Origin: Rhodanobacter lindaniclasticus | Lineage (GTDB): Bacteria; Pseudomonadota; Gammaproteobacteria; Xanthomonadales; Rhodanobacteraceae | Length of the DNA: 64,000 nucleotides | Direction: 5' to 3' | NCBI RefSeq assembly: GCF_004799035.1 | Contig: NZ_MWIO01000031.1 | Span: forward strand, 1 to 64,000 | In this document: one piece after another, positions 1 to 64,000 of the stretch | How the letters are laid out: each line of letters begins with the position of its first letter | Position numbering within the stretch: the first letter of the stretch is position 1 | Made by a program: the position numbers and the translations under genes | Notes under the pieces: model-generated | What the model was told of the DNA's origin: nothing | The model's input: the letters and a program-made list of their open reading frames with translations, nothing else | The model's database searches: none

Positions 1-168
1 CGTGATGTTGCCGCTGGCATCCGCCTCGGCCAGCGGCGTGCCCTGCGCATCGGTGTAGACATATGTCACCGTGCCGGCATGAGCGACTCCGCCCAACCAG
101 AGCATCAGCAGCACCAACGCATATGCGATCGCCTTGTGCGTGGCCCGCCCTTTGATCTGGATATCCAT
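1..168 (-). CDS. RHS-core protein, N-terminal part (cut by window edge)
   Basis: This is the first 56 residues of a secreted protein that runs out of the window. It has a basic N-terminus, a hydrophobic stretch (about residues 13-28) and an Ala-His-Ala signal-peptidase-like site. Immediately afterwards comes the sequence VTYVYTDAQGTPLAEADASG. That resembles the conserved start of the RHS-associated core (pattern D-x-x-G-T-P, then D-x-x-G-N-I). The chosen ATG (166-168) sits 6-7 bases after AGGAG; a second ATG at 172-174 is in frame but abuts the SD. The gene starts only 11 bases after the stop of the large RHS gene upstream, so the two are probably cotranscribed. The core domain of the neighbouring RHS protein therefore seems to be made as a separate exported polypeptide. 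Function beyond the RHS family is not visible. Confidence 0.7.
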   Translation of the reverse strand, partial: MDIQIKGRATHKAIAYALVLLMLWLGGVAHAGTVTYVYTDAQGTPLAEADASGNIT

Positions 169-179
169 GTCCATGCTCC

Positions 180-3100
180 TCACTCGATCGGCCCGGGCGG
201 GTTGGCCTGCGTCGGGTTGGAGGCGTTCTTGAATGCGGAGCATCCGCCGGCGTTGCACGCTTGTACGGCGTACTGGAGGAACTGACTTGTGGTGGGGGTT
301 GGCATCGAGGCGCTGGTTGCCGCCGTCGTCGCCACGATCGCGACGCTGCCATTGTCCAGGTTGGTGCGTTGCACCTTGTAGGAGGTGGCTGTCGCCGAGG
401 CGGACCATGTGATGCTGTAAGGCTTCCCGAGCACGGAGTAAGGTGCCGTCACCGTGGCAGGGGCGGCAGGCAGCAAGGTCACCGCGATCGTGTCAACGGC
501 ACTCCAGGCTCCGCAACCCCCGGCGTTGCAGGCCTGTGCCCGGTAGCCATAGCTGGCGTTGCCTTTGCCGCTGAATGCCTTGCTGGTCGCGCCGCTGCTC
601 TGGACCGTGCTCCAGCCGCCGTCGTTGACCTCCTCCTGCAGCGTATAGCTGGTCGCACCACTTACCGCACCCCAACTCACCGTATAGCTGCCGCTGTTGC
701 TGGTCGCCGGCACGCTCAGGTTCGGCGCACTGGCTGGCGGGATCGTTACCGTCACCGCGCTGCTGGCCTTGTACGCACTGCAGCCGCTCGCGTTGCACGC
801 CTGCACCTGATAGGTGTAGCTGCCACTCGTGATCACCGTGCGCGTGCTGGCCGTCGCCGCGCCAGTGTAGACGCTGCTCCAGCTTCCACTGCCCAGGCGT
901 TGCTGCAAGGTGTAGCCGGTCGCCGTGGCACTGCCCGACCAGCTCACTGCGATACTGCCGCTGCTCGTGGCCGGCACGGAAATACTTGCCGGCACGGGCG
1001 GCGGCAGCAGGACCGTCGTGCTCTTGGTCACGCTCCAGGGGCCACAGCCACCGACGTTGCAACCCTGTGCCCGATAGCCGTAGCTGCCGTTCCCTTTGCC
1101 ACTGATGGCCTTGCTGGTAGCCGCGCTGCTCTGGATCGTGCCCCAGCCGCCGCCGTTGGTCTGCTCCTGCAAGGTATAGCTGGTCGCCAGGCTCACGCTG
1201 CCCCAGCTCACGGTGTAGCTGCCGTTGGTGCTGCTCGTCGGTACGCTCAACGTTGGCGCCGTGGTGGGTGGGTGCGTCACCACCATGGGACCGGCCGCGA
1301 CCCACGCCGTGCATACCGAGTTGCCTTCCGTGTCGTTGCATGCCTGCAGCCGATAGGTGTAGCTGCCATCGGCCAACCCCGAGAGCGCCGCGCTGGTCGC
1401 CAGGCCGGCGTAAGCCGTGCTCCAACTGGTGCCGCCGTTGCTGCTGTGCTGCAGCGTGTACAGGGTGACCGGGGCCGACGCAGTCCAGCTCAGCGTGACA
1501 CCGCCGGTCGAATTGGTCGCGGGCACGGTGTAGCTCGGCAAGGGACTCGGTACCACCCCGTAGTCGGTATTGACGGTCACTGCACTGGATGCCGCCCAAC
1601 CACGCGTGCCATGGGCGTTGGAGGCGGCCACTTGATACGTATAGCTGCCGCTGGCGGTGCCCGGGCGACTGATGGAGGTGGCCGGCGTGCCGCTGGCAAT
1701 GGTGGTCCAGGCGCCGCTGCCGAGGCGCTCCTGCACCGCGTAGGCAGTCGCAGTGGCCGGAGCGGTCCAGCTCACCGTATAGGCACCATTGACGATACCG
1801 GTGGGCACGGTCACGACGGGCAGCGTCGGGGTTACGCCCAGCGTGGCGGAGGTGGTGAACGCGCCGCACGTGGTGCCGATGCAACCCTCCACCCGGTAGA
1901 CGTAGCTGCCGCCGGCCCGTCCGCTCAGTGCCGCACTGGGAGCGCTGCCGCTGTATACCGTGGTCCAGGTACCGCCATTGGCACTCTCCTGCAGCACATA
2001 GCTGGTCGCTCCGGGCACGGCACCCCAGTTCACCGTATAGCTGCCGTTGTTGGGATTGCTGCTGAAGCCGATGGTGGCCGATGCGCCCAGACTTATCGTT
2101 GCGTTCTTCGCAAGCAGTTTGCGGCCGAGATAAATGAAGTTGGTAGCTCGGGCGCTGCCGAGCTCGACCTGATGCATCAGCTGGCCGGCTTGGCTGTAGA
2201 AGTAATAGGTCGGGCTTCCGGTCGTCGGTGTTTTGCTGACGCGACGGCCGGCGGCGTCGTAGGCATAAGTGTTCACGCCTAGGATCTGCGTGAGTTGGTT
2301 CTTCTGGTCGAACCGCAGCGTCGTGTTGTTCTTGGTTTGGACGTTGCCCCAGGCGTCATAGGAGTAAGTGACTGTCGCGGCGCCACTGATGCTGGCCAGC
2401 TTGTTGCTCGTGTCGTAGTGGTAGACGGCAGTTTGGCCGTTGGTCTGCACTGTGCGTAGGTTGTTGAGGGCGTCGTAGGTGAACGCCTGCGTGCCCCATA
2501 ATCCATTGGCGGTCGCACTCTTCAGCCGGTTGAGCGTGTCGTAGCCGAAGCTCTTGTTGCGCGGTCCACCCGCCAGATCGGCTACCGAGGTGATGTTGCC
2601 GTTCGGGTCATAGGTCAGGTCCTCGCTCAGCTGCGGCATGCTGCGCACGCCGTAGGTGAAGTTGCTGAGCAACTGACGGGCATTCTGTTCGGCAAGGTAG
2701 ACCGCGCCATTGCCGTATACGAACTGGCTTACCTCCCCATTGGGGAAGTAACCGATGCCCGTGGCGTAATTGCCCACGCGGGTCGGGCGACCCAGCGCAT
2801 CGGGGGCGTAACTGACGTTCTCGCCGTCAGGATATTGCACCAAGCTGACATGGCCGTTGGCGTCGTGCGTGTAACCGATGGTCCAGGTGCTCTGGCCCAC
2901 CAGTTGCAAGCTCTCGTCAGTGAGCATGCCGCGGAAGTTGTAGTTGCCATTCCAGGTACTGATGCCCGAGGCGACGGCCCGAGTCATGGGTCCTGCCGGG
3001 TCATAGTCATAGCTGGTACTTTGTGTGCCTGCTGGTGGCAGGATCGTTTTGACGCGATTCATCGCGTCGTAGGTGCGCGTAGTTCTGGCTGCAGCGGCAA

Positions 3101-6014
3101 CCTGCTCCTGGCCACACCCTGTGCCGCTGATGGCGAGCCCTGCGGCGCTCCACAGCAAGTTGCCCGCCCCATCCCAATCCATCACTTCGCTGCCGCTCTC
3201 CGGCTCGGTCGTTCGGCACAGGCGATGGTGGCTGTCATAGGTCAGCGTCTTGGTGAGCGTGTTGTTCTCGGTACCGTACAGGCCGGACTGTGTGATCGAC
3301 GTGGGACTGCCGAAAACATCCCGCGCAATCGTCTGCGTAATCCCTGCGGGTGCGTCGACGCGCACCGGCCAATCCGTCGTGGGCTGATCGAACGCCATGA
3401 AGGCCGTCGTCGTGGCGTGGTTCTTGGGATCGGTAACCCGGGTCTTGAATCCGGACAGGTAATCGGTGGTGGTCGCAAGCGTGCCCAGTTCCGAATCCCG
3501 CTGAACGGCGGTTACCCGATCGAGCGGGTCGTAACTGGTGTGGCTGCCGGCGTTGACCGTGGCGTAACTGGCAAGGTTGTTGATCGGGTAAGACGCAAAC
3601 ACCTTGCGGCCGGTCGTGTCGTAACGCTGTACAACCTGACTGAGTGTGGCGGCCTTGTTGGCGCTGTCGTAGCGTTCCGTCACCAACGGGCGCCACATGG
3701 CATCGAAATAGGTCACTTCATAGCCGTTGCCCGTATGGACGGTCTGTTTCCAATGGCCACCCGGGATGCCGTACTCGCTGCCACTCACCGGAACGAAGGA
3801 AAGCAACGTCTGGTTCCATGCCACCTCATCACCAGTCGGGTAGGTGATGCTGGCCAGTCGACCCATGGGGTCGTAGCCATAGTTGGTGGTGTGGCCATTT
3901 TGATCCTTGACCCACGTGATCCAGCCAGCGTCGTTGACTCCGGCGGATTCGCTGTAGCTATCGGGATAATTGATGACTTGAGGAATGCCCCGTTTCCAGC
4001 TCGACGCCGCCGTGATGTTGTCATCGCCGTCCTTGACGGTGGCAATCGTGCCGTCGCCGTTCCAGGTCAAGGTCTGCTTCAACACGCCGAACACGGAATG
4101 GGTCAGAGGCAGAGCGGTCGCGCTATCGAAGGTCGCCGCTGACGTCGTGATGCCGTTGACTTTGCGTTCGGCGACTTGGCCCAACACCCATTTGCTGGTG
4201 TTGTCGTGGTACGTGGTCTGGGTGGCCCGGCTGTAACCCAGGCTGCTGGATTCGGTTTGCTGGGTTGCTCGCGCGTAAGAGTCGAAACCGGTGACCGTGT
4301 TGGTGAACGTTACGCCGTCCTGAGTAGTCTCCGATTGGACGGTGGGACGAACATGTGCCGTGGCCGGATCGCCTATGCCACCCAAGAGGTCGCCGTACTG
4401 GGAATAAAAGGATTGAGTTGAAACGGCCGACTCGGCGAGATAGTCGTTTGTCTGGGTACGAATGACGCTACCGTCAGAGCGCAGAATATCCGTCTGAAGC
4501 AGCCGTCCATCATTGAACGCATACTCAAATCCGAACCGATAACGACGCTGGGATTTATCCGGCTCAGATACGACAACCGTCTTGTCCAACGCGCAGGTCG
4601 TGCAAGGGTACTGGTAAGGCTGATGAGGATGACCCCACATATCCTCCCCGATGCTGTGTTCCCCATAGTTGTAGCCCCATGTCGCCGTTGGCAGACCTGG
4701 GCCACTGATTGTTTTCTGGGTCAAGCTCATTACATCGAAGAAGTTCCCCACCCGCAGCGAGTTGACGGGATTCTCCGTCGTTCCCGAGTTCACGCATTCG
4801 TTTACGTTCACGCCACTTCGCCCATGGCGCATGTTTTTGAAACGATAGTTTGCGGTGGCGCCACTCGGGCCTTTCGCGGCGAGCGTGTATTCGACGTTGA
4901 TGATGGAGGGCGGCAACCGGCAATTTAGAAGGCTTTCCTCCGGCAGGGGCATCGGCGGCTTCAATGTCCCTGTGTACGTGTATTGCCAATCGGTGCCATC
5001 AGGCAATACCACTTGCTTCAAATTGCCCGCCGCGTCATATTGGTAGTGCCAGGTGCGGCTGTCGCTTGTCGCTGATACCAGCCGATTGCCGTTGTAGGCA
5101 AGCGATATTTCACGCCCGTCGCTGGCCCAGATTCGCATCGGGTGCCCCGCGGCGTTGTACGAAAACTGCACCGTATTGCCGAAGCGGTCTTCGATCTTGC
5201 TTGCGAGAAGGTAGTATTGATTGCGCTGCAAATACACCACGGTACCAGCGGTCAGCGACATTTTTCTAAGCGTTGGCGCGACGCGTGCGATGCCTACATC
5301 AAAATAGTAACGAATCCCGGATGCGGTAGTCAGTCTGAACCCTTCGCCGGACAATCCGGCTTGCATTGGAATGCAGGCGAGCGCGTCCCGTTCGGGAGTC
5401 GTCAGATAATATGGCCCACCAGTCGTCGGCAACGGAACCGACGCATTCACCGCAAGCGTCTTGGAGTCGCCCCTGCCGGGAATATGGACGCTGACGCCGG
5501 ACCACGCCTCCGACCCCCAAAATGCATGGGTAGGACCAAGCTCTGGAGCGGGCACGCTGGTTCCAGAGCATCGCTGTGTTGGCCAACCATTCGTACTCGG
5601 GTTGCTGGGCGTGACTGGATACGTGGCCGCCATGTACGGCACATCCACGTCCCAATTTCCAGCGCCACCCAACGATATGTCGGTAGTGTTTATGCCTTGG
5701 ACCTGCAACTCGATCGAAATACGCCGAACGAGTTGTACCGGAAGGGCGAAATTTCCTGGCACGGCAATATCTGCAACCGAAAAGGTCGTCGCCCCGTCGT
5801 ACAAGCTGACGGCTTCGCCTGAGAAGCCCTCGTCGAGAGCAGCCATATGCTCGGCGCCCTCGATTTGCTTGTGATATTCCACCCATGGCTCGACGCCGTC
5901 CTGGCCGGAGCTCTGCGCGAACGCCGGCAGCGTCGCAGAAACAAACAACGGGAATGCCAGCCAGCAGAACCCTTTCAGGCTCGATATCGCCACCTGCCCA
6001 AGCGAAACTTTCAT
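180..6014 (-). CDS. Secreted RHS/YD-repeat protein with seven C-terminal Fn3-like repeats
   Basis: A 1944-residue protein with a signal peptide (residues 1-34, ending Ala-Phe-Ala-Gln). A middle region of about 900 residues is rich in YD-type repeats (for example FTYDALNNL, YSYDAWGN, YAYDAAGRR). After residue about 1240 come seven repeats of roughly 90 residues of the form NGSYTVSWG..ATSYTLQE..GSYTYR.QACN, which resemble fibronectin type III modules. RHS/YD proteins form hollow shells around toxic or adhesive cargo. This one lacks the usual RHS core, which instead opens the next gene (1-168). The upstream ATG-like start would destroy the signal peptide, so the ATG at 6012-6014, preceded by a purine-rich AAGGGGG, is preferred. 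The DNA at 4300-5900 is visibly less GC-rich than the neighbouring oxidase genes, which suggests separate acquisition. Confidence 0.85.
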   Translation of the reverse strand: MKVSLGQVAISSLKGFCWLAFPLFVSATLPAFAQSSGQDGVEPWVEYHKQIEGAEHMAALDEGFSGEAVSLYDGATTFSVADIAVPGNFALPVQLVRRISIELQVQGINTTDISLGGAGNWDVDVPYMAATYPVTPSNPSTNGWPTQRCSGTSVPAPELGPTHAFWGSEAWSGVSVHIPGRGDSKTLAVNASVPLPTTGGPYYLTTPERDALACIPMQAGLSGEGFRLTTASGIRYYFDVGIARVAPTLRKMSLTAGTVVYLQRNQYYLLASKIEDRFGNTVQFSYNAAGHPMRIWASDGREISLAYNGNRLVSATSDSRTWHYQYDAAGNLKQVVLPDGTDWQYTYTGTLKPPMPLPEESLLNCRLPPSIINVEYTLAAKGPSGATANYRFKNMRHGRSGVNVNECVNSGTTENPVNSLRVGNFFDVMSLTQKTISGPGLPTATWGYNYGEHSIGEDMWGHPHQPYQYPCTTCALDKTVVVSEPDKSQRRYRFGFEYAFNDGRLLQTDILRSDGSVIRTQTNDYLAESAVSTQSFYSQYGDLLGGIGDPATAHVRPTVQSETTQDGVTFTNTVTGFDSYARATQQTESSSLGYSRATQTTYHDNTSKWVLGQVAERKVNGITTSAATFDSATALPLTHSVFGVLKQTLTWNGDGTIATVKDGDDNITAASSWKRGIPQVINYPDSYSESAGVNDAGWITWVKDQNGHTTNYGYDPMGRLASITYPTGDEVAWNQTLLSFVPVSGSEYGIPGGHWKQTVHTGNGYEVTYFDAMWRPLVTERYDSANKAATLSQVVQRYDTTGRKVFASYPINNLASYATVNAGSHTSYDPLDRVTAVQRDSELGTLATTTDYLSGFKTRVTDPKNHATTTAFMAFDQPTTDWPVRVDAPAGITQTIARDVFGSPTSITQSGLYGTENNTLTKTLTYDSHHRLCRTTEPESGSEVMDWDGAGNLLWSAAGLAISGTGCGQEQVAAAARTTRTYDAMNRVKTILPPAGTQSTSYDYDPAGPMTRAVASGISTWNGNYNFRGMLTDESLQLVGQSTWTIGYTHDANGHVSLVQYPDGENVSYAPDALGRPTRVGNYATGIGYFPNGEVSQFVYGNGAVYLAEQNARQLLSNFTYGVRSMPQLSEDLTYDPNGNITSVADLAGGPRNKSFGYDTLNRLKSATANGLWGTQAFTYDALNNLRTVQTNGQTAVYHYDTSNKLASISGAATVTYSYDAWGNVQTKNNTTLRFDQKNQLTQILGVNTYAYDAAGRRVSKTPTTGSPTYYFYSQAGQLMHQVELGSARATNFIYLGRKLLAKNATISLGASATIGFSSNPNNGSYTVNWGAVPGATSYVLQESANGGTWTTVYSGSAPSAALSGRAGGSYVYRVEGCIGTTCGAFTTSATLGVTPTLPVVTVPTGIVNGAYTVSWTAPATATAYAVQERLGSGAWTTIASGTPATSISRPGTASGSYTYQVAASNAHGTRGWAASSAVTVNTDYGVVPSPLPSYTVPATNSTGGVTLSWTASAPVTLYTLQHSSNGGTSWSTAYAGLATSAALSGLADGSYTYRLQACNDTEGNSVCTAWVAAGPMVVTHPPTTAPTLSVPTSSTNGSYTVSWGSVSLATSYTLQEQTNGGGWGTIQSSAATSKAISGKGNGSYGYRAQGCNVGGCGPWSVTKSTTVLLPPPVPASISVPATSSGSIAVSWSGSATATGYTLQQRLGSGSWSSVYTGAATASTRTVITSGSYTYQVQACNASGCSAYKASSAVTVTIPPASAPNLSVPATSNSGSYTVSWGAVSGATSYTLQEEVNDGGWSTVQSSGATSKAFSGKGNASYGYRAQACNAGGCGAWSAVDTIAVTLLPAAPATVTAPYSVLGKPYSITWSASATATSYKVQRTNLDNGSVAIVATTAATSASMPTPTTSQFLQYAVQACNAGGCSAFKNASNPTQANPPGPIE
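183..2080 (-). repeat. Seven tandem Fn3-like coding repeats
   Basis: Seven direct repeats of about 260-290 bp encode the C-terminal Fn3-like modules of the RHS protein. Approximate blocks are 183-445, 446-715, 716-975, 976-1255, 1256-1545, 1546-1815 and 1816-2080. The modules at 446-715 and 976-1255 are the most alike: both carry SKA-x-SGKGN followed by SYGYRAQ and a Cys-Asn...Gly-Gly-Cys-Gly pattern. Several modules contain a paired cysteine (ACNAGGC). The similarity suggests duplication or recombination among modules. Confidence 0.8.
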
Positions 6015-6149
6015 CCCTGCCCCCTTGCGTGCGCCCCGGGGACGATTTCCCCGACATTGCAACGCACATTCCCGCAGGCGTTCTTACGCTTGAGTGGCCA
6101 TGGAGTCAACCCACAATCGACGAAAGCCCTCCTGCAATCGGTTTGCCGT

Positions 6150-7052
6150 TCAACCGATCTGCCGCAGCATCGCCCCATGCTGCAGCAGCGGGTCGACCAG
6201 CCAGTGGTCGAGCAGCAGGAAGGCGAACAAGGCCATCAGGTACACGATGGAATACTTGAACACCTTCATCGGGTACAGCTCGTCGGGCGGGTTGAGCAGG
6301 CGGATCGCATAGTAGAGGAATCCCGCGCCGAGCACGATCGCGCCGGCCAGGTAGAGCAGCCCGCTCATGCCGGTGATCGCCGGCAGCAGGGTCACCAGCA
6401 CCAGCAGGATCGTGTAGAACAGCACCTGCCAGCGGGTGTAGACCACGCCGTGGGTGACCGGCAGCATCGGCACGCCGGCGCGGGCGTAGTCGTCGCGACG
6501 GAAGATCGCCAACGCCCAGAAGTGCGGCGGCGTCCACACGAAGATGATCAGGCACAGCTGCAGCGCGAAGGCATGCAGTTCGCCGGTGACCGCGGTCCAG
6601 CCCAGCACCGGCGGGATCGCGCCGGCGAGGCCGCCGATCACGATGTTCTGCGGCGTGGCGCGCTTCAGGTAGCGCGTGTAGACCAGCGCGTAGCCGATCA
6701 GACCGCCGAAGGTGAGCAGCGCGGTCAGCGTGTTGACCAGCAGGGCCAGCACCAGCATCGAGGCAATCCCCATCAGCACCGCGAACACCAGCGCCTGGTG
6801 CGCGGTGAGCTTGCCGGTGGCCAGCGGGCGGCGCGCCGTGCGCGCCATCAGCTTGTCGATCCGTTCGTCGATCAGGTGGTTGAACGCCGCGGCCGAACCG
6901 GAGGCCAGCCAGATGCCGAACGTACCGAACACCAGCGCGCGCCACGGCGGAATCCCGGGCACGGCCAGGAACATGCCGATCACCGCGCAGAACACCAGCA
7001 ACGCAACGATGCGCGGCTTGGTCAGCTGCATGTATTCGCGGATCAACTCCAT
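6150..7052 (-). CDS. cyoE/ctaB: Protoheme IX farnesyltransferase (heme O synthase)
   Basis: A 300-residue polytopic membrane protein of the UbiA prenyltransferase family. It transfers farnesyl diphosphate to heme B to make heme O, the precursor of heme A for the aa3 oxidase. The first Mg-diphosphate motif is N58-x3-D62-x3-D66 (NHLIDERID). The second, around residue 185, is the [15 protein letters not shown] signature typical of CyoE/CtaB. About eight or nine hydrophobic segments are present. The start at 7050-7052 lies one base after the stop of ctaA, with AGGAG a short distance upstream; an upstream in-frame extension is just the ctaA sequence in another frame. It ends the biogenesis operon SURF1 - SCO-like - ctaA - cyoE. 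Confidence 0.96.
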
Positions 7053-7053
7053 C

Positions 7054-8217
7054 TTAAGGGGACTCCTCTGACATCGGCGCAATCGCCTGCGTGCGCGCCA
7101 ATGTGGCCAGCAAGGCAAACAACAACAAGGCCGCCACACCATTGTGCGCGGTCGCCACCGCCAACGGCAGGCCGAAATACACGTTGCTGACGCCCAGCGT
7201 GACCTGGGCCAGCAGGATCAGCGCGATCGCCAGCGCGTGCACGCGCAAACCCCGACGCGCCGCCTTGAACGCCAGCCAGCCGAGGTAGCAGAACACCACC
7301 AGCGCGCCGATCCGATGCGCGATCTGGATCGCGCTGCGCGCGGCCATGTCGAGCACGCCACCTTCGTAGTTGACGCCGATGCCGCGCCACAGGATGAAGC
7401 CCTCATGGAAATCGGTCGGCGGCGCCCACTGGCCCAGGCACTGCGGGAACGAGCCCGGGCCGTAGCCGCAGGCCAGCGCCGCGTAGTTGGACGAGGTCCA
7501 GCCACCCAGCGCGATCTGGCACGCCAGCAACACCACGCCCGCCACCACCAGGGTGCGCAGCCCGGCCAGCCGTTGGTCCGGCGCGGCAACGCCGGCGAAG
7601 CGCAGCGCCACGTATGAGAGCAGGCCGAAGGTGAGCATGCCGCCGAGCAGGTGGCTGGTGACCACCACGGGTTTCAGCAGCAAGGTGACCGTCCACATGC
7701 CGAGCATGGCCTGGAACACGATCACCGCGAACGCCAGCACGCTGATCCGCCGCGCGCCGCTGCCACCCGATCGCCACGCAGCGACCAGCGGTGCCGCGAT
7801 CGCCACCCCCGCCAGCACCGAGGAAAACACGTGTTCGCCGCGCATGTACATGCTCACGCCGATCGCGGCGCATATCGCGCCGAGCACCACCATCGCGCGC
7901 ACGCGCCGGTCACGCCACGCGGCGGCCAGCGCCAGCACCAGCACCATCACGCCCAGCGTGCCGGCGAGGAAGCGATGCACCTGCTCGCGCCAGGCCTTGT
8001 GCGCCTCGTAGGGGCGATCCGGGAACGCTGCGTCGGCATGCGCCACCGCCTGCGCGTGCTGCGGCCAGGTGACCTGACCGTAGCAGGTGGGCCAGTCCGG
8101 GCAGGACAGCCCGGCGTTGGACAGCCGCACGAAGGCGCCGAACATCACCAGGCCGAACGCGAACAGCGCCGCCAGCAGCGACAGGCCGCGCAGTAACTTC
8201 CGCTGGCGTGCCGACAT
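7054..8217 (-). CDS. ctaA: Heme A synthase (COX15/CtaA family)
   Basis: A 387-residue membrane protein that oxidises the heme O methyl group to a formyl group, giving heme A for cytochrome c oxidase. It has about eight transmembrane helices in two four-helix halves. Candidate heme-ligand histidines lie in EQVHRF (about residue 81), [13 protein letters not shown] and IAHRIGAL. A pair of cysteines (C39 and C45 in [10 protein letters not shown]) sits in the first periplasmic loop, as in proteobacterial COX15 proteins. The ATG at 8215-8217 overlaps the TGA of the upstream SCO-like gene (ATGA), so the genes are translationally coupled. Confidence 0.95.
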
Positions 8218-8789
8218 CACTTGATCACCTTGCGCATGTCGCGCAGCAAGCCGGCAGCGTCGAAGCCCGGCGGATAGAACGAGAGCGCGGTGCCGTTGGA
8301 TTCCACCAGCAGCGCGCCGACGCTGTCGGGTGTGGCCGGCCGGTAGCCATCGAGCTTGCCGTCGATGTCGCGACCGGTCTGCCAGTACGTCGCCATCGCC
8401 GCGCGTGCCGCCGCATCGACAGGTGGCGTGCCCAGGTAGAGCAGGCGCAGGCGATCCTGCTTGTGGTTCAGCATCACCCGCGCCTTGGCCATCGCGGTCA
8501 GTGTGGCCAGGCACTGCGTGGCGCAATCCGGGCCGGCCAGCGCCACCAGGGTCATTCGCGGCTCGCTGTCGCGCCAGGCGTAATCGCCGCCGTCGGCCAG
8601 CACCACGCGGAGGTGCTCGTCGAGGAAATTGCGCTGCGGCACGATCGGCTGACCGTTGCCCTTGGTGCCCGGCTGCCATCCGGCAAGGGTGAGCACACCG
8701 GCGGCGATCATCGGTGCCAGGAACACCAGCGCGATCAGCAACAGGTGGGTGCGGCTCTTGCGCGTGCGGTTGGGCTCAGCAGTGTTCAT
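8217..8789 (-). CDS. SCO-like thioredoxin-fold membrane protein of the oxidase operon
   Basis: A 190-residue protein with one N-terminal transmembrane helix (about residues 15-37) and a periplasmic domain. The domain holds a C89-x3-C93 motif (CATQC) after a hydrophobic strand, LVALAGPD, as in SCO/thioredoxin-like copper chaperones. I see no histidine in the C-terminal part where SCO proteins keep their third copper ligand, so copper binding is doubtful. Its place between SURF1 and ctaA matches that of the uncharacterised PA0111-type gene in Pseudomonas. It probably assists assembly of the oxidase copper or heme centres. Start ATG at 8787-8789. Confidence 0.75.
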   Translation of the reverse strand: MNTAEPNRTRKSRTHLLLIALVFLAPMIAAGVLTLAGWQPGTKGNGQPIVPQRNFLDEHLRVVLADGGDYAWRDSEPRMTLVALAGPDCATQCLATLTAMAKARVMLNHKQDRLRLLYLGTPPVDAAARAAMATYWQTGRDIDGKLDGYRPATPDSVGALLVESNGTALSFYPPGFDAAGLLRDMRKVIK

Positions 8790-8823
8790 CGTGGACAGTC
8801 ATCACAAGGCATCGGTGGGGTCA

Positions 8824-9552
8824 TCATCGCCCGCGCGGAGGGCGCTTGCGGTGCAGCACCAGCAGGATCACCACCGCGGCGACGGCGAAGGCGAACCACT
8901 GGAACGCGTAGGCGCGATGTCGCGCCGGCGGCATCGAGAGGTCGAGCGTGTGCTCGCGGGCGTAGATCGACGAGGCATCGGCATCCAGCGCCAGCACGCG
9001 CGGATACAACGGCCGGCCGAGGTCGGCGGCGACCTGGCCCATCGCCAGGTAGATGCTCTGCTTCGGCCAATGGGTCTGTCGCGCCAGCGCGTTGCCGCCC
9101 ATCTCGAAACCGGTCGGCGGCGGCGGCACGTACAAACCATGCAACGCGACCGGCGTGGACGGCAGCGGCGGCAGCTGCGGCGTCTTGCCGTTGCCGCTGC
9201 CAGGCAGGAAACCCAGGTCGACCAGCAGCAGCGGTGCGTGCCCGGCCAGTTCGAACGGCGCGAACACCTCCACGCCGCCGCGCTCGTCGTGCTTCGGATT
9301 GTCCAGCAGGTAGAGCCGGTCGGCCAGGTAACGGCCATGCACCTGCACGCGCGGAAAGCTGTCCGCCGGCGGCGTGGCGGCCACCTTGGCGAAGTCCTGC
9401 GGAGCAGCGGTTTCCGCTGCGGCATAGCGACGCAGCAGCGATTCCTTGAAGTCGGCGCGATGCAGTTGCCAGACGCCCAGGCGCAGAAACAGCAAGGCGC
9501 CGGCCACCGTCAGCAACAACGCCCACCATGACGGACGGCGAAAACCGTTCAC
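8824..9552 (-). CDS. surf1: SURF1 family cytochrome oxidase biogenesis protein
   Basis: A 242-residue protein with the classic SURF1 layout: one N-terminal helix (about residues 8-26), a periplasmic domain of about 170 residues, and a C-terminal helix (about 213-232). The N-terminal block GVWQLHRADFKESLL and the C-terminal block RHRAYAFQWFAFA are family signatures. SURF1 is involved in heme A delivery or insertion into subunit I. Translation appears to begin at GTG (9550-9552) with no strong SD. The 5' end overlaps upstream sequence of the divergently read DUF2909-like gene. Confidence 0.93.
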   Translation of the reverse strand: MNGFRRPSWWALLLTVAGALLFLRLGVWQLHRADFKESLLRRYAAAETAAPQDFAKVAATPPADSFPRVQVHGRYLADRLYLLDNPKHDERGGVEVFAPFELAGHAPLLLVDLGFLPGSGNGKTPQLPPLPSTPVALHGLYVPPPPTGFEMGGNALARQTHWPKQSIYLAMGQVAADLGRPLYPRVLALDADASSIYAREHTLDLSMPPARHRAYAFQWFAFAVAAVVILLVLHRKRPPRGR

Positions 9553-9611
9553 GCGGTGCGGCTGCCGCGGGTGGCTATACTGCCGCTGTCGAAATCGTTC
9601 GGACCGGTCAC

Positions 9612-9827
9612 GTGGAAACCATCTACAAAGTCGCGCTGGTGGTGGTATTGCTGGTGGTGATCTTCAACCTCGGCCAGGCGCTGTTCTTCATGATGAAGGA
9701 CAAGGACGACGACCGACGCACGGTATGGGCACTGACCCGTCGCATCGGCCTGTCGCTGGTGCTGATCGGCATGGTCATCCTGGGCATCTGGATGGGCTGG
9801 CTGCACCCGCACGGCGTCAGCCCGTAA
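9612..9827 (+). CDS. DUF2909-type twin-transmembrane small protein
   Basis: A 71-residue protein with two hydrophobic helices (about residues 5-24 and 42-62) joined by a short charged loop, MMKDKDDDRRTVW. This is the typical form of the DUF2909 'twin transmembrane' family found beside SURF1 in gamma- and betaproteobacterial oxidase operons. I chose the GTG at 9612 because it gives the usual family length; an in-frame ATG at 9528 would add 28 residues of low-complexity sequence overlapping surf1. It reads opposite to the oxidase genes. It is the last oxidase-associated gene before the 52-kb insertion. Function unknown. Confidence 0.75.
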   Translation: METIYKVALVVVLLVVIFNLGQALFFMMKDKDDDRRTVWALTRRIGLSLVLIGMVILGIWMGWLHPHGVSP

Positions 9828-9876
9828 TTGTAGCGGTTGCGCCGCCCCGGCGTTGCCGCGGCGCGCGCCACCTCGA

Positions 9877-10899
9877 TCAGGCTTGCCCGTCGACCCGGTA
9901 GTACTCGCGATACCAGCGCACGAAATTCGCCACGCCCTCCTCCACGCCTACCCGTGGCCGGTAGCCGACCGAGGCGATCAGGTCGGAGATGTCGGCCTCG
10001 GTGTCCGGCACGTCGCCGGCCTGCAGCGGCAGCATCTCCATCTGCGCCTTGCGGCCCAGGCACTGTTCGAGCACCTCGATGTAGCGCAGCAGCTCCACCG
10101 GCTGCTCGTTGCCGATGTTGTAGATGCGGTACGGCGCCACGCCGCTGCTGGCCGGGTCGGGTGCGCTGCCGTCCCAGCCGCGGTCCTTGCCGGGGATCCT
10201 GTCCAGCGTGCGCACGACGCCCTCGACGATGTCGTCGACGTAGGTGAAGCTGCGCTTGTGGTGGCCGTGGTTGAATACCTTGATCGGCTCGCCGGCCAGG
10301 ATCGCGCGGGTGAACAGGAACAGCGCCATGTCCGGCCGGCCCCACGGCCCGTAGACGGTGAAGAAACGCAACCCCGTGCACGGCAGGCCGTACAGGTGCG
10401 CGTAGCTGTGCGCCATCATCTCGTTGGCCTTCTTCGAGGCCGCGTACAGCGTCAGCGGATGCTCGGTCGACTGGTGCTCGGAGAACGGCATGCTGGTGTC
10501 GGCGCCGTATACCGAGCTGGTCGAGGCGTAGACCAGGTGCTCGACGTCGTGGTGGCGACAGCCCTCGATGACGTGCAGGAAGCCGGTGACGTTGGTCGAC
10601 ACGTAGATGTGCGGATTCTGCGCCGCGTAGCGCACGCCGGCCTGGGCGGCCAGGTTGATCACCCGCTGCGGCTTGTGCCGCGCGAACACCGCCTCGATCG
10701 CCGCACGATCGGAGAGATCGACCGGCTCGTGGCGGTAACCCGGGCGCTCGGCGAAGCGCGCCAGCCGCGCCTTCTTCAGCTCCACGTCGTAGTAGTCGCT
10801 GAGGTTGTCGATGCCGATCACCTCGTCGCCGCGCTCGAGCAGGCGCATGGCGACGTGGGAGCCGATGAAGCCGGCGGTACCGGTGACGAGGACTTTCAT
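9877..10899 (-). CDS. UDP-glucuronate/hexuronate 4-epimerase-like SDR
   Basis: A 340-residue extended short-chain dehydrogenase/reductase. The NAD-binding motif GTAGFIG is at residues 7-13, and the catalytic YxxxK is Y152-x3-K156 (YAASKKANE). The downstream block [17 protein letters not shown] is characteristic of UDP-glucuronate 4-epimerases (LspL/GAE type), which make UDP-galacturonate. It lies directly after a UDP-HexNAc dehydrogenase, so UDP-GlcNAcA to UDP-GalNAcA conversion is also possible; no UDP-glucose dehydrogenase is in the window. The start at 10897-10899 gives MKVLVTG; the longer in-frame extension has no family similarity. Confidence 0.88.
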
Positions 10900-10963
10900 G
10901 CGGAAGCGGCCTGCGGCGGGGAAAACCCGCCCATGATACGCAGTCGCAACGTGCAGCGCAGGT

Positions 10964-12241
<1,278 letters not shown>

Positions 12242-12353
12242 ACGTAACTATCCCGTGATTTCCATGATTGAGCGCCCCTCGCGGGCGGGGCAAACTACCC
12301 ACCCGACGTGATCCGCACGCCCTGTTTGCCTAGCCGGTTGCCGCCTGGTTCGC

Positions 12354-12369
12354 CGTGATATTCTTCACA
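12354..12369 (+). promoter_or_regulatory. Candidate CRP/Clp-type binding site upstream of the export operon
   Basis: The sequence CGTGA-TATTCT-TCACA matches the CRP/Clp consensus TGTGA-N6-TCACA at nine of ten core positions. Its centre is 35 bp before the start codon of the polysaccharide export lipoprotein. In Xanthomonas the CRP-like protein Clp, which responds to c-di-GMP, controls exopolysaccharide genes, so such a site would make sense here. Because it lies so close to the ATG it would overlap the core promoter or transcription start. Recognised by eye only. Confidence 0.5.
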
Positions 12370-12396
12370 TTCTGAAAGACAATCGGGGGGATTGCC

Positions 12397-13017
12397 ATGA
12401 AATCGTTCTACCGCTTGCTCCTGCTCTGCCTGCTGCTTGCGCTCGCCGGATGTGCCACCGGGCCGGGTTCGACGCAGGCGCCGACGGTAAACCCCCAGGC
12501 CCAGGCGGTCGCCGTCTACCATATCGGTGTGGACGACCAGCTGCAGGTATCGGTGTGGCACAACCCCGACCTGAGCGTGAGCGTACCAGTGCGCCCCGAC
12601 GGCATGATCACGGTGCCGCTGATCGGCGACGTCCAGGCCGGCGGCCGCACCCCGGAACAGGTCGCCGCGGAGATCAAGGACAGGCTCCAGGCCTACGTGC
12701 GCGACCCCCAGGTGGCGGTGATCCTCACCTCGCTGCGCAGCCATGAATACCTTTCCCGCGTGCGCGTCACCGGCGCGGTGCGTACGCCGGTGTCGATCCC
12801 CTACCGCCAGGGCATGACCGTGCTCGACGCCGTGCTGGCCGCCGGCGGCACCACCGAGTTCGCCGCGCCCGACCGCACCGAGCTGTACCGCAAGTCCGGC
12901 GAAGGCACGCAGTCGTACGCGATCCGGCTGGACAGCATCCTGCAGAAAGGCAACCTGACAACCAACTATCCGGTGCAGCCTGGGGACGTCATCACCGTGC
13001 CGCAGCGGGCGTTCTGA
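12397..13017 (+). CDS. Polysaccharide export lipoprotein (Wza/XrtA-type)
   Basis: A 206-residue lipoprotein: lipobox LALAGC with lipidation at C19, then a Poly_export domain (about residues 40-120, with YHIGVDDQLQVSVWHNPDLS near its start). A SLBB-like domain follows (about residues 122-205, beginning VRVTGAV). Such proteins form the outer-membrane and periplasmic exit channel for exopolysaccharide. The short length and export-domain sequence resemble the TIGR03027 family of exosortase-associated loci. GGGGGG precedes the ATG by about seven bases. It is the first gene of a plus-strand operon reaching 21156. Confidence 0.92.
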   Translation: MKSFYRLLLLCLLLALAGCATGPGSTQAPTVNPQAQAVAVYHIGVDDQLQVSVWHNPDLSVSVPVRPDGMITVPLIGDVQAGGRTPEQVAAEIKDRLQAYVRDPQVAVILTSLRSHEYLSRVRVTGAVRTPVSIPYRQGMTVLDAVLAAGGTTEFAAPDRTELYRKSGEGTQSYAIRLDSILQKGNLTTNYPVQPGDVITVPQRAF

Positions 13018-13050
13018 GCTGCCGGCACAGGCACATGAGTCGATCCACCC

Positions 13051-14607
13051 ATGAATGAAGAACCGAACCCCCTGCTGGCACTGCTGCCGGTACTGTGGAC
13101 CGAAGCGAAGCGGCGCCGGGTTTCGCTGGCGGTGATCTTCGCCGCCATCGCGATACTCGCGCTGATCGTCGGCGTGAACTGGCCGCGCCGCTACGATGCC
13201 TCGGTCACCATCCTGGCGCAGAAGAGCAGCATCATCACGCCGCTGATGGAAGGCGCCGCCGCGGCCACCGGCAACACCAACCGCGCCGGCATCGCCAAGG
13301 CGGTGATCTTCAGCCGCAAGGTAATGGACCAGGTGCTGGTGGACGGCGGCTGGATGGCGAAGAACCCCTCCCCGGTCGACCAGGACAAGTTGATCCAGGA
13401 GATCAAGGCGCGCACCGTCGTCACCATCTCGCGCGACAACCTCATCACGATCAGCTACCACGACAGCGACGCCCGGCGTGCCTTCGACGTGACGCGCACC
13501 TTCGGCCAGCTGTTCATCAGCGAAAGCGTGGCTTCGAAGATGAAGGAAAGCCGCGACGCGTTCGACTTCATCGACAGCCAGGTCGAGGCCTACCGCAAGA
13601 AGCTGACCGACGCGGAGACCAAGCTCAAGGATTACCGCGACGCCAACGCGGATGCGCGCCCGGGCAGCGAGGCCGACACCAACGCCAGCATCAGCCAGTT
13701 GCGCAACCAGATCGAGACGGCGCGGATGGACCTGATGGAGAAGCATTCGCAGGCAGCCTCGCTGGAACGTCAACTCTCCGGCGAATCGGAGGTCAGCGCG
13801 GTGCAGACCTCCGGCGGCGTCTACGAAAGCCAGCTGGCCGACCTGCAGTCGAAGCTGGACAAGCTGCGCCTGACCTACACCGACGAATACCCCGACGTGG
13901 TGCGCACCCGCCACCAGATCGAGGACCTGCGCCGGCTGCTGGCCAGCGCCGATCAGCGGACGGCGGCGAACGCGCCGAGGGCGATCGGCGACACGGCCAA
14001 CAACGGCAGCGCGGTGCAGTTCAATCCGCTCTACCAGCAGATGCGCAGCCAGCTCGCCAACCTGCGCTCGGACATCGCCGCCACCACCGCGCGGCTGGGC
14101 GCGGCGCAGGCGCGACTCGACTCGGAAATGGATCGTAGCAAGCGCATCGCCAACTCCGAGGCGGTCACTGCCGAGCTGACCCGCGACTACACGGTCAACC
14201 GCGACGTCTACCAGGATCTGCTCAAGCGCCGCGAGAGCGCGCGGGTGTCGATGAACCTCGATGCGGACCAGGACGGCCCCTCGTTCGTGGTGCAGAACCC
14301 CGCGGTGATGCCGCTGGTACCCTCGGGGCTGCGCTTCATGCATTTCGGCATTGCCGGTATCCTCGCCGGCATGGCCGTTCCGTTCGGCGTGCTGTTCGGG
14401 TTCGCCCGCTTCGACCCGCGCGTGCGTTCGGCGGAACAACTGGAACAGGCGACTGGCCTGCCGGTACTGGCGACGATCGCGTTTTACCCGACGCCAGGCG
14501 ACCATCGTCGCGAACGGCGCCGCACCGTGACCCTGGTGGTGATCGTGCTGGGCGTGGTGCTGGCATACGCAGTGCTGTTCTGGCTCAAGCTGAAGGGACT
14601 GGCATGA
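13051..14607 (+). CDS. Wzz/GNVR-type polysaccharide chain-length determinant
   Basis: A 518-residue inner-membrane protein. A Wzz domain follows a first transmembrane helix (about residues 25-45). A long periplasmic region, about residues 150-400, is predicted coiled coil. A second helix lies near 430-450, after a GNVR-like junction (VQNPAVMPLVPSG), with a further hydrophobic segment at the C-terminus (about 490-515). It matches the XrtA-system chain-length family (TIGR03007-like), which sets polymer length and couples to the kinase encoded next. No kinase domain is fused. Its stop overlaps the start of the kinase-like gene (ATGA), so the pair is translationally coupled. Confidence 0.9.
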   Translation: MNEEPNPLLALLPVLWTEAKRRRVSLAVIFAAIAILALIVGVNWPRRYDASVTILAQKSSIITPLMEGAAAATGNTNRAGIAKAVIFSRKVMDQVLVDGGWMAKNPSPVDQDKLIQEIKARTVVTISRDNLITISYHDSDARRAFDVTRTFGQLFISESVASKMKESRDAFDFIDSQVEAYRKKLTDAETKLKDYRDANADARPGSEADTNASISQLRNQIETARMDLMEKHSQAASLERQLSGESEVSAVQTSGGVYESQLADLQSKLDKLRLTYTDEYPDVVRTRHQIEDLRRLLASADQRTAANAPRAIGDTANNGSAVQFNPLYQQMRSQLANLRSDIAATTARLGAAQARLDSEMDRSKRIANSEAVTAELTRDYTVNRDVYQDLLKRRESARVSMNLDADQDGPSFVVQNPAVMPLVPSGLRFMHFGIAGILAGMAVPFGVLFGFARFDPRVRSAEQLEQATGLPVLATIAFYPTPGDHRRERRRTVTLVVIVLGVVLAYAVLFWLKLKGLA

Positions 14608-15395
14608 ACGCCCGGGATGACGACAAGTCGGTGATCAACCTGCCTCCACGCGATCCGGAAGCCCGCGAGCGCGCGATGCCTGCCGGCGACGAGGCGAAGA
14701 ACGCGCCCGGCCACTCGATCGCACTGATGTCGGAAACCGGCACGCTGGTGCCGCGGCAGCTGGAAGAGCGCCGGCTGATCCACCGCGAGGAGTCGGTGCG
14801 CACGCAATCCGACGCCTTCCGCGAGATCCGCACGCGGTTGCTGTGGCTCGGCGGCGAGCGCAATTTCGTGACCATGGTGGTGCCGGTCAGCCCCAAGTCC
14901 GGCGGCAGTTTCGTGGCGCGCAACCTCGCCCTCGCGTTCGCCTTCGACGAGGCCAAGACCAGCCTGCTGATCGACTGCAATCTGCGCTACCCCGCACAGC
15001 AGGAGGCGCTGGGCATGGCGCGCGGCACCGAAGGCCTGATCAATTTCCTCGAACAACCGTCGATCGGCATCAAGTCGATCATCTACGAGACCGGAATCCC
15101 GCGCCTGCGCCTGATTCCGGCCGGCTCCACGCGCGAGAACAGCGGCGAATATTTCTCCTCGTTCCGCATGCGCGCCGTGGTCGATTCGCTGCGCTGCCGT
15201 TACCCCGACCGCTACCTGTTCCTGGACGGACCGGCGATCAAGGGCTCGCCCGACGCGCGCATCCTCTCCGAGCTGGCCGACCAGGTGGTGGTGGTGGCCG
15301 GTTACGGCCGCGACACGCCGGCGGCGATCAGCCAGGCGGTGGCCAGTTTCGATACCAACAAGGTGGCCGGGGTAGTCTTCAATCACGCGCCGTGA
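14604..15395 (+). CDS. BY-kinase-like ATPase with a degenerate P-loop
   Basis: A 263-residue cytoplasmic protein of the CpsD/CapB family, partner of the Wzz-like protein before it. An internal strand LLIDCNLRYP (121-130, D124) is the Walker A' motif. LFLDGPAIKGSPDA (about 208-222) resembles the Walker B/DxPP region. The expected Walker A (GEGKT/S) is replaced by SPKSGGSF (residues 96-103): the lysine is displaced and no G-K-S/T is present. The usual C-terminal tyrosine cluster is also absent; the protein ends AGVVFNHAP. It may therefore be a regulatory pseudokinase or use an atypical P-loop. It overlaps the upstream gene by four bases. Confidence 0.8.
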   Translation: MNARDDDKSVINLPPRDPEARERAMPAGDEAKNAPGHSIALMSETGTLVPRQLEERRLIHREESVRTQSDAFREIRTRLLWLGGERNFVTMVVPVSPKSGGSFVARNLALAFAFDEAKTSLLIDCNLRYPAQQEALGMARGTEGLINFLEQPSIGIKSIIYETGIPRLRLIPAGSTRENSGEYFSSFRMRAVVDSLRCRYPDRYLFLDGPAIKGSPDARILSELADQVVVVAGYGRDTPAAISQAVASFDTNKVAGVVFNHAP

Positions 15396-15546
15396 GGGCG
15401 CCCCGGAAGGGTGTGGCGCTTCCGCCCCCCGGTCCGGACATGCGGGTCTGCAGATGTGCCAGACTCGCGCCAGGGGAAACCACCGGATGTGGTATTCGCG
15501 GGTTCAGGGCTCGACGATCATGGACAAGTCAAGGGGGCACGCAAAG

Positions 15547-16863
15547 ATGTCGACACACCGCACCCGTACCTGCGTACTGGGTTCGATGCTGGCCATCGGC
15601 GCTACCAGCGCATCGGCGGCACAGTTCGATTACGGCTGGCGCGTAGGCGTAGGCCACAGCGACAACATCGGCCTGACCGAAACCGACCCGATCAGCCAGA
15701 ACATGCTGATCCCCGGCTTCGACTTCAGCTACCAGCAGGAAGGCTCCACCTTCCAGGCCGACGTGGTCGGCAACGTGGAGTACCGCGACTACCTGGCGCA
15801 CGCCTTCGACAACCAGACGCTTGCTCAGCTCGCGGGCCAGATGAACTGGACCATGCTGCCCGAACGGCTGGATTTCACCCTTCGCGACGTGGCCAGCGTG
15901 CAGCCGCTGTCGACCTTCTCCAGCAATGCGCCGGACAACCAGCAGCAGACCAACGTGCTGACGGTGGGGCCGACGCTGCGTTTTCGCCTGAATCCGACCG
16001 TGCGCGGCCAGGCCGAACTGCGCTACATCGACAGCCGCGCCTCCAAGACCAACGAGTTCGACTCCTCGCGTGGCCTGCTGGCGCTGCGCCTGTTCAAGGA
16101 CCTCAGCCCCACGGCCACGCTGTCGGCCAACGCGGAGACCGAACGGGTCACCTTCGACCACGCCGACACCGGCCCGGCCTACAACCGCACCCAGCTGTTC
16201 GCCAGCTCGGCCAGCCGGCTCAGCCAGATCGACATCAATGCATCGCTGGGCTGGTCGCGGCTGTCGTTCGATCAGGCGCAGACGATCAACACGCCGCTGG
16301 CGCGCCTGAGCGTGGCCTGGCGCATGACCCCCAACAGCACCCTGCTGCTGCGCGGCGCACGCCAGTACGGCGATGCCGCCGAGGACCTGATCAACCAGCT
16401 CGACCAGAATCCCGGCGAATCGGCGCTGGCCCCGCCGGCACCGTCGAACATCAACACCGGTGCCACCGTGATCAGCTCGCAGGTCTACACCGAGCGGCGC
16501 TACGAGGCGGTCTACGCCTACGTCGGCACGCGCTGGAACCTGCGCGTCGCGCCGCTGTACCGCGATTTCGATTACATCAACGACCCCACCGACAGCCAGC
16601 GTGGCCGCGGCGGCACCCTCGGCCTTGACTACCGCCTGCGCCCGCGCACCGTCCTGTCTCTGTTCGGCAACGTCGAGTCGATGGAATATCGGGCGGTGGC
16701 ACGCACCGACCGCACCACCAACTTCGGCCTCATCCTGAACACCCAGCGCACCGAACACTGGAGCTGGAGCGCCTCGTTCACCCGTCGCCTGCGCCACAGC
16801 GACACGGTCGGTGCCAGCTACCACGCGAACGAGATCTATCTCGGCGTGGCGTACCGGAGGTAA
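15547..16863 (+). CDS. XrtA-associated outer-membrane beta-barrel protein (TIGR03016-like)
   Basis: A 438-residue protein with a signal peptide ending Ala-Ser-Ala-Ala. It has alternating amphipathic strands throughout, rich in R/Y/T with short turns, as in an outer-membrane beta-barrel. The opening FDYGWRVGVGHSDNIGLT and the final ...YLGVAYRR resemble the TIGR03016 family of exosortase-associated barrels. It probably forms or supports the outer-membrane secretion pore. The ATG at 15547 is chosen because AAGGGGG lies about ten bases upstream and the signal peptide then begins directly; upstream in-frame ATGs give a longer, less signal-like start. Stop is followed after 3 bp by the next gene. 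Confidence 0.85.
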   Translation: MSTHRTRTCVLGSMLAIGATSASAAQFDYGWRVGVGHSDNIGLTETDPISQNMLIPGFDFSYQQEGSTFQADVVGNVEYRDYLAHAFDNQTLAQLAGQMNWTMLPERLDFTLRDVASVQPLSTFSSNAPDNQQQTNVLTVGPTLRFRLNPTVRGQAELRYIDSRASKTNEFDSSRGLLALRLFKDLSPTATLSANAETERVTFDHADTGPAYNRTQLFASSASRLSQIDINASLGWSRLSFDQAQTINTPLARLSVAWRMTPNSTLLLRGARQYGDAAEDLINQLDQNPGESALAPPAPSNINTGATVISSQVYTERRYEAVYAYVGTRWNLRVAPLYRDFDYINDPTDSQRGRGGTLGLDYRLRPRTVLSLFGNVESMEYRAVARTDRTTNFGLILNTQRTEHWSWSASFTRRLRHSDTVGASYHANEIYLGVAYRR

Positions 16864-16866
16864 GGG

Positions 16867-17643
16867 ATGCAGGTCGAACCGGCACAACCGTGCCAATTCG
16901 GTAGCGGCGGGAGTCTGTTCGGTCTCTATCACGCAGTGGCGGGTCGCGCACGGGCGGCGGTGCTGCTGTGTCCGCCGCTGGGCCAGAACATGATCCGCAG
17001 CCACCGGGTGTATCGCCAGCTCGCCGATGCGCTGGCGCAGCAGGGCATCGCCGCGTTGCGCTTCGACTATTTCGGTACGGGCGATTCGGCCGGCGCCAGC
17101 GAGGAAAGTGACTGGGTACGCTGCGTGGCCGACACGGTCACGGCGGCGGCGGAACTGCGCGCGCGTTCCGGCTGCACCCGTTTGCTCGGTTTCGGCGCGC
17201 GGCTGGGTGGTGCCATCGCGCTGGAAGCAGCCCCTGCTGCGCGCCTGGCCGAACTGCTGCTGTGGGACCCGGTGCTCGATGGCCACGAGTACGTGACCGG
17301 GCTGGACGCGATGCAGGAGGAGCTGCGCGTCGATCCGATGCGTTTCAGCACGCCGCGCACGCGCGAGGACGCGGCCGGCCAGTGGCTGGGTTTCCCGGTC
17401 GGCGCGGAACTCCGCGGGCAACTCGAAGGCTGGCGCGCGGCACCGGCGGCGGTTCCCGTGCGCGTGTTCGATTCGCTGCCCGCCGAGGCAGGAGCAGACC
17501 GGTACGCGCAGCTCGGCACCGACGCCGAAGTGGTCGCGTTGTCGTCGACGGCGAGCTGGGACGTGCTCGACCGGCTGGAGCACGCCATCCTCGCGCCCGA
17601 CCTGGTCCGCGCGGTCGTCGACCAGCTGCGGGTGGCGGCATGA
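16867..17643 (+). CDS. Alpha/beta hydrolase, XrtA 'hydrolase 2' type
   Basis: A 258-residue alpha/beta-hydrolase-fold protein. LLCPPLGQNMIRSHRVYRQLA and ALRFDYFGTGDS fit the pair of exosortase-A-associated hydrolases, here type 2. The nucleophile elbow reads GARLGG at residues 110-115, with Arg112 where Ser, Cys or Asp is expected. It is therefore probably not a classical Ser hydrolase, as seems true of this family in general. In XrtA loci hydrolases 1 and 2 occur with an acyl-CoA ligase and acyl carrier protein; here only the hydrolases are present, close to an NRPS/PKS. It overlaps the next hydrolase gene by ATGA. Confidence 0.8.
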   Translation: MQVEPAQPCQFGSGGSLFGLYHAVAGRARAAVLLCPPLGQNMIRSHRVYRQLADALAQQGIAALRFDYFGTGDSAGASEESDWVRCVADTVTAAAELRARSGCTRLLGFGARLGGAIALEAAPAARLAELLLWDPVLDGHEYVTGLDAMQEELRVDPMRFSTPRTREDAAGQWLGFPVGAELRGQLEGWRAAPAAVPVRVFDSLPAEAGADRYAQLGTDAEVVALSSTASWDVLDRLEHAILAPDLVRAVVDQLRVAA

Positions 17644-18470
17644 GCACGGAGCGCGCATTCCGCTTCGGTCGCGCGCACCACCTGGTCGGCGTGGCCGGGC
17701 TGCCCGAACCGGCCGCGCCGACCGCGCCGGTCGGCGTGATCGTGCTGAATGCAGGCATGGTGCACCGGGTGGGTCCGTTCCGGCTGCACGTGGAGATCAC
17801 CCGTCGACTCAACGCCAGCGGTTATCCCACCCTGCGTTTCGATCTCTCCTCGCTCGGCGACAGCAGCGCCGCCGACGAATCACGCTCGCAGGCGCAGCAG
17901 GTAAACGCGGACGTCGCCGACGCGATGAGCCTGCTGGCCAGCCACTCCGGCTGCAGCCGTTTCGTGCTGCTCGGCCTGTGTTCCGGCGCGCAGAATGCGC
18001 ACGGCGCGGCGATCGACGAGGCCCGCGTGGCCGGCGCCATCTTCCTCGACGGCTATGCCTACCGCACGCTGGGCTTCCAGCTGCGCCACTACCTGCCTCG
18101 ACTGTGGAGCGCCGAACGCTGGCACCGCTTCATCAGCCGCAGCCTGCAGGCGCGCGCCAGCCAGGGCGACGACGTGTTCGCCGTACGTTTTCCGCCGCGC
18201 GAACAGGTGCAGCGGGAACTGGCCGCCATGCTCGATCGCGGACTCAAGTTGCGCTTCATCTACAGCGGCGGGGTGACCCGCTACTTCAACCATCCGCGCC
18301 AGTTCCGCGAGTGCTTCGGGCGCCTGGCCGACCGGCCGCAGATCAGCGCGCGCCTGTTTGCCGGCACCGACCACACCTATGCCCTGCGGGTGGACCGCCA
18401 GCGCCTGCTGGACGACATCACGACGTGGCTGCGGGACAATTTTCCGGTTTCCGGCGGGAGCAATCCATGA
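17640..18470 (+). CDS. Alpha/beta hydrolase with Cys nucleophile, XrtA 'hydrolase 1' type
   Basis: A 276-residue alpha/beta hydrolase partnered with the preceding gene. The nucleophile elbow is G112-L-C114-S-G116, the GxCxG form with cysteine as nucleophile. A C-terminal histidine is at H245 (AGTDHTY). A cysteine nucleophile suits transfer between thioesters as well as hydrolysis. Since the NRPS in this island lacks a thioesterase, this enzyme is a candidate for release or transfer of the peptide chain, but that is speculation. Start overlaps the upstream stop (ATGA); stop overlaps galE in the same way. Confidence 0.82.
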   Translation: MSTERAFRFGRAHHLVGVAGLPEPAAPTAPVGVIVLNAGMVHRVGPFRLHVEITRRLNASGYPTLRFDLSSLGDSSAADESRSQAQQVNADVADAMSLLASHSGCSRFVLLGLCSGAQNAHGAAIDEARVAGAIFLDGYAYRTLGFQLRHYLPRLWSAERWHRFISRSLQARASQGDDVFAVRFPPREQVQRELAAMLDRGLKLRFIYSGGVTRYFNHPRQFRECFGRLADRPQISARLFAGTDHTYALRVDRQRLLDDITTWLRDNFPVSGGSNP

Positions 18471-19459
18471 GCACGATCCTGGTCACCGGCGGCGCCGGCT
18501 ACATCGGCAGCCACGTGGTGCAGCAACTGAGCGAGCGCGGCGAGCGGGTGGTGGTGCTGGACAACCTGGTCAGCGGCTTCGCCGACGCCGTGCGCGGCGC
18601 CGAGCTTGTGGTCGGCAACGTCGGCGACCAGGCGCTGGTGTCGCGGCTGCTGACCGAACACAAGGTGGATGCGGTGATGCACTTCGCCGCGCACACCGTC
18701 GTGCCCGAATCGGTGCGCGACCCGCTGAAGTACTACGGCAACAACACCTGCAACACGCGCAACCTGCTCGCCTGTTGCGTCGAGGCCGGCGTCGACCGTT
18801 TCATCTTTTCCTCCACCGCGGCGGTGTACGGCACACCCGCCGGCGGCGTGGCCGACGAGGACACCCCGCTGCAGCCGATCAACCCGTACGGCAGCTCCAA
18901 GCTGATGTCCGAGATGATGCTGCGCGACCTCGGCACCGCCGGCGCGATGCGCTACGTGATCCTGCGCTACTTCAACGTCGCCGGCTGCGATCCGCTCGGC
19001 CGCATCGGGCAATCCACGCCCAACGCCACCCTGCTGCTCAAGGTCGCCTGCGAGCATGCGGTAGGCAAGCGCCCGGGCCTGGCCATCTTCGGTACCGACT
19101 ACGACACCCCCGACGGCACCGGCATCCGCGACTACATCCACGTCGAGGATCTGGCCGCGGCGCACCTGCGCGCCCTCGACCACCTGCGCACGGACGGCGA
19201 ATCGCTGACCCTGAACTGCGGCTACGGCCACGGCTACAGCGTGCGCGAGGTGATCGACACGGTGCGCCGGGTCAGCGGTGCGGCCCTGCAGGTGACCGAA
19301 CAGCCGCGCCGCGCGGGCGACCCGCCGATGCTGATCGCCCGCGCCGACCGCCTGCGCCAGCGCCTGGGCTGGACGCCGCGCCATGACGACCTGGAGTTCA
19401 TCGTGCGCACCGCGCTGGCGTGGGAACGCCATCTGGCGGCACGGGACGCGGCCCGGTGA
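18467..19459 (+). CDS. galE: UDP-glucose 4-epimerase
   Basis: A 330-residue SDR with NAD motif GGAGYIG (residues 8-14) and catalytic S115/116 and Y141-x3-K145 (NPYGSSK). LRYFNVAG and the DGTGIRDYIHVEDLA block are diagnostic of GalE. It interconverts UDP-glucose and UDP-galactose, or the N-acetyl forms, to supply the exopolysaccharide. Start overlaps the hydrolase stop by ATGA, so expression is coupled to the export operon. Confidence 0.95.
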   Translation: MSTILVTGGAGYIGSHVVQQLSERGERVVVLDNLVSGFADAVRGAELVVGNVGDQALVSRLLTEHKVDAVMHFAAHTVVPESVRDPLKYYGNNTCNTRNLLACCVEAGVDRFIFSSTAAVYGTPAGGVADEDTPLQPINPYGSSKLMSEMMLRDLGTAGAMRYVILRYFNVAGCDPLGRIGQSTPNATLLLKVACEHAVGKRPGLAIFGTDYDTPDGTGIRDYIHVEDLAAAHLRALDHLRTDGESLTLNCGYGHGYSVREVIDTVRRVSGAALQVTEQPRRAGDPPMLIARADRLRQRLGWTPRHDDLEFIVRTALAWERHLAARDAAR

Positions 19460-19464
19460 CAGAC

Positions 19465-21156
19465 ATGCCGCGCGGCATCCGCCGGTGGCTGGGCGTGGCG
19501 TTGGCCAGCCTCGGCCTGCTGCTCGCGGCCGCATACGCGCAAGGCGCCGCCGCGCCGCCGCCGATCGCCCGGCTGGCGCCGGGCGGCATCGACGCGCAGT
19601 GGCAAACGATCACCCTGCATCGCCACGGCGCCGTCGGCGACCGGGTGGCGGTGACCATCGGCATCCCCTTCCCGCCCGGCATGCTGCACGACGCGCGGCA
19701 GGTGCGGATCGAGGGCGCGCGCGGCCAGCTCGTGCCGGCGCATGTCGAGGCCACCTTGCGCTGGCATTTCGACGGCGGCGGCATCCGCGCCGTGCGCGCG
19801 CAGTTCCATGCCACGCTGGCCGGCGACAGCGCGCAGCTGCGTTTCGCCCTCGCTCCAGCCGGCGCCGCCACGAGCGCCGCGCCGGGCTGGCCCTACGCCG
19901 ACGAGCTGGTGGACGGCCCCGACGGCGTGCGCGTGCCGGGGGTGCTGGCCACGCTCAGTCCGCAATGGATGGCCGCCTCCCTGATCGCCGGTCCGCAGGT
20001 GCCGGCGGTGCCGCCCGGCGCCTACGACCGCTACTTCGAAGCCCAGTTCGCCTGGGCACGCAAGCTGCCGCGCAGCGATGGCTCGGCGTGGCTGTTCGAT
20101 CGCCCCACCACGCTGTTCCAGCAGTACGTGCGCACCGGCCGCGTCGATTACCTCGCCGCCGCGGTCGAGAGCTACCACTTCTACATGGCGCACATCCGCC
20201 GCTTCGGTGCGCCGGGCTGGCCGCTGTGCGGCGGCGGTTTCAAGCTGGGCGAGGTGAACCCCTGCGACCCGAAGTACGTCTACATCCAGCCCACCCTGCT
20301 CGCGCTCGGCCTTACCGGCGACGACAGCCAGGACGACGGCGCGCTGATCGAGCGCATGGTCGGCGCGTGGGATACCGGCGGCTGGACCATCCCCGCCGGC
20401 CCCTACACCGGGCTCACCCAGAAGTTCTTCACCGAACGCCAGGCCGGGCTGGGCCTGCTGCAGATCGTCAGCGCGTGGGAACTCACCGGCAAGCGCGAAT
20501 ACCTGCGACACATCGGCGATCGCGTGGGCTGGCTGTACCAGCACCAGCAGCACAATCCCGATGGCCTGGGCAACGACGGCTCCTGGCGCAGCAGCTGGGA
20601 CATGCATGAAGGCAATCCGTACGACGCGGCCACCGACGTGCCGGGCAGCTCGCCATGGATGACGCAGAACATCATCGACGGCCTGTGGCATGCCTGGCTG
20701 GCCACGGGCGACGCGCGCATCCCGCCGATGATCACCGCGTTCGGCCGCTATCTCGAGCGTTACGGCTGGATCGACGCCAAAACCGTGGCCACGGTCGGCA
20801 AGGACTGGCGCGACCCGTGCAGCGGACCGGGTGGCCAGATCAGCTGGTACTGGTCATCGGCCCACGTCGACCGGGCCAGGCTGGTCGCCATCGAGAACGC
20901 CGACGGCTGGTACAGCGATGCGCACAACGTGGAGCTGACCCTTCCGGTGGCCGCCGCCCGCTATTTCAGCACTGACCCGAAACTGCAGCAGGCGCTGGAC
21001 CGGCGCATGCAGGCGCTGGCCTCATCGTACAACCTCGCCTGCGCCCGCAACGCCGGCACGGCGCGACGCTTCAACTGGAACAACCGCGGCACCGGCGTGG
21101 TGCAGTGGCTGATGCGCCAGCGTGCGGGCAGCGGCGCCGCGCCGGCACAGCCCTGA
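19465..21156 (+). CDS. Secreted glycan-active protein, RIFT-barrel/(alpha/alpha)6-like
   Basis: A 563-residue secreted protein with an N-terminal hydrophobic signal (about residues 5-25, ending AQGAAA). The N-terminal third is a beta-rich domain. The remainder is helical with repeated W/Y/H-rich motifs (GGGFKLGEVNP, DMHEGNPYDAATD, DVPGSSPWMTQ, AHNVELTLPVAAARYF) like the alpha/alpha barrels of polysaccharide lyases and hydrolases. It may trim or degrade the exopolysaccharide made by the locus. ATG at 19465 is preferred because GGTGA lies five bases before it; a GTG overlapping the galE stop (19456) is an alternative. No precise family could be named. Confidence 0.6.
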   Translation: MPRGIRRWLGVALASLGLLLAAAYAQGAAAPPPIARLAPGGIDAQWQTITLHRHGAVGDRVAVTIGIPFPPGMLHDARQVRIEGARGQLVPAHVEATLRWHFDGGGIRAVRAQFHATLAGDSAQLRFALAPAGAATSAAPGWPYADELVDGPDGVRVPGVLATLSPQWMAASLIAGPQVPAVPPGAYDRYFEAQFAWARKLPRSDGSAWLFDRPTTLFQQYVRTGRVDYLAAAVESYHFYMAHIRRFGAPGWPLCGGGFKLGEVNPCDPKYVYIQPTLLALGLTGDDSQDDGALIERMVGAWDTGGWTIPAGPYTGLTQKFFTERQAGLGLLQIVSAWELTGKREYLRHIGDRVGWLYQHQQHNPDGLGNDGSWRSSWDMHEGNPYDAATDVPGSSPWMTQNIIDGLWHAWLATGDARIPPMITAFGRYLERYGWIDAKTVATVGKDWRDPCSGPGGQISWYWSSAHVDRARLVAIENADGWYSDAHNVELTLPVAAARYFSTDPKLQQALDRRMQALASSYNLACARNAGTARRFNWNNRGTGVVQWLMRQRAGSGAAPAQP

Positions 21157-21166
21157 GGCGCGCGAG

Positions 21167-21976
21167 TCAGGTCGACCGGCGCGGTCGCCGCCGCTTGGCG
21201 AAGGCGTGCCACACGTAGCGCAGCATGCACAGCGAAGCGCGGATCACGCCGAGGTTTTCGACTTGGCGGTAGATCGTCCATTGCCAGCGCGCCGCGCGCA
21301 GCTTGTTGGCCGACAGCGACGACTCGCGCACCAGATACCAGGCCAGCGGCTCGTCGCTGTCTGCCCGCACCGCCGAACCGGCGCGGCGAACCTGCTCCAG
21401 CCAGAACGCATAGTCCTCGTGGCCGATCCGGCGAAACGGCACGTCGCCCAGCTCACGCGCGTACAAGCCGGTGAGGTTGCCGATGAAGTTGCTGGCCAGC
21501 ATGTCGCGATGGCCCAGCCGCGCCGGCGGATCGACCCGGCTGAGCACCCGGCCATCTTCCGCCACGCGCCAGTAGGCCGCGTAGCTGATCCGCTCGCCGC
21601 TGGCGCGCAGGCTGGCCAGTTGTCGCTCCAGCTTGGCCGGGTGCCACCAGTCGTCGGCGTCGAGAAAGGCGATGTAGTCGCCACGCGCGGCGGTCAGCGC
21701 GGCATTGCGCGCGGCGGCGACGCCGCCGTTCACCGGCTGGCGCTGCACGCGCACGCGCGCATCGGCCTGCGCAAAACCCTGCAGGATCGCCAGCGACTCG
21801 TCGTGCGAACCATCGTCCACCGCGACCAGCTCCAGGTTGCGGTGGCTCTGCGCCAGCACCGACTCCACTGCCCGCGGCAACCATGCCGCGGCGTTGTACA
21901 CCGGCATCACCACGCTGACCAGGTCGCCGCCCAGCGCGGACGTCGGGACAGCGGTCGTGGTCGCCGCGGTCGTCAT
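21167..21976 (-). CDS. Family 2 glycosyltransferase
   Basis: A 269-residue GT-A glycosyltransferase: VSVVMPVYNAAAWLPRAVESVL near the N-terminus, the acidic VAVDDGS, and FLDADDWW as the DxD metal-binding region. After that comes the HEDYAFWLEQ acceptor region. It probably adds one sugar to the lipid-linked repeat unit on the cytoplasmic face. The ATG overlaps the stop of the polysaccharide deacetylase gene upstream (ATGA). It ends 10 bp from the stop of the convergent glycan-active gene. Confidence 0.92.
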   Translation of the reverse strand: MTTAATTTAVPTSALGGDLVSVVMPVYNAAAWLPRAVESVLAQSHRNLELVAVDDGSHDESLAILQGFAQADARVRVQRQPVNGGVAAARNAALTAARGDYIAFLDADDWWHPAKLERQLASLRASGERISYAAYWRVAEDGRVLSRVDPPARLGHRDMLASNFIGNLTGLYARELGDVPFRRIGHEDYAFWLEQVRRAGSAVRADSDEPLAWYLVRESSLSANKLRAARWQWTIYRQVENLGVIRASLCMLRYVWHAFAKRRRPRRST

Positions 21977-22968
21977 GCGAACAGCTGCGGCAAGGTCACG
22001 AGGCAGCGGAACCAGTCGGTGTCCAGCTCCGTCTCCACCGCCACGCGAGGGATGTCGTACGCGTCCCAGCGGTCGTAACGGGCGTGCCCGCCGTAGTAGC
22101 TGAAGGCATGTTCCACGCCTGCCTCGCGCAGGCAGTCGCGGGTGGTCTGGTCGAACGCGCCGCGGTTGCCGACCGGATAGCTGAAGCAGCGCATCGGCGC
22201 CCCCAGCTCTTCGGCGAGCCGGCGCGCACAGCCCCGGATCTCGTCGCGCTGGCCCTGCGCCGACATGTGCGACAGCACCGGGTGATGCACCGTATGCCCG
22301 CCGATGGTCATGCCCGCCGCCTGCATCTCGCGCAGCATGTCCCAGTCCATCCACAGCGCATCGCCGGCGCGCGGACCCGCGCGGCCGGTGCCGGCGGCAT
22401 CCGCCACGGCATCGAGGTATGCGCCCGTGGCCTGCTCGGGCATTTCCTTGTACTTGCGCAGCAGCCGGCGCACGGCGGCCTCGCGCTCTGGCTCGTCGAA
22501 GCGGACCGGCGCATCGAACCACGCCGGCAGGTGCAGCGATTCGTGCCGGCTGCTGCGCACCATCCAGGCGATCTCGTCCCACCACGGCAGGCTCGGCGCG
22601 TCGATGAAACCGGTGGCGACGAAGAAGGTGGCGCTCACCCCTTCGCGGCGCAGGATCGGCAACGCCGTCTGGTAATTGTCGCGATAGCCGTCGTCGAAGG
22701 TGATCATCGCGTAGCGGCCGCGCCTGGCGCCGAGTACCCGCGGCAGGTCGGCCGGGTCGATGATTTCCAGCTGCGTCTTGCAGAAACGAACCTGTTCGGC
22801 GAACGACTCCGCGCTGGCGCTCCACAGGCCGCGGTCGAACGGTGAATCCAGCGCGTCGCCGATGCGGTGATAGTTGAGCACCAGCACGCCCGACCAGCGC
22901 ACGCTCCGGTGCAGCAGCGCGCGCAGGCCGCTGCGGCAGAGCAGGCGCGAGGCGATCGCTTTCTTCAT
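21973..22968 (-). CDS. Polysaccharide deacetylase (NodB-type)
   Basis: A 331-residue protein with a NodB homology domain: ITFDDGY with D92/D93, and the metal-binding H-x3-H in GGHTVHHP (about residues 228-234). It removes acetyl groups from N-acetylated sugars of the polymer or its lipid-linked precursor. The N-terminus (MKKAIASRLLCRSG) is not a clear signal peptide. The start at 22966-22968 gives a family-typical length. It lies in a coupled minus-strand operon of four genes (25234 to 21167). Confidence 0.92.
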   Translation of the reverse strand: MKKAIASRLLCRSGLRALLHRSVRWSGVLVLNYHRIGDALDSPFDRGLWSASAESFAEQVRFCKTQLEIIDPADLPRVLGARRGRYAMITFDDGYRDNYQTALPILRREGVSATFFVATGFIDAPSLPWWDEIAWMVRSSRHESLHLPAWFDAPVRFDEPEREAAVRRLLRKYKEMPEQATGAYLDAVADAAGTGRAGPRAGDALWMDWDMLREMQAAGMTIGGHTVHHPVLSHMSAQGQRDEIRGCARRLAEELGAPMRCFSYPVGNRGAFDQTTRDCLREAGVEHAFSYYGGHARYDRWDAYDIPRVAVETELDTDWFRCLVTLPQLFA

Positions 22969-22982
22969 CGGAAACACCCCGC

Positions 22983-24173
22983 TCAGCCCGGTGTAACCAG
23001 TTTGACGAACCGGCGCAGCACGCGCGCGGCCAGCTGGCGCATCCGGTCGAGCAGCGCCCGCGGCGTGTGCCGGCGACAGGACGCGCACAGCAGCTGGCGT
23101 TGTTCGGTGGCCAGCGATTTCTTGTACGAGCTCACCCCGCGCAGGAAATCGTAATGGCCGATGCCGCGCTGGGCCAGGTGCCGCATCAGCAGCAGGTTCG
23201 CGGCGGTGCCCGAACTGCGCAGCACGCCGGAGTCGAGCGGGGCGACACCGAATTGATACAGGTCGAACTTGCGCGCGGTCACGAAGCCGTACAGCACGGC
23301 AAAGACCGCGCCCTGGTGCGAGAACCGCGCCAGCACCGCGCGCCCGCCGGGCACCCACTGGCGCACCAGGTCGCGATGGAACTCGGTGAAGCGCGGCGCC
23401 GAAAAGCACCCCGGCTCGCCGGCCGCCACCCAACGCGCCTGGTGAACGCGCACGAGATCGTCGAAGTACGCATCCGCCACCGCGGCATCGGCCAGCTCGA
23501 CCGTGATGCCGGCGCGCTCGGCGTCGCGCAGGTACTGGCGCGCGTGCATGCGCGTCTTCGACGACAGGCTCGCCAGGTACGCATCGAAGCCGTCGCCCAG
23601 CCGCGCGATGGGACAGGCGCCGCGCGACACCAGGTGCAGGCGGGCGTGGCCGGCAAAGGTGTGGCGCCAGCGCAGCAGCGCCGAATGCTCGGACAGATCG
23701 AGCAGTTCCAGCGTGTCCCAGGCCATGGCGTCGATCGCCTGCCACGCGGCCTGCACGCAGGCCATGCCTTCGTCGGGCAGCAGCAGCAGGTCCAGGTAAT
23801 CGGCGCAGACTTCCTCGAACTCCGCCTCGCCGGTGGAGAGAAAGCGCAGGCAGCGCACGCCGAACCGGCCACCGCGGCCGACATCCAGGTACAGCGGCAG
23901 CACGCCGACCAGGCGCGCGCCGCGCCACAACGTGATGATGCGCAGGCCGCCGCGGCCATACTCCGGACCGTAGACATTCCACCAGTGGCGCAGCCAGGTG
24001 AAATCCAGCGGCGTCGATGCGGTGGGGCTGGCCTGGTACAGCGCGTCCCAGTCGGCGCGAATCGCGTCCCACGCGACGACGTCCCCGATCACGCGCAAGG
24101 TCGGTGCTGACGCCGGCAAGCCGCTTGTCCGCGAGGGCGCCCCCGTGTCCGGCGACGCCTGGTTCAACGTCAT
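22983..24173 (-). CDS. FemAB/CelD-like GNAT acyltransferase
   Basis: A 396-residue protein with the Acetyltransf_6/CelD layout. The first half carries LDFTWLRHWWNVYGP and LRIITLWRGARLVGVLPLY. The second half contains SSKTRMHARQYLRDAERAG and the C-terminal DFLRGVSSYKKSLAT block. These double-GNAT proteins are common in exopolysaccharide loci (CelD, XrtA-FemAB) and acylate or aminoacylate sugars or peptides. In a locus that also makes a peptide, it is one candidate for attaching aminoacyl groups to the polysaccharide. Start overlaps the glycosyltransferase stop by ATGA. Confidence 0.82.
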   Translation of the reverse strand: MTLNQASPDTGAPSRTSGLPASAPTLRVIGDVVAWDAIRADWDALYQASPTASTPLDFTWLRHWWNVYGPEYGRGGLRIITLWRGARLVGVLPLYLDVGRGGRFGVRCLRFLSTGEAEFEEVCADYLDLLLLPDEGMACVQAAWQAIDAMAWDTLELLDLSEHSALLRWRHTFAGHARLHLVSRGACPIARLGDGFDAYLASLSSKTRMHARQYLRDAERAGITVELADAAVADAYFDDLVRVHQARWVAAGEPGCFSAPRFTEFHRDLVRQWVPGGRAVLARFSHQGAVFAVLYGFVTARKFDLYQFGVAPLDSGVLRSSGTAANLLLMRHLAQRGIGHYDFLRGVSSYKKSLATEQRQLLCASCRRHTPRALLDRMRQLAARVLRRFVKLVTPG

Positions 24174-25234
24174 GGCGACGCCACCGTGCGCTGGCGCAGA
24201 TGCCGGCGGTGGGCCCGCAGCCAGTGGCGCAACATCGCCGGCAGGTAGCAGCTGATGAACAGTTCCCACGCGCGTTTCTGCAGCCAGCGATGGCGGATGC
24301 TGGCAAACAGGTGGGCGCGCGCCGCCGCCATGTCGTTCGCCTCGAACTGCAGCTCGCCGATCCATTCGTGGGCATCGGCCAGCGCACCGTCGATCATTCG
24401 CCGCGGCAGGTGGATCTCGTCGCGCGCGGTTTCGATCAGCGGGGCGATCGTGCGCAGGAAGTTGGTGGCGGTGTGGATGCGGTATTCCGCGCGGGTCAGC
24501 CGGTCGGGCATGCCGCGCTGATACCGGATGGTGGGCAGGTCGACGAAACCCACCGGGCCGTGGCGACAGGTGCGCAGGTGAAAATCGAAGTCTTCGCCGG
24601 AATAGCGCAGGGTCTCGTCGAAGGCCACCACCTTTTCCAGCCGCTCGCGGCGGATCAGCACGGTGGAGGTGTGCACCAGGTTACCCATGATCATCTGCGA
24701 AAAGATCATGCCGATGCGCAGCGGCGCGGCGCCGACCACCGCCTCCATCGTCGGCACGAACGAGCGCAGCGGCACGCTGTGCTGGAACAACGAATCATCG
24801 GGAAACAGCGCGTAGGTGCTGTACATGGTGCGGATGTACGCGCGGTTGAACACGCGCCCGTTCGGGTCGATCGCCTCCATGTCGGTCCACACCATGCCCA
24901 GCTCGGGAAACTGCTGCATGCAGCGCAGCTGCAGTTCGATCTTCCAGGGTTGCCAGACATCGTCCGAATCGAGCAATGCCGCGAACTCGCCGCGGGCCAG
25001 CCGCAGGCCGTGGTTGCGCGCTGCCGCGACGCCGGCGTTGGGCTGGGTGATGTAGTGCAGGCGAGGCTCGTCGCCGTAGCGCTGCCGGACGAGTTCGGCC
25101 GTCTCGTCGGTGGAACCGTCGTCGACGAGCAGGATCTCCAGTTCGGCATGCGTCTGGGCCAGCACGCTGTCCAGCGTGCGCGCCAGGCAATAGGCACGAT
25201 TGAACGTGGGGATGACTACGCTGACCAGTGCCAT
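24170..25234 (-). CDS. Family 2 glycosyltransferase
   Basis: A 354-residue GT-A glycosyltransferase. MALVSVVIPTFNRAYCLARTLD opens the domain, followed by LLVDDGSTDET and LLDSDDVWQPWK (DxD). Further on comes YSGEDFDFHLRTC, containing the conserved ED acceptor motif. The C-terminal 100 residues are helical. The start at 25232-25234 places the family motif at residue 1; the longer in-frame extension has no similarity. It begins the operon deacetylase/acyltransferase/glycosyltransferase reading to 21167. 269 bp of non-coding DNA lie upstream. Confidence 0.92.
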   Translation of the reverse strand: MALVSVVIPTFNRAYCLARTLDSVLAQTHAELEILLVDDGSTDETAELVRQRYGDEPRLHYITQPNAGVAAARNHGLRLARGEFAALLDSDDVWQPWKIELQLRCMQQFPELGMVWTDMEAIDPNGRVFNRAYIRTMYSTYALFPDDSLFQHSVPLRSFVPTMEAVVGAAPLRIGMIFSQMIMGNLVHTSTVLIRRERLEKVVAFDETLRYSGEDFDFHLRTCRHGPVGFVDLPTIRYQRGMPDRLTRAEYRIHTATNFLRTIAPLIETARDEIHLPRRMIDGALADAHEWIGELQFEANDMAAARAHLFASIRHRWLQKRAWELFISCYLPAMLRHWLRAHRRHLRQRTVASP

Positions 25235-25503
25235 GGGTACCCGACCACTCCTGCATCCAGTGACAACACGAAGCCTCGACTCGCCTGCCACCGCCCCTGC
25301 CGCGCCGGTCGCCCCCTGTCACGCGCACCGCCGGCCGACCCCTCCCGGTCGCAAAGAGGCATGGAACCTCCGCGAGCGCGCGGGCAGCGCCGGAAACGGC
25401 GTCATTGTATGCGTTTTCCGGATCGCCGGGCACCGCTTTCCACGCTCCACCCGGGCCTGCGGGCAGCGCCGGCCAGCACCCCGGGCCGGCCCCCGGACCC
25501 GGG

Positions 25504-26436
25504 TCAAACAGCCGGTTTGCGCGCGATGAAGTCGATCGAGGTGATGCACAGGCGCTCGGCCGGGATCGACGCGAATTGCGGGGCGATCTTCAACTCCGTC
25601 AGCTCGCGCAGGCGCCGGGCCGGGGGCGAGGTCACCCGGGTCACGATGGCGAAACCGGCGGCCTCGGCGAACTCCACGAAGGCATCCGCGCGCAGCCGGT
25701 TCTGGTACAGGAAGGCGTTGTTCCAGCGCCGCCATTGCGCGTCCGGATACTGCAGGTAGTTGAGCTGGGTGATGCGGGAGTCCACGTAGGCGTAGTGGTC
25801 GCCGCAATTGACCGAGTGGAACATGATCCCGCCGGGGCGCAGGATGCGCTTCGCCTCGCCGAAGATGCCGCCGATGGCCTCCGGCGCCACGTGCTCCAGC
25901 ACGCTGTTGGAGAACACGCAATCGATATGGTCCGGCGGCAGGTCGGTACGGGCGGCATCGGCCGGCGCGCGGTAATCGACCACGCCGGCGGTCGCCGCGG
26001 CCAGGTCGGCGGAACGTTCCAGCGCGGCGGCCAGCTGCTGCTGGCGCTGATGCACCTCGGCCTCGGGCACGCCGGCGACCTCGGCGATCAGGGCGACGTG
26101 CCGCTCCAGTCCGCGCGCGCAGGCGCGCAGCAGATCCCGGCGCAGGTGCCGGTTGAGGTCGACGGTGACCACGCGCCGGGCGCCGGCCAGGAAGCAGCAC
26201 AGCGGAAAGGTGGGATACCAGCCGCTGCCGATCTCGAACAGCCGCGCCCCCGCCATCGGCACGCCGACCTCGCGCAACTGGTTGGCCATCAGCCGCCAGT
26301 CGTCGATCTTGATGTCGAACTCGCGATCGAAGTCGCGCAGCCCGCCGAACCGCCGCTGCAGCTGGTAATGGATCGCGTCGCCACCCGGCATCACGCCGAG
26401 CACCTTCTGCAGCAACCCCTTCGTGCGCCAGTCCAT
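25504..26436 (-). CDS. SAM-dependent methyltransferase
   Basis: A 310-residue class I methyltransferase. LFEIGSGWYPTFPLCCFLAG (about residues 65-84) holds the SAM-binding glycine motif. DHIDCVFSNSVLEHVAPE is the acidic motif III region, and AKRILRPGGIMFHSV follows. It is likely to methylate a sugar or a carboxylate of the exopolysaccharide. AGGAGG lies a good distance before the ATG at 26434-26436. It is separated by about 70 bp from the deacetylase-like gene upstream and read in the same direction. Confidence 0.88.
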   Translation of the reverse strand: MDWRTKGLLQKVLGVMPGGDAIHYQLQRRFGGLRDFDREFDIKIDDWRLMANQLREVGVPMAGARLFEIGSGWYPTFPLCCFLAGARRVVTVDLNRHLRRDLLRACARGLERHVALIAEVAGVPEAEVHQRQQQLAAALERSADLAAATAGVVDYRAPADAARTDLPPDHIDCVFSNSVLEHVAPEAIGGIFGEAKRILRPGGIMFHSVNCGDHYAYVDSRITQLNYLQYPDAQWRRWNNAFLYQNRLRADAFVEFAEAAGFAIVTRVTSPPARRLRELTELKIAPQFASIPAERLCITSIDFIARKPAV

Positions 26437-26507
26437 CTGCTTCCCTCCTTCGAGGACGGAAATGATGCCGGGATCACGCCGTGGCGATCCGCGCGAGCGC
26501 GGCGTCG

Positions 26508-27674
26508 CTACGCCCCCGCAAGCCGGTGCGGCGGCGGCGGCAGCAGGAAATCGCGGAACGTGTGCGGGTTGCCGCGATGCCCGGCCTCGGCGGCCTTGAT
26601 GATGTTGTAGGTCTCGCGCGCCGTCACGTAGTGCAGCACATGGCGCTTGCCGTCGTTGTAGACGCGCTCCAGGTGCTCGTGCATGCGCTGCGCGGCGGCG
26701 CCCAGCAGGGTATCCATGTCGCGTTCCTGGGTGCCGTGCGTGTGCACCTTGACGAACACCCACTCCGGCCGCCCCTCGACGTGGATGCCGGTGGCCACCC
26801 ACGCGTCGACCCGCTCGGGCGTGGGCGGGCAGCCGCGTCGCACGTCGGCATTCTCGATCCGCGGCAGCACGCCGAACTTGCGCTCGCGCCAGTTCAGCCC
26901 CAGCGGCCCCTGCACGATCATCAGGTCGCCGCTGGCCTCGCCGCCCACCCGCACCGGCACGCCGCGATCGTGCGACTTGGGCCGCAGCGGGTCGTCGGTG
27001 GCGTAGTAGATCGCGTTGCTGGTTTTCGTCTGCGTGTCGCTGGGCGCCGACGGCAGGGTGAAGTCGGCGTAGCAGCCGAGCTCGCGCAGCAGGATCAGCT
27101 CGTTGTTGATGCCGCACCAGCGGCCGTCGGCGCGCGAGTTGTCCAGGCTCCAGTTGCCGTGGATGAAGCCGAAGCGCAACTGGCCGGTGACCGGATCGCG
27201 CGGCAGCGCGCCGTGGCGATCGTGCAACAGGGTGTTGAAGCGCTCGATGGTCCGGCGGAAATTCGCCTCGTTGTCGTTGTCGTGGTGCAGGTGGATCTCG
27301 ATCTCGCCGTAGCCCTCGGCGCAGAGCGCGGCGATCTTGTCCAGGTGTTCTTCCAGGTATTCCTCTTCCGGGTAGAAGAACGTGTGCTGCGGCATGCGTC
27401 CGTCGGCATCGCGGTGCGCCCCGGCGAGGGCGCGGTAGTCGCGGCACCAGCGATCGACACGCGCGCGCTGGGTGGCCAGGTCGACCTTGCCCCAGGCCGG
27501 CTCGAAATGGTCGACGAAGCAGAACATCACGTGGATCGGCCCGTCGACCGCCGGCGGCCGCGGGCGGCGCAGATAGCCGGCCAGCCAGTACTGCATGTTG
27601 CGCGCGCGAATCGCCACGGTGATGGCGATCGCCCCCAGTGCCAGCAAGCCCAGGATCAGCCAGACGACGATCAT
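26508..27674 (-). CDS. Divergent NodB-like (polysaccharide deacetylase-like) membrane-anchored protein
   Basis: A 388-residue protein with an N-terminal transmembrane anchor (MIVVWLILGLLALGAIAI). The large domain looks like a diverged NodB fold: FCFVDHFEPAWG stands where TFDDG is expected, EIEIHLHHDND resembles the metal H-x-x-H region, and FGFIHGNWSLDNS suggests the third motif. Canonical catalytic aspartates are not obvious, so activity is uncertain. Its ATG overlaps the stop of the canonical deacetylase gene just upstream. Family not recognised with certainty. Confidence 0.6.
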   Translation of the reverse strand: MIVVWLILGLLALGAIAITVAIRARNMQYWLAGYLRRPRPPAVDGPIHVMFCFVDHFEPAWGKVDLATQRARVDRWCRDYRALAGAHRDADGRMPQHTFFYPEEEYLEEHLDKIAALCAEGYGEIEIHLHHDNDNEANFRRTIERFNTLLHDRHGALPRDPVTGQLRFGFIHGNWSLDNSRADGRWCGINNELILLRELGCYADFTLPSAPSDTQTKTSNAIYYATDDPLRPKSHDRGVPVRVGGEASGDLMIVQGPLGLNWRERKFGVLPRIENADVRRGCPPTPERVDAWVATGIHVEGRPEWVFVKVHTHGTQERDMDTLLGAAAQRMHEHLERVYNDGKRHVLHYVTARETYNIIKAAEAGHRGNPHTFRDFLLPPPPHRLAGA

Positions 27675-28345
27675 GCGCGCGCTCCTTCGACCGTTGCGTC
27701 CACGTCGGCACCGGTAGGCAGCGCGCGGAATTCGAAACCCTCGGAGCGCCACTGCGGCAGCAGCGTTTCCAGCATGCCGATGCAGCAGTCGCCATCGTCA
27801 TGCATCAGCATCACGTCGCCCGGCCGCGGCGGCCGCGCGCGCAGCGCCGCCACCAGTTCGGCCGGGGGCCGCCGCTGATAGTCGAGGCTGTCGTAAGACC
27901 AGTACAGCAGGCGCCGCCGTTCGCGCGCGAGGCGCAGCGTGAGCGCCAGCGAGAACGCGCCGCTGGGCGGGCGCACGCCGTGGTGGCGCACACCGTCGAA
28001 CGCCTGCAGCACGCGGTCGGTGCGGTCGATCTCGTCCATCTTGGCGGCCAGCGACAGCCGGTTGAAATCCGGATGGGTGTACGAGTGGTTGCCCAGCCGG
28101 TGCCCCTCGTCCAGCAGGCGCCGCACCAGCTGCGGCTGGCGCTCGGCCTTGCTGCCGATCAGGAAGAACGTGGCGCGTACCTGGTGCTGCCGCAACAGGT
28201 CCAGCAATGGCGGGGTGTGCTGCGGGTCGGGGCCATCGTCGAAGGTCAGGTACAGCTCGCGGCCGGCACCGGCCGGCATGGCGGTGAGCACCACGGCGTC
28301 GGGCAGGCAGTGCAGCAATCGCGTGCGCTTGAACCAGCCGATCAT
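27671..28345 (-). CDS. Polysaccharide deacetylase (NodB-type)
   Basis: A 224-residue NodB-domain protein: LTFDDGPDP with D36/D37, and the metal-binding H87-x3-H91 (GNHSYTHPDF). PSGAFS and VMLMHDDGD complete the usual motifs. It deacetylates N-acetylhexosamine residues. Two in-frame ATGs are possible, 28345 (MIGWFK) and 28354 (MVAMIGWFK); neither has a strong SD, and the shorter is annotated. It starts an operon with the divergent deacetylase-like gene and methyltransferase. The 247-bp region upstream is shared with a divergently read glycosyltransferase. Confidence 0.9.
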   Translation of the reverse strand: MIGWFKRTRLLHCLPDAVVLTAMPAGAGRELYLTFDDGPDPQHTPPLLDLLRQHQVRATFFLIGSKAERQPQLVRRLLDEGHRLGNHSYTHPDFNRLSLAAKMDEIDRTDRVLQAFDGVRHHGVRPPSGAFSLALTLRLARERRRLLYWSYDSLDYQRRPPAELVAALRARPPRPGDVMLMHDDGDCCIGMLETLLPQWRSEGFEFRALPTGADVDATVEGARA

Positions 28346-28513
28346 GGCGACCATCCGTCGCTGCCGCGCAAGCCGCGCCGGCACCGGCAGAAACCCTTGC
28401 TTGCAGGCATAATCCACCCTTGTCGTCGATGGCGTTTGCAGGGGCTGCCGTCGCCATCCGAATCCGACGCACAGGATATCTTCATTCGGCGCCGAGCCGG
28501 GCGATTTTCGCAT

Positions 28514-28535
28514 GTCCGCCGTCCTTCCGGCGGAC
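28514..28535 (+). other. GC-rich hairpin in the glycosyltransferase leader
   Basis: Perfect 8-bp arms GTCCGCCG and CGGCGGAC flank a six-base loop. The hairpin lies 57 bp before the GTG start at 28593. No T-run follows, so it is not an ordinary terminator. It may affect leader RNA structure or be chance in GC-rich DNA. Confidence 0.35.
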
Positions 28536-28592
28536 ACGCGGAGATCACGGCGCCGGCCGACACACCCACGTTTGCGATCCGCGGAGAGACGC

Positions 28593-29756
28593 GTGCTGCA
28601 GGGATACGGCCTGATCTATTTCGGCAACGACTGGTACGCGGAAAACCGCACCAGCAGCCACCACGTGGCCGAACGCCTGGCCGATGCCGCGCCGCTGCTG
28701 TATGTCGACTCGCCCGGCATGCGCGCACCGCAGGCCAGCGGCCGCGACCTGCGCCGCGCCTGGCGCAAGCTGCGCGCGGCGCTGCGCGCGCCGGTGGCGG
28801 TGCGCCCCAACCTGTGGCATTGCACCGTGCCGCAACTGCCGTTTCGACGGGTGCCGGGGGTCGACTGGCTGAACCGCGCCTTCGGCCGCTGGGCGGTGCG
28901 CCGCGCCATGCGCGTGCTGGGCGATGTCACGCCGATCTCCTGGTTCGCGGTGCCGCACCCGGGTTTCCTGGCCCAGCAGCTGGGCGAGCGCCTGTGCGTG
29001 TACTACTGCATCGACGACTACGCGGCGCATCCGGGCGTGGACAGCGAGCTGATCGCCGCGCGCGACCTGGAGCTGACCCGCCGCGCCGACCTCGTCTTCG
29101 TCGCCCCGCCGGCGCTGCTGGAGGCCAAGCGCGCGATCAACCCGGTCACCCGCTTCTCGCCCCACGGCGTGGACACCGCCCTGTTCGGCCAGGCTCGCGA
29201 TCCCGCCACGCCGGTGCCGGCCGCGGCGCAGGACCTTGCCCATCCTGTGGTGGGTTATTTCGGCTCGATCCACGAATGGATCGATCTGGAGCTGATCGAA
29301 TGGCTGGCGCGCGAGCGCCCGCAGTGGAGCTTCCTGCTGGTCGGCCATGCCGCCGCGGACGTGTCGCGCCTGCGTGCGCTGGACAACGTGCGCCTGGTCG
29401 GCGCGCAGCCGTACCGCGAACTGCCGCGCTGGGCCAAGGCATTCGACGTGGCGATCATCCCGTACCGGCACAACCGCCAGGTCGCGAACGCCAATCCGCT
29501 GAAGGTGCGCGAGTACCTGGCCACCGGCAAGCCGGTGGTCAGCGTGAGCCAGCCGGAGATCGACAAGTTCGCGCGGTGGGTGGAGATCGCGCCCGACCGC
29601 GAGGGTTTCCTGCACGCGCTGGATCGCGCGCTGCAGAACGACTCGCCGGCGGCGGCCGACGCGCGGGTGGCCGCGGTGGCCGGACAAACCTGGGACAACC
29701 GCGTGGACGAGGTATTGCGCGAAGTATCATCGGCGCTTGCACGCAAGCAGGCATGA
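28593..29756 (+). CDS. Glycosyltransferase (GT4-like, two Rossmann domains)
   Basis: A 387-residue GT-B-type protein. The start of the first domain is GLIYFGNDWYAENRTSSHHV. The second domain begins at about residue 220 with VVGYFGSIHEWIDLELIEWL. It contains NANPLKVREYLATGKPVV, the sugar-nucleotide-binding region of GT4-like transferases. Start GTG (28593) is chosen because GGAGA lies five to six bases upstream and the family similarity begins there. It is the only gene of the central region, with the fusion gene that follows, on the plus strand. It probably adds one sugar to the repeat unit. Confidence 0.82.
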   Translation: MLQGYGLIYFGNDWYAENRTSSHHVAERLADAAPLLYVDSPGMRAPQASGRDLRRAWRKLRAALRAPVAVRPNLWHCTVPQLPFRRVPGVDWLNRAFGRWAVRRAMRVLGDVTPISWFAVPHPGFLAQQLGERLCVYYCIDDYAAHPGVDSELIAARDLELTRRADLVFVAPPALLEAKRAINPVTRFSPHGVDTALFGQARDPATPVPAAAQDLAHPVVGYFGSIHEWIDLELIEWLARERPQWSFLLVGHAAADVSRLRALDNVRLVGAQPYRELPRWAKAFDVAIIPYRHNRQVANANPLKVREYLATGKPVVSVSQPEIDKFARWVEIAPDREGFLHALDRALQNDSPAAADARVAAVAGQTWDNRVDEVLREVSSALARKQA

Positions 29757-29782
29757 CTCAAGTGGAAACGACAGGGGACAGG

Positions 29783-31888
29783 ATGAACGCGGGAATCGAA
29801 GGGAAGCTGCGCATCGCCATCGTGGGTGCCGGCTACGTGGCGCGCCACCACATCGCCGCACTGCGCCGGCTCGACTTCGTCGAGATCGTGGGCATCTGCG
29901 ACATCGATACCAAGGCCGCGCAGGCGCTGGCCACCAGCTTCGGGATCGAGTTCGTCACCGGCGACTTCACCCGGCTCGCCGAACGCCACCCGCATGCGGT
30001 GTACGTGCTCACGCCGCCGTCCAGCCACGCGCCGCTGACCCTGCAGGCGCTGGACATGGGCTGCCACGTGTTCGTGGAGAAGCCGATGGCCGACTCCGTG
30101 GCCGAGTGCGATGCGATGATCGCCAAGGCGCGCGACAAGGGCCTGCAGCTGTCGGTCGACCATTCCGACCATTTCGATCCGGTGGTGATGCAGGCGCAGG
30201 CCTGGGTGAAGGCCGGCCGCATCGGCGAGGTGCTGAGCTTCGACGTGCTGCGCAGCTCGGACTATCCGCCGTACGCCGGTGGCCCGCTGCCGGGCATGGT
30301 CAAACAGGGTTCGTATCCGTTCCGCGACCTCGGCGTGCACGGCCTGTACGTGCTCGAATCCTTCCTCGGCCCGATCGGCGAGCTGGACGTGCACTACCGC
30401 TCCAGCGGACGCAGCACCAACCTGAAGTTCGACGAATGGGACGCGCGCGCGCAGTGCACGGACGGCGTCGGCCGGCTGCTGCTGTCGTGGAACATCCGTC
30501 CGATGCAGAACCGCATCATCGTGCAGGGCACGCGCGGCATCATCGAGGCCGACCGCTTCCTGCAGATCTGCCGGATCAAGCGCGTGTTGCCGGGGCCGAA
30601 GTTCATCGGCATCGTGCTTACCGCCTTCACCAACGCCCTGCGCGACGTGGTGCGCGTGCCGTGGAACGTGCTGCGCTTCGCCACCGGCCGGCTGCGCCCC
30701 TCGCCCGGCATCCAGCACGGCGCGCAGGCGTTCGCGCAGGCGCTGCATGGGGGCAGCGCACCGCCGATCAGCGCCGAGGAAGGCCGCCGCCATGTCGAGC
30801 TGATGGAAGCGGTGTGCGCACGGGCCGATCGCGAGCGTCGCGACGAACTGGCCGCGCGCATCGTGCCGCTGGCGCCGGTCGATGCGCTGGTCACGGGCGC
30901 GGCGGGTTTCCTCGGCCGTGCGCTGGTTGCCGCGCTGCGCGCACGCGGCCAGTCGGTACGCGTGCTGGTGCGTCGTGCCGACCCGGCCGCCGAGAGTGCC
31001 GGCCTCCAGGTGGTGGTGGGCGATCTCGGCGATCCGGCGATCGTCGACCACGCCGTGCAGGGCGCGCGCGTGGTCTACCACGTCGGCGCGGCGATGCGCG
31101 GCGGTCCCGGCGACTTCGAGGCGGGCACCGTGTGGGGCACCCGCAATGTGGTCGACGCCTGCGCCAGGCATGCGGCGGAACGGCTGGTCTACGTCAGCTC
31201 GCTCAGCGTGCTCGACCACGCCGGCCGCGATCCGGCGGTGGCCGTCACCGAAAACTCGGCGTTCGAGCCCTGGCCCGACCGCCGCGGCGCCTATACCCAG
31301 ACCAAGCTCACCGCCGAAGGAATCGTCAGCGACGCGATCCGCGAGCGCGCGCTGCCGGCGGTGATCGTGCGCCCGGGCCAGATCGTGGGGCCGGGGGCCG
31401 AGCGCGTGACCCCGAACGGCACGCTGGCGCTGGCCGGGCGCTGGATCGCGGTCGGCCCGGCGCAGCAGACTCTGCCGCTGGTCTACGTCGACGATGTCGT
31501 CGACGCGCTGCTGCTGGCCGCGCAGGCACCCGCCGCGACGGGCCGGATCTTCAACGTGGTCGACCCGCAGATCGTCACCCAGGGCGATTACCTGGCCAGG
31601 GTGAAGGGCAAGCTGGGCGACGAGCTGAAGCTGCTGCGCGTGCCCACCGGCGTGTTCATGGCGTTGGCTGCCGGCGTGGAACTGCTCGGCAAGCTGCTTC
31701 ACCGCAGCGTGCCGCTGACCCGCTACCGGGTCCGCTCGCTGCGCCCGCTGGCCAACTTCGACATCAGTGCGGCACGCAGCGGACTGGGCTGGGAACCGCG
31801 CATCGGCTTGCAGAAGGGTTTCGAGCGGATGTTTGCCACGGCCGCCGAACCGGGCACGGCAACGCCGCCGGAAACCGCCGATTCCTGA
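29783..31888 (+). CDS. Gfo/Idh/MocA oxidoreductase fused to an NAD-dependent epimerase/dehydratase
   Basis: A 701-residue two-domain protein. Residues 1-355 are a Gfo/Idh/MocA oxidoreductase: IVGAGYVARHH (14-23) and catalytic-region E99-K100-P101 (VFVEKPMADS). Residues from about 365 form a second Rossmann domain of the extended SDR type, with ALVTGAAGFLGRALV and a YxxxK at about 503-507 (AYTQTKLTAEG). Each half looks complete, so this is a fusion rather than a frameshift product. It may carry out consecutive steps in making one modified nucleotide sugar. Start ATG 29783 has the strong SD AGGGGA; an in-frame ATG at 29753 overlaps the upstream stop and is an alternative. It converges on the GT4 gene, with 3 bp between stops. 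Confidence 0.85.
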   Translation: MNAGIEGKLRIAIVGAGYVARHHIAALRRLDFVEIVGICDIDTKAAQALATSFGIEFVTGDFTRLAERHPHAVYVLTPPSSHAPLTLQALDMGCHVFVEKPMADSVAECDAMIAKARDKGLQLSVDHSDHFDPVVMQAQAWVKAGRIGEVLSFDVLRSSDYPPYAGGPLPGMVKQGSYPFRDLGVHGLYVLESFLGPIGELDVHYRSSGRSTNLKFDEWDARAQCTDGVGRLLLSWNIRPMQNRIIVQGTRGIIEADRFLQICRIKRVLPGPKFIGIVLTAFTNALRDVVRVPWNVLRFATGRLRPSPGIQHGAQAFAQALHGGSAPPISAEEGRRHVELMEAVCARADRERRDELAARIVPLAPVDALVTGAAGFLGRALVAALRARGQSVRVLVRRADPAAESAGLQVVVGDLGDPAIVDHAVQGARVVYHVGAAMRGGPGDFEAGTVWGTRNVVDACARHAAERLVYVSSLSVLDHAGRDPAVAVTENSAFEPWPDRRGAYTQTKLTAEGIVSDAIRERALPAVIVRPGQIVGPGAERVTPNGTLALAGRWIAVGPAQQTLPLVYVDDVVDALLLAAQAPAATGRIFNVVDPQIVTQGDYLARVKGKLGDELKLLRVPTGVFMALAAGVELLGKLLHRSVPLTRYRVRSLRPLANFDISAARSGLGWEPRIGLQKGFERMFATAAEPGTATPPETADS

Positions 31889-31891
31889 GCG

Positions 31892-33046
31892 TCAGGCGCG
31901 ACGGTCGACCACGTCGCGCAACACGCGCTCCAGCCGGTCGACGTTGTCGTCCCAGCGAAAACCCCGCGCGTGTTCGACGATGCGCTCGCCCTGCCATGCC
32001 CGGCCGGTGGCTTCCAGCAAGGCGGCGGACAACGCTGCCGGATCACGCACCGGCACCAGCATGCCGGCAAACTCCGGCAGCACTTCGGGGATGCCGCCGA
32101 CCCGGCTGGCCACCACCGGGATGCCGCAGGACATCGCCTCCAGCACCACGTTCGGCACGCCCTCGTTGTGACTGGGCAGGCACAGCAGGTCGGCGGCACG
32201 GAACCAGTCGCCGAGCTGCGCGTGCGGCACGGCACCGACCAGACTGACGCGTTCGGCGCAGCCCAGTGCGGCGGCCCGGGCGAGCAGTTCGTCGCGGCAG
32301 CCGCCGGCGCCGGCGCCGGCGTAGACCAGGGTCGCCTGCGGCCGCTGCGCCAATACTGCGGGAAACGCCTCCAGCAAGTCGAGGCAACCCTTGGTCGGCT
32401 TGAGGTTGCCGACGTAGAGCAGCAGCGGCTGGTCGGCGCCCAGGCCCAGCCGCTGCCGCGCCGCCTCGCGCGAGCCGGGCGCAAAGCGCTGCGCATCGAC
32501 GCCGTTGTAGATCGTGTGCACCCGTGCCGGATCCGCGCCCAGCGCCACCGCCTTGTCGGCCAGCGCCTGGCTCACCGCCACCACCGCGCCGGCACGACGC
32601 AACGCCGCGCCGATCTGCGGCCGGCGCAACGCGCCCTCGGCCATCACGTTCAGGTCGCTGCCGTGCACCTTGACCACATAGGGAATGCCCAGCCGCCGCG
32701 CCAGCCAGCCCGAGGCCACCGCATCGGGATAGGCCCAGCTGGCCAGGATCGCGTCGTACTTTTCCGCGCGCAGGCGCCGGCCGTGCTGCAGCCACAGCGA
32801 GGCGAACCAGCACGCCGCATGCAGCGAGCGCAGCCCCGGCGGAAACACGAAGGTGAAGTGGTCGCGGCGGAGGCCGGGCACCTCGACCGCGCCGCGCACG
32901 CCGGCCAATCGTTCGCGAAAATCCACCGCGGTCAGCACGTGCACCTCGTGGCGCTGGCCCAGGCGCTCGAACTGCTGTCGGTTGAACGCGCCGCGCAGCG
33001 GGTCCCACGGCGTCGGAAACAGGTTGGTGGTGATCAGCAGTTTCAT
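31892..33046 (-). CDS. Glycosyltransferase family 4
   Basis: A 384-residue GT-B enzyme. The N-terminal domain starts KLLITTNLFPTPWDPLRGAF and holds VVKVHGSDLN. The C-terminal domain has YVGNLKPTKGCLDLLEAF and the donor-binding EGVPNVVLEAMSCGIPVVAS. It probably adds one sugar to the lipid-linked repeat unit. It is the last gene of the five-gene coupled operon that starts with the O-antigen ligase-like gene (38337). Confidence 0.92.
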   Translation of the reverse strand: MKLLITTNLFPTPWDPLRGAFNRQQFERLGQRHEVHVLTAVDFRERLAGVRGAVEVPGLRRDHFTFVFPPGLRSLHAACWFASLWLQHGRRLRAEKYDAILASWAYPDAVASGWLARRLGIPYVVKVHGSDLNVMAEGALRRPQIGAALRRAGAVVAVSQALADKAVALGADPARVHTIYNGVDAQRFAPGSREAARQRLGLGADQPLLLYVGNLKPTKGCLDLLEAFPAVLAQRPQATLVYAGAGAGGCRDELLARAAALGCAERVSLVGAVPHAQLGDWFRAADLLCLPSHNEGVPNVVLEAMSCGIPVVASRVGGIPEVLPEFAGMLVPVRDPAALSAALLEATGRAWQGERIVEHARGFRWDDNVDRLERVLRDVVDRRA

Positions 33047-34164
33047 GCGCCGACCCGCTCCGGTGTGCCGCGATAAAGCGCTTCGTAGCGTTCGGCCATG
33101 CGTTCCAGCGAGCCTTCCGCCTCGACCCACGCGCGCCCTTGCGCGCCGAGCTCCTGCGCGATCGCGGGCGCTTCCAGCAAGGCGACCATCGCCGCAGCCA
33201 GCGCGCCGGGATCGCTGGCCGGCACCAGCTTGCCGTTGACGCCCTCGCGCACGATCTCGCCATTGCCGCCCACCGCGGTGGCGACGATCGGCAAGGCGCT
33301 GGCACAGGCTTCCAGCAATGCCATCGAGTAACCCTCGCTGAGCGAGGACAGCGCGAACAGGTCGAGTCCGGGCAGCAGTTCGCGCACGTCGCTGCGGTCG
33401 CCGAGGAAACGCACGTTCCCGCCCGGCACCGTCGAGGCGGCGAGCTGCTCCAGTTCGGCGCGCAGTTCGCCGTCGCCGATCAGCAGCAGCACCGCATCGG
33501 CCGCGCGCTGGCGCACCGTGGCGAAGGCGCGGATCAGGCTGGCCTGGTCCTTGGTCCAGTTGAGCCGGCCTACGCTGCCGATCAGCCGCGCTTGCGCCGG
33601 CAACGCCAGCCTCTCGCGCAGCCGCGCACGATGGTCGGGAGAGGCAGGCAGAAACTGTTCCACGCGGATGCCGTTCGGCACCACGCAGGCCTTGCCGGGC
33701 GGCACGATGCCGCGGCGCAGGGCGTCGTCGCGCGCGGCCGCGCACACCAGCGCCACCGCATCGGTGCGTGCCAGCGCGCGTCGATACAATCCTTCGCGCC
33801 GACGCGAGTTGCGGTTGGCGCCCATGCCGTGCCGCGTGTTGACGACACGCCCGATGCCCAGCCCGGTGCTGGCCCAGACCGCGTGGTAGTGCGCCACCGC
33901 GTTGTGGGTGTGCAGCACCTCGGTGACGGGAACCGCCAGGGCGCGACGCAGGCGCAGCAAGGCACGCAGATCCGGCCCGCGGCGCTTGCCGCAGACGTGC
34001 ACGGGGATGCCCTGCGCGGCCAGCTCGTGCGCCAGCGCGCCGGCTTCGAACAGGCAGACCACGCGACAGTGGTGCCCCTGCCGCTGCTGCATGCTCACCA
34101 GGTCGATGACCATGCGTTCCAGCCCGCCGCGGTTGAGGTTCTCGACGACGTGGACGATGTTCAT
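33043..34164 (-). CDS. Glycosyltransferase family 4
   Basis: A 373-residue GT-B enzyme. The start MNIVHVVENLNRGGLERMVIDL is typical of exopolysaccharide GT4 enzymes, including those of XrtA loci. NTRHGMGANRN follows in the acceptor domain. The donor domain has IGSVGRLNWTKDQASLIRAF and SEGYSMALLEACASALPIVA. ATGA overlaps at both ends couple it to the PaaK-like gene upstream and the second GT4 downstream. Confidence 0.92.
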   Translation of the reverse strand: MNIVHVVENLNRGGLERMVIDLVSMQQRQGHHCRVVCLFEAGALAHELAAQGIPVHVCGKRRGPDLRALLRLRRALAVPVTEVLHTHNAVAHYHAVWASTGLGIGRVVNTRHGMGANRNSRRREGLYRRALARTDAVALVCAAARDDALRRGIVPPGKACVVPNGIRVEQFLPASPDHRARLRERLALPAQARLIGSVGRLNWTKDQASLIRAFATVRQRAADAVLLLIGDGELRAELEQLAASTVPGGNVRFLGDRSDVRELLPGLDLFALSSLSEGYSMALLEACASALPIVATAVGGNGEIVREGVNGKLVPASDPGALAAAMVALLEAPAIAQELGAQGRAWVEAEGSLERMAERYEALYRGTPERVGA

Positions 34165-35531
34165 GCCGCGGGCGTGGCCGGCAGTTCGGAGATGCATACG
34201 CGCCACTTGCCGCTGGGCGTGAGCGGGATGTCGTCGACGAAGTGGACGTTCAGCTGCAGGCTGTCGCCGACCACCTTGGCCAGCTCGCGGCGGATGTAGG
34301 CGAGCGAGGAGTCGTCGAAGCCGGGGCCGCGCACCAGCGACAGGTCGAGCTGGTCGAGCCGGCGCTGCACCACCTGGAAACGCGCCAGCCCCGGCACGTC
34401 CTTGAGCATGTGCGGGAAGAATTCGCCGGGCAGCAGATGGCCGGCCGGCGTGCGGATCGCGTCGAGCAGGCGGCCATCCACGCGCTGCAGCAGCGGCAGG
34501 CCGCGGCCGCAGCTGCAGACGTGGTCGCTCGCGGTGGCGACGTCGCCGTTGAGATAGCGCACGAACGGCATGCCGTAGTTGAACAGGTCGGTGATCACCA
34601 CCTCGCCCGGCTCGGTGGCAAGCGCACCCGGACGTCGCTGCAACTCCACCACCAGGTGATCGGCGTTGACGTGCAGGCCTTCGCGGCGTTCGCATTCGGA
34701 GGCAATCAGCATGAACTCGCGGCAGCCGTAGGTGTTGTACGCCGGGCAGCCGAAGGCGCGCTCGATGATCTCGCGCTGGAACTCGTGCAGGGATTCCGCG
34801 GCGCCGATGATGCTCTGCGGCGCGACCACGCGGCGACCGGTGTCGAGCAGCCACTGCGCCAACCGCACCAGCGGGCCGACGTAGCCGACGATGACCTGGG
34901 GCCGGTAGCGGTCGATCGCATCGGCGAATTCGGCCATGTTCGCGTCAGTCATGTTGAAGCTGTTGAGCACGTGGCGGGCGAACGCCGCGTTGTACACGCG
35001 ATCCTTGAACTGCTGGAACCGGTGCGGCGTGCCCACCGCCCCGCCCCACACGAACAGGGTGCGCCGGCCCATGCGCGAGCCGGCCCAGCCGTAGCCGCGC
35101 CACATCACCGCGGTGCGCCGCTCGTAGCTCTCGCGGGTGTAGCCGAAACGCAGCGGGTCGCCGGTGGAGCCGCCGGTGGCCTTGTTCAGCACGCGGTCGT
35201 GCCAGCCCTCGGCCTGCAGCGCGTCGAAGTGCTGGCGGATGTCGGCCTTGGTCAGCACGGGCAACTGCGCGTAGTCGTCGAGGGTGCGAATGTCGGCGAC
35301 GGCGATGCCGGCCTCGCGCCAGCGCTGGCGGTAGTACGGCACCGTCCGCTCGCAGTGCTCCAGCAACTGCTTCAGGCGCTGCCATTGCAGGGCGGCGATC
35401 TGTTCCGGCGCCAGCCACTGGTCGCGCTGGTAGTCGGCCAGATAGGCCAGCGTGTGCCGGCGGCGCAGGCCGCTCTCCCACAGGGGGTAGAGCACGCGGG
35501 AAAAGGCCTTCTCGTACCACGATGTCTTCAT
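34161..35531 (-). CDS. PaaK/CapK-like adenylate-forming ligase
   Basis: A 456-residue protein of the phenylacetate-CoA ligase-like (PaaK/CapK) family. The phosphate loop is KATGGSTGDP (117-126). Further on come GAAESLHEFQ, YNTYGCREF and the TDLFNYGMPFVRYLNGD block. A small C-terminal domain ends TPSGKWRVCISEL with the conserved lysine. Homologues called CapK are common in capsule and exopolysaccharide loci, where the substrate is mostly unknown. In this island it may activate an acid that modifies the polysaccharide. It lies in a coupled operon with Wzx and Wzy-like genes upstream. Confidence 0.87.
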   Translation of the reverse strand: MKTSWYEKAFSRVLYPLWESGLRRRHTLAYLADYQRDQWLAPEQIAALQWQRLKQLLEHCERTVPYYRQRWREAGIAVADIRTLDDYAQLPVLTKADIRQHFDALQAEGWHDRVLNKATGGSTGDPLRFGYTRESYERRTAVMWRGYGWAGSRMGRRTLFVWGGAVGTPHRFQQFKDRVYNAAFARHVLNSFNMTDANMAEFADAIDRYRPQVIVGYVGPLVRLAQWLLDTGRRVVAPQSIIGAAESLHEFQREIIERAFGCPAYNTYGCREFMLIASECERREGLHVNADHLVVELQRRPGALATEPGEVVITDLFNYGMPFVRYLNGDVATASDHVCSCGRGLPLLQRVDGRLLDAIRTPAGHLLPGEFFPHMLKDVPGLARFQVVQRRLDQLDLSLVRGPGFDDSSLAYIRRELAKVVGDSLQLNVHFVDDIPLTPSGKWRVCISELPATPAA

Positions 35532-37078
35532 GGATCCCCCCAGGCACGGGCACCGGCCCACGCCAGCAGACGACCGAGCGGACGCGGTCGACCGGCAGCG
35601 TAGCGCTGGTGCAGGCTCTGCAGTTGGGCGATGTCGGCGCGACTCCAGCATTGCAGCAGCAGGGTCAGCAGCGCGTAGGACGCGGTCAGCACGAACGCGC
35701 CCAGCAGCAGGGTCGGGATCGGCCCGAGCTGCGCGGCGTGCACCAGCGAGGCGAGCCCGGCGGCCAGCGCCGCGGCCAGCACGATGCGCAGCAGGCGCAG
35801 CCACTCCAGCTGCACGCCGCTGATGCGGATGCCGATGGTCAGGTAGGAGGCGGCGATGACGAACAGCAGGATCACGATGGCCGCCACCGAACCGTACAGC
35901 CCGAAGCGCGCGATCAGCACGTAGTCGAGCAGCATCTTCAGCACGCCCAGCACGATGGTGAGGATCAGCACCACGTTCTGCCGATCCGCACTGACCAGCA
36001 GGCTGGTGGCGCCCTGGGTCACCGTGCCCATCGCGCAGGCGAACAGGCACCAACCGAACACCGGCGCCGCCGCGGCATAGGTCGCGCCGTACAGCAGGCC
36101 GATCACCGCGCCGGAGAAGGTGCCGCCGAAAGCCACCACCGGCGCCGCCAGCAACGCCAGGTAGCTGGTCACGGCGACGAAGCGCCGGCCGCCGGCCTCG
36201 CGCCCCTGGCTCTGCGCCTTGGCCATCATCGGCAGCAGTACCGCGCCGAACACGCCCGGCACCAGCAGCATGATGCCGGTCGCCAGCTGGTAGGCGACCT
36301 TGAAATAGCCGGCCGAAGTGGCGCTGTCGAACAGGTTGAGGAACAGGATCTCCACGTCGCTGGCAATCAGGAAGCCCAAGATGATGGTGACCGAGACGAT
36401 GCGCAGGTGCCGACGCACCCGCTGCTGCAACACATCGGGCACCGCCTGCGTGCCGTCATGCCTGGCCAGCAGGCGCCGCGCCTGGTGACGCGAGGTGAGC
36501 AGGAACACCGCGCCGGAGATCAGGTAGACCACCAGGAACCAGAAGATCGACGCACCCATCAGCATCGCCGCCGCCACCATCAGCAGGTTCAGCGGCGCGG
36601 AGATCAGGCTGACCTTGGCGGTGGCATCGAACGCCTCGAAACCCTTGGCCACGGCGATGTTGAACATGTACGGCGCGCGCATCGCCACGGCGACGACAAG
36701 CATGACGAATTCGGTCGCGTGCAGGTCGGCGGCGAAGCGTGCGCCGAACAGCAGGTACAGCACCAGCGCCAGCGCCATTACCGCAACCAGGTGCCACATC
36801 TGCATGCGGCGCAGGTAGCGCACCACCGGCACGATCAGCTCGTGCTGATCGGCGCCGCGCAGCTCGGCGACGAACTTGATCACGCCGGTGGTGATGCCCG
36901 AGTTGGTCGCCACCACGCCGATCGCGGCAAACCAGATGAACAGGCCGTAGATGCCGTAATGCTGCGGTCCCAGCTGGCGCGCGATCAGGATCGCCGCCAG
37001 CATTCCCAGCGAGTACTCGACGTAGATGCCGATCGAGGAAAACAGCGTGTTGCGCAAGGCGCGGCTGCGGGTGTTCAT
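35528..37078 (-). CDS. wzx: Wzx-type polysaccharide flippase
   Basis: A 516-residue inner-membrane protein with about 12-14 hydrophobic helices in the MATE/Wzx fold. It flips undecaprenyl-linked repeat units to the periplasm. The opening NTLFSSIGIYVEYSLGMLAAILIA and the repeated pattern GYFKVAYQLATGIMLLVPGVFG are typical of polysaccharide transporters. It lies between a Wzy/O-antigen ligase-like gene and the PaaK-like gene, overlapping both by ATGA. Confidence 0.9.
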   Translation of the reverse strand: MNTRSRALRNTLFSSIGIYVEYSLGMLAAILIARQLGPQHYGIYGLFIWFAAIGVVATNSGITTGVIKFVAELRGADQHELIVPVVRYLRRMQMWHLVAVMALALVLYLLFGARFAADLHATEFVMLVVAVAMRAPYMFNIAVAKGFEAFDATAKVSLISAPLNLLMVAAAMLMGASIFWFLVVYLISGAVFLLTSRHQARRLLARHDGTQAVPDVLQQRVRRHLRIVSVTIILGFLIASDVEILFLNLFDSATSAGYFKVAYQLATGIMLLVPGVFGAVLLPMMAKAQSQGREAGGRRFVAVTSYLALLAAPVVAFGGTFSGAVIGLLYGATYAAAAPVFGWCLFACAMGTVTQGATSLLVSADRQNVVLILTIVLGVLKMLLDYVLIARFGLYGSVAAIVILLFVIAASYLTIGIRISGVQLEWLRLLRIVLAAALAAGLASLVHAAQLGPIPTLLLGAFVLTASYALLTLLLQCWSRADIAQLQSLHQRYAAGRPRPLGRLLAWAGARAWGDP

Positions 37079-38337
37079 GAGCCGATCAGCAAGATGGTGG
37101 TGATGACGTACAACGCCACGATGCTGGCCACCGACACGGCCAGCCAGCGCATCCAGTGATCGGTCAGGCGCAGCAGCGGCACGCCCGGCCAGCGCTGGCG
37201 CGCGCCCATGTAATGGCCCACCACCAGTGCGATCAGCAGGTACATCACCACGGTGTAGCTGCGACTGAGGAAGAACGCCGCGGCGAACAGCCCGTACAGC
37301 GACAGCAGCAGGGTGAACGCGATCGCCCGTTCGCTCTTCCACGTGCCGGCTCGCACCGGCTCGCCGGCCGCCTCTGGCTGATGGCGCATCACCGTCACCA
37401 TCATCCAGAAACCGTAGCTGGTGAACGCCAGCCACAGGGTGTAGCCCAGAAACCCGGTTTCGGCGAGCACCAGGATCCAGGAGTTGTGCGCGGTGAGCTG
37501 ATTGTAGTCGGTGAAGTTGCCGGGACCGACGCCGAGCAGCGGGTTGGAGAAGAACATGTGCATGCCCTCGTACCAGGCATCCACCCGGCCGAACGCGGAG
37601 GACTCGTCCGGGTCCAGCTCCTGCATGCGCGAGGACAGCAGGCGCATCACCACCAAGCCCAGCACGCCCAGCACGCCGGCGGTGAACATGCCGCGGCGTT
37701 GCCACACGAAGATGCCACCGACCACCAGCACCGCCAGCATGGCGCCGCGCGAATTGGTCAGGTACACGCCGTACAACAGCAGCGCCGCGGCGGCCAGCCA
37801 CCACAGCCGGCGCAGGAAACCGCCCCCGCTGCTGAGGAAGAACGCCATCGGCAGCGTGGCGGCAAACAGCAGGCCCACGTCGTTGGGGTCGTTGAAAATG
37901 CCCACGTAGCGCACGCGTCCATCCTCACCCAGCGGCACGCCGGTCCAGCCCGTGCCGGTGTTCGCCTGCACGATGCTGTGCTGGGCCAGCACGCAGGCGC
38001 ACAGCACGAACACCGCCATCGCGATGGTCACCCGGCGCGGCGTGGTGCAGGCCGCGGCGAAGACGAAGAACGCGATCACGATGGGGCCGAAGCTCTCCAG
38101 CAGCGCCAGCGCGCCGCCGAACCAGTGGTTGGCGACCATCGACACCATGCCCACCAGCAGGAACACCGGCAACAGCAGGAACTGCGGCGCGTCGAAACTC
38201 TTGCCGGCACGGATCATCCACGCGGCGAAAGCCAGCAGCAGCACCACCGGCAGCAGCGGAATGCCCTCCAGCGCGGGCACGAAATCCTGCGGCCGGACGA
38301 TGGTGAGGGCGAGATAGATGAGGCTTAATGTGAACAT
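37075..38337 (-). CDS. O-antigen ligase/Wzy-like polymerase
   Basis: A 420-residue membrane protein with ten or more helices. A large periplasmic loop contains GRVDAWYEGMHMFFSNPLLGVGPGNF, followed by TAHNSWILVLAETGFLGY. This is the O-antigen ligase (Wzy_C) signature also seen in the exosortase-associated O-ligase-like family. It polymerises or transfers repeat units in the periplasm. The start at 38335-38337 places MFTLSLIYLALTIVRPQDF at the N-terminus, as in homologues. 225 bp of non-coding DNA separates it from the NRPS gene, so a promoter may lie there. Confidence 0.88.
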   Translation of the reverse strand: MFTLSLIYLALTIVRPQDFVPALEGIPLLPVVLLLAFAAWMIRAGKSFDAPQFLLLPVFLLVGMVSMVANHWFGGALALLESFGPIVIAFFVFAAACTTPRRVTIAMAVFVLCACVLAQHSIVQANTGTGWTGVPLGEDGRVRYVGIFNDPNDVGLLFAATLPMAFFLSSGGGFLRRLWWLAAAALLLYGVYLTNSRGAMLAVLVVGGIFVWQRRGMFTAGVLGVLGLVVMRLLSSRMQELDPDESSAFGRVDAWYEGMHMFFSNPLLGVGPGNFTDYNQLTAHNSWILVLAETGFLGYTLWLAFTSYGFWMMVTVMRHQPEAAGEPVRAGTWKSERAIAFTLLLSLYGLFAAAFFLSRSYTVVMYLLIALVVGHYMGARQRWPGVPLLRLTDHWMRWLAVSVASIVALYVITTILLIGS

Positions 38338-38562
38338 TCGGCGTGATCGGGATCGAGCGCGTGACTCGGGGTGAAGAAACGACTGAGCCAGGCCATCACG
38401 ATCGGTGCCGCGCCCCATGGACGGATGCCTGCGTGCATCCGCTCGCCAACCCGCCCCGCACCATCGGCGGGGCCGCCACGATGGTAGCAGTCGCCGCACC
38501 TGCCGCGGGCGGCAGGCGGGCATGGCACGCGTTCTGCGCACGCCCCTGGTCGAGGCTGCACC

Positions 38563-41500
38563 TCAGCCCCCGCCGAGACGCTTGCGCAGGCGCGACCACA
38601 GGGAACTCTCCGCCGGCGACGGCGAGTCCGCGCCGGCTTCGGGCAACTCGACGGCCAGCGACGCCAGTGTGCCGGTAACCACGTTCAGCAGGCGCAGGCT
38701 TACGCCGGTCTCCTTGCGCACCCGGCTGGCGAACTCCACCGCCAGCATCGAGTGCCCGCCGAGGTCGAGGAAGTTGTCGTTGCGGCGAATCTCCTCCACG
38801 CCGATCAGTTCGCGCCAGAGGCCGGCGAGGTACAACTCGCGCGGGTCGCTCATCGTCTCGGCCACGGTCACGGCCTCGGCCTGCTGGCTGGACCGCGACT
38901 GCGCCACGACGGCCGCGGCGACAGGTTCGGGCAGCTGCTTGCGATCGATCTTGCCGTTGGGCGTCTTCGGCAACTGCGCCAGGGTCTCGATGTGCTGCGG
39001 CAACATGTAGGCGGGCAGCTGCTGGCGCAGGTGCTCGCGCAGGTCGCGGGCACCCGCCTCGACGTCGCCGTCCATCACCACGTACAGCACCATGCGCAGG
39101 TCGTTGTCGCCGAAGCGGCGCACCACCACCACGGACTCGTGCACCGCGGGATGACTGTCGGCGGCAGACTCGATGTCGCCCGGCTCGATGCGGAACCCGC
39201 GCACCTTGATCTGATGGTCGACACGCCCGTGGAAATGCAGCACGCCATGGCGCCAGGCACCCAGGTCGCCGGTGCAATACATGCGTGCGGTGCCGCCGAC
39301 GAAGGGATCGTCGACGAAGCGCTCGGCGGTCAGCTCCGGCTGGAACAGGTAGCCTGCAGCCACGCCGTCGCCACCGATCCAGATCTCGCCGATGACGCCC
39401 GGCGGCAGCGGCCGGCGTTGCGCGTCCAGTACGTAGATCCGCGTGTTGGCGATCGGCCTGCCCAGCGGCACCGTGTCGAGGTCCGGGCGGATGCGCGCCA
39501 CGGTGGACCAGATCGTGGTCTCGGTAGGTCCGTACAGGTTCCAGAACTCGCGGCAGCGGCCCGCCATGTTGCGCGCCACCACCAGCGGCAGCGCTTCCCC
39601 GCCGACGAACAGGCGCAACTGGTGCACCGCGCGATCCTGTCCGGTGTCCTGCAGCAGACGCAGCACCGAAGGCGTCACCTGCAGCACATTGCAACCGCTG
39701 CGGCCGATCAGGTCCCACATCTGGTTTGGCTCGTGCTGTTCCTCGTCGGTGGTGATGACCATGCGCCCACCCACGATCAGCGGCAGGTACAGCTCCAGCC
39801 CGGCAATGTCGAACGACAGCGTGGTGGCCGCGCACAAGGTGTCGTCCTGGGTGAAGCCCGGCTCGCGCGCCATCGCCAGCAGGAAGTTGACCAGGTTGCG
39901 ATGCAGGATCGCCACGCCCTTGGGCTTGCCGGTGGAGCCGGACGTGTACAGCACGTAGGCGGTGTCGTCACCGTGCACCTCGGGCAAGTTGCCCTCGCCC
40001 GCCGGCTGCGCCGCCAGCGCATCGACGTCGAGCAGTTCGCGACCCTCGGCGACCGCCGCCGGCAACAACGCCGCATCAGTGACCAACACATGCCGCAGCT
40101 GCGCATGGCCGGCCATGTAGTGCAGGCGATCCGGCGGGAAGCCGGGGTCCAGCGGCACGTAGGCGGCGCCGCTGCGCAACACGCCCAACACCGCCACCAG
40201 CATCGACAGGCTGCGCGGCACGCAGATGCCGACGCGATCGCCGCGGCCCAGGCCGTGACGGCCCAGCGCCATCGCGAGATTGCGGCTGGCCCGGTCGAGG
40301 CCGGCATAGTCCAGCTGCTCGCCCCTGCACTCGGCGGCGATGCGGCGTGGCGCGGCACGCATCTGCGGCTCGATCAGCGCGGGCAGGCCCAGCGTGCGGT
40401 CGTAGTCCATCGCGGTGGCGTTCCAGCCGGAGAGCACCTGCTGGCGCTCGACCGCGTCCATCAGCTCGAAGTCGCCCAGCGCACGCTGCGGCGAGGCCAC
40501 CGCCTGCGCCAGGATCTGCCGCAGGTAATCGGTCCAGCGCGCCACGCTGGGGGCGTCGAAGATGTCGGTGTTGTAGGTCAGGCCGCCGGAGAGCCCCTGC
40601 GCGTGCTCGATGAACCACAGGCCGACGTCGTCGGCCGCGCCGTGCTGGAACACCGGGATGTTCCGGTGTTCGAGGTCGCCCCAGCGGCCCGGGCGCAGGC
40701 GCACGTCCTGGAACGAGAACATGGCCTGGCTCAGCGGCGGGCGGCTGTCGTCGCGACGCAGGTTGAGGTCGATCACCAGTTGCTCGAACGGCACGTCGGC
40801 ACAGGCAAACGCATCCAGCACCACGCCACGCACCGCCTGCAGCGCGTCCAGGAACGAGGCGCCGTCTTCCAGCTGCACGCGCAGCGGCAGCGCGTTGACG
40901 AAGAAGCCCATCACCCGCTCCAGCTCGGGCGTGTCGCGACCGCGCACGGGTGTGTTCACGATCACCTCGCCCTGCCCGCTGAGCCGATGCAGCAGCACGC
41001 ACCAGGCGGTCAGCAACACCATGAACAGCGTGCCCTGGCCCTGCTGGCCGAGCTGGCGCATGTCGGCGGCCTGCTTTGCCGGCAGGTGGATCCATTCGGT
41101 GGCGCCGGCACCGCTCATCCGCGGCGGACGCGGACGGTCGAGCGGCAACTCCAGCGGCTCCAGCGCGCCGGCCAGACGCTTGCGCCAGTGCGCCAGCTGG
41201 CGTTTCAGTTCGTCGCCGCGCATCCACTGCGCATGCCATGCGGCGAAATCGGCGTACTCGACCACCAGCGGCGGCAACGCGGGTTCCCTGTCCGCGGCAC
41301 GCGCGGCATACAGCGCCGACATCTCCTCGTACAGCAGGTCGAACGACCAGCCATCCCAGATCACGTGATGCGGCATGAAGAAGAACACGTGCTCCTGCGC
41401 ATCGAGCCGGAACAATCGCACCCGGAACAGCGGCGGCGTGCCGAGATCGAACGGCTCGGCAATCAGTTCCTCCAGGCGCCGGGCCAGCACGGCCTCGCGC

Positions 41501-44500
41501 TCGACCGCGGCCACGCCGCACAGATCCTCCAGCGGCAACGCGACGTCGAGCTCGGCGTGGATGCGCTGCACCGCAGTCTTGTCGTCGAGCTCGATCGTGG
41601 TGCGCAAGGTCGGCTGACGCCGCACCATGTCGCGCAAGGCCTGTCCGAAGGCGGCCACGTTCATCGGCCCGCGCAGGCGATGCGCGGACGGCGCGTGGTA
41701 GACCACCTGACCGGGGTTGAGCTGCTCCAGGTACCAGACGCGCTGCTGCATCAGCGAGAGTGGCGCGCTGCCGCGATCGGCGAGCCGCGGGATCGCCGGC
41801 GGCGCCGGGCGCGCTTGCGCCGGATCGGCGTCCAGCGCGCGGATCGCCGCCGCCATCGCGGCCACGCTGGGGGCGTCGAACGCGGCGCGCAAGGACAGGC
41901 TCAATCCAAGTTCGCGATTGAGTCGGGCGATCCAGCGCGAGGCCAGCAGCGAATGGCCGCCCAGATCGAAGAAGTTGTCGTCCACGCCCGGGGCCTCGAC
42001 GCCCAGCGTCGCGGCCATCGCCGCGGCCACGTGCTGTTCGAGTTCGTCGCGCGGCGCCTGCTGTGCGCGCGTGCCGCTGCCGGTGGCCGCATCGGGTGCG
42101 GGCAGCCGCGCGCGATCGACCTTGCCGTTGGGCGACAGCGGGATCGCCGGCAACATCACGTAATGCGACGGCACCATGTATTCGGGCAGGTTCGCGCGCA
42201 GGTGCGCGGACAGCGCCGCCGGATCGGGGCTGGCGCCGGCCGCCGCGGCGATGTAGGCGACCAGGCGCATGTCACCGGGGCGATCCTCGCGCGCGAGCAC
42301 CACCGTCTGCGCCACCGTCGGGTGCGTGGCGAGGCGGTGTTCGATCTCGCCCAGCTCGATGCGGAAGCCGCGCAGCTTCACCTGGAAATCGTTGCGGCCG
42401 AGGTACTCGATGTTGCCGTCCGCGCGCCAGCGACCGAGGTCGCCGGTCTTGTATATGCGCGCGTCGGCGTCATGGGCGAACGGATCGGGCAGGAAGCGCT
42501 CGGCGGTCAGCGCCTCGCGGTTGAGGTAGCCGCGGCCGACCTGCACGCCACCGATGAAGATCTCGCCGGCCACGCCCACCGGCACCGGCTGGCCGTAGCC
42601 ATCGAGGATGTAGATGCGCGTGTTGGCCACCGGGCGGCCGATCGGAATGCTTGACGCGCCATCACCGGCCACGCACGCCCACGCGGTGACATCCACCGCC
42701 GCCTCGGTCGGGCCGTACAGGTTGTGCAGGCCGACGTCGGGCAACTGGCGGAAGAAGGCCGCGGCCAGTGCGGCCGGCAGCGCCTCGCCGCTGCAGATCA
42801 CCTGCTTGAGGCTGGCGCACGCCGCGGTATCACCGTGGTCGAGGAAGGCGTGCAGCATCGAGGGCACGAAGTGGATGGTGCTGACCTGCTCGCGCCGGAT
42901 GGTGTCGGCGAGGTAGGCCGGATCGCGATGGCCACCGGCACGCGCCATCACCAGCCGCGCGCCGCTCATCAGCGGCAGGAAGAACTCCCACACCGAGACA
43001 TCGAAACTGCACGGTGTCTTCTGCAGCACCACGTCGTGCGCATCGATGGCGAACATCGCTTGCATCCAGCGCAGGCGATTGACCACGCCGCGATGCTCGT
43101 TCATCGCCCCCTTGGGCAGGCCGGTGGAGCCGGAGGTGTAGATCACGTAGGCGAGGTGGCGGTCGTGCAGGCCGGCCGCCGCCGCGGTCGGGTTGGACGT
43201 CTCGCACGCGGCCCATGCCGGCACAGCCTCATCCAGCACCAGCCGCGGCACGGTGGGTGCCAGCGGAGCCAGCCGCGACACCAGTGCCTGCTGGGTCAGC
43301 AGCACCGCCGGCGCGCAGTCCTCCAGCATCCAGGCCAGGCGTTCGGCGGGATACTCCGGGTCGAGTGGCACGTACGCCGCGCCGGCTTTCAATATGGCCA
43401 GCAGGCCGACCACCAGCTCCAGCGAACGCTCGGCGCAGATCGCCACGCGCTGGTCGGGGCGCACGCCGGACGCGCGCAGATGGTGGGCGAGCCGATTGGC
43501 CTGCTCGTTCAACTGGCCGTAACTCAGCGTTGCGCCTTCATGCCTGACGGCGACAGCCTGCGGCGTGCACGCGACCTGCGCCTCGATCAACTCGTGGATG
43601 CACTGCCCGGCCGGATAGTCGACGTGGGTGGCGTTGAATTTCTCCAGCACCTTGCGCTGCTCGATGTCGGCCAGCAGCGGCAGCCGGCCGAACACCGTGT
43701 CGTCCTCGTCGCCGGCCATCGCCTGCAGCAGGGTCTGGTAGTGCCCCAGCCACTGACGGATGGTGGCGCCGTCGAACAGCTCGCGGTTGTACTGGCATTC
43801 CAGGCGCAGCTCGCCGTGGCTCTGCACCGCGTTGATCGCCAGCTCGAAGTTCTCGTGGCGGCGCGGGTTGCTGGCGAACTCCAGCTGCAGGCCGGGGAAC
43901 GCCGAATCCTCGTGGTCCAGCGCCTGGTCGATGTTGAACATCACGCTGACCAGCGGCAGCCGCGACGGGTCACGCCCGATGCGCAGCTTGCGCAACAAGG
44001 TACCGAAGGTCAGGCGCTGGTGTTCCAGCGCGTCCAGCAAGGTGGTTTGCGCCTGCTCGATGGCCAGCGCGGCGGGCTGGTCCAAGTCCGGCTCGAACAG
44101 CAGCGGCAAGGTGTTGACGCAATGACCGACCAGGGCATCGTGGCCGTCGATCGCCTGCCCGGCCGTGGGGATGCCGATCACCACCCGCGGCTGGTGCGCC
44201 AGCCGGATCAGCAAGGCAGCGAAACCGCCGAGCAGGGTAGCGAACAGGCTCGCACCGCGACGCGCGCCGAAGCGGCGGACCGCGGCGACCAGTTCCGCAT
44301 CCAGCGTCCAGTCCTCGCGGGCGGAGGCGAAGCCGCGGCGGGCCGGGCGCGGGCGATCGGTGGGCAGGTCGAGTACCGGAATCTCGCCTGCGTAGCGCGA
44401 CAACCAGTACTGCTCGTCCTGTGCGTACGCGGCATCCGGTTGACGGGCCTGGGCCAGCGCATAGTCGGCAAACGCTTCGGCCGGCGGCAGCGCTTCCACC

Positions 44501-45057
44501 GCGTGGCCGAGCCGCTGCGCATACAGCGTGCCGAGCTCGCGCACCAGCACCCACCACGACCAGCCGTCGCAGACGATGTGATGGGCAGTCAGGATGAGCA
44601 CATGCTCGTCGTGCGCCAGGCGCAGCAACTCGCCGCGCAGCAGGTGATCGCGACCCAGCGCGAACGGCGTTTCCACCGCCGCGGCGCGGCGCTCCTCCAG
44701 CGCCTGCTCGCGCCGCACCGGATCGGCAGCGGACAGATCCAGCAGCGGCAGCTCGAAGCTCACCTGCTCGCGCACGCACAGGGCTTCGCCATCCGGGCCG
44801 AAGCTGGCGCGCAACGCATCGTGCCGATCCAGCAGCGATTGCAGCGCGGCATGCAGTGCGACCGCATCGAGCACGCCGCGCAAGTGCAACGAGACCGATT
44901 CGTTGTAGGCCAGCGAGGCCTCGGCGCCGAGCTGGTCGGCCAGCCAGATTTCGCGTTGCGGCTCGGTGCTGGGCACCACGCGCGACAGCGTGCCGTCGGC
45001 GAAGGGGTCGTAGTCGACGGCGAGTGCCGCATCCCTGGCTGGAGTTCCGATACTCAT
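38563..45057 (-). CDS. Bimodular nonribosomal peptide synthetase, C-A-T-C-A-T
   Basis: A 2164-residue NRPS. Approximate domains: C1 20-450 (HHIVCDG near 160), A1 about 500-990 (YTSGSTGLPKG near 642), T1 near 1034 (LGGHSLL), C2 1080-1500 (HHVIWDG near 1232), A2 1560-2030 (TSGSTGKPKG near 1705) and T2 near 2100 (LGGHSML). No thioesterase or reductase follows: the protein ends about 60 residues after T2. By alignment to the GrsA pocket, A1 reads D-V-W-H-I-S-L-V-D, close to known serine codes (DVWHLSLID). A2 reads D-I-L-Q-F-G-L-I-W, close to glycine codes (DILQLGLIW). It should add Ser and then Gly to the chain from the upstream protein, which ends five bases before this start. Release is unexplained. 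Confidence 0.93.
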   Translation of the reverse strand: MSIGTPARDAALAVDYDPFADGTLSRVVPSTEPQREIWLADQLGAEASLAYNESVSLHLRGVLDAVALHAALQSLLDRHDALRASFGPDGEALCVREQVSFELPLLDLSAADPVRREQALEERRAAAVETPFALGRDHLLRGELLRLAHDEHVLILTAHHIVCDGWSWWVLVRELGTLYAQRLGHAVEALPPAEAFADYALAQARQPDAAYAQDEQYWLSRYAGEIPVLDLPTDRPRPARRGFASAREDWTLDAELVAAVRRFGARRGASLFATLLGGFAALLIRLAHQPRVVIGIPTAGQAIDGHDALVGHCVNTLPLLFEPDLDQPAALAIEQAQTTLLDALEHQRLTFGTLLRKLRIGRDPSRLPLVSVMFNIDQALDHEDSAFPGLQLEFASNPRRHENFELAINAVQSHGELRLECQYNRELFDGATIRQWLGHYQTLLQAMAGDEDDTVFGRLPLLADIEQRKVLEKFNATHVDYPAGQCIHELIEAQVACTPQAVAVRHEGATLSYGQLNEQANRLAHHLRASGVRPDQRVAICAERSLELVVGLLAILKAGAAYVPLDPEYPAERLAWMLEDCAPAVLLTQQALVSRLAPLAPTVPRLVLDEAVPAWAACETSNPTAAAAGLHDRHLAYVIYTSGSTGLPKGAMNEHRGVVNRLRWMQAMFAIDAHDVVLQKTPCSFDVSVWEFFLPLMSGARLVMARAGGHRDPAYLADTIRREQVSTIHFVPSMLHAFLDHGDTAACASLKQVICSGEALPAALAAAFFRQLPDVGLHNLYGPTEAAVDVTAWACVAGDGASSIPIGRPVANTRIYILDGYGQPVPVGVAGEIFIGGVQVGRGYLNREALTAERFLPDPFAHDADARIYKTGDLGRWRADGNIEYLGRNDFQVKLRGFRIELGEIEHRLATHPTVAQTVVLAREDRPGDMRLVAYIAAAAGASPDPAALSAHLRANLPEYMVPSHYVMLPAIPLSPNGKVDRARLPAPDAATGSGTRAQQAPRDELEQHVAAAMAATLGVEAPGVDDNFFDLGGHSLLASRWIARLNRELGLSLSLRAAFDAPSVAAMAAAIRALDADPAQARPAPPAIPRLADRGSAPLSLMQQRVWYLEQLNPGQVVYHAPSAHRLRGPMNVAAFGQALRDMVRRQPTLRTTIELDDKTAVQRIHAELDVALPLEDLCGVAAVEREAVLARRLEELIAEPFDLGTPPLFRVRLFRLDAQEHVFFFMPHHVIWDGWSFDLLYEEMSALYAARAADREPALPPLVVEYADFAAWHAQWMRGDELKRQLAHWRKRLAGALEPLELPLDRPRPPRMSGAGATEWIHLPAKQAADMRQLGQQGQGTLFMVLLTAWCVLLHRLSGQGEVIVNTPVRGRDTPELERVMGFFVNALPLRVQLEDGASFLDALQAVRGVVLDAFACADVPFEQLVIDLNLRRDDSRPPLSQAMFSFQDVRLRPGRWGDLEHRNIPVFQHGAADDVGLWFIEHAQGLSGGLTYNTDIFDAPSVARWTDYLRQILAQAVASPQRALGDFELMDAVERQQVLSGWNATAMDYDRTLGLPALIEPQMRAAPRRIAAECRGEQLDYAGLDRASRNLAMALGRHGLGRGDRVGICVPRSLSMLVAVLGVLRSGAAYVPLDPGFPPDRLHYMAGHAQLRHVLVTDAALLPAAVAEGRELLDVDALAAQPAGEGNLPEVHGDDTAYVLYTSGSTGKPKGVAILHRNLVNFLLAMAREPGFTQDDTLCAATTLSFDIAGLELYLPLIVGGRMVITTDEEQHEPNQMWDLIGRSGCNVLQVTPSVLRLLQDTGQDRAVHQLRLFVGGEALPLVVARNMAGRCREFWNLYGPTETTIWSTVARIRPDLDTVPLGRPIANTRIYVLDAQRRPLPPGVIGEIWIGGDGVAAGYLFQPELTAERFVDDPFVGGTARMYCTGDLGAWRHGVLHFHGRVDHQIKVRGFRIEPGDIESAADSHPAVHESVVVVRRFGDNDLRMVLYVVMDGDVEAGARDLREHLRQQLPAYMLPQHIETLAQLPKTPNGKIDRKQLPEPVAAAVVAQSRSSQQAEAVTVAETMSDPRELYLAGLWRELIGVEEIRRNDNFLDLGGHSMLAVEFASRVRKETGVSLRLLNVVTGTLASLAVELPEAGADSPSPAESSLWSRLRKRLGGG

Positions 45058-45062
45058 GATGA

Positions 45063-48000
45063 TCAACTGACCTTGGTGTAGCCGCCCGGTTGCCCGGGAA
45101 CCTGCACGAACCATGCCGGACGGCCGTCCGGTTCGCGGCCGATGCGCGCGCCAGGCAACGGCGGCTGGCGCGCGTCCATCACGTTGCGGGCGGTGGCGGT
45201 GCGCCGCGGCAGGAAGTCGGCCTCCTGCAACTCGATCACCGAATCCTTCCAGGCCTGCGTGATCTGCTGGAAGTCCGCCTCGCTGTGCGCCGAGGTGAAG
45301 AAGCAGGGGAAGTTGTCCAGGATGTGCACGCCGCGGCTGCGCATCATCGCGAACAGCAGATCCTGCAGCGGGTGTTCCTCCAGGAACTGGGTCTTCCAGA
45401 ACGACGCGAAGTGCTTGACCGCGATCGGCGCGCCCACTTCGTCGCAGAACGCATTGAGCTCGGCCGCCATCGCGCTGGTGCGCGCGTTGAGCCGTTCCTG
45501 CAGGCCGCTGCCCTGCTCCTTCATGTGCTGCAGCACCGCTTGCGCCGCCGCCAGCGCCAGCGGATGGCGCACGAAGGTGCCGGCGAAATAGGTGACGCCC
45601 ACGGTCGGCACCGAGTCGTCGCCGAACTGCCAGCTGCCGCCGTCGAGCGCATCCATGAACTCGCGCTTGCCGGCGATCACGCCGATCGGATAACCGCCGC
45701 CGACCACCTTGCCGTAGGTGGCGAGGTCCGCCTGGATGCCGAACAGCGCCTGGGTGCCGCCGGGATGGGCGCGGAAGCCGGTGACGATCTCGTCGAAGAT
45801 GCACAGCGTGCCGGACGCGGCGGTGATCTTGCGCACCTCGCGCAGGAAGTCGACCGGCTGGAAGTCGGGTCGCCGGCTCTGCACCGGCTCGATCAGCACG
45901 GCGGCCAGTTCGTTCGCACGCGAGCGGATGATCTCCAGCGACTCGGGCGTGCCGTAGTCCAGCACGATCACGTTCTCCGCCGTGTTGCGCATGATCCCCG
46001 GCGCCGCCGGTACCGCGCGCAGCTTCTTGGTGCCGCGCACGATCACCTCGTCGATGATGCCGTGGTAGGAGCCGCTGAACAGCACCACGGTGCTGCGCCC
46101 GGTGACCGTGCGCGCCACCCGCAGCGCACCCAGCACGGCTTCCGAACCGGTGTTGCACAGGGCGGCGCGGTCGTGTCCGGTGACTTCGCACACCAGCCGC
46201 GCCACTTCGCCGGCGAGCGGATGCTGCGGGCCGATCTCGTAGCCGAGATCGAGCTGGCGGCGGATCGCCTCCAGCACGAAATCCGGCTGCCAGCCGAACA
46301 GGCTCATGCCGAAGCCGTTCAGCGCATCCACGTATTCGTTGCCGTCCAGGTCCCACAGGCGAGAACCCTTGGAACGCTCGACCACCAGCGGGTAGACGAT
46401 CTCCTTGGTCAACGGGCGGAACCCGTTCACCACGCGCGGATCGGCCATGTGCGGGCGCTGCGCCTCGGTGTACTGCTTGGACTTGCGCGAGCGCGCCACG
46501 TAGCGCTCGATGAAACGGTCCAGTCGCTCGCGCTGGTGGCTGGACAGTTCCAGCTGGCCGTTGTCGATGCGTGCGATCGCGCCGAACGCCTTCTTGACGT
46601 CGTAGCGCGTGTGCGCCAGCGCCGCCTCCTCGTCGCGATCCGCGCTGGTCGATACGGGTGCCGCTGGCGGCGGCATTGCCACGCTGGCCGGCGGTGCCGC
46701 TTGCGGTGCGGGCGCGACGGGTGCGGCGGCGCTCGCCGTTCCCCCGAGCAAGGCCAGCTGCTGCGCCATCAGTTGCATCTGCTGGTCGATCACGTGACGC
46801 ACGTAGTCGTTGCCGCCCGCTCCCGCCGTCGGCAGCGCCGGCACGGCAAGCGTTGGCGCGGCGAGCGTCGGCGCAGCCACGGGGGCGGCGACCGGCGCGG
46901 CGACTGGCGCCGCCGGCGCGTCCGGTGGCATCTGCTCGTCCAGCAACGCCGCCAGCCGGTCCAGGCTGGCGTGGTCGACCATCAACTGGCGGAACGTCAC
47001 CTTGACCGGGAACACCCGCGACAGGTGCAGCGCGACCTGGGTCAGCATCAGGCTGTCCAGCCCGAGCTCGATGAAGTTGCTGGTGCTGTCGGCATCGTCC
47101 AGCTCGATCCCGGTGATGTCCTCGAACACCGCCTTGAGCTGGTTCACCAGCCGGGGGCGGCGATCGACGGGCGTGGCGACTTGCGGCATGGGGGCTTCCT
47201 CGGCCGCAGGCGCGGCGGCGACGGGTATCGGCATGACGAACGACGGCGCCGGCGACGCGGCCGGTGCGGCATCCAGCCAGCAACGCTGGCGTTCGAACGG
47301 ATAGGTGGGCAGGCGCACACGGCGACGGCGCGCGCGATGGTCGAGTCGAGTCGGATCCAGCGCCACGCCGCGGCACCACAGCTGGCCCGCGGCCTGCAGC
47401 AAGGCGGCGCGCTCCGCATCCGCCGCATCGGCCAGGCTGGGCACGGCGACGATGCGCTCGCGTGCGGCACCCAGTTGCTGGCGGGCGAGCGTGGTCAGCG
47501 TGTGGCGCGGGCCCACTTCCAGCAGCACGCGCGAAGGTGCGTCGAGCACCCGCGCCAGCGCGCTGGAGAAGCGCACCGGCACGCGCAGATGCTGCGTCCA
47601 GTAATCGATCGAGCCGGCCCGCGTGGCGTCGAGCCAGTCGCCCAGCGCGGTCGACACCAGCGGCAACTGCGGACGACCCAGCTCGACGGCGGCGAGCGCC
47701 TCGCGGAACGGCGCCAGCACCGGCTCCATCATCGCCGAATGGAAGGCGTGCGAGGTCTGCAGCAGGCGCGCGGCGATGCAGTCGGCTTCGAGCACCGCGC
47801 GGAAGTTCTCGATCGCGCCGGCCGGGCCGGCCACCACGCAGGCGCCCGGCGCGTTCTCCGCCGCCAGCGCCAGCTCGACCGGCAGCCGCACCTGCAGCGC
47901 ATCCAGCGGCAGGCGCACCGACAGCATCGCGCCAGCCGGCTGCGCCTGCATCAGCGCGCCGCGCCGCGCGACCAGCGCGATCGCGTCGCGCAGACTGAAC

Positions 48001-51000
48001 ACGCCGGCCAGCGTGGCCGCCACGAACTCGCCCACGCTGTGGCCGATCATCGCCGCCGGCCTGAGGCCCAGGCTCATCCACCACTGCGCTAGCGCGTACT
48101 CGATGGCGAACGTCGCCGGCTGCATCACTGCCGTGGGCAGCAGCGCCGCCGGGTCATCGGCGAATACGCGCGCGGCCAGATCGAAACCGCCCTTCTCGCG
48201 CAAGGCCTCGGCGCAGGCATCGAACGCGTCGCGGAACACCGGCTCGCTGGCATGCAGCGCGCGCCCCATGCCGGCGTACTGGGCACCCTGGCCAGGGAAC
48301 AGGAACACCACGTCGCTCGCCTGCGCCGGCGCGCTGCGGGCCGCTGCCGCGGCGGTTTCCGCGCCGGCCAGCTGCGCGCCGGCGCTGAGGGCGTCATCGG
48401 CGACCACGGCCAGCCGATGGGCGAAGGCCTTGCGCCCGACCGTCAGCGTCCACGCCGCGTCGGCAAGCTCGAGGTCGGGCGCCGCAGTCAAGTGTGCGCC
48501 GAGCCGGGTGGCTGCCGCGCCCAGCGCGGTGGCCGTGCGCGCCGACAGCAACAGCAACTGCGGCCCGGCGATCGGCTCGCCCGGCGCCGGCGCCGGCGCT
48601 TCTTCCAGCACCACGTGCGCGTTGGTGCCGCCCACGCCGAACGAGCTCACGCCCGCGCGGCGCGGCACGCCGGGGGCGCTGGTCCAGTCGTGCAGGCGAT
48701 CGTTGACCACGAACGGCGAGCGGGCGAAGTCGATCGCCGGATTGGCCGCAGCGTAATGCAGGCTCGGCGGAATCCGCCGCTCGGCCAGCGCCAGCGCGGT
48801 CTTGATCACCCCGGTCGCGCCGGCGGCGATCACCAGGTGGCCGACGTTGCTCTTGACCGAGCCGAGGCGGCAGAAACCGGTATCTGGCGTGTCGCGGCGG
48901 AACGCCTTGACCAGGCCCTCGACCTCGATCGGATCGCCGATCGGCGTGGCCGTGCCGTGCGCCTCCACGTAGGAGATGCTGCGCGCGTCGACGCCGGCGT
49001 TGCGCTGGGCCATCGCGACCACCGCGGCCTGGCCCTCGCTGCTGGGCGCCATGAAGCTGGCCTTGGTGCCGCCGTCGTTGTTGATCGCACCGCCACGGAT
49101 CACCGCGATGATCGGGTTGCCATCGGCCTGCGCGTCGGCCAGCCGCTTCAGCAGCACCACCGCCGCGCCATCGCTGAACACCGTGCCGCGTGCCTCGGCG
49201 TCGAAGCTGCGCGTGTGGCCGTCCGGCGACAGCATGGCGCCGTCCTGGAACAGATAGCCGCTGCGCGGCGGGCAGGTGATCGAGGCGCCGCCGGCCAGCG
49301 CCATCTCGCACTGGCCGTTGCGCAGGCTCTCCATTGCCTGGCAGATCGCCACCAGCGAGGTGGAACAGGCGGTATGCACACTCACCGTCGGGCCGGTGAG
49401 ATCGAGCTTGTGCGCGACCCGCGGCGCGATGAAATCCTTCTCGTTGTCCAGCATGACCTGGAACGCCCCGAGCTTTTCGACCTGGTCGGGATGCGCGCTG
49501 ACGTGATGCTGGAAATAGGTCGCGTTGTACATGCCGGCGAACACGCCGACCGGACCGTCCTGTGCGCCGGGCGCATGGCCGGCGCGTTCCAGGCACTCCC
49601 AGCACAACTCCAGGAACAGCCGCTGCTGCGGATCCATCAACTCCGCCTCGCGCGGGCTGATGCCGAAGAACGCGGCGTCGAACAGCTCCACGCCGTCGAT
49701 CACGCCGCGTGCGGGGACGTAGGCCGGGTCGTCGCGCAGGCTGGCCGGAATCGACGGGTCGAGCTCGCCCGGCGCGAAACGGGTGATCGACTCGCGCCCT
49801 TCGCACAGGTTCTGCCAGAAGCTCTCGATGTCCGCGGCCCCGGGGAAGCGGCCGCTCATGCCGATGATCGCGATCGGTTCGGCGCCGGCGTGCGCGCCGG
49901 CGGAACGGGGGCGGGCCAGCCGCGCCGGTTCGATGCCGTCGGCGCCGGCGTGATCGCGGTGACGGGCCAGCGCCAGCGGCGTGGGATCGCGGAAGAAGGT
50001 CAGCACGTCCAGCGTGGCATCGCCGTCGCGACGCAAGCGATCGACCAACCGCACCGCCAGCAGCGAGCTGCCGCCCAGCTCGAAGAAATTGTCGCGGCGG
50101 CCCACCTTGTCCAGCGCGAGGCTGGCGGCAAACGCCGCGCACAGGCGTGTCTCCGCCTCGCCCACCGGAGTCTCGTAGGCCGCGGCCAGCTCCGGCCGCG
50201 CGCTGCCCGGTGCCGGCAACGCGGCGCGGTCGAGCTTGCCGTTGGCGGTGACCGGCAGCGCGTCCAGCACCACCCAGGCGGCCGGCAGCATGAACTCCGG
50301 CAGTTCGGCGGCCAGGCCGCGGCGCAACGCCGGCAGGTCGGGACGGGCGGCGGCGGGCGCCACATAGGCCACCAGGCGCTTGCCCAGCGGCGGGTCGTCG
50401 CGCAACACGACGGCGCAAGCGCGTACGCCGGGCTGGCGCAGCAGCGCCGCCTCGATCTCGCCGGTCTCGATGCGGTAGCCGCGGATCTTGACCTGGCCGT
50501 CGCGGCGCCCGACGAACTCCAGCACGCCATCATGGCGCCAGCGCACCAGGTCGCCGGTGCGATACAGCCGATCGTCGGCGCCGCCGAACGGATCGGCCAC
50601 GAAACGCTCGGCGGTCAGCTGCTCGCGCCCGAGATAGCCGCGCGCCACGCCGGCGCCGCCGACGTACAACTCGCCGACCACACCCGTCGGCAGCAGCTCA
50701 CCGGCGGCGCCCATCACGTACACGCGGGTGTCGGCGATCGGCCGACCGATCGGCACCGAGCGCGCGTCGGCAGGCAGGTCGCGCGGGATCGGCCAGGTGC
50801 AGGTGAACGTGGTGCACTCGGTCGGGCCGTAGCCGTTGATGATCTCCACGCCGGGCAACGCGGCCAGCGCGCGACGCACGTGGTCGACCGACAGCGCCTC
50901 GCCGCCGATCAGCAACTGGCGCAGCCCGTCGAGCCGACGCGGCTCCTCGTCGACCACCGCATTGAACAGCGACGAGGTCAGCCACGCCGTGCTGACGCCT

Positions 51001-52328
51001 TCGCCGGCGATGGTTGCGGCCAGGCCGGCGGCGGTGGGGATCGTTTCGGGATGGACTACCACGCGGCCGCCGTTCAACAGCGCGCCCCAGATTTCCAGGG
51101 TCGACGCATCGAAACCGAGCGGCGCGGCGTGCAGCATGCGCGTGTCCGAATCCAGCCGCACGTAGTCGACGCCGCATACCAGTCGGATGATCGAACGATG
51201 GGCGATCGCCACGCCCTTGGGCGTGCCGGTGGAGCCGGAGGTGTACATCACGTAGGCGAGCGCATTGCCGTCGACCGCAGGCAGCGGCGCGTCGTGCGGC
51301 GCGGGTGCGGACTCGACGGCATCCAGCGCCACGCACGCCACGCCCTCGGGCAACGACGGTGACGACGACGTCGACGCCACCAGCACCATCCGCGCGCCCG
51401 CATCGGCCAGCGCGAACGCCAACCGCTCCGGCGGGTAGTTGCGGTCGAGCGGCAGATAGGCCGCGCCGGCCTTGAGCACGCCGAGGATCGCCACCAGCGC
51501 CGCCGCCGAGCGCTCCAGCGCGACGCCGACGATGTCGCCGGGCACGACGCCGACATCGCGCAGATGCCGGGCCAAGGCGCTGGACCGCTCATCGAGCCGG
51601 GCATAGCTCAGGGCGCGTCCGTCCTCGACCACCGCCGGTGCGTCGGCATGTGCGGCGGCGGTGCGGGAGAACAAGGCGGACACGCTGTCGCCGCGGTTGC
51701 GCGGCACCGTGGTGTCATTCCACTGCACCAGCAAGCGCTGGCGTTCGGCCGGGACAAGCAGATCCAGTTCGGCGAGGCTGGCCTCGCCTTCGTCGAGCAG
51801 GCCCGCCCATGCGCGCTGCACGCCACCGGCCAGCAGCTCCACGCTGGCCGCGGTCAGCGGACTGCGCCAGCGCAGTTCGAGGGCAGCGGTATCGCGATCG
51901 ATGCGCCAGGTGGAGAGCGCGGCGGCGTCGCCCGGTACCGCCGTGTCGTGCAGCACCATCCACGCGACCGTGGCCGGAGCCACCGACTCGCCCGGCGCGG
52001 ACAGCACGCCTTCCAGCCACGCCTTGCGCTGCGCGCCGCGAGGCACCGGCACGGTCAGCTGCCGGATGCGTCCGGCCTGGTGCAGTGTCGCCACGGCGGA
52101 CTCGGCGCCGGTCAGTCGCGCCTCGACCAGGGCCAACGCGGCCAACAGGGTCAGCGCAGTGCGCGCGGGATCGACCGCGTCCATCGCCGCCACGCGCGCA
52201 ACCAATGCTTCGTCGAGCGGTACGCGGCGGCTTTGCCAGGCTTCGTCGCCGACAGGCGCGATGCCCGGCAGCACGTCCAGCAACGACACGCCGTCGTCAA
52301 TTGCCACTGGATTGGATGCCGCGCCCAC
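45063..52328 (-). CDS. Hybrid NRPS-PKS: (C remnant)-A-T-KS-AT-ACP-aminotransferase
   Basis: A 2421-residue protein. Residues 1-190 resemble only the C-terminal half of a condensation domain (ending [21 protein letters not shown]) and lack HHxxxDG. Then come A (core [11 protein letters not shown] near 364), T (LGGSSLL near 753), KS (TACSTSL near 987, EAHGT near 1124, KSNVGH), AT (GHSVGE near 1429; SHAFH, the malonyl type), ACP (GLDSLM near 1758), an Ala/Pro-rich linker, and a class III aminotransferase ([12 protein letters not shown] lysine near 2206). No KR or DH is present, so the beta-keto group could be transaminated to an amine. The A pocket reads D-A-L-W-L-G-G-T-F, Val-like. Translation probably starts at GTG (52326-52328) because AGGAGG lies just upstream; an earlier ORF start lacks similarity. 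It is followed after 5 bp by the bimodular NRPS. Confidence 0.92.
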
Positions 52329-52498
52329 CGCCCCCTCCTGGTCGGGGCGGCGATGACCGCCACGACACTCGCCGATCTCCTTCGGGCAGGATGCGCATCG
52401 TTCGCGAGGCATCGCGGATCGACCGGCATCTGCCCAGCGGAACTGCCTGGAGGCGCCCGCTTGTCGCGTCGTCACCAAACCAGCCCCTGGACGACAAG

Positions 52499-52528
52499 AT
52501 TAGCGCAAAATCGTGCAGAACTGTGCAA
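52499..52528 (-). promoter_or_regulatory. Candidate sigma-70 promoter of the NRPS/PKS operon
   Basis: On the minus strand, TTGCAC (-35, 52523-52528) and GCTAAT (-10, 52499-52504) are separated by 18 bp. They lie in the relatively AT-rich part of the 242-bp gap before the 45063-52328 gene. The -10 box matches four of six consensus positions. Transcription would give a leader of about 160 nt. Confidence 0.4.
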
Positions 52529-52570
52529 CAGAACACGCCATTCTAGATGCCTGTGTGCTATGCAGCAAAG

Positions 52571-53407
52571 CTAGGGCGCAGCGGCGGACTGGAACGCAAA
52601 CAGCCACAGGATCGCCCGCTGGCGCGGGCTGCCACTCCAGCTCACCCGATAGGTGCCGGCACGGTCGACCTGACGGTAGGCCACCGCGCACTGCACGCCG
52701 CTGATCGGCGGCAACTGCAGATAGCTGTCGATCACCGTGAAACCGTTGTCCGGCACCGCGCTCATCTGGCGCACGTTGCCGTCACCCCACCACACCGCGA
52801 TCAAGGTGGCCGGCCCGGTCGTGGCGACCTCGCCGCTGGTCACGCTGAAGCGGTCGTCCGGTTCGGAGAGCATGCCTTCCAGCGTGCGCTTGAGCTTGCC
52901 CGCGATGCGCTGGGTCAAGGTCGGCGCGGGGTAATTCTGGGCGAAATCCTGCAGCACGGCGGCGTGGCGGATCTCCACGAAGGGAATGGTGATCTCGCGG
53001 TCGGGCTCGCCCGGCTTGTCGATGCTGACCGTGTGGTGCGGACCGCCGGGGCCGGCCAGCGACACGTAGGCCTTCACGTCGAAGCGGCCCTGGTAGCCGT
53101 CGTAGACGGCGGTGGGGCCGACCTGGGTCCAGTGCCGCCCATAGCTGTCGGTCGGCGGCACCGCGTTACTGGCAAAGCCGCCATTGAGCACCAGCAACGC
53201 ACTGCCCGTGGGTGCCGTGTCGAGCGGCACGGTCACGGCAGGACGGCGGCCGCGGTGATCGGCCTGCGCCAGCAGGGTGTGGACGCCGAGCGCCGGCGGC
53301 GCGGGCACCGGAGGAACCGGCCCGTCGACGCCTGCCGCGGTCAGCGGAATGCAGGCCAGCATGAGCACCCGCCAGGCCCGGCGACCGCCACGCGACCGCC
53401 CGGACAT
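52571..53407 (-). CDS. Secreted protein of unknown function
   Basis: A 278-residue protein with a basic start and a hydrophobic segment (about residues 13-26) like a signal peptide, followed by a Pro/Ala/Val linker. The rest is a beta-rich domain with short motifs (LLVLNGGFASNAVPPTDSYG, IPFVEIRHAAVLQDFAQNY). Two cysteines appear at most, one within GVQCAVAY. I do not recognise the family. The start overlaps the TGA of the dioxygenase gene (ATGA), so the two are coupled; the NRPS/PKS gene follows 243 bp downstream. Confidence 0.7.
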   Translation of the reverse strand: MSGRSRGGRRAWRVLMLACIPLTAAGVDGPVPPVPAPPALGVHTLLAQADHRGRRPAVTVPLDTAPTGSALLVLNGGFASNAVPPTDSYGRHWTQVGPTAVYDGYQGRFDVKAYVSLAGPGGPHHTVSIDKPGEPDREITIPFVEIRHAAVLQDFAQNYPAPTLTQRIAGKLKRTLEGMLSEPDDRFSVTSGEVATTGPATLIAVWWGDGNVRQMSAVPDNGFTVIDSYLQLPPISGVQCAVAYRQVDRAGTYRVSWSGSPRQRAILWLFAFQSAAAP

Positions 53408-54330
53408 CACGAATCGCCGACTTTGGCGTACGGCGCGGCATCCGAATCGACGGACGCGCCGGCCAGTCGCCGCGCCAGCCGCTTGGCGCCGGTGTAGAGG
53501 CCGCCGGCCGCCAGCGTGGCGGCGTCGAACAGCGGGAAGCGACCCACCACTGGCGGCACCCAACCCCGACCGCGCAGCATGTCGTGGGTGCGATGCAGCA
53601 GGGCGTCGCGCCGCGTCGACCGCGTGTAGTAGGTGAAGCTCATGGTGATCGACGGGCCATCCCCGTTCTCGACCATGTGCGGGCTGGTCGAGGGCATGTA
53701 CGCGCCCATCCCGGGTTCCAGCTCGAACACCTGCGCGCGCTCGCGATACTCCTCGCGCCACTGCAGCAGCTCGCGCGAATGGGTGCGGTGAAAACGGTCG
53801 CGCGCATGCTCGCTGACCACCTGCGTGTCGCGATGGTCCCAGACGTAGATGCGCTTGCGGCCCTGTACCTGCAGGATGAAATTGTGTTCCTTGTCCATGT
53901 GGAACGGCGTCACCGCCCTCGGCGAGGTGAGGAAGATCCAGCCGGCGCGATAGCACATGCCCGGGTCGACCACCTCCACCTGCGGCCGGATCGAATCGAG
54001 CACCTCGTCGACGACGGCGCGGTACTGCGGGTCGGACTGCACGTTGAGCAGCGAAGTCCATGCCGCGGCATGCTCGATATCGCTCAGCGTCGCCTCGACA
54101 CCCTTGGCGTTGGGGTGCAGGCGGGGGGCCTCGTTGAACGACGTGCCCGCCGTGGCGTCGCCGCTGTGCGAGCGCACGCGGCCACGCGCCTCCAGCCGCT
54201 TGCCCAGCTCGACCAGGGCCGGCAACTGCAACGCGGGGTGCGCCGCCAGATGATGCCGCACACCCTGTATCCGCCAGGGATCGAACTGATCCCAGGCGAC
54301 TTCCAGCCACTTGGACGATGGACCCGACAT
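53407..54330 (-). CDS. JmjC/cupin-type Fe(II)/2-oxoglutarate-dependent dioxygenase
   Basis: A 307-residue protein with a double-stranded beta-helix. The iron-binding facial triad is visible as H144-x-D146 (PFHMDKEHNF) and H218 (STSPHMVENGD), with conserved VQGRKRIYVWD between. Family members hydroxylate amino-acid side chains, including aminoacyl thioesters of NRPS lines. Its place upstream of the hybrid synthase makes a tailoring role in this pathway plausible; polysaccharide or protein substrates cannot be excluded. The start (54328-54330) gives MSGPSSKWLEV; it shares an operon with the TIGR04325-like methyltransferase upstream. Confidence 0.8.
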   Translation of the reverse strand: MSGPSSKWLEVAWDQFDPWRIQGVRHHLAAHPALQLPALVELGKRLEARGRVRSHSGDATAGTSFNEAPRLHPNAKGVEATLSDIEHAAAWTSLLNVQSDPQYRAVVDEVLDSIRPQVEVVDPGMCYRAGWIFLTSPRAVTPFHMDKEHNFILQVQGRKRIYVWDHRDTQVVSEHARDRFHRTHSRELLQWREEYRERAQVFELEPGMGAYMPSTSPHMVENGDGPSITMSFTYYTRSTRRDALLHRTHDMLRGRGWVPPVVGRFPLFDAATLAAGGLYTGAKRLARRLAGASVDSDAAPYAKVGDS

Positions 54331-54406
54331 GCCCCCTCCCGCGATCCGCAAGCTGCGCCGCGGGATCGAAGCGGCAGTGTGCCCCGCACCCCGACGCCCC
54401 GCAAGC

Positions 54407-55246
54407 TCAGTCGCGGCGGAAGCAGAAGCCGTGGTAGCGGTCGACCGAGCAGGCGGGTTCGAACGGAATGCGCATGTGACGCTCGGTCGTCGACCAGTGA
54501 TCGACCACACGATAGCCGGCTGCCGCAAACTCTTCGATGAAGGCATCCAGCGCGGACACCCGATATGGGCAGTTGGCAATGCCGACCCGGCGTCGGGTGA
54601 CGCGCTGGAGGGTCACGAAGCTGCGCTCGGGGTGCAGCGGCGTCACGTTGACCAGCACGTGGCGCGGCGGCTCGCGCAACGGCCGCAGCAGCTCCGGCAG
54701 CGAATAATCGAGGTACTGCAGCACGCCACTGCAGAGCAGCACGTCGCAGCCGTTGGCGTCCTGCGGCGAATCGGTGAAGCCGAGCTTGCCGGCGCCGTCC
54801 TCTCGCTCGGCCAGCGCGCGTCCGGCCGCGACCACGGCGGGGACATCGTGCACCAGCCAGCGCAGGTCATCGGGATACGGCAGGTGGTGGCGGAAACCGA
54901 AATAGCTGGTGCCCACATTGCCGCCCAGGTCGAACAGTTTCCGCGCATCGGCGGCAAACAGCTGCGAGAGCCAGAACAGCACCGGGTAATCCACGATCTG
55001 CACGCGCTCCAGCCGGTCGGCGTAGAGCTCGCCCGATTGCGGCTGGTCGTAGCTGGTCGGCAACGAAGCCGGCGCCCCGGCACGCGCCGCCTCGACACTG
55101 GCGAACACGCCACCGTAGGCATTGCCGGGCAACACGTCGCTGGCGAACAGGCGCCGGTAGAGCGGCCGCGCGAGCAGGCGCACGCCCGGCAATTCGGCCA
55201 CGCCGAGCGCAACGCCACGCAGGCTTGCGGACAGTCCCCTGGACAT
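54407..55246 (-). CDS. TIGR04325-like methyltransferase
   Basis: A 279-residue protein with an early LFDLGGNVGTSYFGFR (SAM-binding glycine motif, about residues 100-115) and DVLLCSGVLQYLDYSLPELL (motif III region). C-terminal YRVVDHWS precedes MRIPFEP and YHGFCFR. This pattern is that of the TIGR04325 family, found in polysaccharide and lipopolysaccharide loci; its substrate is not known. GGAGG lies a few bases before the ATG at 55244-55246. It leads the minus-strand operon methyltransferase, dioxygenase, secreted protein. Confidence 0.85.
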   Translation of the reverse strand: MSRGLSASLRGVALGVAELPGVRLLARPLYRRLFASDVLPGNAYGGVFASVEAARAGAPASLPTSYDQPQSGELYADRLERVQIVDYPVLFWLSQLFAADARKLFDLGGNVGTSYFGFRHHLPYPDDLRWLVHDVPAVVAAGRALAEREDGAGKLGFTDSPQDANGCDVLLCSGVLQYLDYSLPELLRPLREPPRHVLVNVTPLHPERSFVTLQRVTRRRVGIANCPYRVSALDAFIEEFAAAGYRVVDHWSTTERHMRIPFEPACSVDRYHGFCFRRD

Positions 55247-55404
55247 CGTTGCTCCTCCCTCCGCCACCGGTGCGCCACGCTAGCACGAGCGCCCGCTGGC
55301 GCGCCCTGCCCTCCGCGCCGAACAGGTATAGTCCCGCAGAACGGCGGCATGAACGAGGGTGCGCGACGGGCGACCCGGCTCGCAGCATTGGGGAGAAGCA
55401 CGAC

Positions 55405-56061
55405 GTGGCGCGCGAGACCGATTTCCTGGACCTCTACAGGCTGCTTGACCTCGAACCGGGCTGTGGCCTGGGCGAGTTCAAGCATGCCTATCGACGCCGC
55501 GTGGCGGTCCTGCACCCCGATCGCCGCAGCGATGATCCGCACGGCGTGGCCGCGCAACGGCTGCAACAGCTCACCGCGATGTACGGCATGGCGATGGAGT
55601 TCCATCGCGCGCACGGCCGTTTGCCCGGCGCGGCAAGTGTGCGGCCGTCCCCATCACCGGCGGGCGAGGCCGGGCCGGCAGCGGTGGCGCCGCGGGTACG
55701 CACGAGCCGGCGGCGCTCCCGCCGCTGGTTGTTGCTGCCGGCCGCCGCCATCGCGGTGTGGCTGCTGTGGCCGGGCGAACCGCCCTCGCCGCCCGCTGCC
55801 CCGCCCGCCGAAATCGTGCATCACGCCGCGCCGACGCCGTTGGCGGAGCGGCCGGCGGCACAGCCGGCGTGGGGTTTGGGCATGGATGCCGCCAGCGTGC
55901 GCAGCATCGAAGGCGAACCCACCCTGATGCCCAGCGACCAGCGATGGGAGTATGGCCCGTCGTGGGTGCGCTTTGAAGACGGCAAGGTGGTCGACTGGTA
56001 CAGCTCGCCGCTGTACCCGCTGCATGTCACCGCGCACGGCGGCGCGCCGCGGGGCCAGTGA
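55405..56061 (+). CDS. J-domain (DnaJ-like) membrane protein
   Basis: A 218-residue protein. The N-terminal J-domain (about residues 6-60) has the diagnostic H37-P38-D39 in LHPDRRSDD. One transmembrane helix is near residues 107-123, followed by a proline-rich stretch and a small C-terminal domain ending SSPLYPLHVTAHG. J-domain proteins stimulate DnaK; this one could help secretion or folding at the membrane. GGGGAGA lies about nine bases before the GTG at 55405, which supports it over upstream in-frame starts. It reads opposite to its neighbours and is not obviously linked to the polysaccharide pathway. Confidence 0.78.
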   Translation: MARETDFLDLYRLLDLEPGCGLGEFKHAYRRRVAVLHPDRRSDDPHGVAAQRLQQLTAMYGMAMEFHRAHGRLPGAASVRPSPSPAGEAGPAAVAPRVRTSRRRSRRWLLLPAAAIAVWLLWPGEPPSPPAAPPAEIVHHAAPTPLAERPAAQPAWGLGMDAASVRSIEGEPTLMPSDQRWEYGPSWVRFEDGKVVDWYSSPLYPLHVTAHGGAPRGQ

Positions 56062-56119
56062 GCGCGCGATGCGCCGGACCGCCCCTGATCGACGGCGATC
56101 ACGGCACGGAGGGGCGTCA

Positions 56120-56149
56120 GCCGCGACCGGTACTAACGCCGGTCGCGGC
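56120..56149. terminator. Bidirectional terminator-like hairpin
   Basis: A perfect 11-bp stem (arms 56120-56130 and 56139-56149; left arm GCCGCGACCGG) encloses an eight-base loop. It lies between the convergent J-domain gene (ends 56061) and lyase gene (ends 56155). No T-run follows on either strand, so it is terminator-like rather than a certain intrinsic terminator. Confidence 0.5.
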
Positions 56150-56154
56150 CCGAC

Positions 56155-59124
56155 TCAACCGCCGGGTTTGTACGGCGCCGGAAAACCGGGGACCGGCAGC
56201 GAGCTGATCGGCACCGGGACGTAAACCGGCGTCGGCGGTGGCGGCGGGTTGCCTTGCACCGTGCCGTCGGTCGTCACGTAGAAGCTGAGCACGCCCTTGT
56301 CGCTGCTCATGGTGGTACCACCCACGCTGATGTTGACGTTGCGCAGGCCGGCATTGGCCGAGGTGGTCACCGTGTAGCCGGTGTCAGGCACCAGATCGGT
56401 GACCACGTGGTAGGCCGACAACGGCTGCACTCCGTAGACGATGCCACCACTGAGCGGGGTACCTGCGGCTCCGCTGCTGCTCACCACCACGCTGTTGCCG
56501 TCGCTGGCGAGCAGTTCCACGCCGACGATGCCACCCTGACTCACCGTCACCGGGCTGGCCGTGGCCACCTTGGCCGCGGTGCCGGACAGATCGAACACCG
56601 TCAGCCACTGCTGGCTGGTCTTGGTGTCGGCCGGGCGCACCTGCACCTGCCACGCCTTGACCGGGTTGTCGCCCGGATACATGCCCACTGTCGTCGTCTT
56701 GGTGCCGGCAGGCAGCACGGTGGTCATCGCTCCCATGTACTTGCCGCTGTAGGTGACGTCGAACCGGTTCTGCCCGGCCGGCGCGCTGCCGGCGGTCGGG
56801 TTGGCCGGGAAATGCCAGGCCATGTACTGATCATAAGTCGCGCTGCCTTCGGTCGTGCGATCGTAGACGACGAAGCGGTTCGGGCGCAGGTAGACGATTT
56901 GCCGCGACCACGCCGACACGGCCGGCCCGGCCGAGAAGCTGCGGTACATGTCCTCCAGGTGGGTGGCCAGCATGTAGACATAGCCGCCGCCTTCCTCGTA
57001 GGCCGACACCTTGGTGCGCACGTTGTCGTCTTCGGTGGTATAGGCGCCCTGGCCGAAACGCTGCGCCACGGAACTGCCGCTCATGCTGCGCACATAGAAG
57101 ACGTTGTACAGCTGGCGGTTGCCCGAGTATGGCGTGCCGTCGAGATCGCCGTAGTTGTCGTTGAAGATCTTGGTTTCGTCGGCATTGCCGCCGGGCTCGT
57201 GCACCAGCCAGCCGCCGGCGTTCACCAGCAACGGCGAGCCCCCGCGCACCAGGGCAAGACTGCCCTGGTCGAAGAACTCGTGCCCGGCGGCGGGGTTGTT
57301 GGTGTAGGGGCCGGCGCGGAACGACATCCAGCTGGCCGCGGTGGTCCAATCCGAGCGCGCCGAGACGGCGTTCATGCCCGGCGCGAAATAGGACAGCGGC
57401 AAGGTGGTCAGCGCCGCCTTCGGCGCATTCGGATCGATCGCCAAGAACTGCAGCCAGGCCGGAGCCTCGCTGTAGCCGCCGGTGGCCTGATCGACCGCCG
57501 CGAGGTACTGGTTGAACACCGCGAGCTTGGGCGATTGCCAGTAGCTCAACGCACCGATGATCTGCTGGAACATGCCGACCGGGGTCGCGCCCGGCGGCGG
57601 TGAAGAGGGATCGCCGTTGGAGTGGTTGTCGTCGCGGTCGTCGAAGTAGACCAGCGACGGCCAGGTGAAATGCATCGAGTAGTCGGCACTGTCCAGCGGG
57701 AAGGTGTACGGCGCGCTGGCATGCAGCAGGTCCTGTCCGGTGGCGGTCTTCACCTCACGCGCGGGCAGGCTCATGTTGAGGATGCTCAGCGGCGCGTAGT
57801 TGCCGTAACCCTCCGGCCAGCCGCCACCGAGCATGTGCAGGCGATAGTACGGCTGCACCCGCGCGCCGAACTGGTTGCTCAGCCAGTCGGTCCACTGCGC
57901 CGGCGCGCTGGGATTCTCGTCATAGGTAGCCAGCGAGATCACCGCCTTGGCGTGAAAGTAACCGGCGTAGTAATTGCCGATGGGATTGCCTTCATAGGCA
58001 AACGCGGCACATCCGCCGGATTTTTCCCAAGCGGCGATCCACGCGTTCGCGGCGGTGTAGATCTGGGTGCGCTGGGACGCGGTCAGCAGGTCGTAGACCC
58101 AGTCGTAGCCCAGGCCGTAACCCACGCCGTAGAAGCGGATGCCGTAGCCGCTGTCGGTGCAGGGATCCCAGCCGTTGCTGCCCGGGTACGGCATCGACAT
58201 CTTCATCAGGATGTCGACCGCCTTGGCGCCATAGGGCGCGGCGGCCGATGCATTGCTGGACTTCAGCACCTGGTAGCACATGCCCTCGGCCAGCAGCGCC
58301 GGCAGATACGATTCACCCTGGTAGCCCGAGCCAAGATTCGGCTTGTCGGGATACTGATTGCCGGTGGGATACTCCACCGTGCCGCCGATGTAGGAATCGC
58401 AGGTGGCTTTCAGCGCGGTCCACTGCGGCGTATTCGCCGCGGCGCGCTGGCGCAGCGCGGTCAGCGCGGAGGAGTCCAGGAGCAGCCGCGGATGCGCCGC
58501 CAGCGTCACGGCTTGCGGCTGCACCGGCACGGCGCTGAACGCGGCTGCCTGCGGCGCGCCCCGCACCGCCGAATCGCGGCCCGTCGGCGTGCCGGCCAGG
58601 CCGGCCGGCACGCCGACCGCATGCCCTGCAGCGGTGCTGTGTGAGGAGACACCGGCGGGCTCCAGCAGCGGCCGCGCACCGGCAACGCGGGTGATCAAGC
58701 GGGGCGTCGCTTCGGTCGTCGTCGCGCGTGGGAGCGCACGCGGCGCTTTCGCCGGCGGTGCCACCGCGGCGGCATCGACCCGGACCACGCGTCGGCGCGA
58801 TGCCGCCGCGACGGTGGCGGGAACCTGGGCGTCAGCGGTATGTCGGAGCTTCTCCGCGGCAAGCGGCGAAGGCTTGGCGGGAGCCGCCGGCCGCCTGGCA
58901 GGCGCCGGCGCGGCGGCCGTCGGGCGGGAAGTCAGCGGTCGCGGTTCGTCATCACGGGCCAGCAACAGCGATACCGCAGTGAACAGCAGCATCAGCACCA
59001 CACCGCCACCGAGCAGCGCGGTACGCCTGCGTTGCGGGCGCAGGGATGACGGGAGGGGCGCGTCACCGCCCCGGGGCGATGCTGCAGGCCTGCCGTTCGG
59101 CGCAATCTGATCGGTACGGGACAT
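56155..59124 (-). CDS. Membrane-anchored heparinase II/III-like polysaccharide lyase
   Basis: A 989-residue protein with a short cytoplasmic N-terminus, one transmembrane helix (about 36-57) and a long Ala/Pro-rich stalk to about residue 210. A large domain follows that starts HPRLLLDSSALTALRQRAA, as in alginate lyase/heparinase II-III enzymes. Later motifs GYGLGYDWVYD, GNPIGNYYAGY, GHEFFDQGSLALV and YDQYMAWHFP fit the alpha/alpha barrel plus beta-sandwich plan. It could cleave the polysaccharide of this locus. The C-terminus is proline-rich (PPPPPTP). ATG 59122-59124 is preferred; the upstream in-frame extension lacks a proper start. The 242 bp before it hold an inverted repeat and possible -10 GATAAT. 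Confidence 0.78.
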   Translation of the reverse strand: MSRTDQIAPNGRPAASPRGGDAPLPSSLRPQRRRTALLGGGVVLMLLFTAVSLLLARDDEPRPLTSRPTAAAPAPARRPAAPAKPSPLAAEKLRHTADAQVPATVAAASRRRVVRVDAAAVAPPAKAPRALPRATTTEATPRLITRVAGARPLLEPAGVSSHSTAAGHAVGVPAGLAGTPTGRDSAVRGAPQAAAFSAVPVQPQAVTLAAHPRLLLDSSALTALRQRAAANTPQWTALKATCDSYIGGTVEYPTGNQYPDKPNLGSGYQGESYLPALLAEGMCYQVLKSSNASAAAPYGAKAVDILMKMSMPYPGSNGWDPCTDSGYGIRFYGVGYGLGYDWVYDLLTASQRTQIYTAANAWIAAWEKSGGCAAFAYEGNPIGNYYAGYFHAKAVISLATYDENPSAPAQWTDWLSNQFGARVQPYYRLHMLGGGWPEGYGNYAPLSILNMSLPAREVKTATGQDLLHASAPYTFPLDSADYSMHFTWPSLVYFDDRDDNHSNGDPSSPPPGATPVGMFQQIIGALSYWQSPKLAVFNQYLAAVDQATGGYSEAPAWLQFLAIDPNAPKAALTTLPLSYFAPGMNAVSARSDWTTAASWMSFRAGPYTNNPAAGHEFFDQGSLALVRGGSPLLVNAGGWLVHEPGGNADETKIFNDNYGDLDGTPYSGNRQLYNVFYVRSMSGSSVAQRFGQGAYTTEDDNVRTKVSAYEEGGGYVYMLATHLEDMYRSFSAGPAVSAWSRQIVYLRPNRFVVYDRTTEGSATYDQYMAWHFPANPTAGSAPAGQNRFDVTYSGKYMGAMTTVLPAGTKTTTVGMYPGDNPVKAWQVQVRPADTKTSQQWLTVFDLSGTAAKVATASPVTVSQGGIVGVELLASDGNSVVVSSSGAAGTPLSGGIVYGVQPLSAYHVVTDLVPDTGYTVTTSANAGLRNVNISVGGTTMSSDKGVLSFYVTTDGTVQGNPPPPPTPVYVPVPISSLPVPGFPAPYKPGG

Positions 59125-59244
59125 GGGGGGAATCCATAGGTAGGCCGATGCCAACGACCCAGCCTCGCCAAACCGGCGGTTCGAGGTGGGTGGCTGATTA
59201 TCCTGAACGCCCCTTGCCCGGAAAGCGTATCACCACACAATGCG

Positions 59245-59274
59245 GCGTCATAGCGGACTTGGCAGCTATGACGC
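59245..59274. promoter_or_regulatory. Perfect 10-bp inverted repeat upstream of the lyase gene
   Basis: Arms GCGTCATAGC (59245-59254) and GCTATGACGC (59265-59274) are perfectly complementary with a 10-bp spacer, so the half-site spacing is two helical turns. It lies about 120 bp before the lyase start, downstream of the sugar transferase stop. It could be an operator or an RNA hairpin. No T-run follows on either strand. Confidence 0.45.
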
Positions 59275-59366
59275 GCCAACCACGCCGCAGGTTCAGGAAG
59301 GGGGTTCGGGCTTGCCGGGCCGACGCGACGGGCGCGCCGGCCGCCGCCCGGGGAGGAAACCGCCGA

Positions 59367-60767
59367 TCAGCGCGCGCCGCGGCGGAACAGCACCACTTCG
59401 ACCGTCTGGAACAGGATCAGCAGGTCGAACAGCAGGTTGTGGTTCTTGACGTAGTACAGGTCGTACTTGAGTTTTTCCTCGGCATCGGCCTCGGACGCGC
59501 CATACGGATAGCGCAGTTGCGCCCAGCCGGCCAGACCGGGCTTGAGGCAATGGCGGAGATCGTAGTAACGGATCTTCTGACCGAGATCGATCACGAATTG
59601 CGGTCGCTCGGGCCGCGGGCCGATGAAGCTCATCTCGCCCTTGAGCACGTTCCACAACTGTGGCAGTTCGTCCAGGCGCACCTTGCGCGTGAAGCGACCC
59701 ACCCGGGTCACCCGGTCGTCATCCTTGTTCGCCCAGCGGGCGATGCCGTCCAGTTCTGCGTCGGTGCGCATGCTGCGAAACTTGATCAGCTGGAACGTCT
59801 TGCCGCGCGCGCCGACGCGTTCCTGCCGGTAGAGGATGGGCTGGCCGGCCCCGGACTCGATGCGGATGGCCAGCGCCACCAGCAGCATCAGCGGCCAGGT
59901 CAGCAGCAGTACCAGCGCGGCGATCAGCAGATCGGAGCAGCGCTTGCTGAATCGGCGCAGCGGAGTGGCATCGAAGCCGCCGGAGAACACCAGCCAGGAA
60001 GGATCGGTCAACGACAGCTGCACGCGGCCGGACTCGCGTTCGAAGAAGGTCGCCAGGTCGGTCACGTCGATGCCGTTCTGGCGGCATTCCAGCAGGTCGC
60101 GCATGGGCAGGCCGCCGCGCCGGTCGTCGACCCCGACCACGATCTCGTCCACCTGGCGGTGCAGCGCCCAGTCCACCAGCGGGCCCTCGGGCGCCACCAG
60201 GAACTCCGGCCTGACCTGCGCCTCCTCCCCCTCTCGCGGCACGAAGCCCACCACGTTGAAGCCGATCCGGTCGGCGTGGCGACGCATGCGCGTCTGGATC
60301 TGCGAGGCGCGCTTGCCCGCCCCCAGGATCAGCACCCGCCGCTGGAACACCACGGCGTCCACCAGGCGCAGGAACACCAGCCGGAACCCCATCATCAAGG
60401 CAAAGGACAGCACCAGCGCGATGGTCAGCACGCCACGGCCGACATAGGCCTGCGGCAGCAGGTAATACATGATGAATACGCCCACGCCACCGAGCACGAA
60501 ACCCACGCTCTGGCGCGCCAACACGCCGAACCAGCTGGTCCGCATGTGCGACTGGTAGTGGCCGAGGGCGACCATCGCCAGCAGCATGATCACGGCGAAC
60601 GCCAGCGAGCGCTCGGGCATGTGGCGGGAGAATTGGGCTAGGTCGGCGGGCTGATTGAAATAGCGCAGGTACATGGCGGCGTTGAGCGAAAAGCCCAGCA
60701 GCACCATGTCCACGGCCGCCAGCAGCAACAGCCAGCGGTTGGCTTTTCGACGCAGAAAGCGAAACAT
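59367..60767 (-). CDS. Initiating sugar transferase (TIGR03013/EpsB-like)
   Basis: A 466-residue protein that should start repeat-unit synthesis by moving a sugar-1-phosphate to undecaprenyl phosphate. Four or five N-terminal helices (to about residue 150) precede a CoA-binding-like domain (RRVLILGAGKRASQIQ). The C-terminal bacterial sugar transferase domain (from about 275) has ILYRQERVGARGKTFQLIKFRSMRTDAE. It continues with VRLDELPQLWNVLKGEMSFIGPRPERPQF. This architecture is that of the exosortase-associated TIGR03013 family. Start ATG 60765-60767 fits GGGGGG six bases earlier; ATG 60773 is the alternative. Confidence 0.92.
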   Translation of the reverse strand: MFRFLRRKANRWLLLLAAVDMVLLGFSLNAAMYLRYFNQPADLAQFSRHMPERSLAFAVIMLLAMVALGHYQSHMRTSWFGVLARQSVGFVLGGVGVFIMYYLLPQAYVGRGVLTIALVLSFALMMGFRLVFLRLVDAVVFQRRVLILGAGKRASQIQTRMRRHADRIGFNVVGFVPREGEEAQVRPEFLVAPEGPLVDWALHRQVDEIVVGVDDRRGGLPMRDLLECRQNGIDVTDLATFFERESGRVQLSLTDPSWLVFSGGFDATPLRRFSKRCSDLLIAALVLLLTWPLMLLVALAIRIESGAGQPILYRQERVGARGKTFQLIKFRSMRTDAELDGIARWANKDDDRVTRVGRFTRKVRLDELPQLWNVLKGEMSFIGPRPERPQFVIDLGQKIRYYDLRHCLKPGLAGWAQLRYPYGASEADAEEKLKYDLYYVKNHNLLFDLLILFQTVEVVLFRRGAR

Positions 60768-60854
60768 CTCCATCCCCCCAACCCTGCCACTCCAGCCAGC
60801 ATGGCGAACCGACGGCGCCGCTTGGCGCGCGCCCCGCCTGGCGGCGGGCATGCA

Positions 60855-60900
60855 CATATACACGAAAACCGTATTCAATACAACCGTATTTGTCACAAAT
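60855..60900 (-). promoter_or_regulatory. Promoter with overlapping palindromes before the initiating sugar transferase
   Basis: On the minus strand, TTGTAT (-35, 60878-60883) and TATATG (-10, 60855-60860) are separated by 17 bp. The palindrome GTATT-C-AATAC (60871-60881) covers the -35 region. The nine-base direct repeat AACCGTATT occurs at 60867-60875 and 60882-60890 (15-bp period). A second perfect palindrome, ATTTGT-C-ACAAAT, lies just upstream (60888-60900) and contains a TGTGA half-site. The arrangement looks like a regulated promoter with operator sites. Confidence 0.55.
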
Positions 60901-60947
60901 CTGAAAGCTGGTGGGCGGTCTGGCGCCAAACATTCCTTCGGTGAGGC

Positions 60948-61688
60948 TCAGACCCACTCCAGGCCGTGCTGGCCGACCAGTTTGCTCCCGACGGGCAGCG
61001 CCACGGCCCCCACCAGACCGGTCGGCAGATCCAGCGGGAGAGCCCGGCACGAAGGCATGTCGGCAGCCGTCGGGGGAGGGGCAACGGGTTCGGTCGCACC
61101 GGCATCGAAGCGCGCCGGGTCCACGCCGAGCCCCACGCCGAAGGCTTTCAACAGCGCCTCCTTGCGCGTCCACAGCACCAACAGCGCGTGCTCGCGCGCA
61201 GCCACGTCCAGCGCCATCACTCGCGTGGCCTCGGCGGGCGTGCAGACAACCTCGGCCATCTCCGCCAGGCGCACCCGCGAGGGCTGCTGCTCGATGTCGA
61301 TGCCGCTGGTTTCATCAGCGCAGATCGACACCGCAGCCCAGTCGCCGGCATGGCTGAGGCTGGTGCTGAGCCCCGTACCGGGCAGGGTCGGTTGTCCCGA
61401 CGGCGTCGCCAACAGCGGAACCGCGGCCGGCGCGACGTCCAGGCACGTGGCAAGCGCGATACGCCAGACCGCATGAGCCAGGACATGGCGGGTACGGTCA
61501 CGGTCGAAACGGAAACGTGCCGCACGCTGGGCTTCGCCGGCATCCAGCACGGCCTGCGCGTGCGTGACCTGCGCCACCAGCGGCGTACACGCGAACACGA
61601 TGGTGCGGCCCTCGTTCCGCGCTGGCGGCGTGAAGCCCGCCTGCGCCAGCGCTGCGTGCACGATGGAGGTGAAGTGACCTGTGTTCAT
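60948..61688 (-). CDS. Sfp-type 4'-phosphopantetheinyl transferase
   Basis: A 246-residue enzyme that attaches phosphopantetheine to carrier domains. The Mg-binding motif GIDIEQ gives D131 and E133. The second signature WTRKEALLKAFGVGL has K176-E177 and K181 at about residues 173-187. Its position at the right edge of the island suggests that it activates the T and ACP domains of the NRPS/PKS proteins. Start ATG 61686-61688. It reads toward the sugar transferase gene. Confidence 0.93.
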   Translation of the reverse strand: MNTGHFTSIVHAALAQAGFTPPARNEGRTIVFACTPLVAQVTHAQAVLDAGEAQRAARFRFDRDRTRHVLAHAVWRIALATCLDVAPAAVPLLATPSGQPTLPGTGLSTSLSHAGDWAAVSICADETSGIDIEQQPSRVRLAEMAEVVCTPAEATRVMALDVAAREHALLVLWTRKEALLKAFGVGLGVDPARFDAGATEPVAPPPTAADMPSCRALPLDLPTGLVGAVALPVGSKLVGQHGLEWV

Positions 61689-61748
61689 GCCTCCCCCGGC
61701 GAACGCGGACGCGTGCAGTGTGGCACCGACGCGTACATTCCGCCGCCC

Positions 61749-61779
61749 GGAAACGAACCGGCCCGCCAGTGGCGGGCCG
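61749..61779 (-). terminator. Intrinsic terminator after ctaE
   Basis: A 9-bp perfect stem (arms 61759-61767 and 61771-61779, three-base loop) is followed on the minus strand by GTTCGTTTCC. The hairpin starts 25 bp after the ctaE stop. It should end the ctaD-ctaE transcript and separate the oxidase operon from the island. Confidence 0.6.
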
Positions 61780-61803
61780 TTGCAACCGAGCGCGGAACGA
61801 CGC

Positions 61804-62691
61804 TCAGAGGATATAGACGAACATGAACAGGCCCAGCCACACCACGTCGACGAAGTGCCAGTACCAGGCCACCGCCTCGAAGCCGAAGTGATGGTCCTTG
61901 CTGAAATGACCTTTCAGCACGCGCAGCCAGATCACTGCCAGCATGATCGTACCCAGCGTCACGTGCAGTCCGTGGAAGCCGGTCAGCATGAAGAAGGTCG
62001 AACCGTAGACGCCGCTGCCCAGGGTCAGGTTGAGCTCGTGGTAGGCCTCGATGTACTCGTGTGCCTGGAAGTACAGGAAGGTGGCGCCCAGCAGCACGGT
62101 CAGGCCGAGGAACAGCAGGATCCGGCCGCGATGCCCTGCACGCAGGGCGTGGTGGGCAATCGTCACGGTGACGCTGGAGGTCAGCAGGATCAGGGTGTTC
62201 AGCAGCGGAAGGCCCCAGGCCGGCACCGTTTCGAACGCGCCGCCGATCTTCGCCGGGCCGTTGCCGCCGTTGGCACCCCAGGCCGCGGTGTAGTCGCTCC
62301 ACAGGAACTGGTGGGTCAGCACGCCATGGCCTTCGCCACCGAGCCACGGTACCGAGAACATGCGGATGTAGAACAGCGCGCCGAAGAACGCGCCGAAGAA
62401 CATCACCTCGGAGAAGATGAACCACATCATCCCCATGCGGAACGAGGTGTCCACCTGCTGGTTGTAGTCGCCGGCCAGCGATTCGCGGATGACCGAACGG
62501 AACCAGCCGAAGAACATCGCCAGCACGCCGACCACGCCGACCACGAAGACCGACTTGCCGAAACCGGTTTCGCCCGGTTCGGCGTTGAGCCAGTGCCCGG
62601 CGCCGAACATGAAGATGAACATGACGACCGCGGCGACGATCGGCCAGTAGCTCTTGGCCGGTACAAAGTAAACGTCGTGTTGCTGACCCAT
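61804..62691 (-). CDS. ctaE: Cytochrome c oxidase subunit III
   Basis: A 295-residue membrane protein with seven helices, the third core subunit of the aa3 oxidase. Signatures include WFIFSEVMFFGAFF, containing the conserved membrane glutamate. LLNTLILLTSSVTVTIAHHA and FYLTGFHGLHV-type sequence (FFMLTGFHGLHVTLG) follow, and the last helix has the typical FEAVAWYWHFVDVVW. It follows ctaD and a 43-codon membrane protein in the same orientation and ends the right-hand oxidase block. Confidence 0.97.
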   Translation of the reverse strand: MGQQHDVYFVPAKSYWPIVAAVVMFIFMFGAGHWLNAEPGETGFGKSVFVVGVVGVLAMFFGWFRSVIRESLAGDYNQQVDTSFRMGMMWFIFSEVMFFGAFFGALFYIRMFSVPWLGGEGHGVLTHQFLWSDYTAAWGANGGNGPAKIGGAFETVPAWGLPLLNTLILLTSSVTVTIAHHALRAGHRGRILLFLGLTVLLGATFLYFQAHEYIEAYHELNLTLGSGVYGSTFFMLTGFHGLHVTLGTIMLAVIWLRVLKGHFSKDHHFGFEAVAWYWHFVDVVWLGLFMFVYIL

Positions 62692-62801
62692 GCTGAGACC
62701 CCGTGGATTTCTCTTGATGACTCTGCCCCGCCATGCCGCTCGGGGACCTGCCTGCCGGTCGTGCCGACCCGGGTGATTGAAGTGGAAAGGTGCTGGCGCG
62801 G

Positions 62802-62933
62802 TTATTTCATCAGCAGTATCTGCAGGAACGCCAGCAGATAGAAGCCGATCACCACCGCGACCAGGATCTTCACCGTGCGGCGCACGCCGCGGCGCTGGTC
62901 CGCGGCATGGATCTCGTCAACCGGCTGTGTCAT
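62802..62933 (-). CDS. 43-residue single-helix membrane protein between ctaD and ctaE
   Basis: A 43-codon reading frame from ATG (62931-62933) to TAA (62802-62804). A hydrophilic, basic N-terminal half (DQRRGVRRT) is followed by a hydrophobic helix (about residues 22-41) ending LLMK. Similarly placed small membrane proteins occur in oxidase operons of related bacteria and are annotated as small assembly proteins or hypothetical. It starts 20 bp after the ctaD stop and 110 bp before ctaE. Its length makes it easy to miss; the position and composition support it. Confidence 0.7.
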   Translation of the reverse strand: MTQPVDEIHAADQRRGVRRTVKILVAVVIGFYLLAFLQILLMK

Positions 62934-62953
62934 TTCCACGGCTTCCCCGCCGA

Positions 62954-64000
62954 TCAGGCGTGCACGTTGCCGTGCGCCAGCTCTTCGTCATGGATCACGG
63001 GCGGCACCGAGAAGGTGTGGTGCGGCGCCGGCGAAGGCACGGTCCACTCCAGCCCCTTGGCGCCTTCCCACACACGATCGGCGGCCTTCTTCTTGGAGAA
63101 GAACGCGCAGTGGATCAGCACGCCAATGAAGATCAGCTGCGAGGCGCCGAACAGGAAACCGCCGATGGAACTGACCATGTTGAAGTTGGCGAAGGCCACG
63201 TTGTAGTCGGGAATGCGACGCGGCATGCCGGCCAGGCCCAGGAAGTGCTGCGGGAAGAACAACACGTTCACCCAGATCACGCTGTTCCAGAAGTGCACCT
63301 TGGCCCAGAACTCGTTGTACATGTTGCCGGTCCATTTCGGCAGCCAGTAATAAGCCGCCGCGATGATGGCGAACAGGGCACCGGTCACCAGCACATAGTG
63401 GAAATGCGCGACCACGAAGAAGGTGTCCTGGTACTGGAAGTCCGCCGGCACCAGGGCCAGCATCAGGCCGGAGAAGCCGCCGATGGTGAACAGGATGATG
63501 AAGGCAATGGCGAACAGCATCGGCGTCTCGAACGTCATCGAGCCGCCCCACATGGTGGCCACCCAGTTGAACACCTTCACGCCGGTGGGCACCGCGATCA
63601 GCATCGTCGCGTACATGAAGAACAGGTCAGCGCCCAGCGGCATGCCCACCGCGAACATGTGGTGCGCCCACACGATGAACGACAGGAACGCGATGCAGGC
63701 CAGCGCGAACACCATCGCCTTGTAGCCGAAGATCGGCTTGCGCGCGAAGGTGGGCACGATCTCCGAGATGATCCCGAATGCCGGCAGGATCATGATGTAG
63801 ACCTCGGGATGGCCGAAGAACCAGAAGATGTGCTGATACAGCACGGGGTCGCCGCCGCCGCCCGGGTTGAAGAAGCTGGTGCCGAAGTACTTGTCGGTCA
63901 GCAGCATGGTCACCGCACCCGCCAGCACCGGCATCACCGCGATCAGCAGGAACGCGGTGATCAGCCAGCTCCACACGAACACCGGCATCTTCAGCAGATC
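62954..64000 (-). CDS. ctaD: Cytochrome c oxidase subunit I, C-terminal part (cut by window edge)
   Basis: The last 348 residues of the catalytic subunit; the start is outside the window. Visible are [18 protein letters not shown] with the copper-B histidine and the linked tyrosine (HPEVY). VWAHHMF holds two more CuB histidines, and [11 protein letters not shown] supplies the heme a3/heme a ligand histidines. It pumps protons while reducing oxygen to water. The C-terminal tail ends [12 protein letters not shown]. Same orientation as ctaE. Confidence 0.97.

Follow-up and report, generated by a model that had tools for sequence, protein, structure and literature searches.

A hybrid NRPS-PKS assembly line within an XrtA-like exopolysaccharide locus of Rhodanobacter lindaniclasticus, and a hydrolase pair that may unload it

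The closest described assembly lines are the mycosubtilin and iturin synthetases, in which a PKS module and an in-line class III aminotransferase (AMT) generate a β-amino acid ahead of the NRPS modules. Synthetases of this type begin with a fatty-acyl ligase (the MycA starter is a fatty acid) and end with a terminal thioesterase (TE), and mycosubtilin itself is a free lipopeptide. NRPS termination can also involve a Cys-type thioesterase, as in the SulM TE of sulfazecin synthesis. In the Dlt system, which is responsible for the D-alanylation of teichoic acids, adenylation and a carrier protein feed an envelope polymer. Finally, XrtA (exosortase A)/PEP-CTERM exopolysaccharide (EPS) loci are characterized by Wza, chain-length and XrtA-type glycosyltransferase families, and themselves encode hydrolase 1, hydrolase 2 and a TIGR03098 ligase. 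The locus described here has features in common with these systems, the likeness to Dlt being one of principle.

The window, by which we mean the entire 64,000-nucleotide stretch that was analysed from this soil bacterium, had been described in a preliminary reading as containing a hybrid NRPS-PKS line of two collinear synthases. Gene calling and the order of Pfam domains bear this out. The two synthases, S1 and S2, are collinear and occupy 38563-52328 on the minus strand, and both reading frames are backed by codon-position GC. S1 (45063..52328, minus strand; 2421 aa) has the order A-T-KS-AT-T-aminotransferase. Its first ~165 aa have no Pfam match and are followed by a Val-like A domain (residues 220-698) and a T domain, a KS (817-1192), an AT with the malonyl motif HAFH (1341-1632), a second T domain (1730-1796), and the class III aminotransferase (1979-2364). 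S2 (38563..45057, minus strand; 2164 aa) reads C-A(Ser)-T-C-A(Gly)-T and lacks a terminal TE. All of the catalytic motifs that were sought in S1 and S2 are present and intact; the same motif check gave no ketoreductase motif in either protein, and neither it nor the Pfam domains gave a thioesterase.

The A-domain pocket positions were located via anchor motifs, and the pocket letters are, in order, DALWLGGTF, DVWHISLVD, and DILQFGLIW, which we read by code tables as Val, Ser, and Gly, in agreement with the earlier assignment by eye. The nearest solved relative of the S1 aminotransferase is the mycosubtilin MycA AMT (6kfm/6kfu; E about 1e-118), and S1 contains a KS-AT-T-AMT module with a MycA-type aminotransferase. 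In contrast to the mycosubtilin and iturin lines, S1 starts with an amino-acid A domain, S2 has no TE, and the line is embedded in an EPS locus. Since the starter is an amino acid and not a fatty acid, the chain is predicted to be a vicinal diamine, 3,4-diamino-5-methylhexanoyl-Ser-Gly, and hence a short, positively charged peptide. Between species, the final pocket codes are mostly Gly-like, and the starter and middle residues vary. Homologues of S2 in related species are 51-73% identical over near-full length and adjoin the same EPS genes, which is more than chance. Most orthologs occupy open frames of about 2200-2800 codons, and some are shorter. In one genome (G028), an S2 of 92-95% identity that adjoins the same EPS genes is split across two frames, by either a sequencing error or a real frameshift.

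As the preliminary description had stated, the synthases are flanked by Wzy/Wzx and tailoring genes. On one side, all on the minus strand, are a Wzy-type polymerase/O-antigen ligase (37075..38337; PF04932, with a weak TIGR03097 match), a Wzx-type flippase (35528..37078; PF01943), and a PaaK/CapK-like AMP ligase (34161..35531; NCBIfam matches below cut-off). On the other, also on the minus strand, are a protein of no assigned family that is perhaps secreted (52571..53362), a cupin_8/JmjC-type protein that is a candidate amino-acid hydroxylase (53407..54330), a TIGR04325 family methyltransferase (54407..55246; 213.6 bits, cut-off 80), a heparinase II/III-like protein and candidate polysaccharide lyase (56155..58611; weak, below cut-off), and an XrtA-type glycosyltransferase (59367..60773; TIGR03013, 560.7 bits, cut-off 393.35), which is probably the initiating transferase. 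The phosphopantetheinyl transferase noted earlier in the same island is found at 60948..61688 (minus strand) and is of the HetI/Sfp type (PF01648 over cut-off; below the NCBIfam cut-off). Further minus-strand genes encode two polysaccharide deacetylases (PF01522; 21973..22968 and the NodB-type 27671..28354), a GNAT/FemAB-like acyltransferase (22983..24092; PF13480), and a TviB-type UDP-HexNAc 6-dehydrogenase (626 bits, cut-off 592) with an NAD-dependent epimerase-like protein (9877..12241); given the latter two, the polymer is expected to contain an acidic amino sugar. An XrtA-type Wza, a chain-length protein, a tyrosine kinase, and an outer-membrane protein are encoded on the plus strand (12397..16863). 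The Wza (TIGR03027, 208.3 bits against 180) and the chain-length protein (TIGR03007, 395.6 bits against 278.85) exceed their curated cut-offs, and the other two fall below theirs. The listed family matches of those window genes that were scanned include no exporter besides the Wzx/Wza type.

The label "XrtA-like" therefore applies to the EPS machinery only, because the exosortase (PF09721), in contrast to the XrtA loci, has no match in the host genome. Exosortase is encoded by 13 of the 45 genomes of the genus, and by none of the 14 genus genomes that carry the marker of this locus (p 0.003, with kinship uncorrected). The 26508 marker protein gave a poor structure model (pLDDT 63.5), with which as query there was no Foldseek match at E up to 0.001.

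The polysaccharide association had been put forward as something to be checked by comparative genomics, and it is conserved across the order. We surveyed 398 genomes of the Xanthomonadales, with 98 genera sampled, and found the S1 aminotransferase in 91 genomes and 26 genera. The EPS-locus marker is present in 65/91 genomes with S1 and 19/307 without it (related genomes, and so not independent data), and in 62 of the 65 the aminotransferase and the marker are on one contig, 13-45 kb apart. Culturable relatives that carry the locus include Rhodanobacter fulvus Jip2, Luteibacter rhizovicinus, and Dyella jiangningensis. There is no synthase in 19 of 84 genomes with the EPS marker; two Rhodanobacter-group loci (G062 and G066) possess the EPS genes and no synthase. 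The marker is absent from 26 of the 91 S1-positive genomes, 14 of which were opened in search of a stand-alone cluster. Thirteen of these loci have an XrtA-type glycosyltransferase homologue and the hydrolase pair (see below) nearby; the remaining one, G420, lacks both the XrtA-type export genes and the hydrolases within the 60 kb examined, and it does encode glycosyltransferase and galE homologues. Among divergent aminotransferases the association with the marker is weak (7/17, p 0.06). The PaaK/CapK-like ligase tracks the EPS locus and not the synthase, and the deacetylases and GNAT protein likewise fail to follow the synthase. On the basis of these gene distributions, we consider that the linkage between synthase and polysaccharide genes is not local chance. 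The preliminary description holds for the hybrid line, the A-domain calls, the phosphopantetheinyl transferase, and the EPS association, which is conserved. Among the open PubMed Central papers that our searches listed, none has a title or abstract opening that mentions an NRPS situated in a Xanthomonadales EPS locus, and the passages of PMC9040847 and PMC11340318 have no bearing on such a system.

The hydrolase pair lies inside the window on the plus strand, ~20 kb from the synthase. One member, hydr1 (17640..18470), is a TIGR03100-like α/β hydrolase whose nucleophile elbow carries Cys114; in the other, hydr2 (16867..17643), a TIGR03101-like α/β hydrolase-like protein, the nucleophile position is taken by Arg. 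Relatives of both that share the Cys and the Arg occur in XrtA loci, although the window's own pair scores below the curated cut-offs for the exosortase A-associated hydrolase 1 (hydr1 against TIGR03100, 93.6 bits; cut-off 168.45) and hydrolase 2 (hydr2 against TIGR03101, 86.2 bits; cut-off 202.75). The Cys/His residues of hydr1 are the same as in the TIGR03100 family, as is the nucleophile-site Arg of hydr2 in the TIGR03101 family; Cys114 and His245 of hydr1 are invariant across 52 sequences, the nucleophile Cys is found in 30/30 TIGR03100-family loci fetched (the window's own among them), and relatives of hydr2 have Arg or Gln at this position. In the structure model, hydr1 adopts an α/β hydrolase fold whose elbow holds C114, and its fold neighbours are mostly esterases. 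The cysteine nucleophile on this fold is shared with the Cys-type NRPS thioesterases, but hydr1 is a separate protein with an Arg-bearing partner. The absence of a TE and the co-occurring hydrolase pair had both been overlooked in the preliminary description.

All 52 synthase genomes tested encode hydr1, compared with 1 of 28 others. In this one genome (G093), S2 domains lie at the end of a contig, and an assembly gap is the probable explanation. Both hydrolases are absent from the locus in G062 and G066, where hydr1 is also not found genome-wide at E 1e-15. In two genomes of one distant genus (loci L263 and L264), a hydr2-like stretch that retains the Arg motif follows A-T at the NRPS C-terminus, and hydr1 adjoins this NRPS. 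These observations suggest that the pair, which is related to the XrtA "hydrolase 1/2" proteins, probably unloads the synthase, in which case the polysaccharide may carry the peptide. We propose, as a new type of release step, a two-part hydr1/hydr2 module that hands the peptide to a glycan.

We therefore give an even chance to the explanation that S1 and S2 are a dedicated part of the EPS locus, whose peptide is unloaded by hydr1/hydr2 onto a lipid-linked glycan. S1 would load Val and extend it with malonyl-CoA, and its aminotransferase would convert the β-ketone into an amine; to the resulting 3,4-diamino acid, derived from Val, S2 would append Ser and then Gly. As there is no TE, the chain would stay thioester-bound to the final carrier domain until taken over by the Cys-nucleophile hydr1 with its Arg-bearing partner hydr2. 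We infer that, after this acyl-Cys step, the peptide would be joined via its Gly carbonyl to a cytoplasmic lipid-linked repeat unit, either at a hydroxyl or at an amine that the deacetylases have exposed. Export by Wzx, Wzy, and Wza would then yield a polysaccharide with an acidic backbone and dicationic peptide side chains. The arrangement would be alike in principle to the Dlt system, but S1/S2 are multimodular, the transfer enzyme would be an α/β hydrolase pair, and no DltB/MBOAT protein appears among the listed family matches of the window (40 genes for NCBIfam, 19 for Pfam).

Attachment to a glycan is not the only fate that one could envisage, as hydr1 could simply cleave the thioester with water and so release the peptide. 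It would then be a plain hydrolytic trans thioesterase, the product a diffusible signal, metal chelator or protease inhibitor, and the position of the synthase a consequence of co-regulation or of an exchange hot spot. We think this rather unlikely, given that the synthase accompanies EPS genes across genera and that the listed family matches of the window include Wzx/Wza-type exporters only; it would nevertheless suit an AMT closest to that of the mycosubtilin synthase, the variable starter and middle residues, the two Rhodanobacter-group loci that have EPS genes and no synthase, and G420, the one of 14 marker-less loci for which the stretch examined contains no XrtA-type EPS genes. Linkage without function, in which a degenerate or silent metabolite cluster hitch-hikes with the EPS genes, might be read into the patchy presence of S1 (91/398) and the split S2 of G028, but is very improbable considering the intact active-site motifs in the window, the long open frames of most orthologs, and the strict co-occurrence of hydr1.

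A peptide freed by hydr1 could also be joined through one of its amines to the carboxyl of a GalNAcA-type uronic acid by the AMP ligase, the GNAT/FemAB-like protein, or another enzyme. The TviB-type dehydrogenase for uronic amino sugars and the presence of both candidate enzymes in the locus are consistent with such a linkage, which we judge to be improbable: the PaaK-like ligase is present in the S1-negative loci G062 and G066, and neither the Frateuria terrea nor the Pseudoxanthomonas GM95 S1-positive locus was found to encode it; for the GNAT protein, most of the S1-positive loci tabulated gave no match. We rejected the PaaK/CapK-like ligase as a general joining enzyme because of this distribution.

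If hydr1/hydr2 do transfer the peptide to the glycan, the locus may, we tentatively suggest and with more doubt than conviction, specify a new class of envelope polymer, namely a zwitterionic EPS whose acidic backbone bears PKS-NRPS vicinal-diamine peptides that module exchange swaps from species to species and that are attached by a Cys/Arg transacylase, a two-part α/β-hydrolase enzyme that takes the peptide from the last carrier domain. It would be a multimodular counterpart of teichoic-acid D-alanylation, with a thiotemplate product that is a polymer decoration and not a free metabolite, and would account for a PKS-NRPS aminotransferase in 26/98 sampled genera. Because starter codes differ between species, the charge of the biofilm matrix would be a programmable trait. 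The same transacylase pair would serve classical XrtA systems, giving a function to their hydrolase 1/2 and ligase genes; the two hydrolases, which NCBI lists as hypothetical equivalogs, gain a testable one in carrier-protein unloading.

The gene at 52571, adjacent to S1, was considered as a transferase and is unlikely to be one. No copy was found in G001, G007, G004, or G081, which are divergent S1 loci; the gene is present in 13 of the 17 S1-positive genomes tabulated, and some of its homologues have, by eye, a hydrophobic start like that of secreted proteins.

The window comprises bases 1–64000 of a 112-kb contig in a genome of 4.06 Mb. It contains long overlapping ORFs, which are GC-rich open frames and were told apart by codon-position GC. 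A codon-based gene caller placed two collinear megasynthase genes on the minus strand, S2 at 38563–45057 and S1 at 45063–52328. Pfam and motif checks gave the order A-T-KS-AT-T-AMT for S1, where AMT is a class III aminotransferase, and C-A-T-C-A-T for S2, so that the pair of synthases in the preliminary description is confirmed. All three KS motifs (TACST, EAHGT, and KSNVGH) are present in S1, its AT carries GHSVGE together with HAFH, which would denote the malonyl type, and the AMT lysine lies within TYGKVVGGG. The synthase keeps its carrier serines and has two HHxxxDG motifs; the same motif and Pfam checks revealed no KR motif and no TE in either protein. The closest solved relative of the AMT is that of mycosubtilin synthase (MycA). 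Residues 1–165 of S1 (45063–52328) diverge rapidly and have no Pfam match; they may be a condensation-domain remnant, since the NCBIfam NRPS models begin just ahead of the A domain.

The A-domain pocket letters are DALWLGGTF, DVWHISLVD, and DILQFGLIW, which would correspond, by pocket position and code tables, to Val, Ser, and Gly, the same reading as had been made by eye. Given one malonyl extension and β-transamination, the chain on the last carrier domain is predicted to be 3,4-diamino-5-methylhexanoyl-Ser-Gly. Most relatives have a Val-like first code; others have ones that would match Pro and Thr codes, and a few have one that is unassigned. The middle code is Ser-like, Gly-like, or unassigned, and the last is mostly Gly-like. 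Two S2 versions (G034:C61:36331-41262 and G069:C1:683119-688032) read C-A-T-C-T and have no second A domain, and their last carrier must therefore be loaded in trans or have another role. The S2 of a close relative (G028:C27:72843-79327) lies in two reading frames with a break near residue 912, either a sequencing error or a real frameshift.

That this hybrid line sits in an exopolysaccharide (EPS) locus is confirmed. The locus spans ~9877 to 61688 and encodes TviB and an epimerase-like protein, XrtA-type Wza, chain-length, and kinase proteins, several glycosyltransferases, two deacetylases, a GNAT/FemAB-like protein, Wzx and Wzy, a PaaK-like ligase, a heparinase-like protein, a TIGR03013 transferase, and the PPTase that had been placed in the same island. 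The architecture is a mix of known parts, a MycA-type AMT module and XrtA-type EPS genes; judging by titles and the start of abstracts, we found no publication on this combination, or on the unloading pair described below, among the open PubMed Central papers listed. No exosortase match was found anywhere in the source genome. Within Rhodanobacter, an exosortase occurs in 13 of 45 genomes and the EPS marker (the 26508 protein) in 14, never in the same genome (p 0.003, kinship uncorrected), as if the two were alternatives.

When stretches fetched from these 14 marker-positive genomes were searched with tblastn, 12 of them showed synthase domains, and those of G062 and G066 did not. Synthase and marker lie on separate contigs in the fragmented assemblies of G010 and G029. 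Other genomes of the genus have NRPS matches to S2 (51% in G015). A longer, different assembly line occupies the same slot in G001 (L048–L049), G007 (L052), and G004 (L055). Near that of G001 are genes for an asparagine synthase, a methyltransferase, and two cupins (Pfam), and an AMP-ligase-like protein; G007 and G004 resemble it by gene order only.

Across the order Xanthomonadales, the marker was matched in 213 genome loci, of which the best 80 were retained; 50 of these were tested, and 40 have AMT. Among 398 genomes sampled without selection, AMT occurs in 91, the marker in 84, and both in 65 (Fisher p 6e-36, kinship uncorrected), with the two on one contig, 13–45 kb apart, in 62 of the 65. 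Among the Rhodanobacter genomes listed for this sample, five have AMT, all of them marker-positive, and 17 do not; of the latter, G062 alone carries the marker. The association with the marker is weak for the 17 AMTs that are more divergent (7/17, p 0.06). We opened 14 of the 26 AMT-positive genomes that are marker-less, and 13 have a homologue of the XrtA-type 59367 transferase; Wza was seen in eight of the 14, several others being covered to contig ends or in part. A close match to a known stand-alone cluster with no polysaccharide genes nearby had been named as the finding that would speak against a polysaccharide link. Of the 14 genomes opened, only G420 has no 59367 homologue in its stretch of 60 kb; homologues of glycosyltransferases and of galE lie nearby. 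The proposed co-occurrence with polysaccharide genes is strengthened.

In view of the missing thioesterase, we looked for genes whose presence tracks that of the synthase. Six (16867, 17640, 52571, 53407, 54407, and 60948) are absent from the synthase-less EPS loci of G062 and G066, and only the α/β hydrolase-like pair hydr2 (16867–17643, plus strand) and hydr1 (17640–18470, plus strand) is so regular; 60948, for example, was not found in G028, G004, and G094, whose stretches contain the synthase. When 80 genomes were searched in full (30 of the 45 from the genus and the 50 AMT-tested marker genomes), hydr1 was matched in all 52 synthase genomes (12 Rhodanobacter and 40 AMT-positive marker genomes), the sole match being divergent (33–37%) in G004, G094, and G111, close downstream of S2 in the latter two. 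It was matched in one of the remaining 28, of which all but five (G009, G017, G020, G026, and G066) had genome-wide AMT results. The exception is Dyella ASV21 (G093), whose synthase is probably cut off, because S2 domains lie at the end of a contig. The pair is also present in the 13 marker-less genomes with the 59367 homologue and absent from the stretch read in G420; in 12 of the 13 it comes directly after the line's last carrier domain, and in G324 after a separate carrier-like stretch that lies upstream of S1.

In hydr1, both Cys114, which occupies the nucleophile elbow, and His245 are invariant in 52 sequences, and a class-wide search (32 matches) showed Cys at this site in all 30 fetched TIGR03100-family loci, the window's own included. 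The corresponding position of hydr2 is Arg in 44 of 47 sequences and Gln in three; it is Arg in all 12 hand-picked class-wide proteins and in five of five further sequences, among which are that of the window and two C-termini fused to an NRPS. Gene fusions place the pair, on sequence grounds, at the chain-release position. In G658 (L263), a KS-AT-T-AMT protein is followed by C-A-T with a hydr2-like C-terminal stretch and then hydr1; G520 (L264), of the same genus, has fused A-T-hydr2 and then hydr1, and G514 (L265) has C-A-T-C-A-T, hydr2, and hydr1. The fused stretches were identified by their Arg motif and by blastp to 16867 (37% over 156 aa and 28% over 172 aa), with no hydr2-type HMM name among the matches listed; where hydr1 and hydr2 are discrete proteins, the HMM names agree. 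In L257, L259, and L262, the hydr1 and hydr2 queries both match one reading frame of 548–614 aa, long enough for a candidate hydr1-hydr2 fusion.

We suggest that Cys114 of hydr1 would capture the chain, with hydr2 helping, and that the chain would then be transferred to the lipid-linked repeat unit ahead of flipping. It is possible that hydr1 simply hydrolyses the thioester as a trans thioesterase and sets free a diffusible peptide. We favor transfer to the polymer because polymer genes accompany the line across genera, the matches listed include no other recognizable exporter, the residue at the presumed point of linkage is mostly Gly and the opposite end is variable, and the two deacetylases could free amines. 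The earlier interpretation is stronger on linkage to polysaccharide genes, and on the chemistry, attachment of the peptide to the glycan is a proposal.

The EPS locus looks as if it had split a single cluster: cytochrome oxidase subunit III/I-like genes lie on one side (6150–9507), and the opposite side (61804–64000) has genes for SURF1-like, heme A synthase-like, and heme O synthase proteins. These flanks are the same in G005, G028, G003, G062, and G066, and both differ in G001 and G007. The marker protein (26508–27674) belongs to an unknown family, for which fold comparison gave no confident match; it begins with a hydrophobic helix near the N-terminus, shares 145 invariant residues across 82 sequences, and is spread through Xanthomonadales EPS loci. 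Close to the contig end, a YD-repeat-like protein is encoded at 180–4187, where local GC is below that of the rest.
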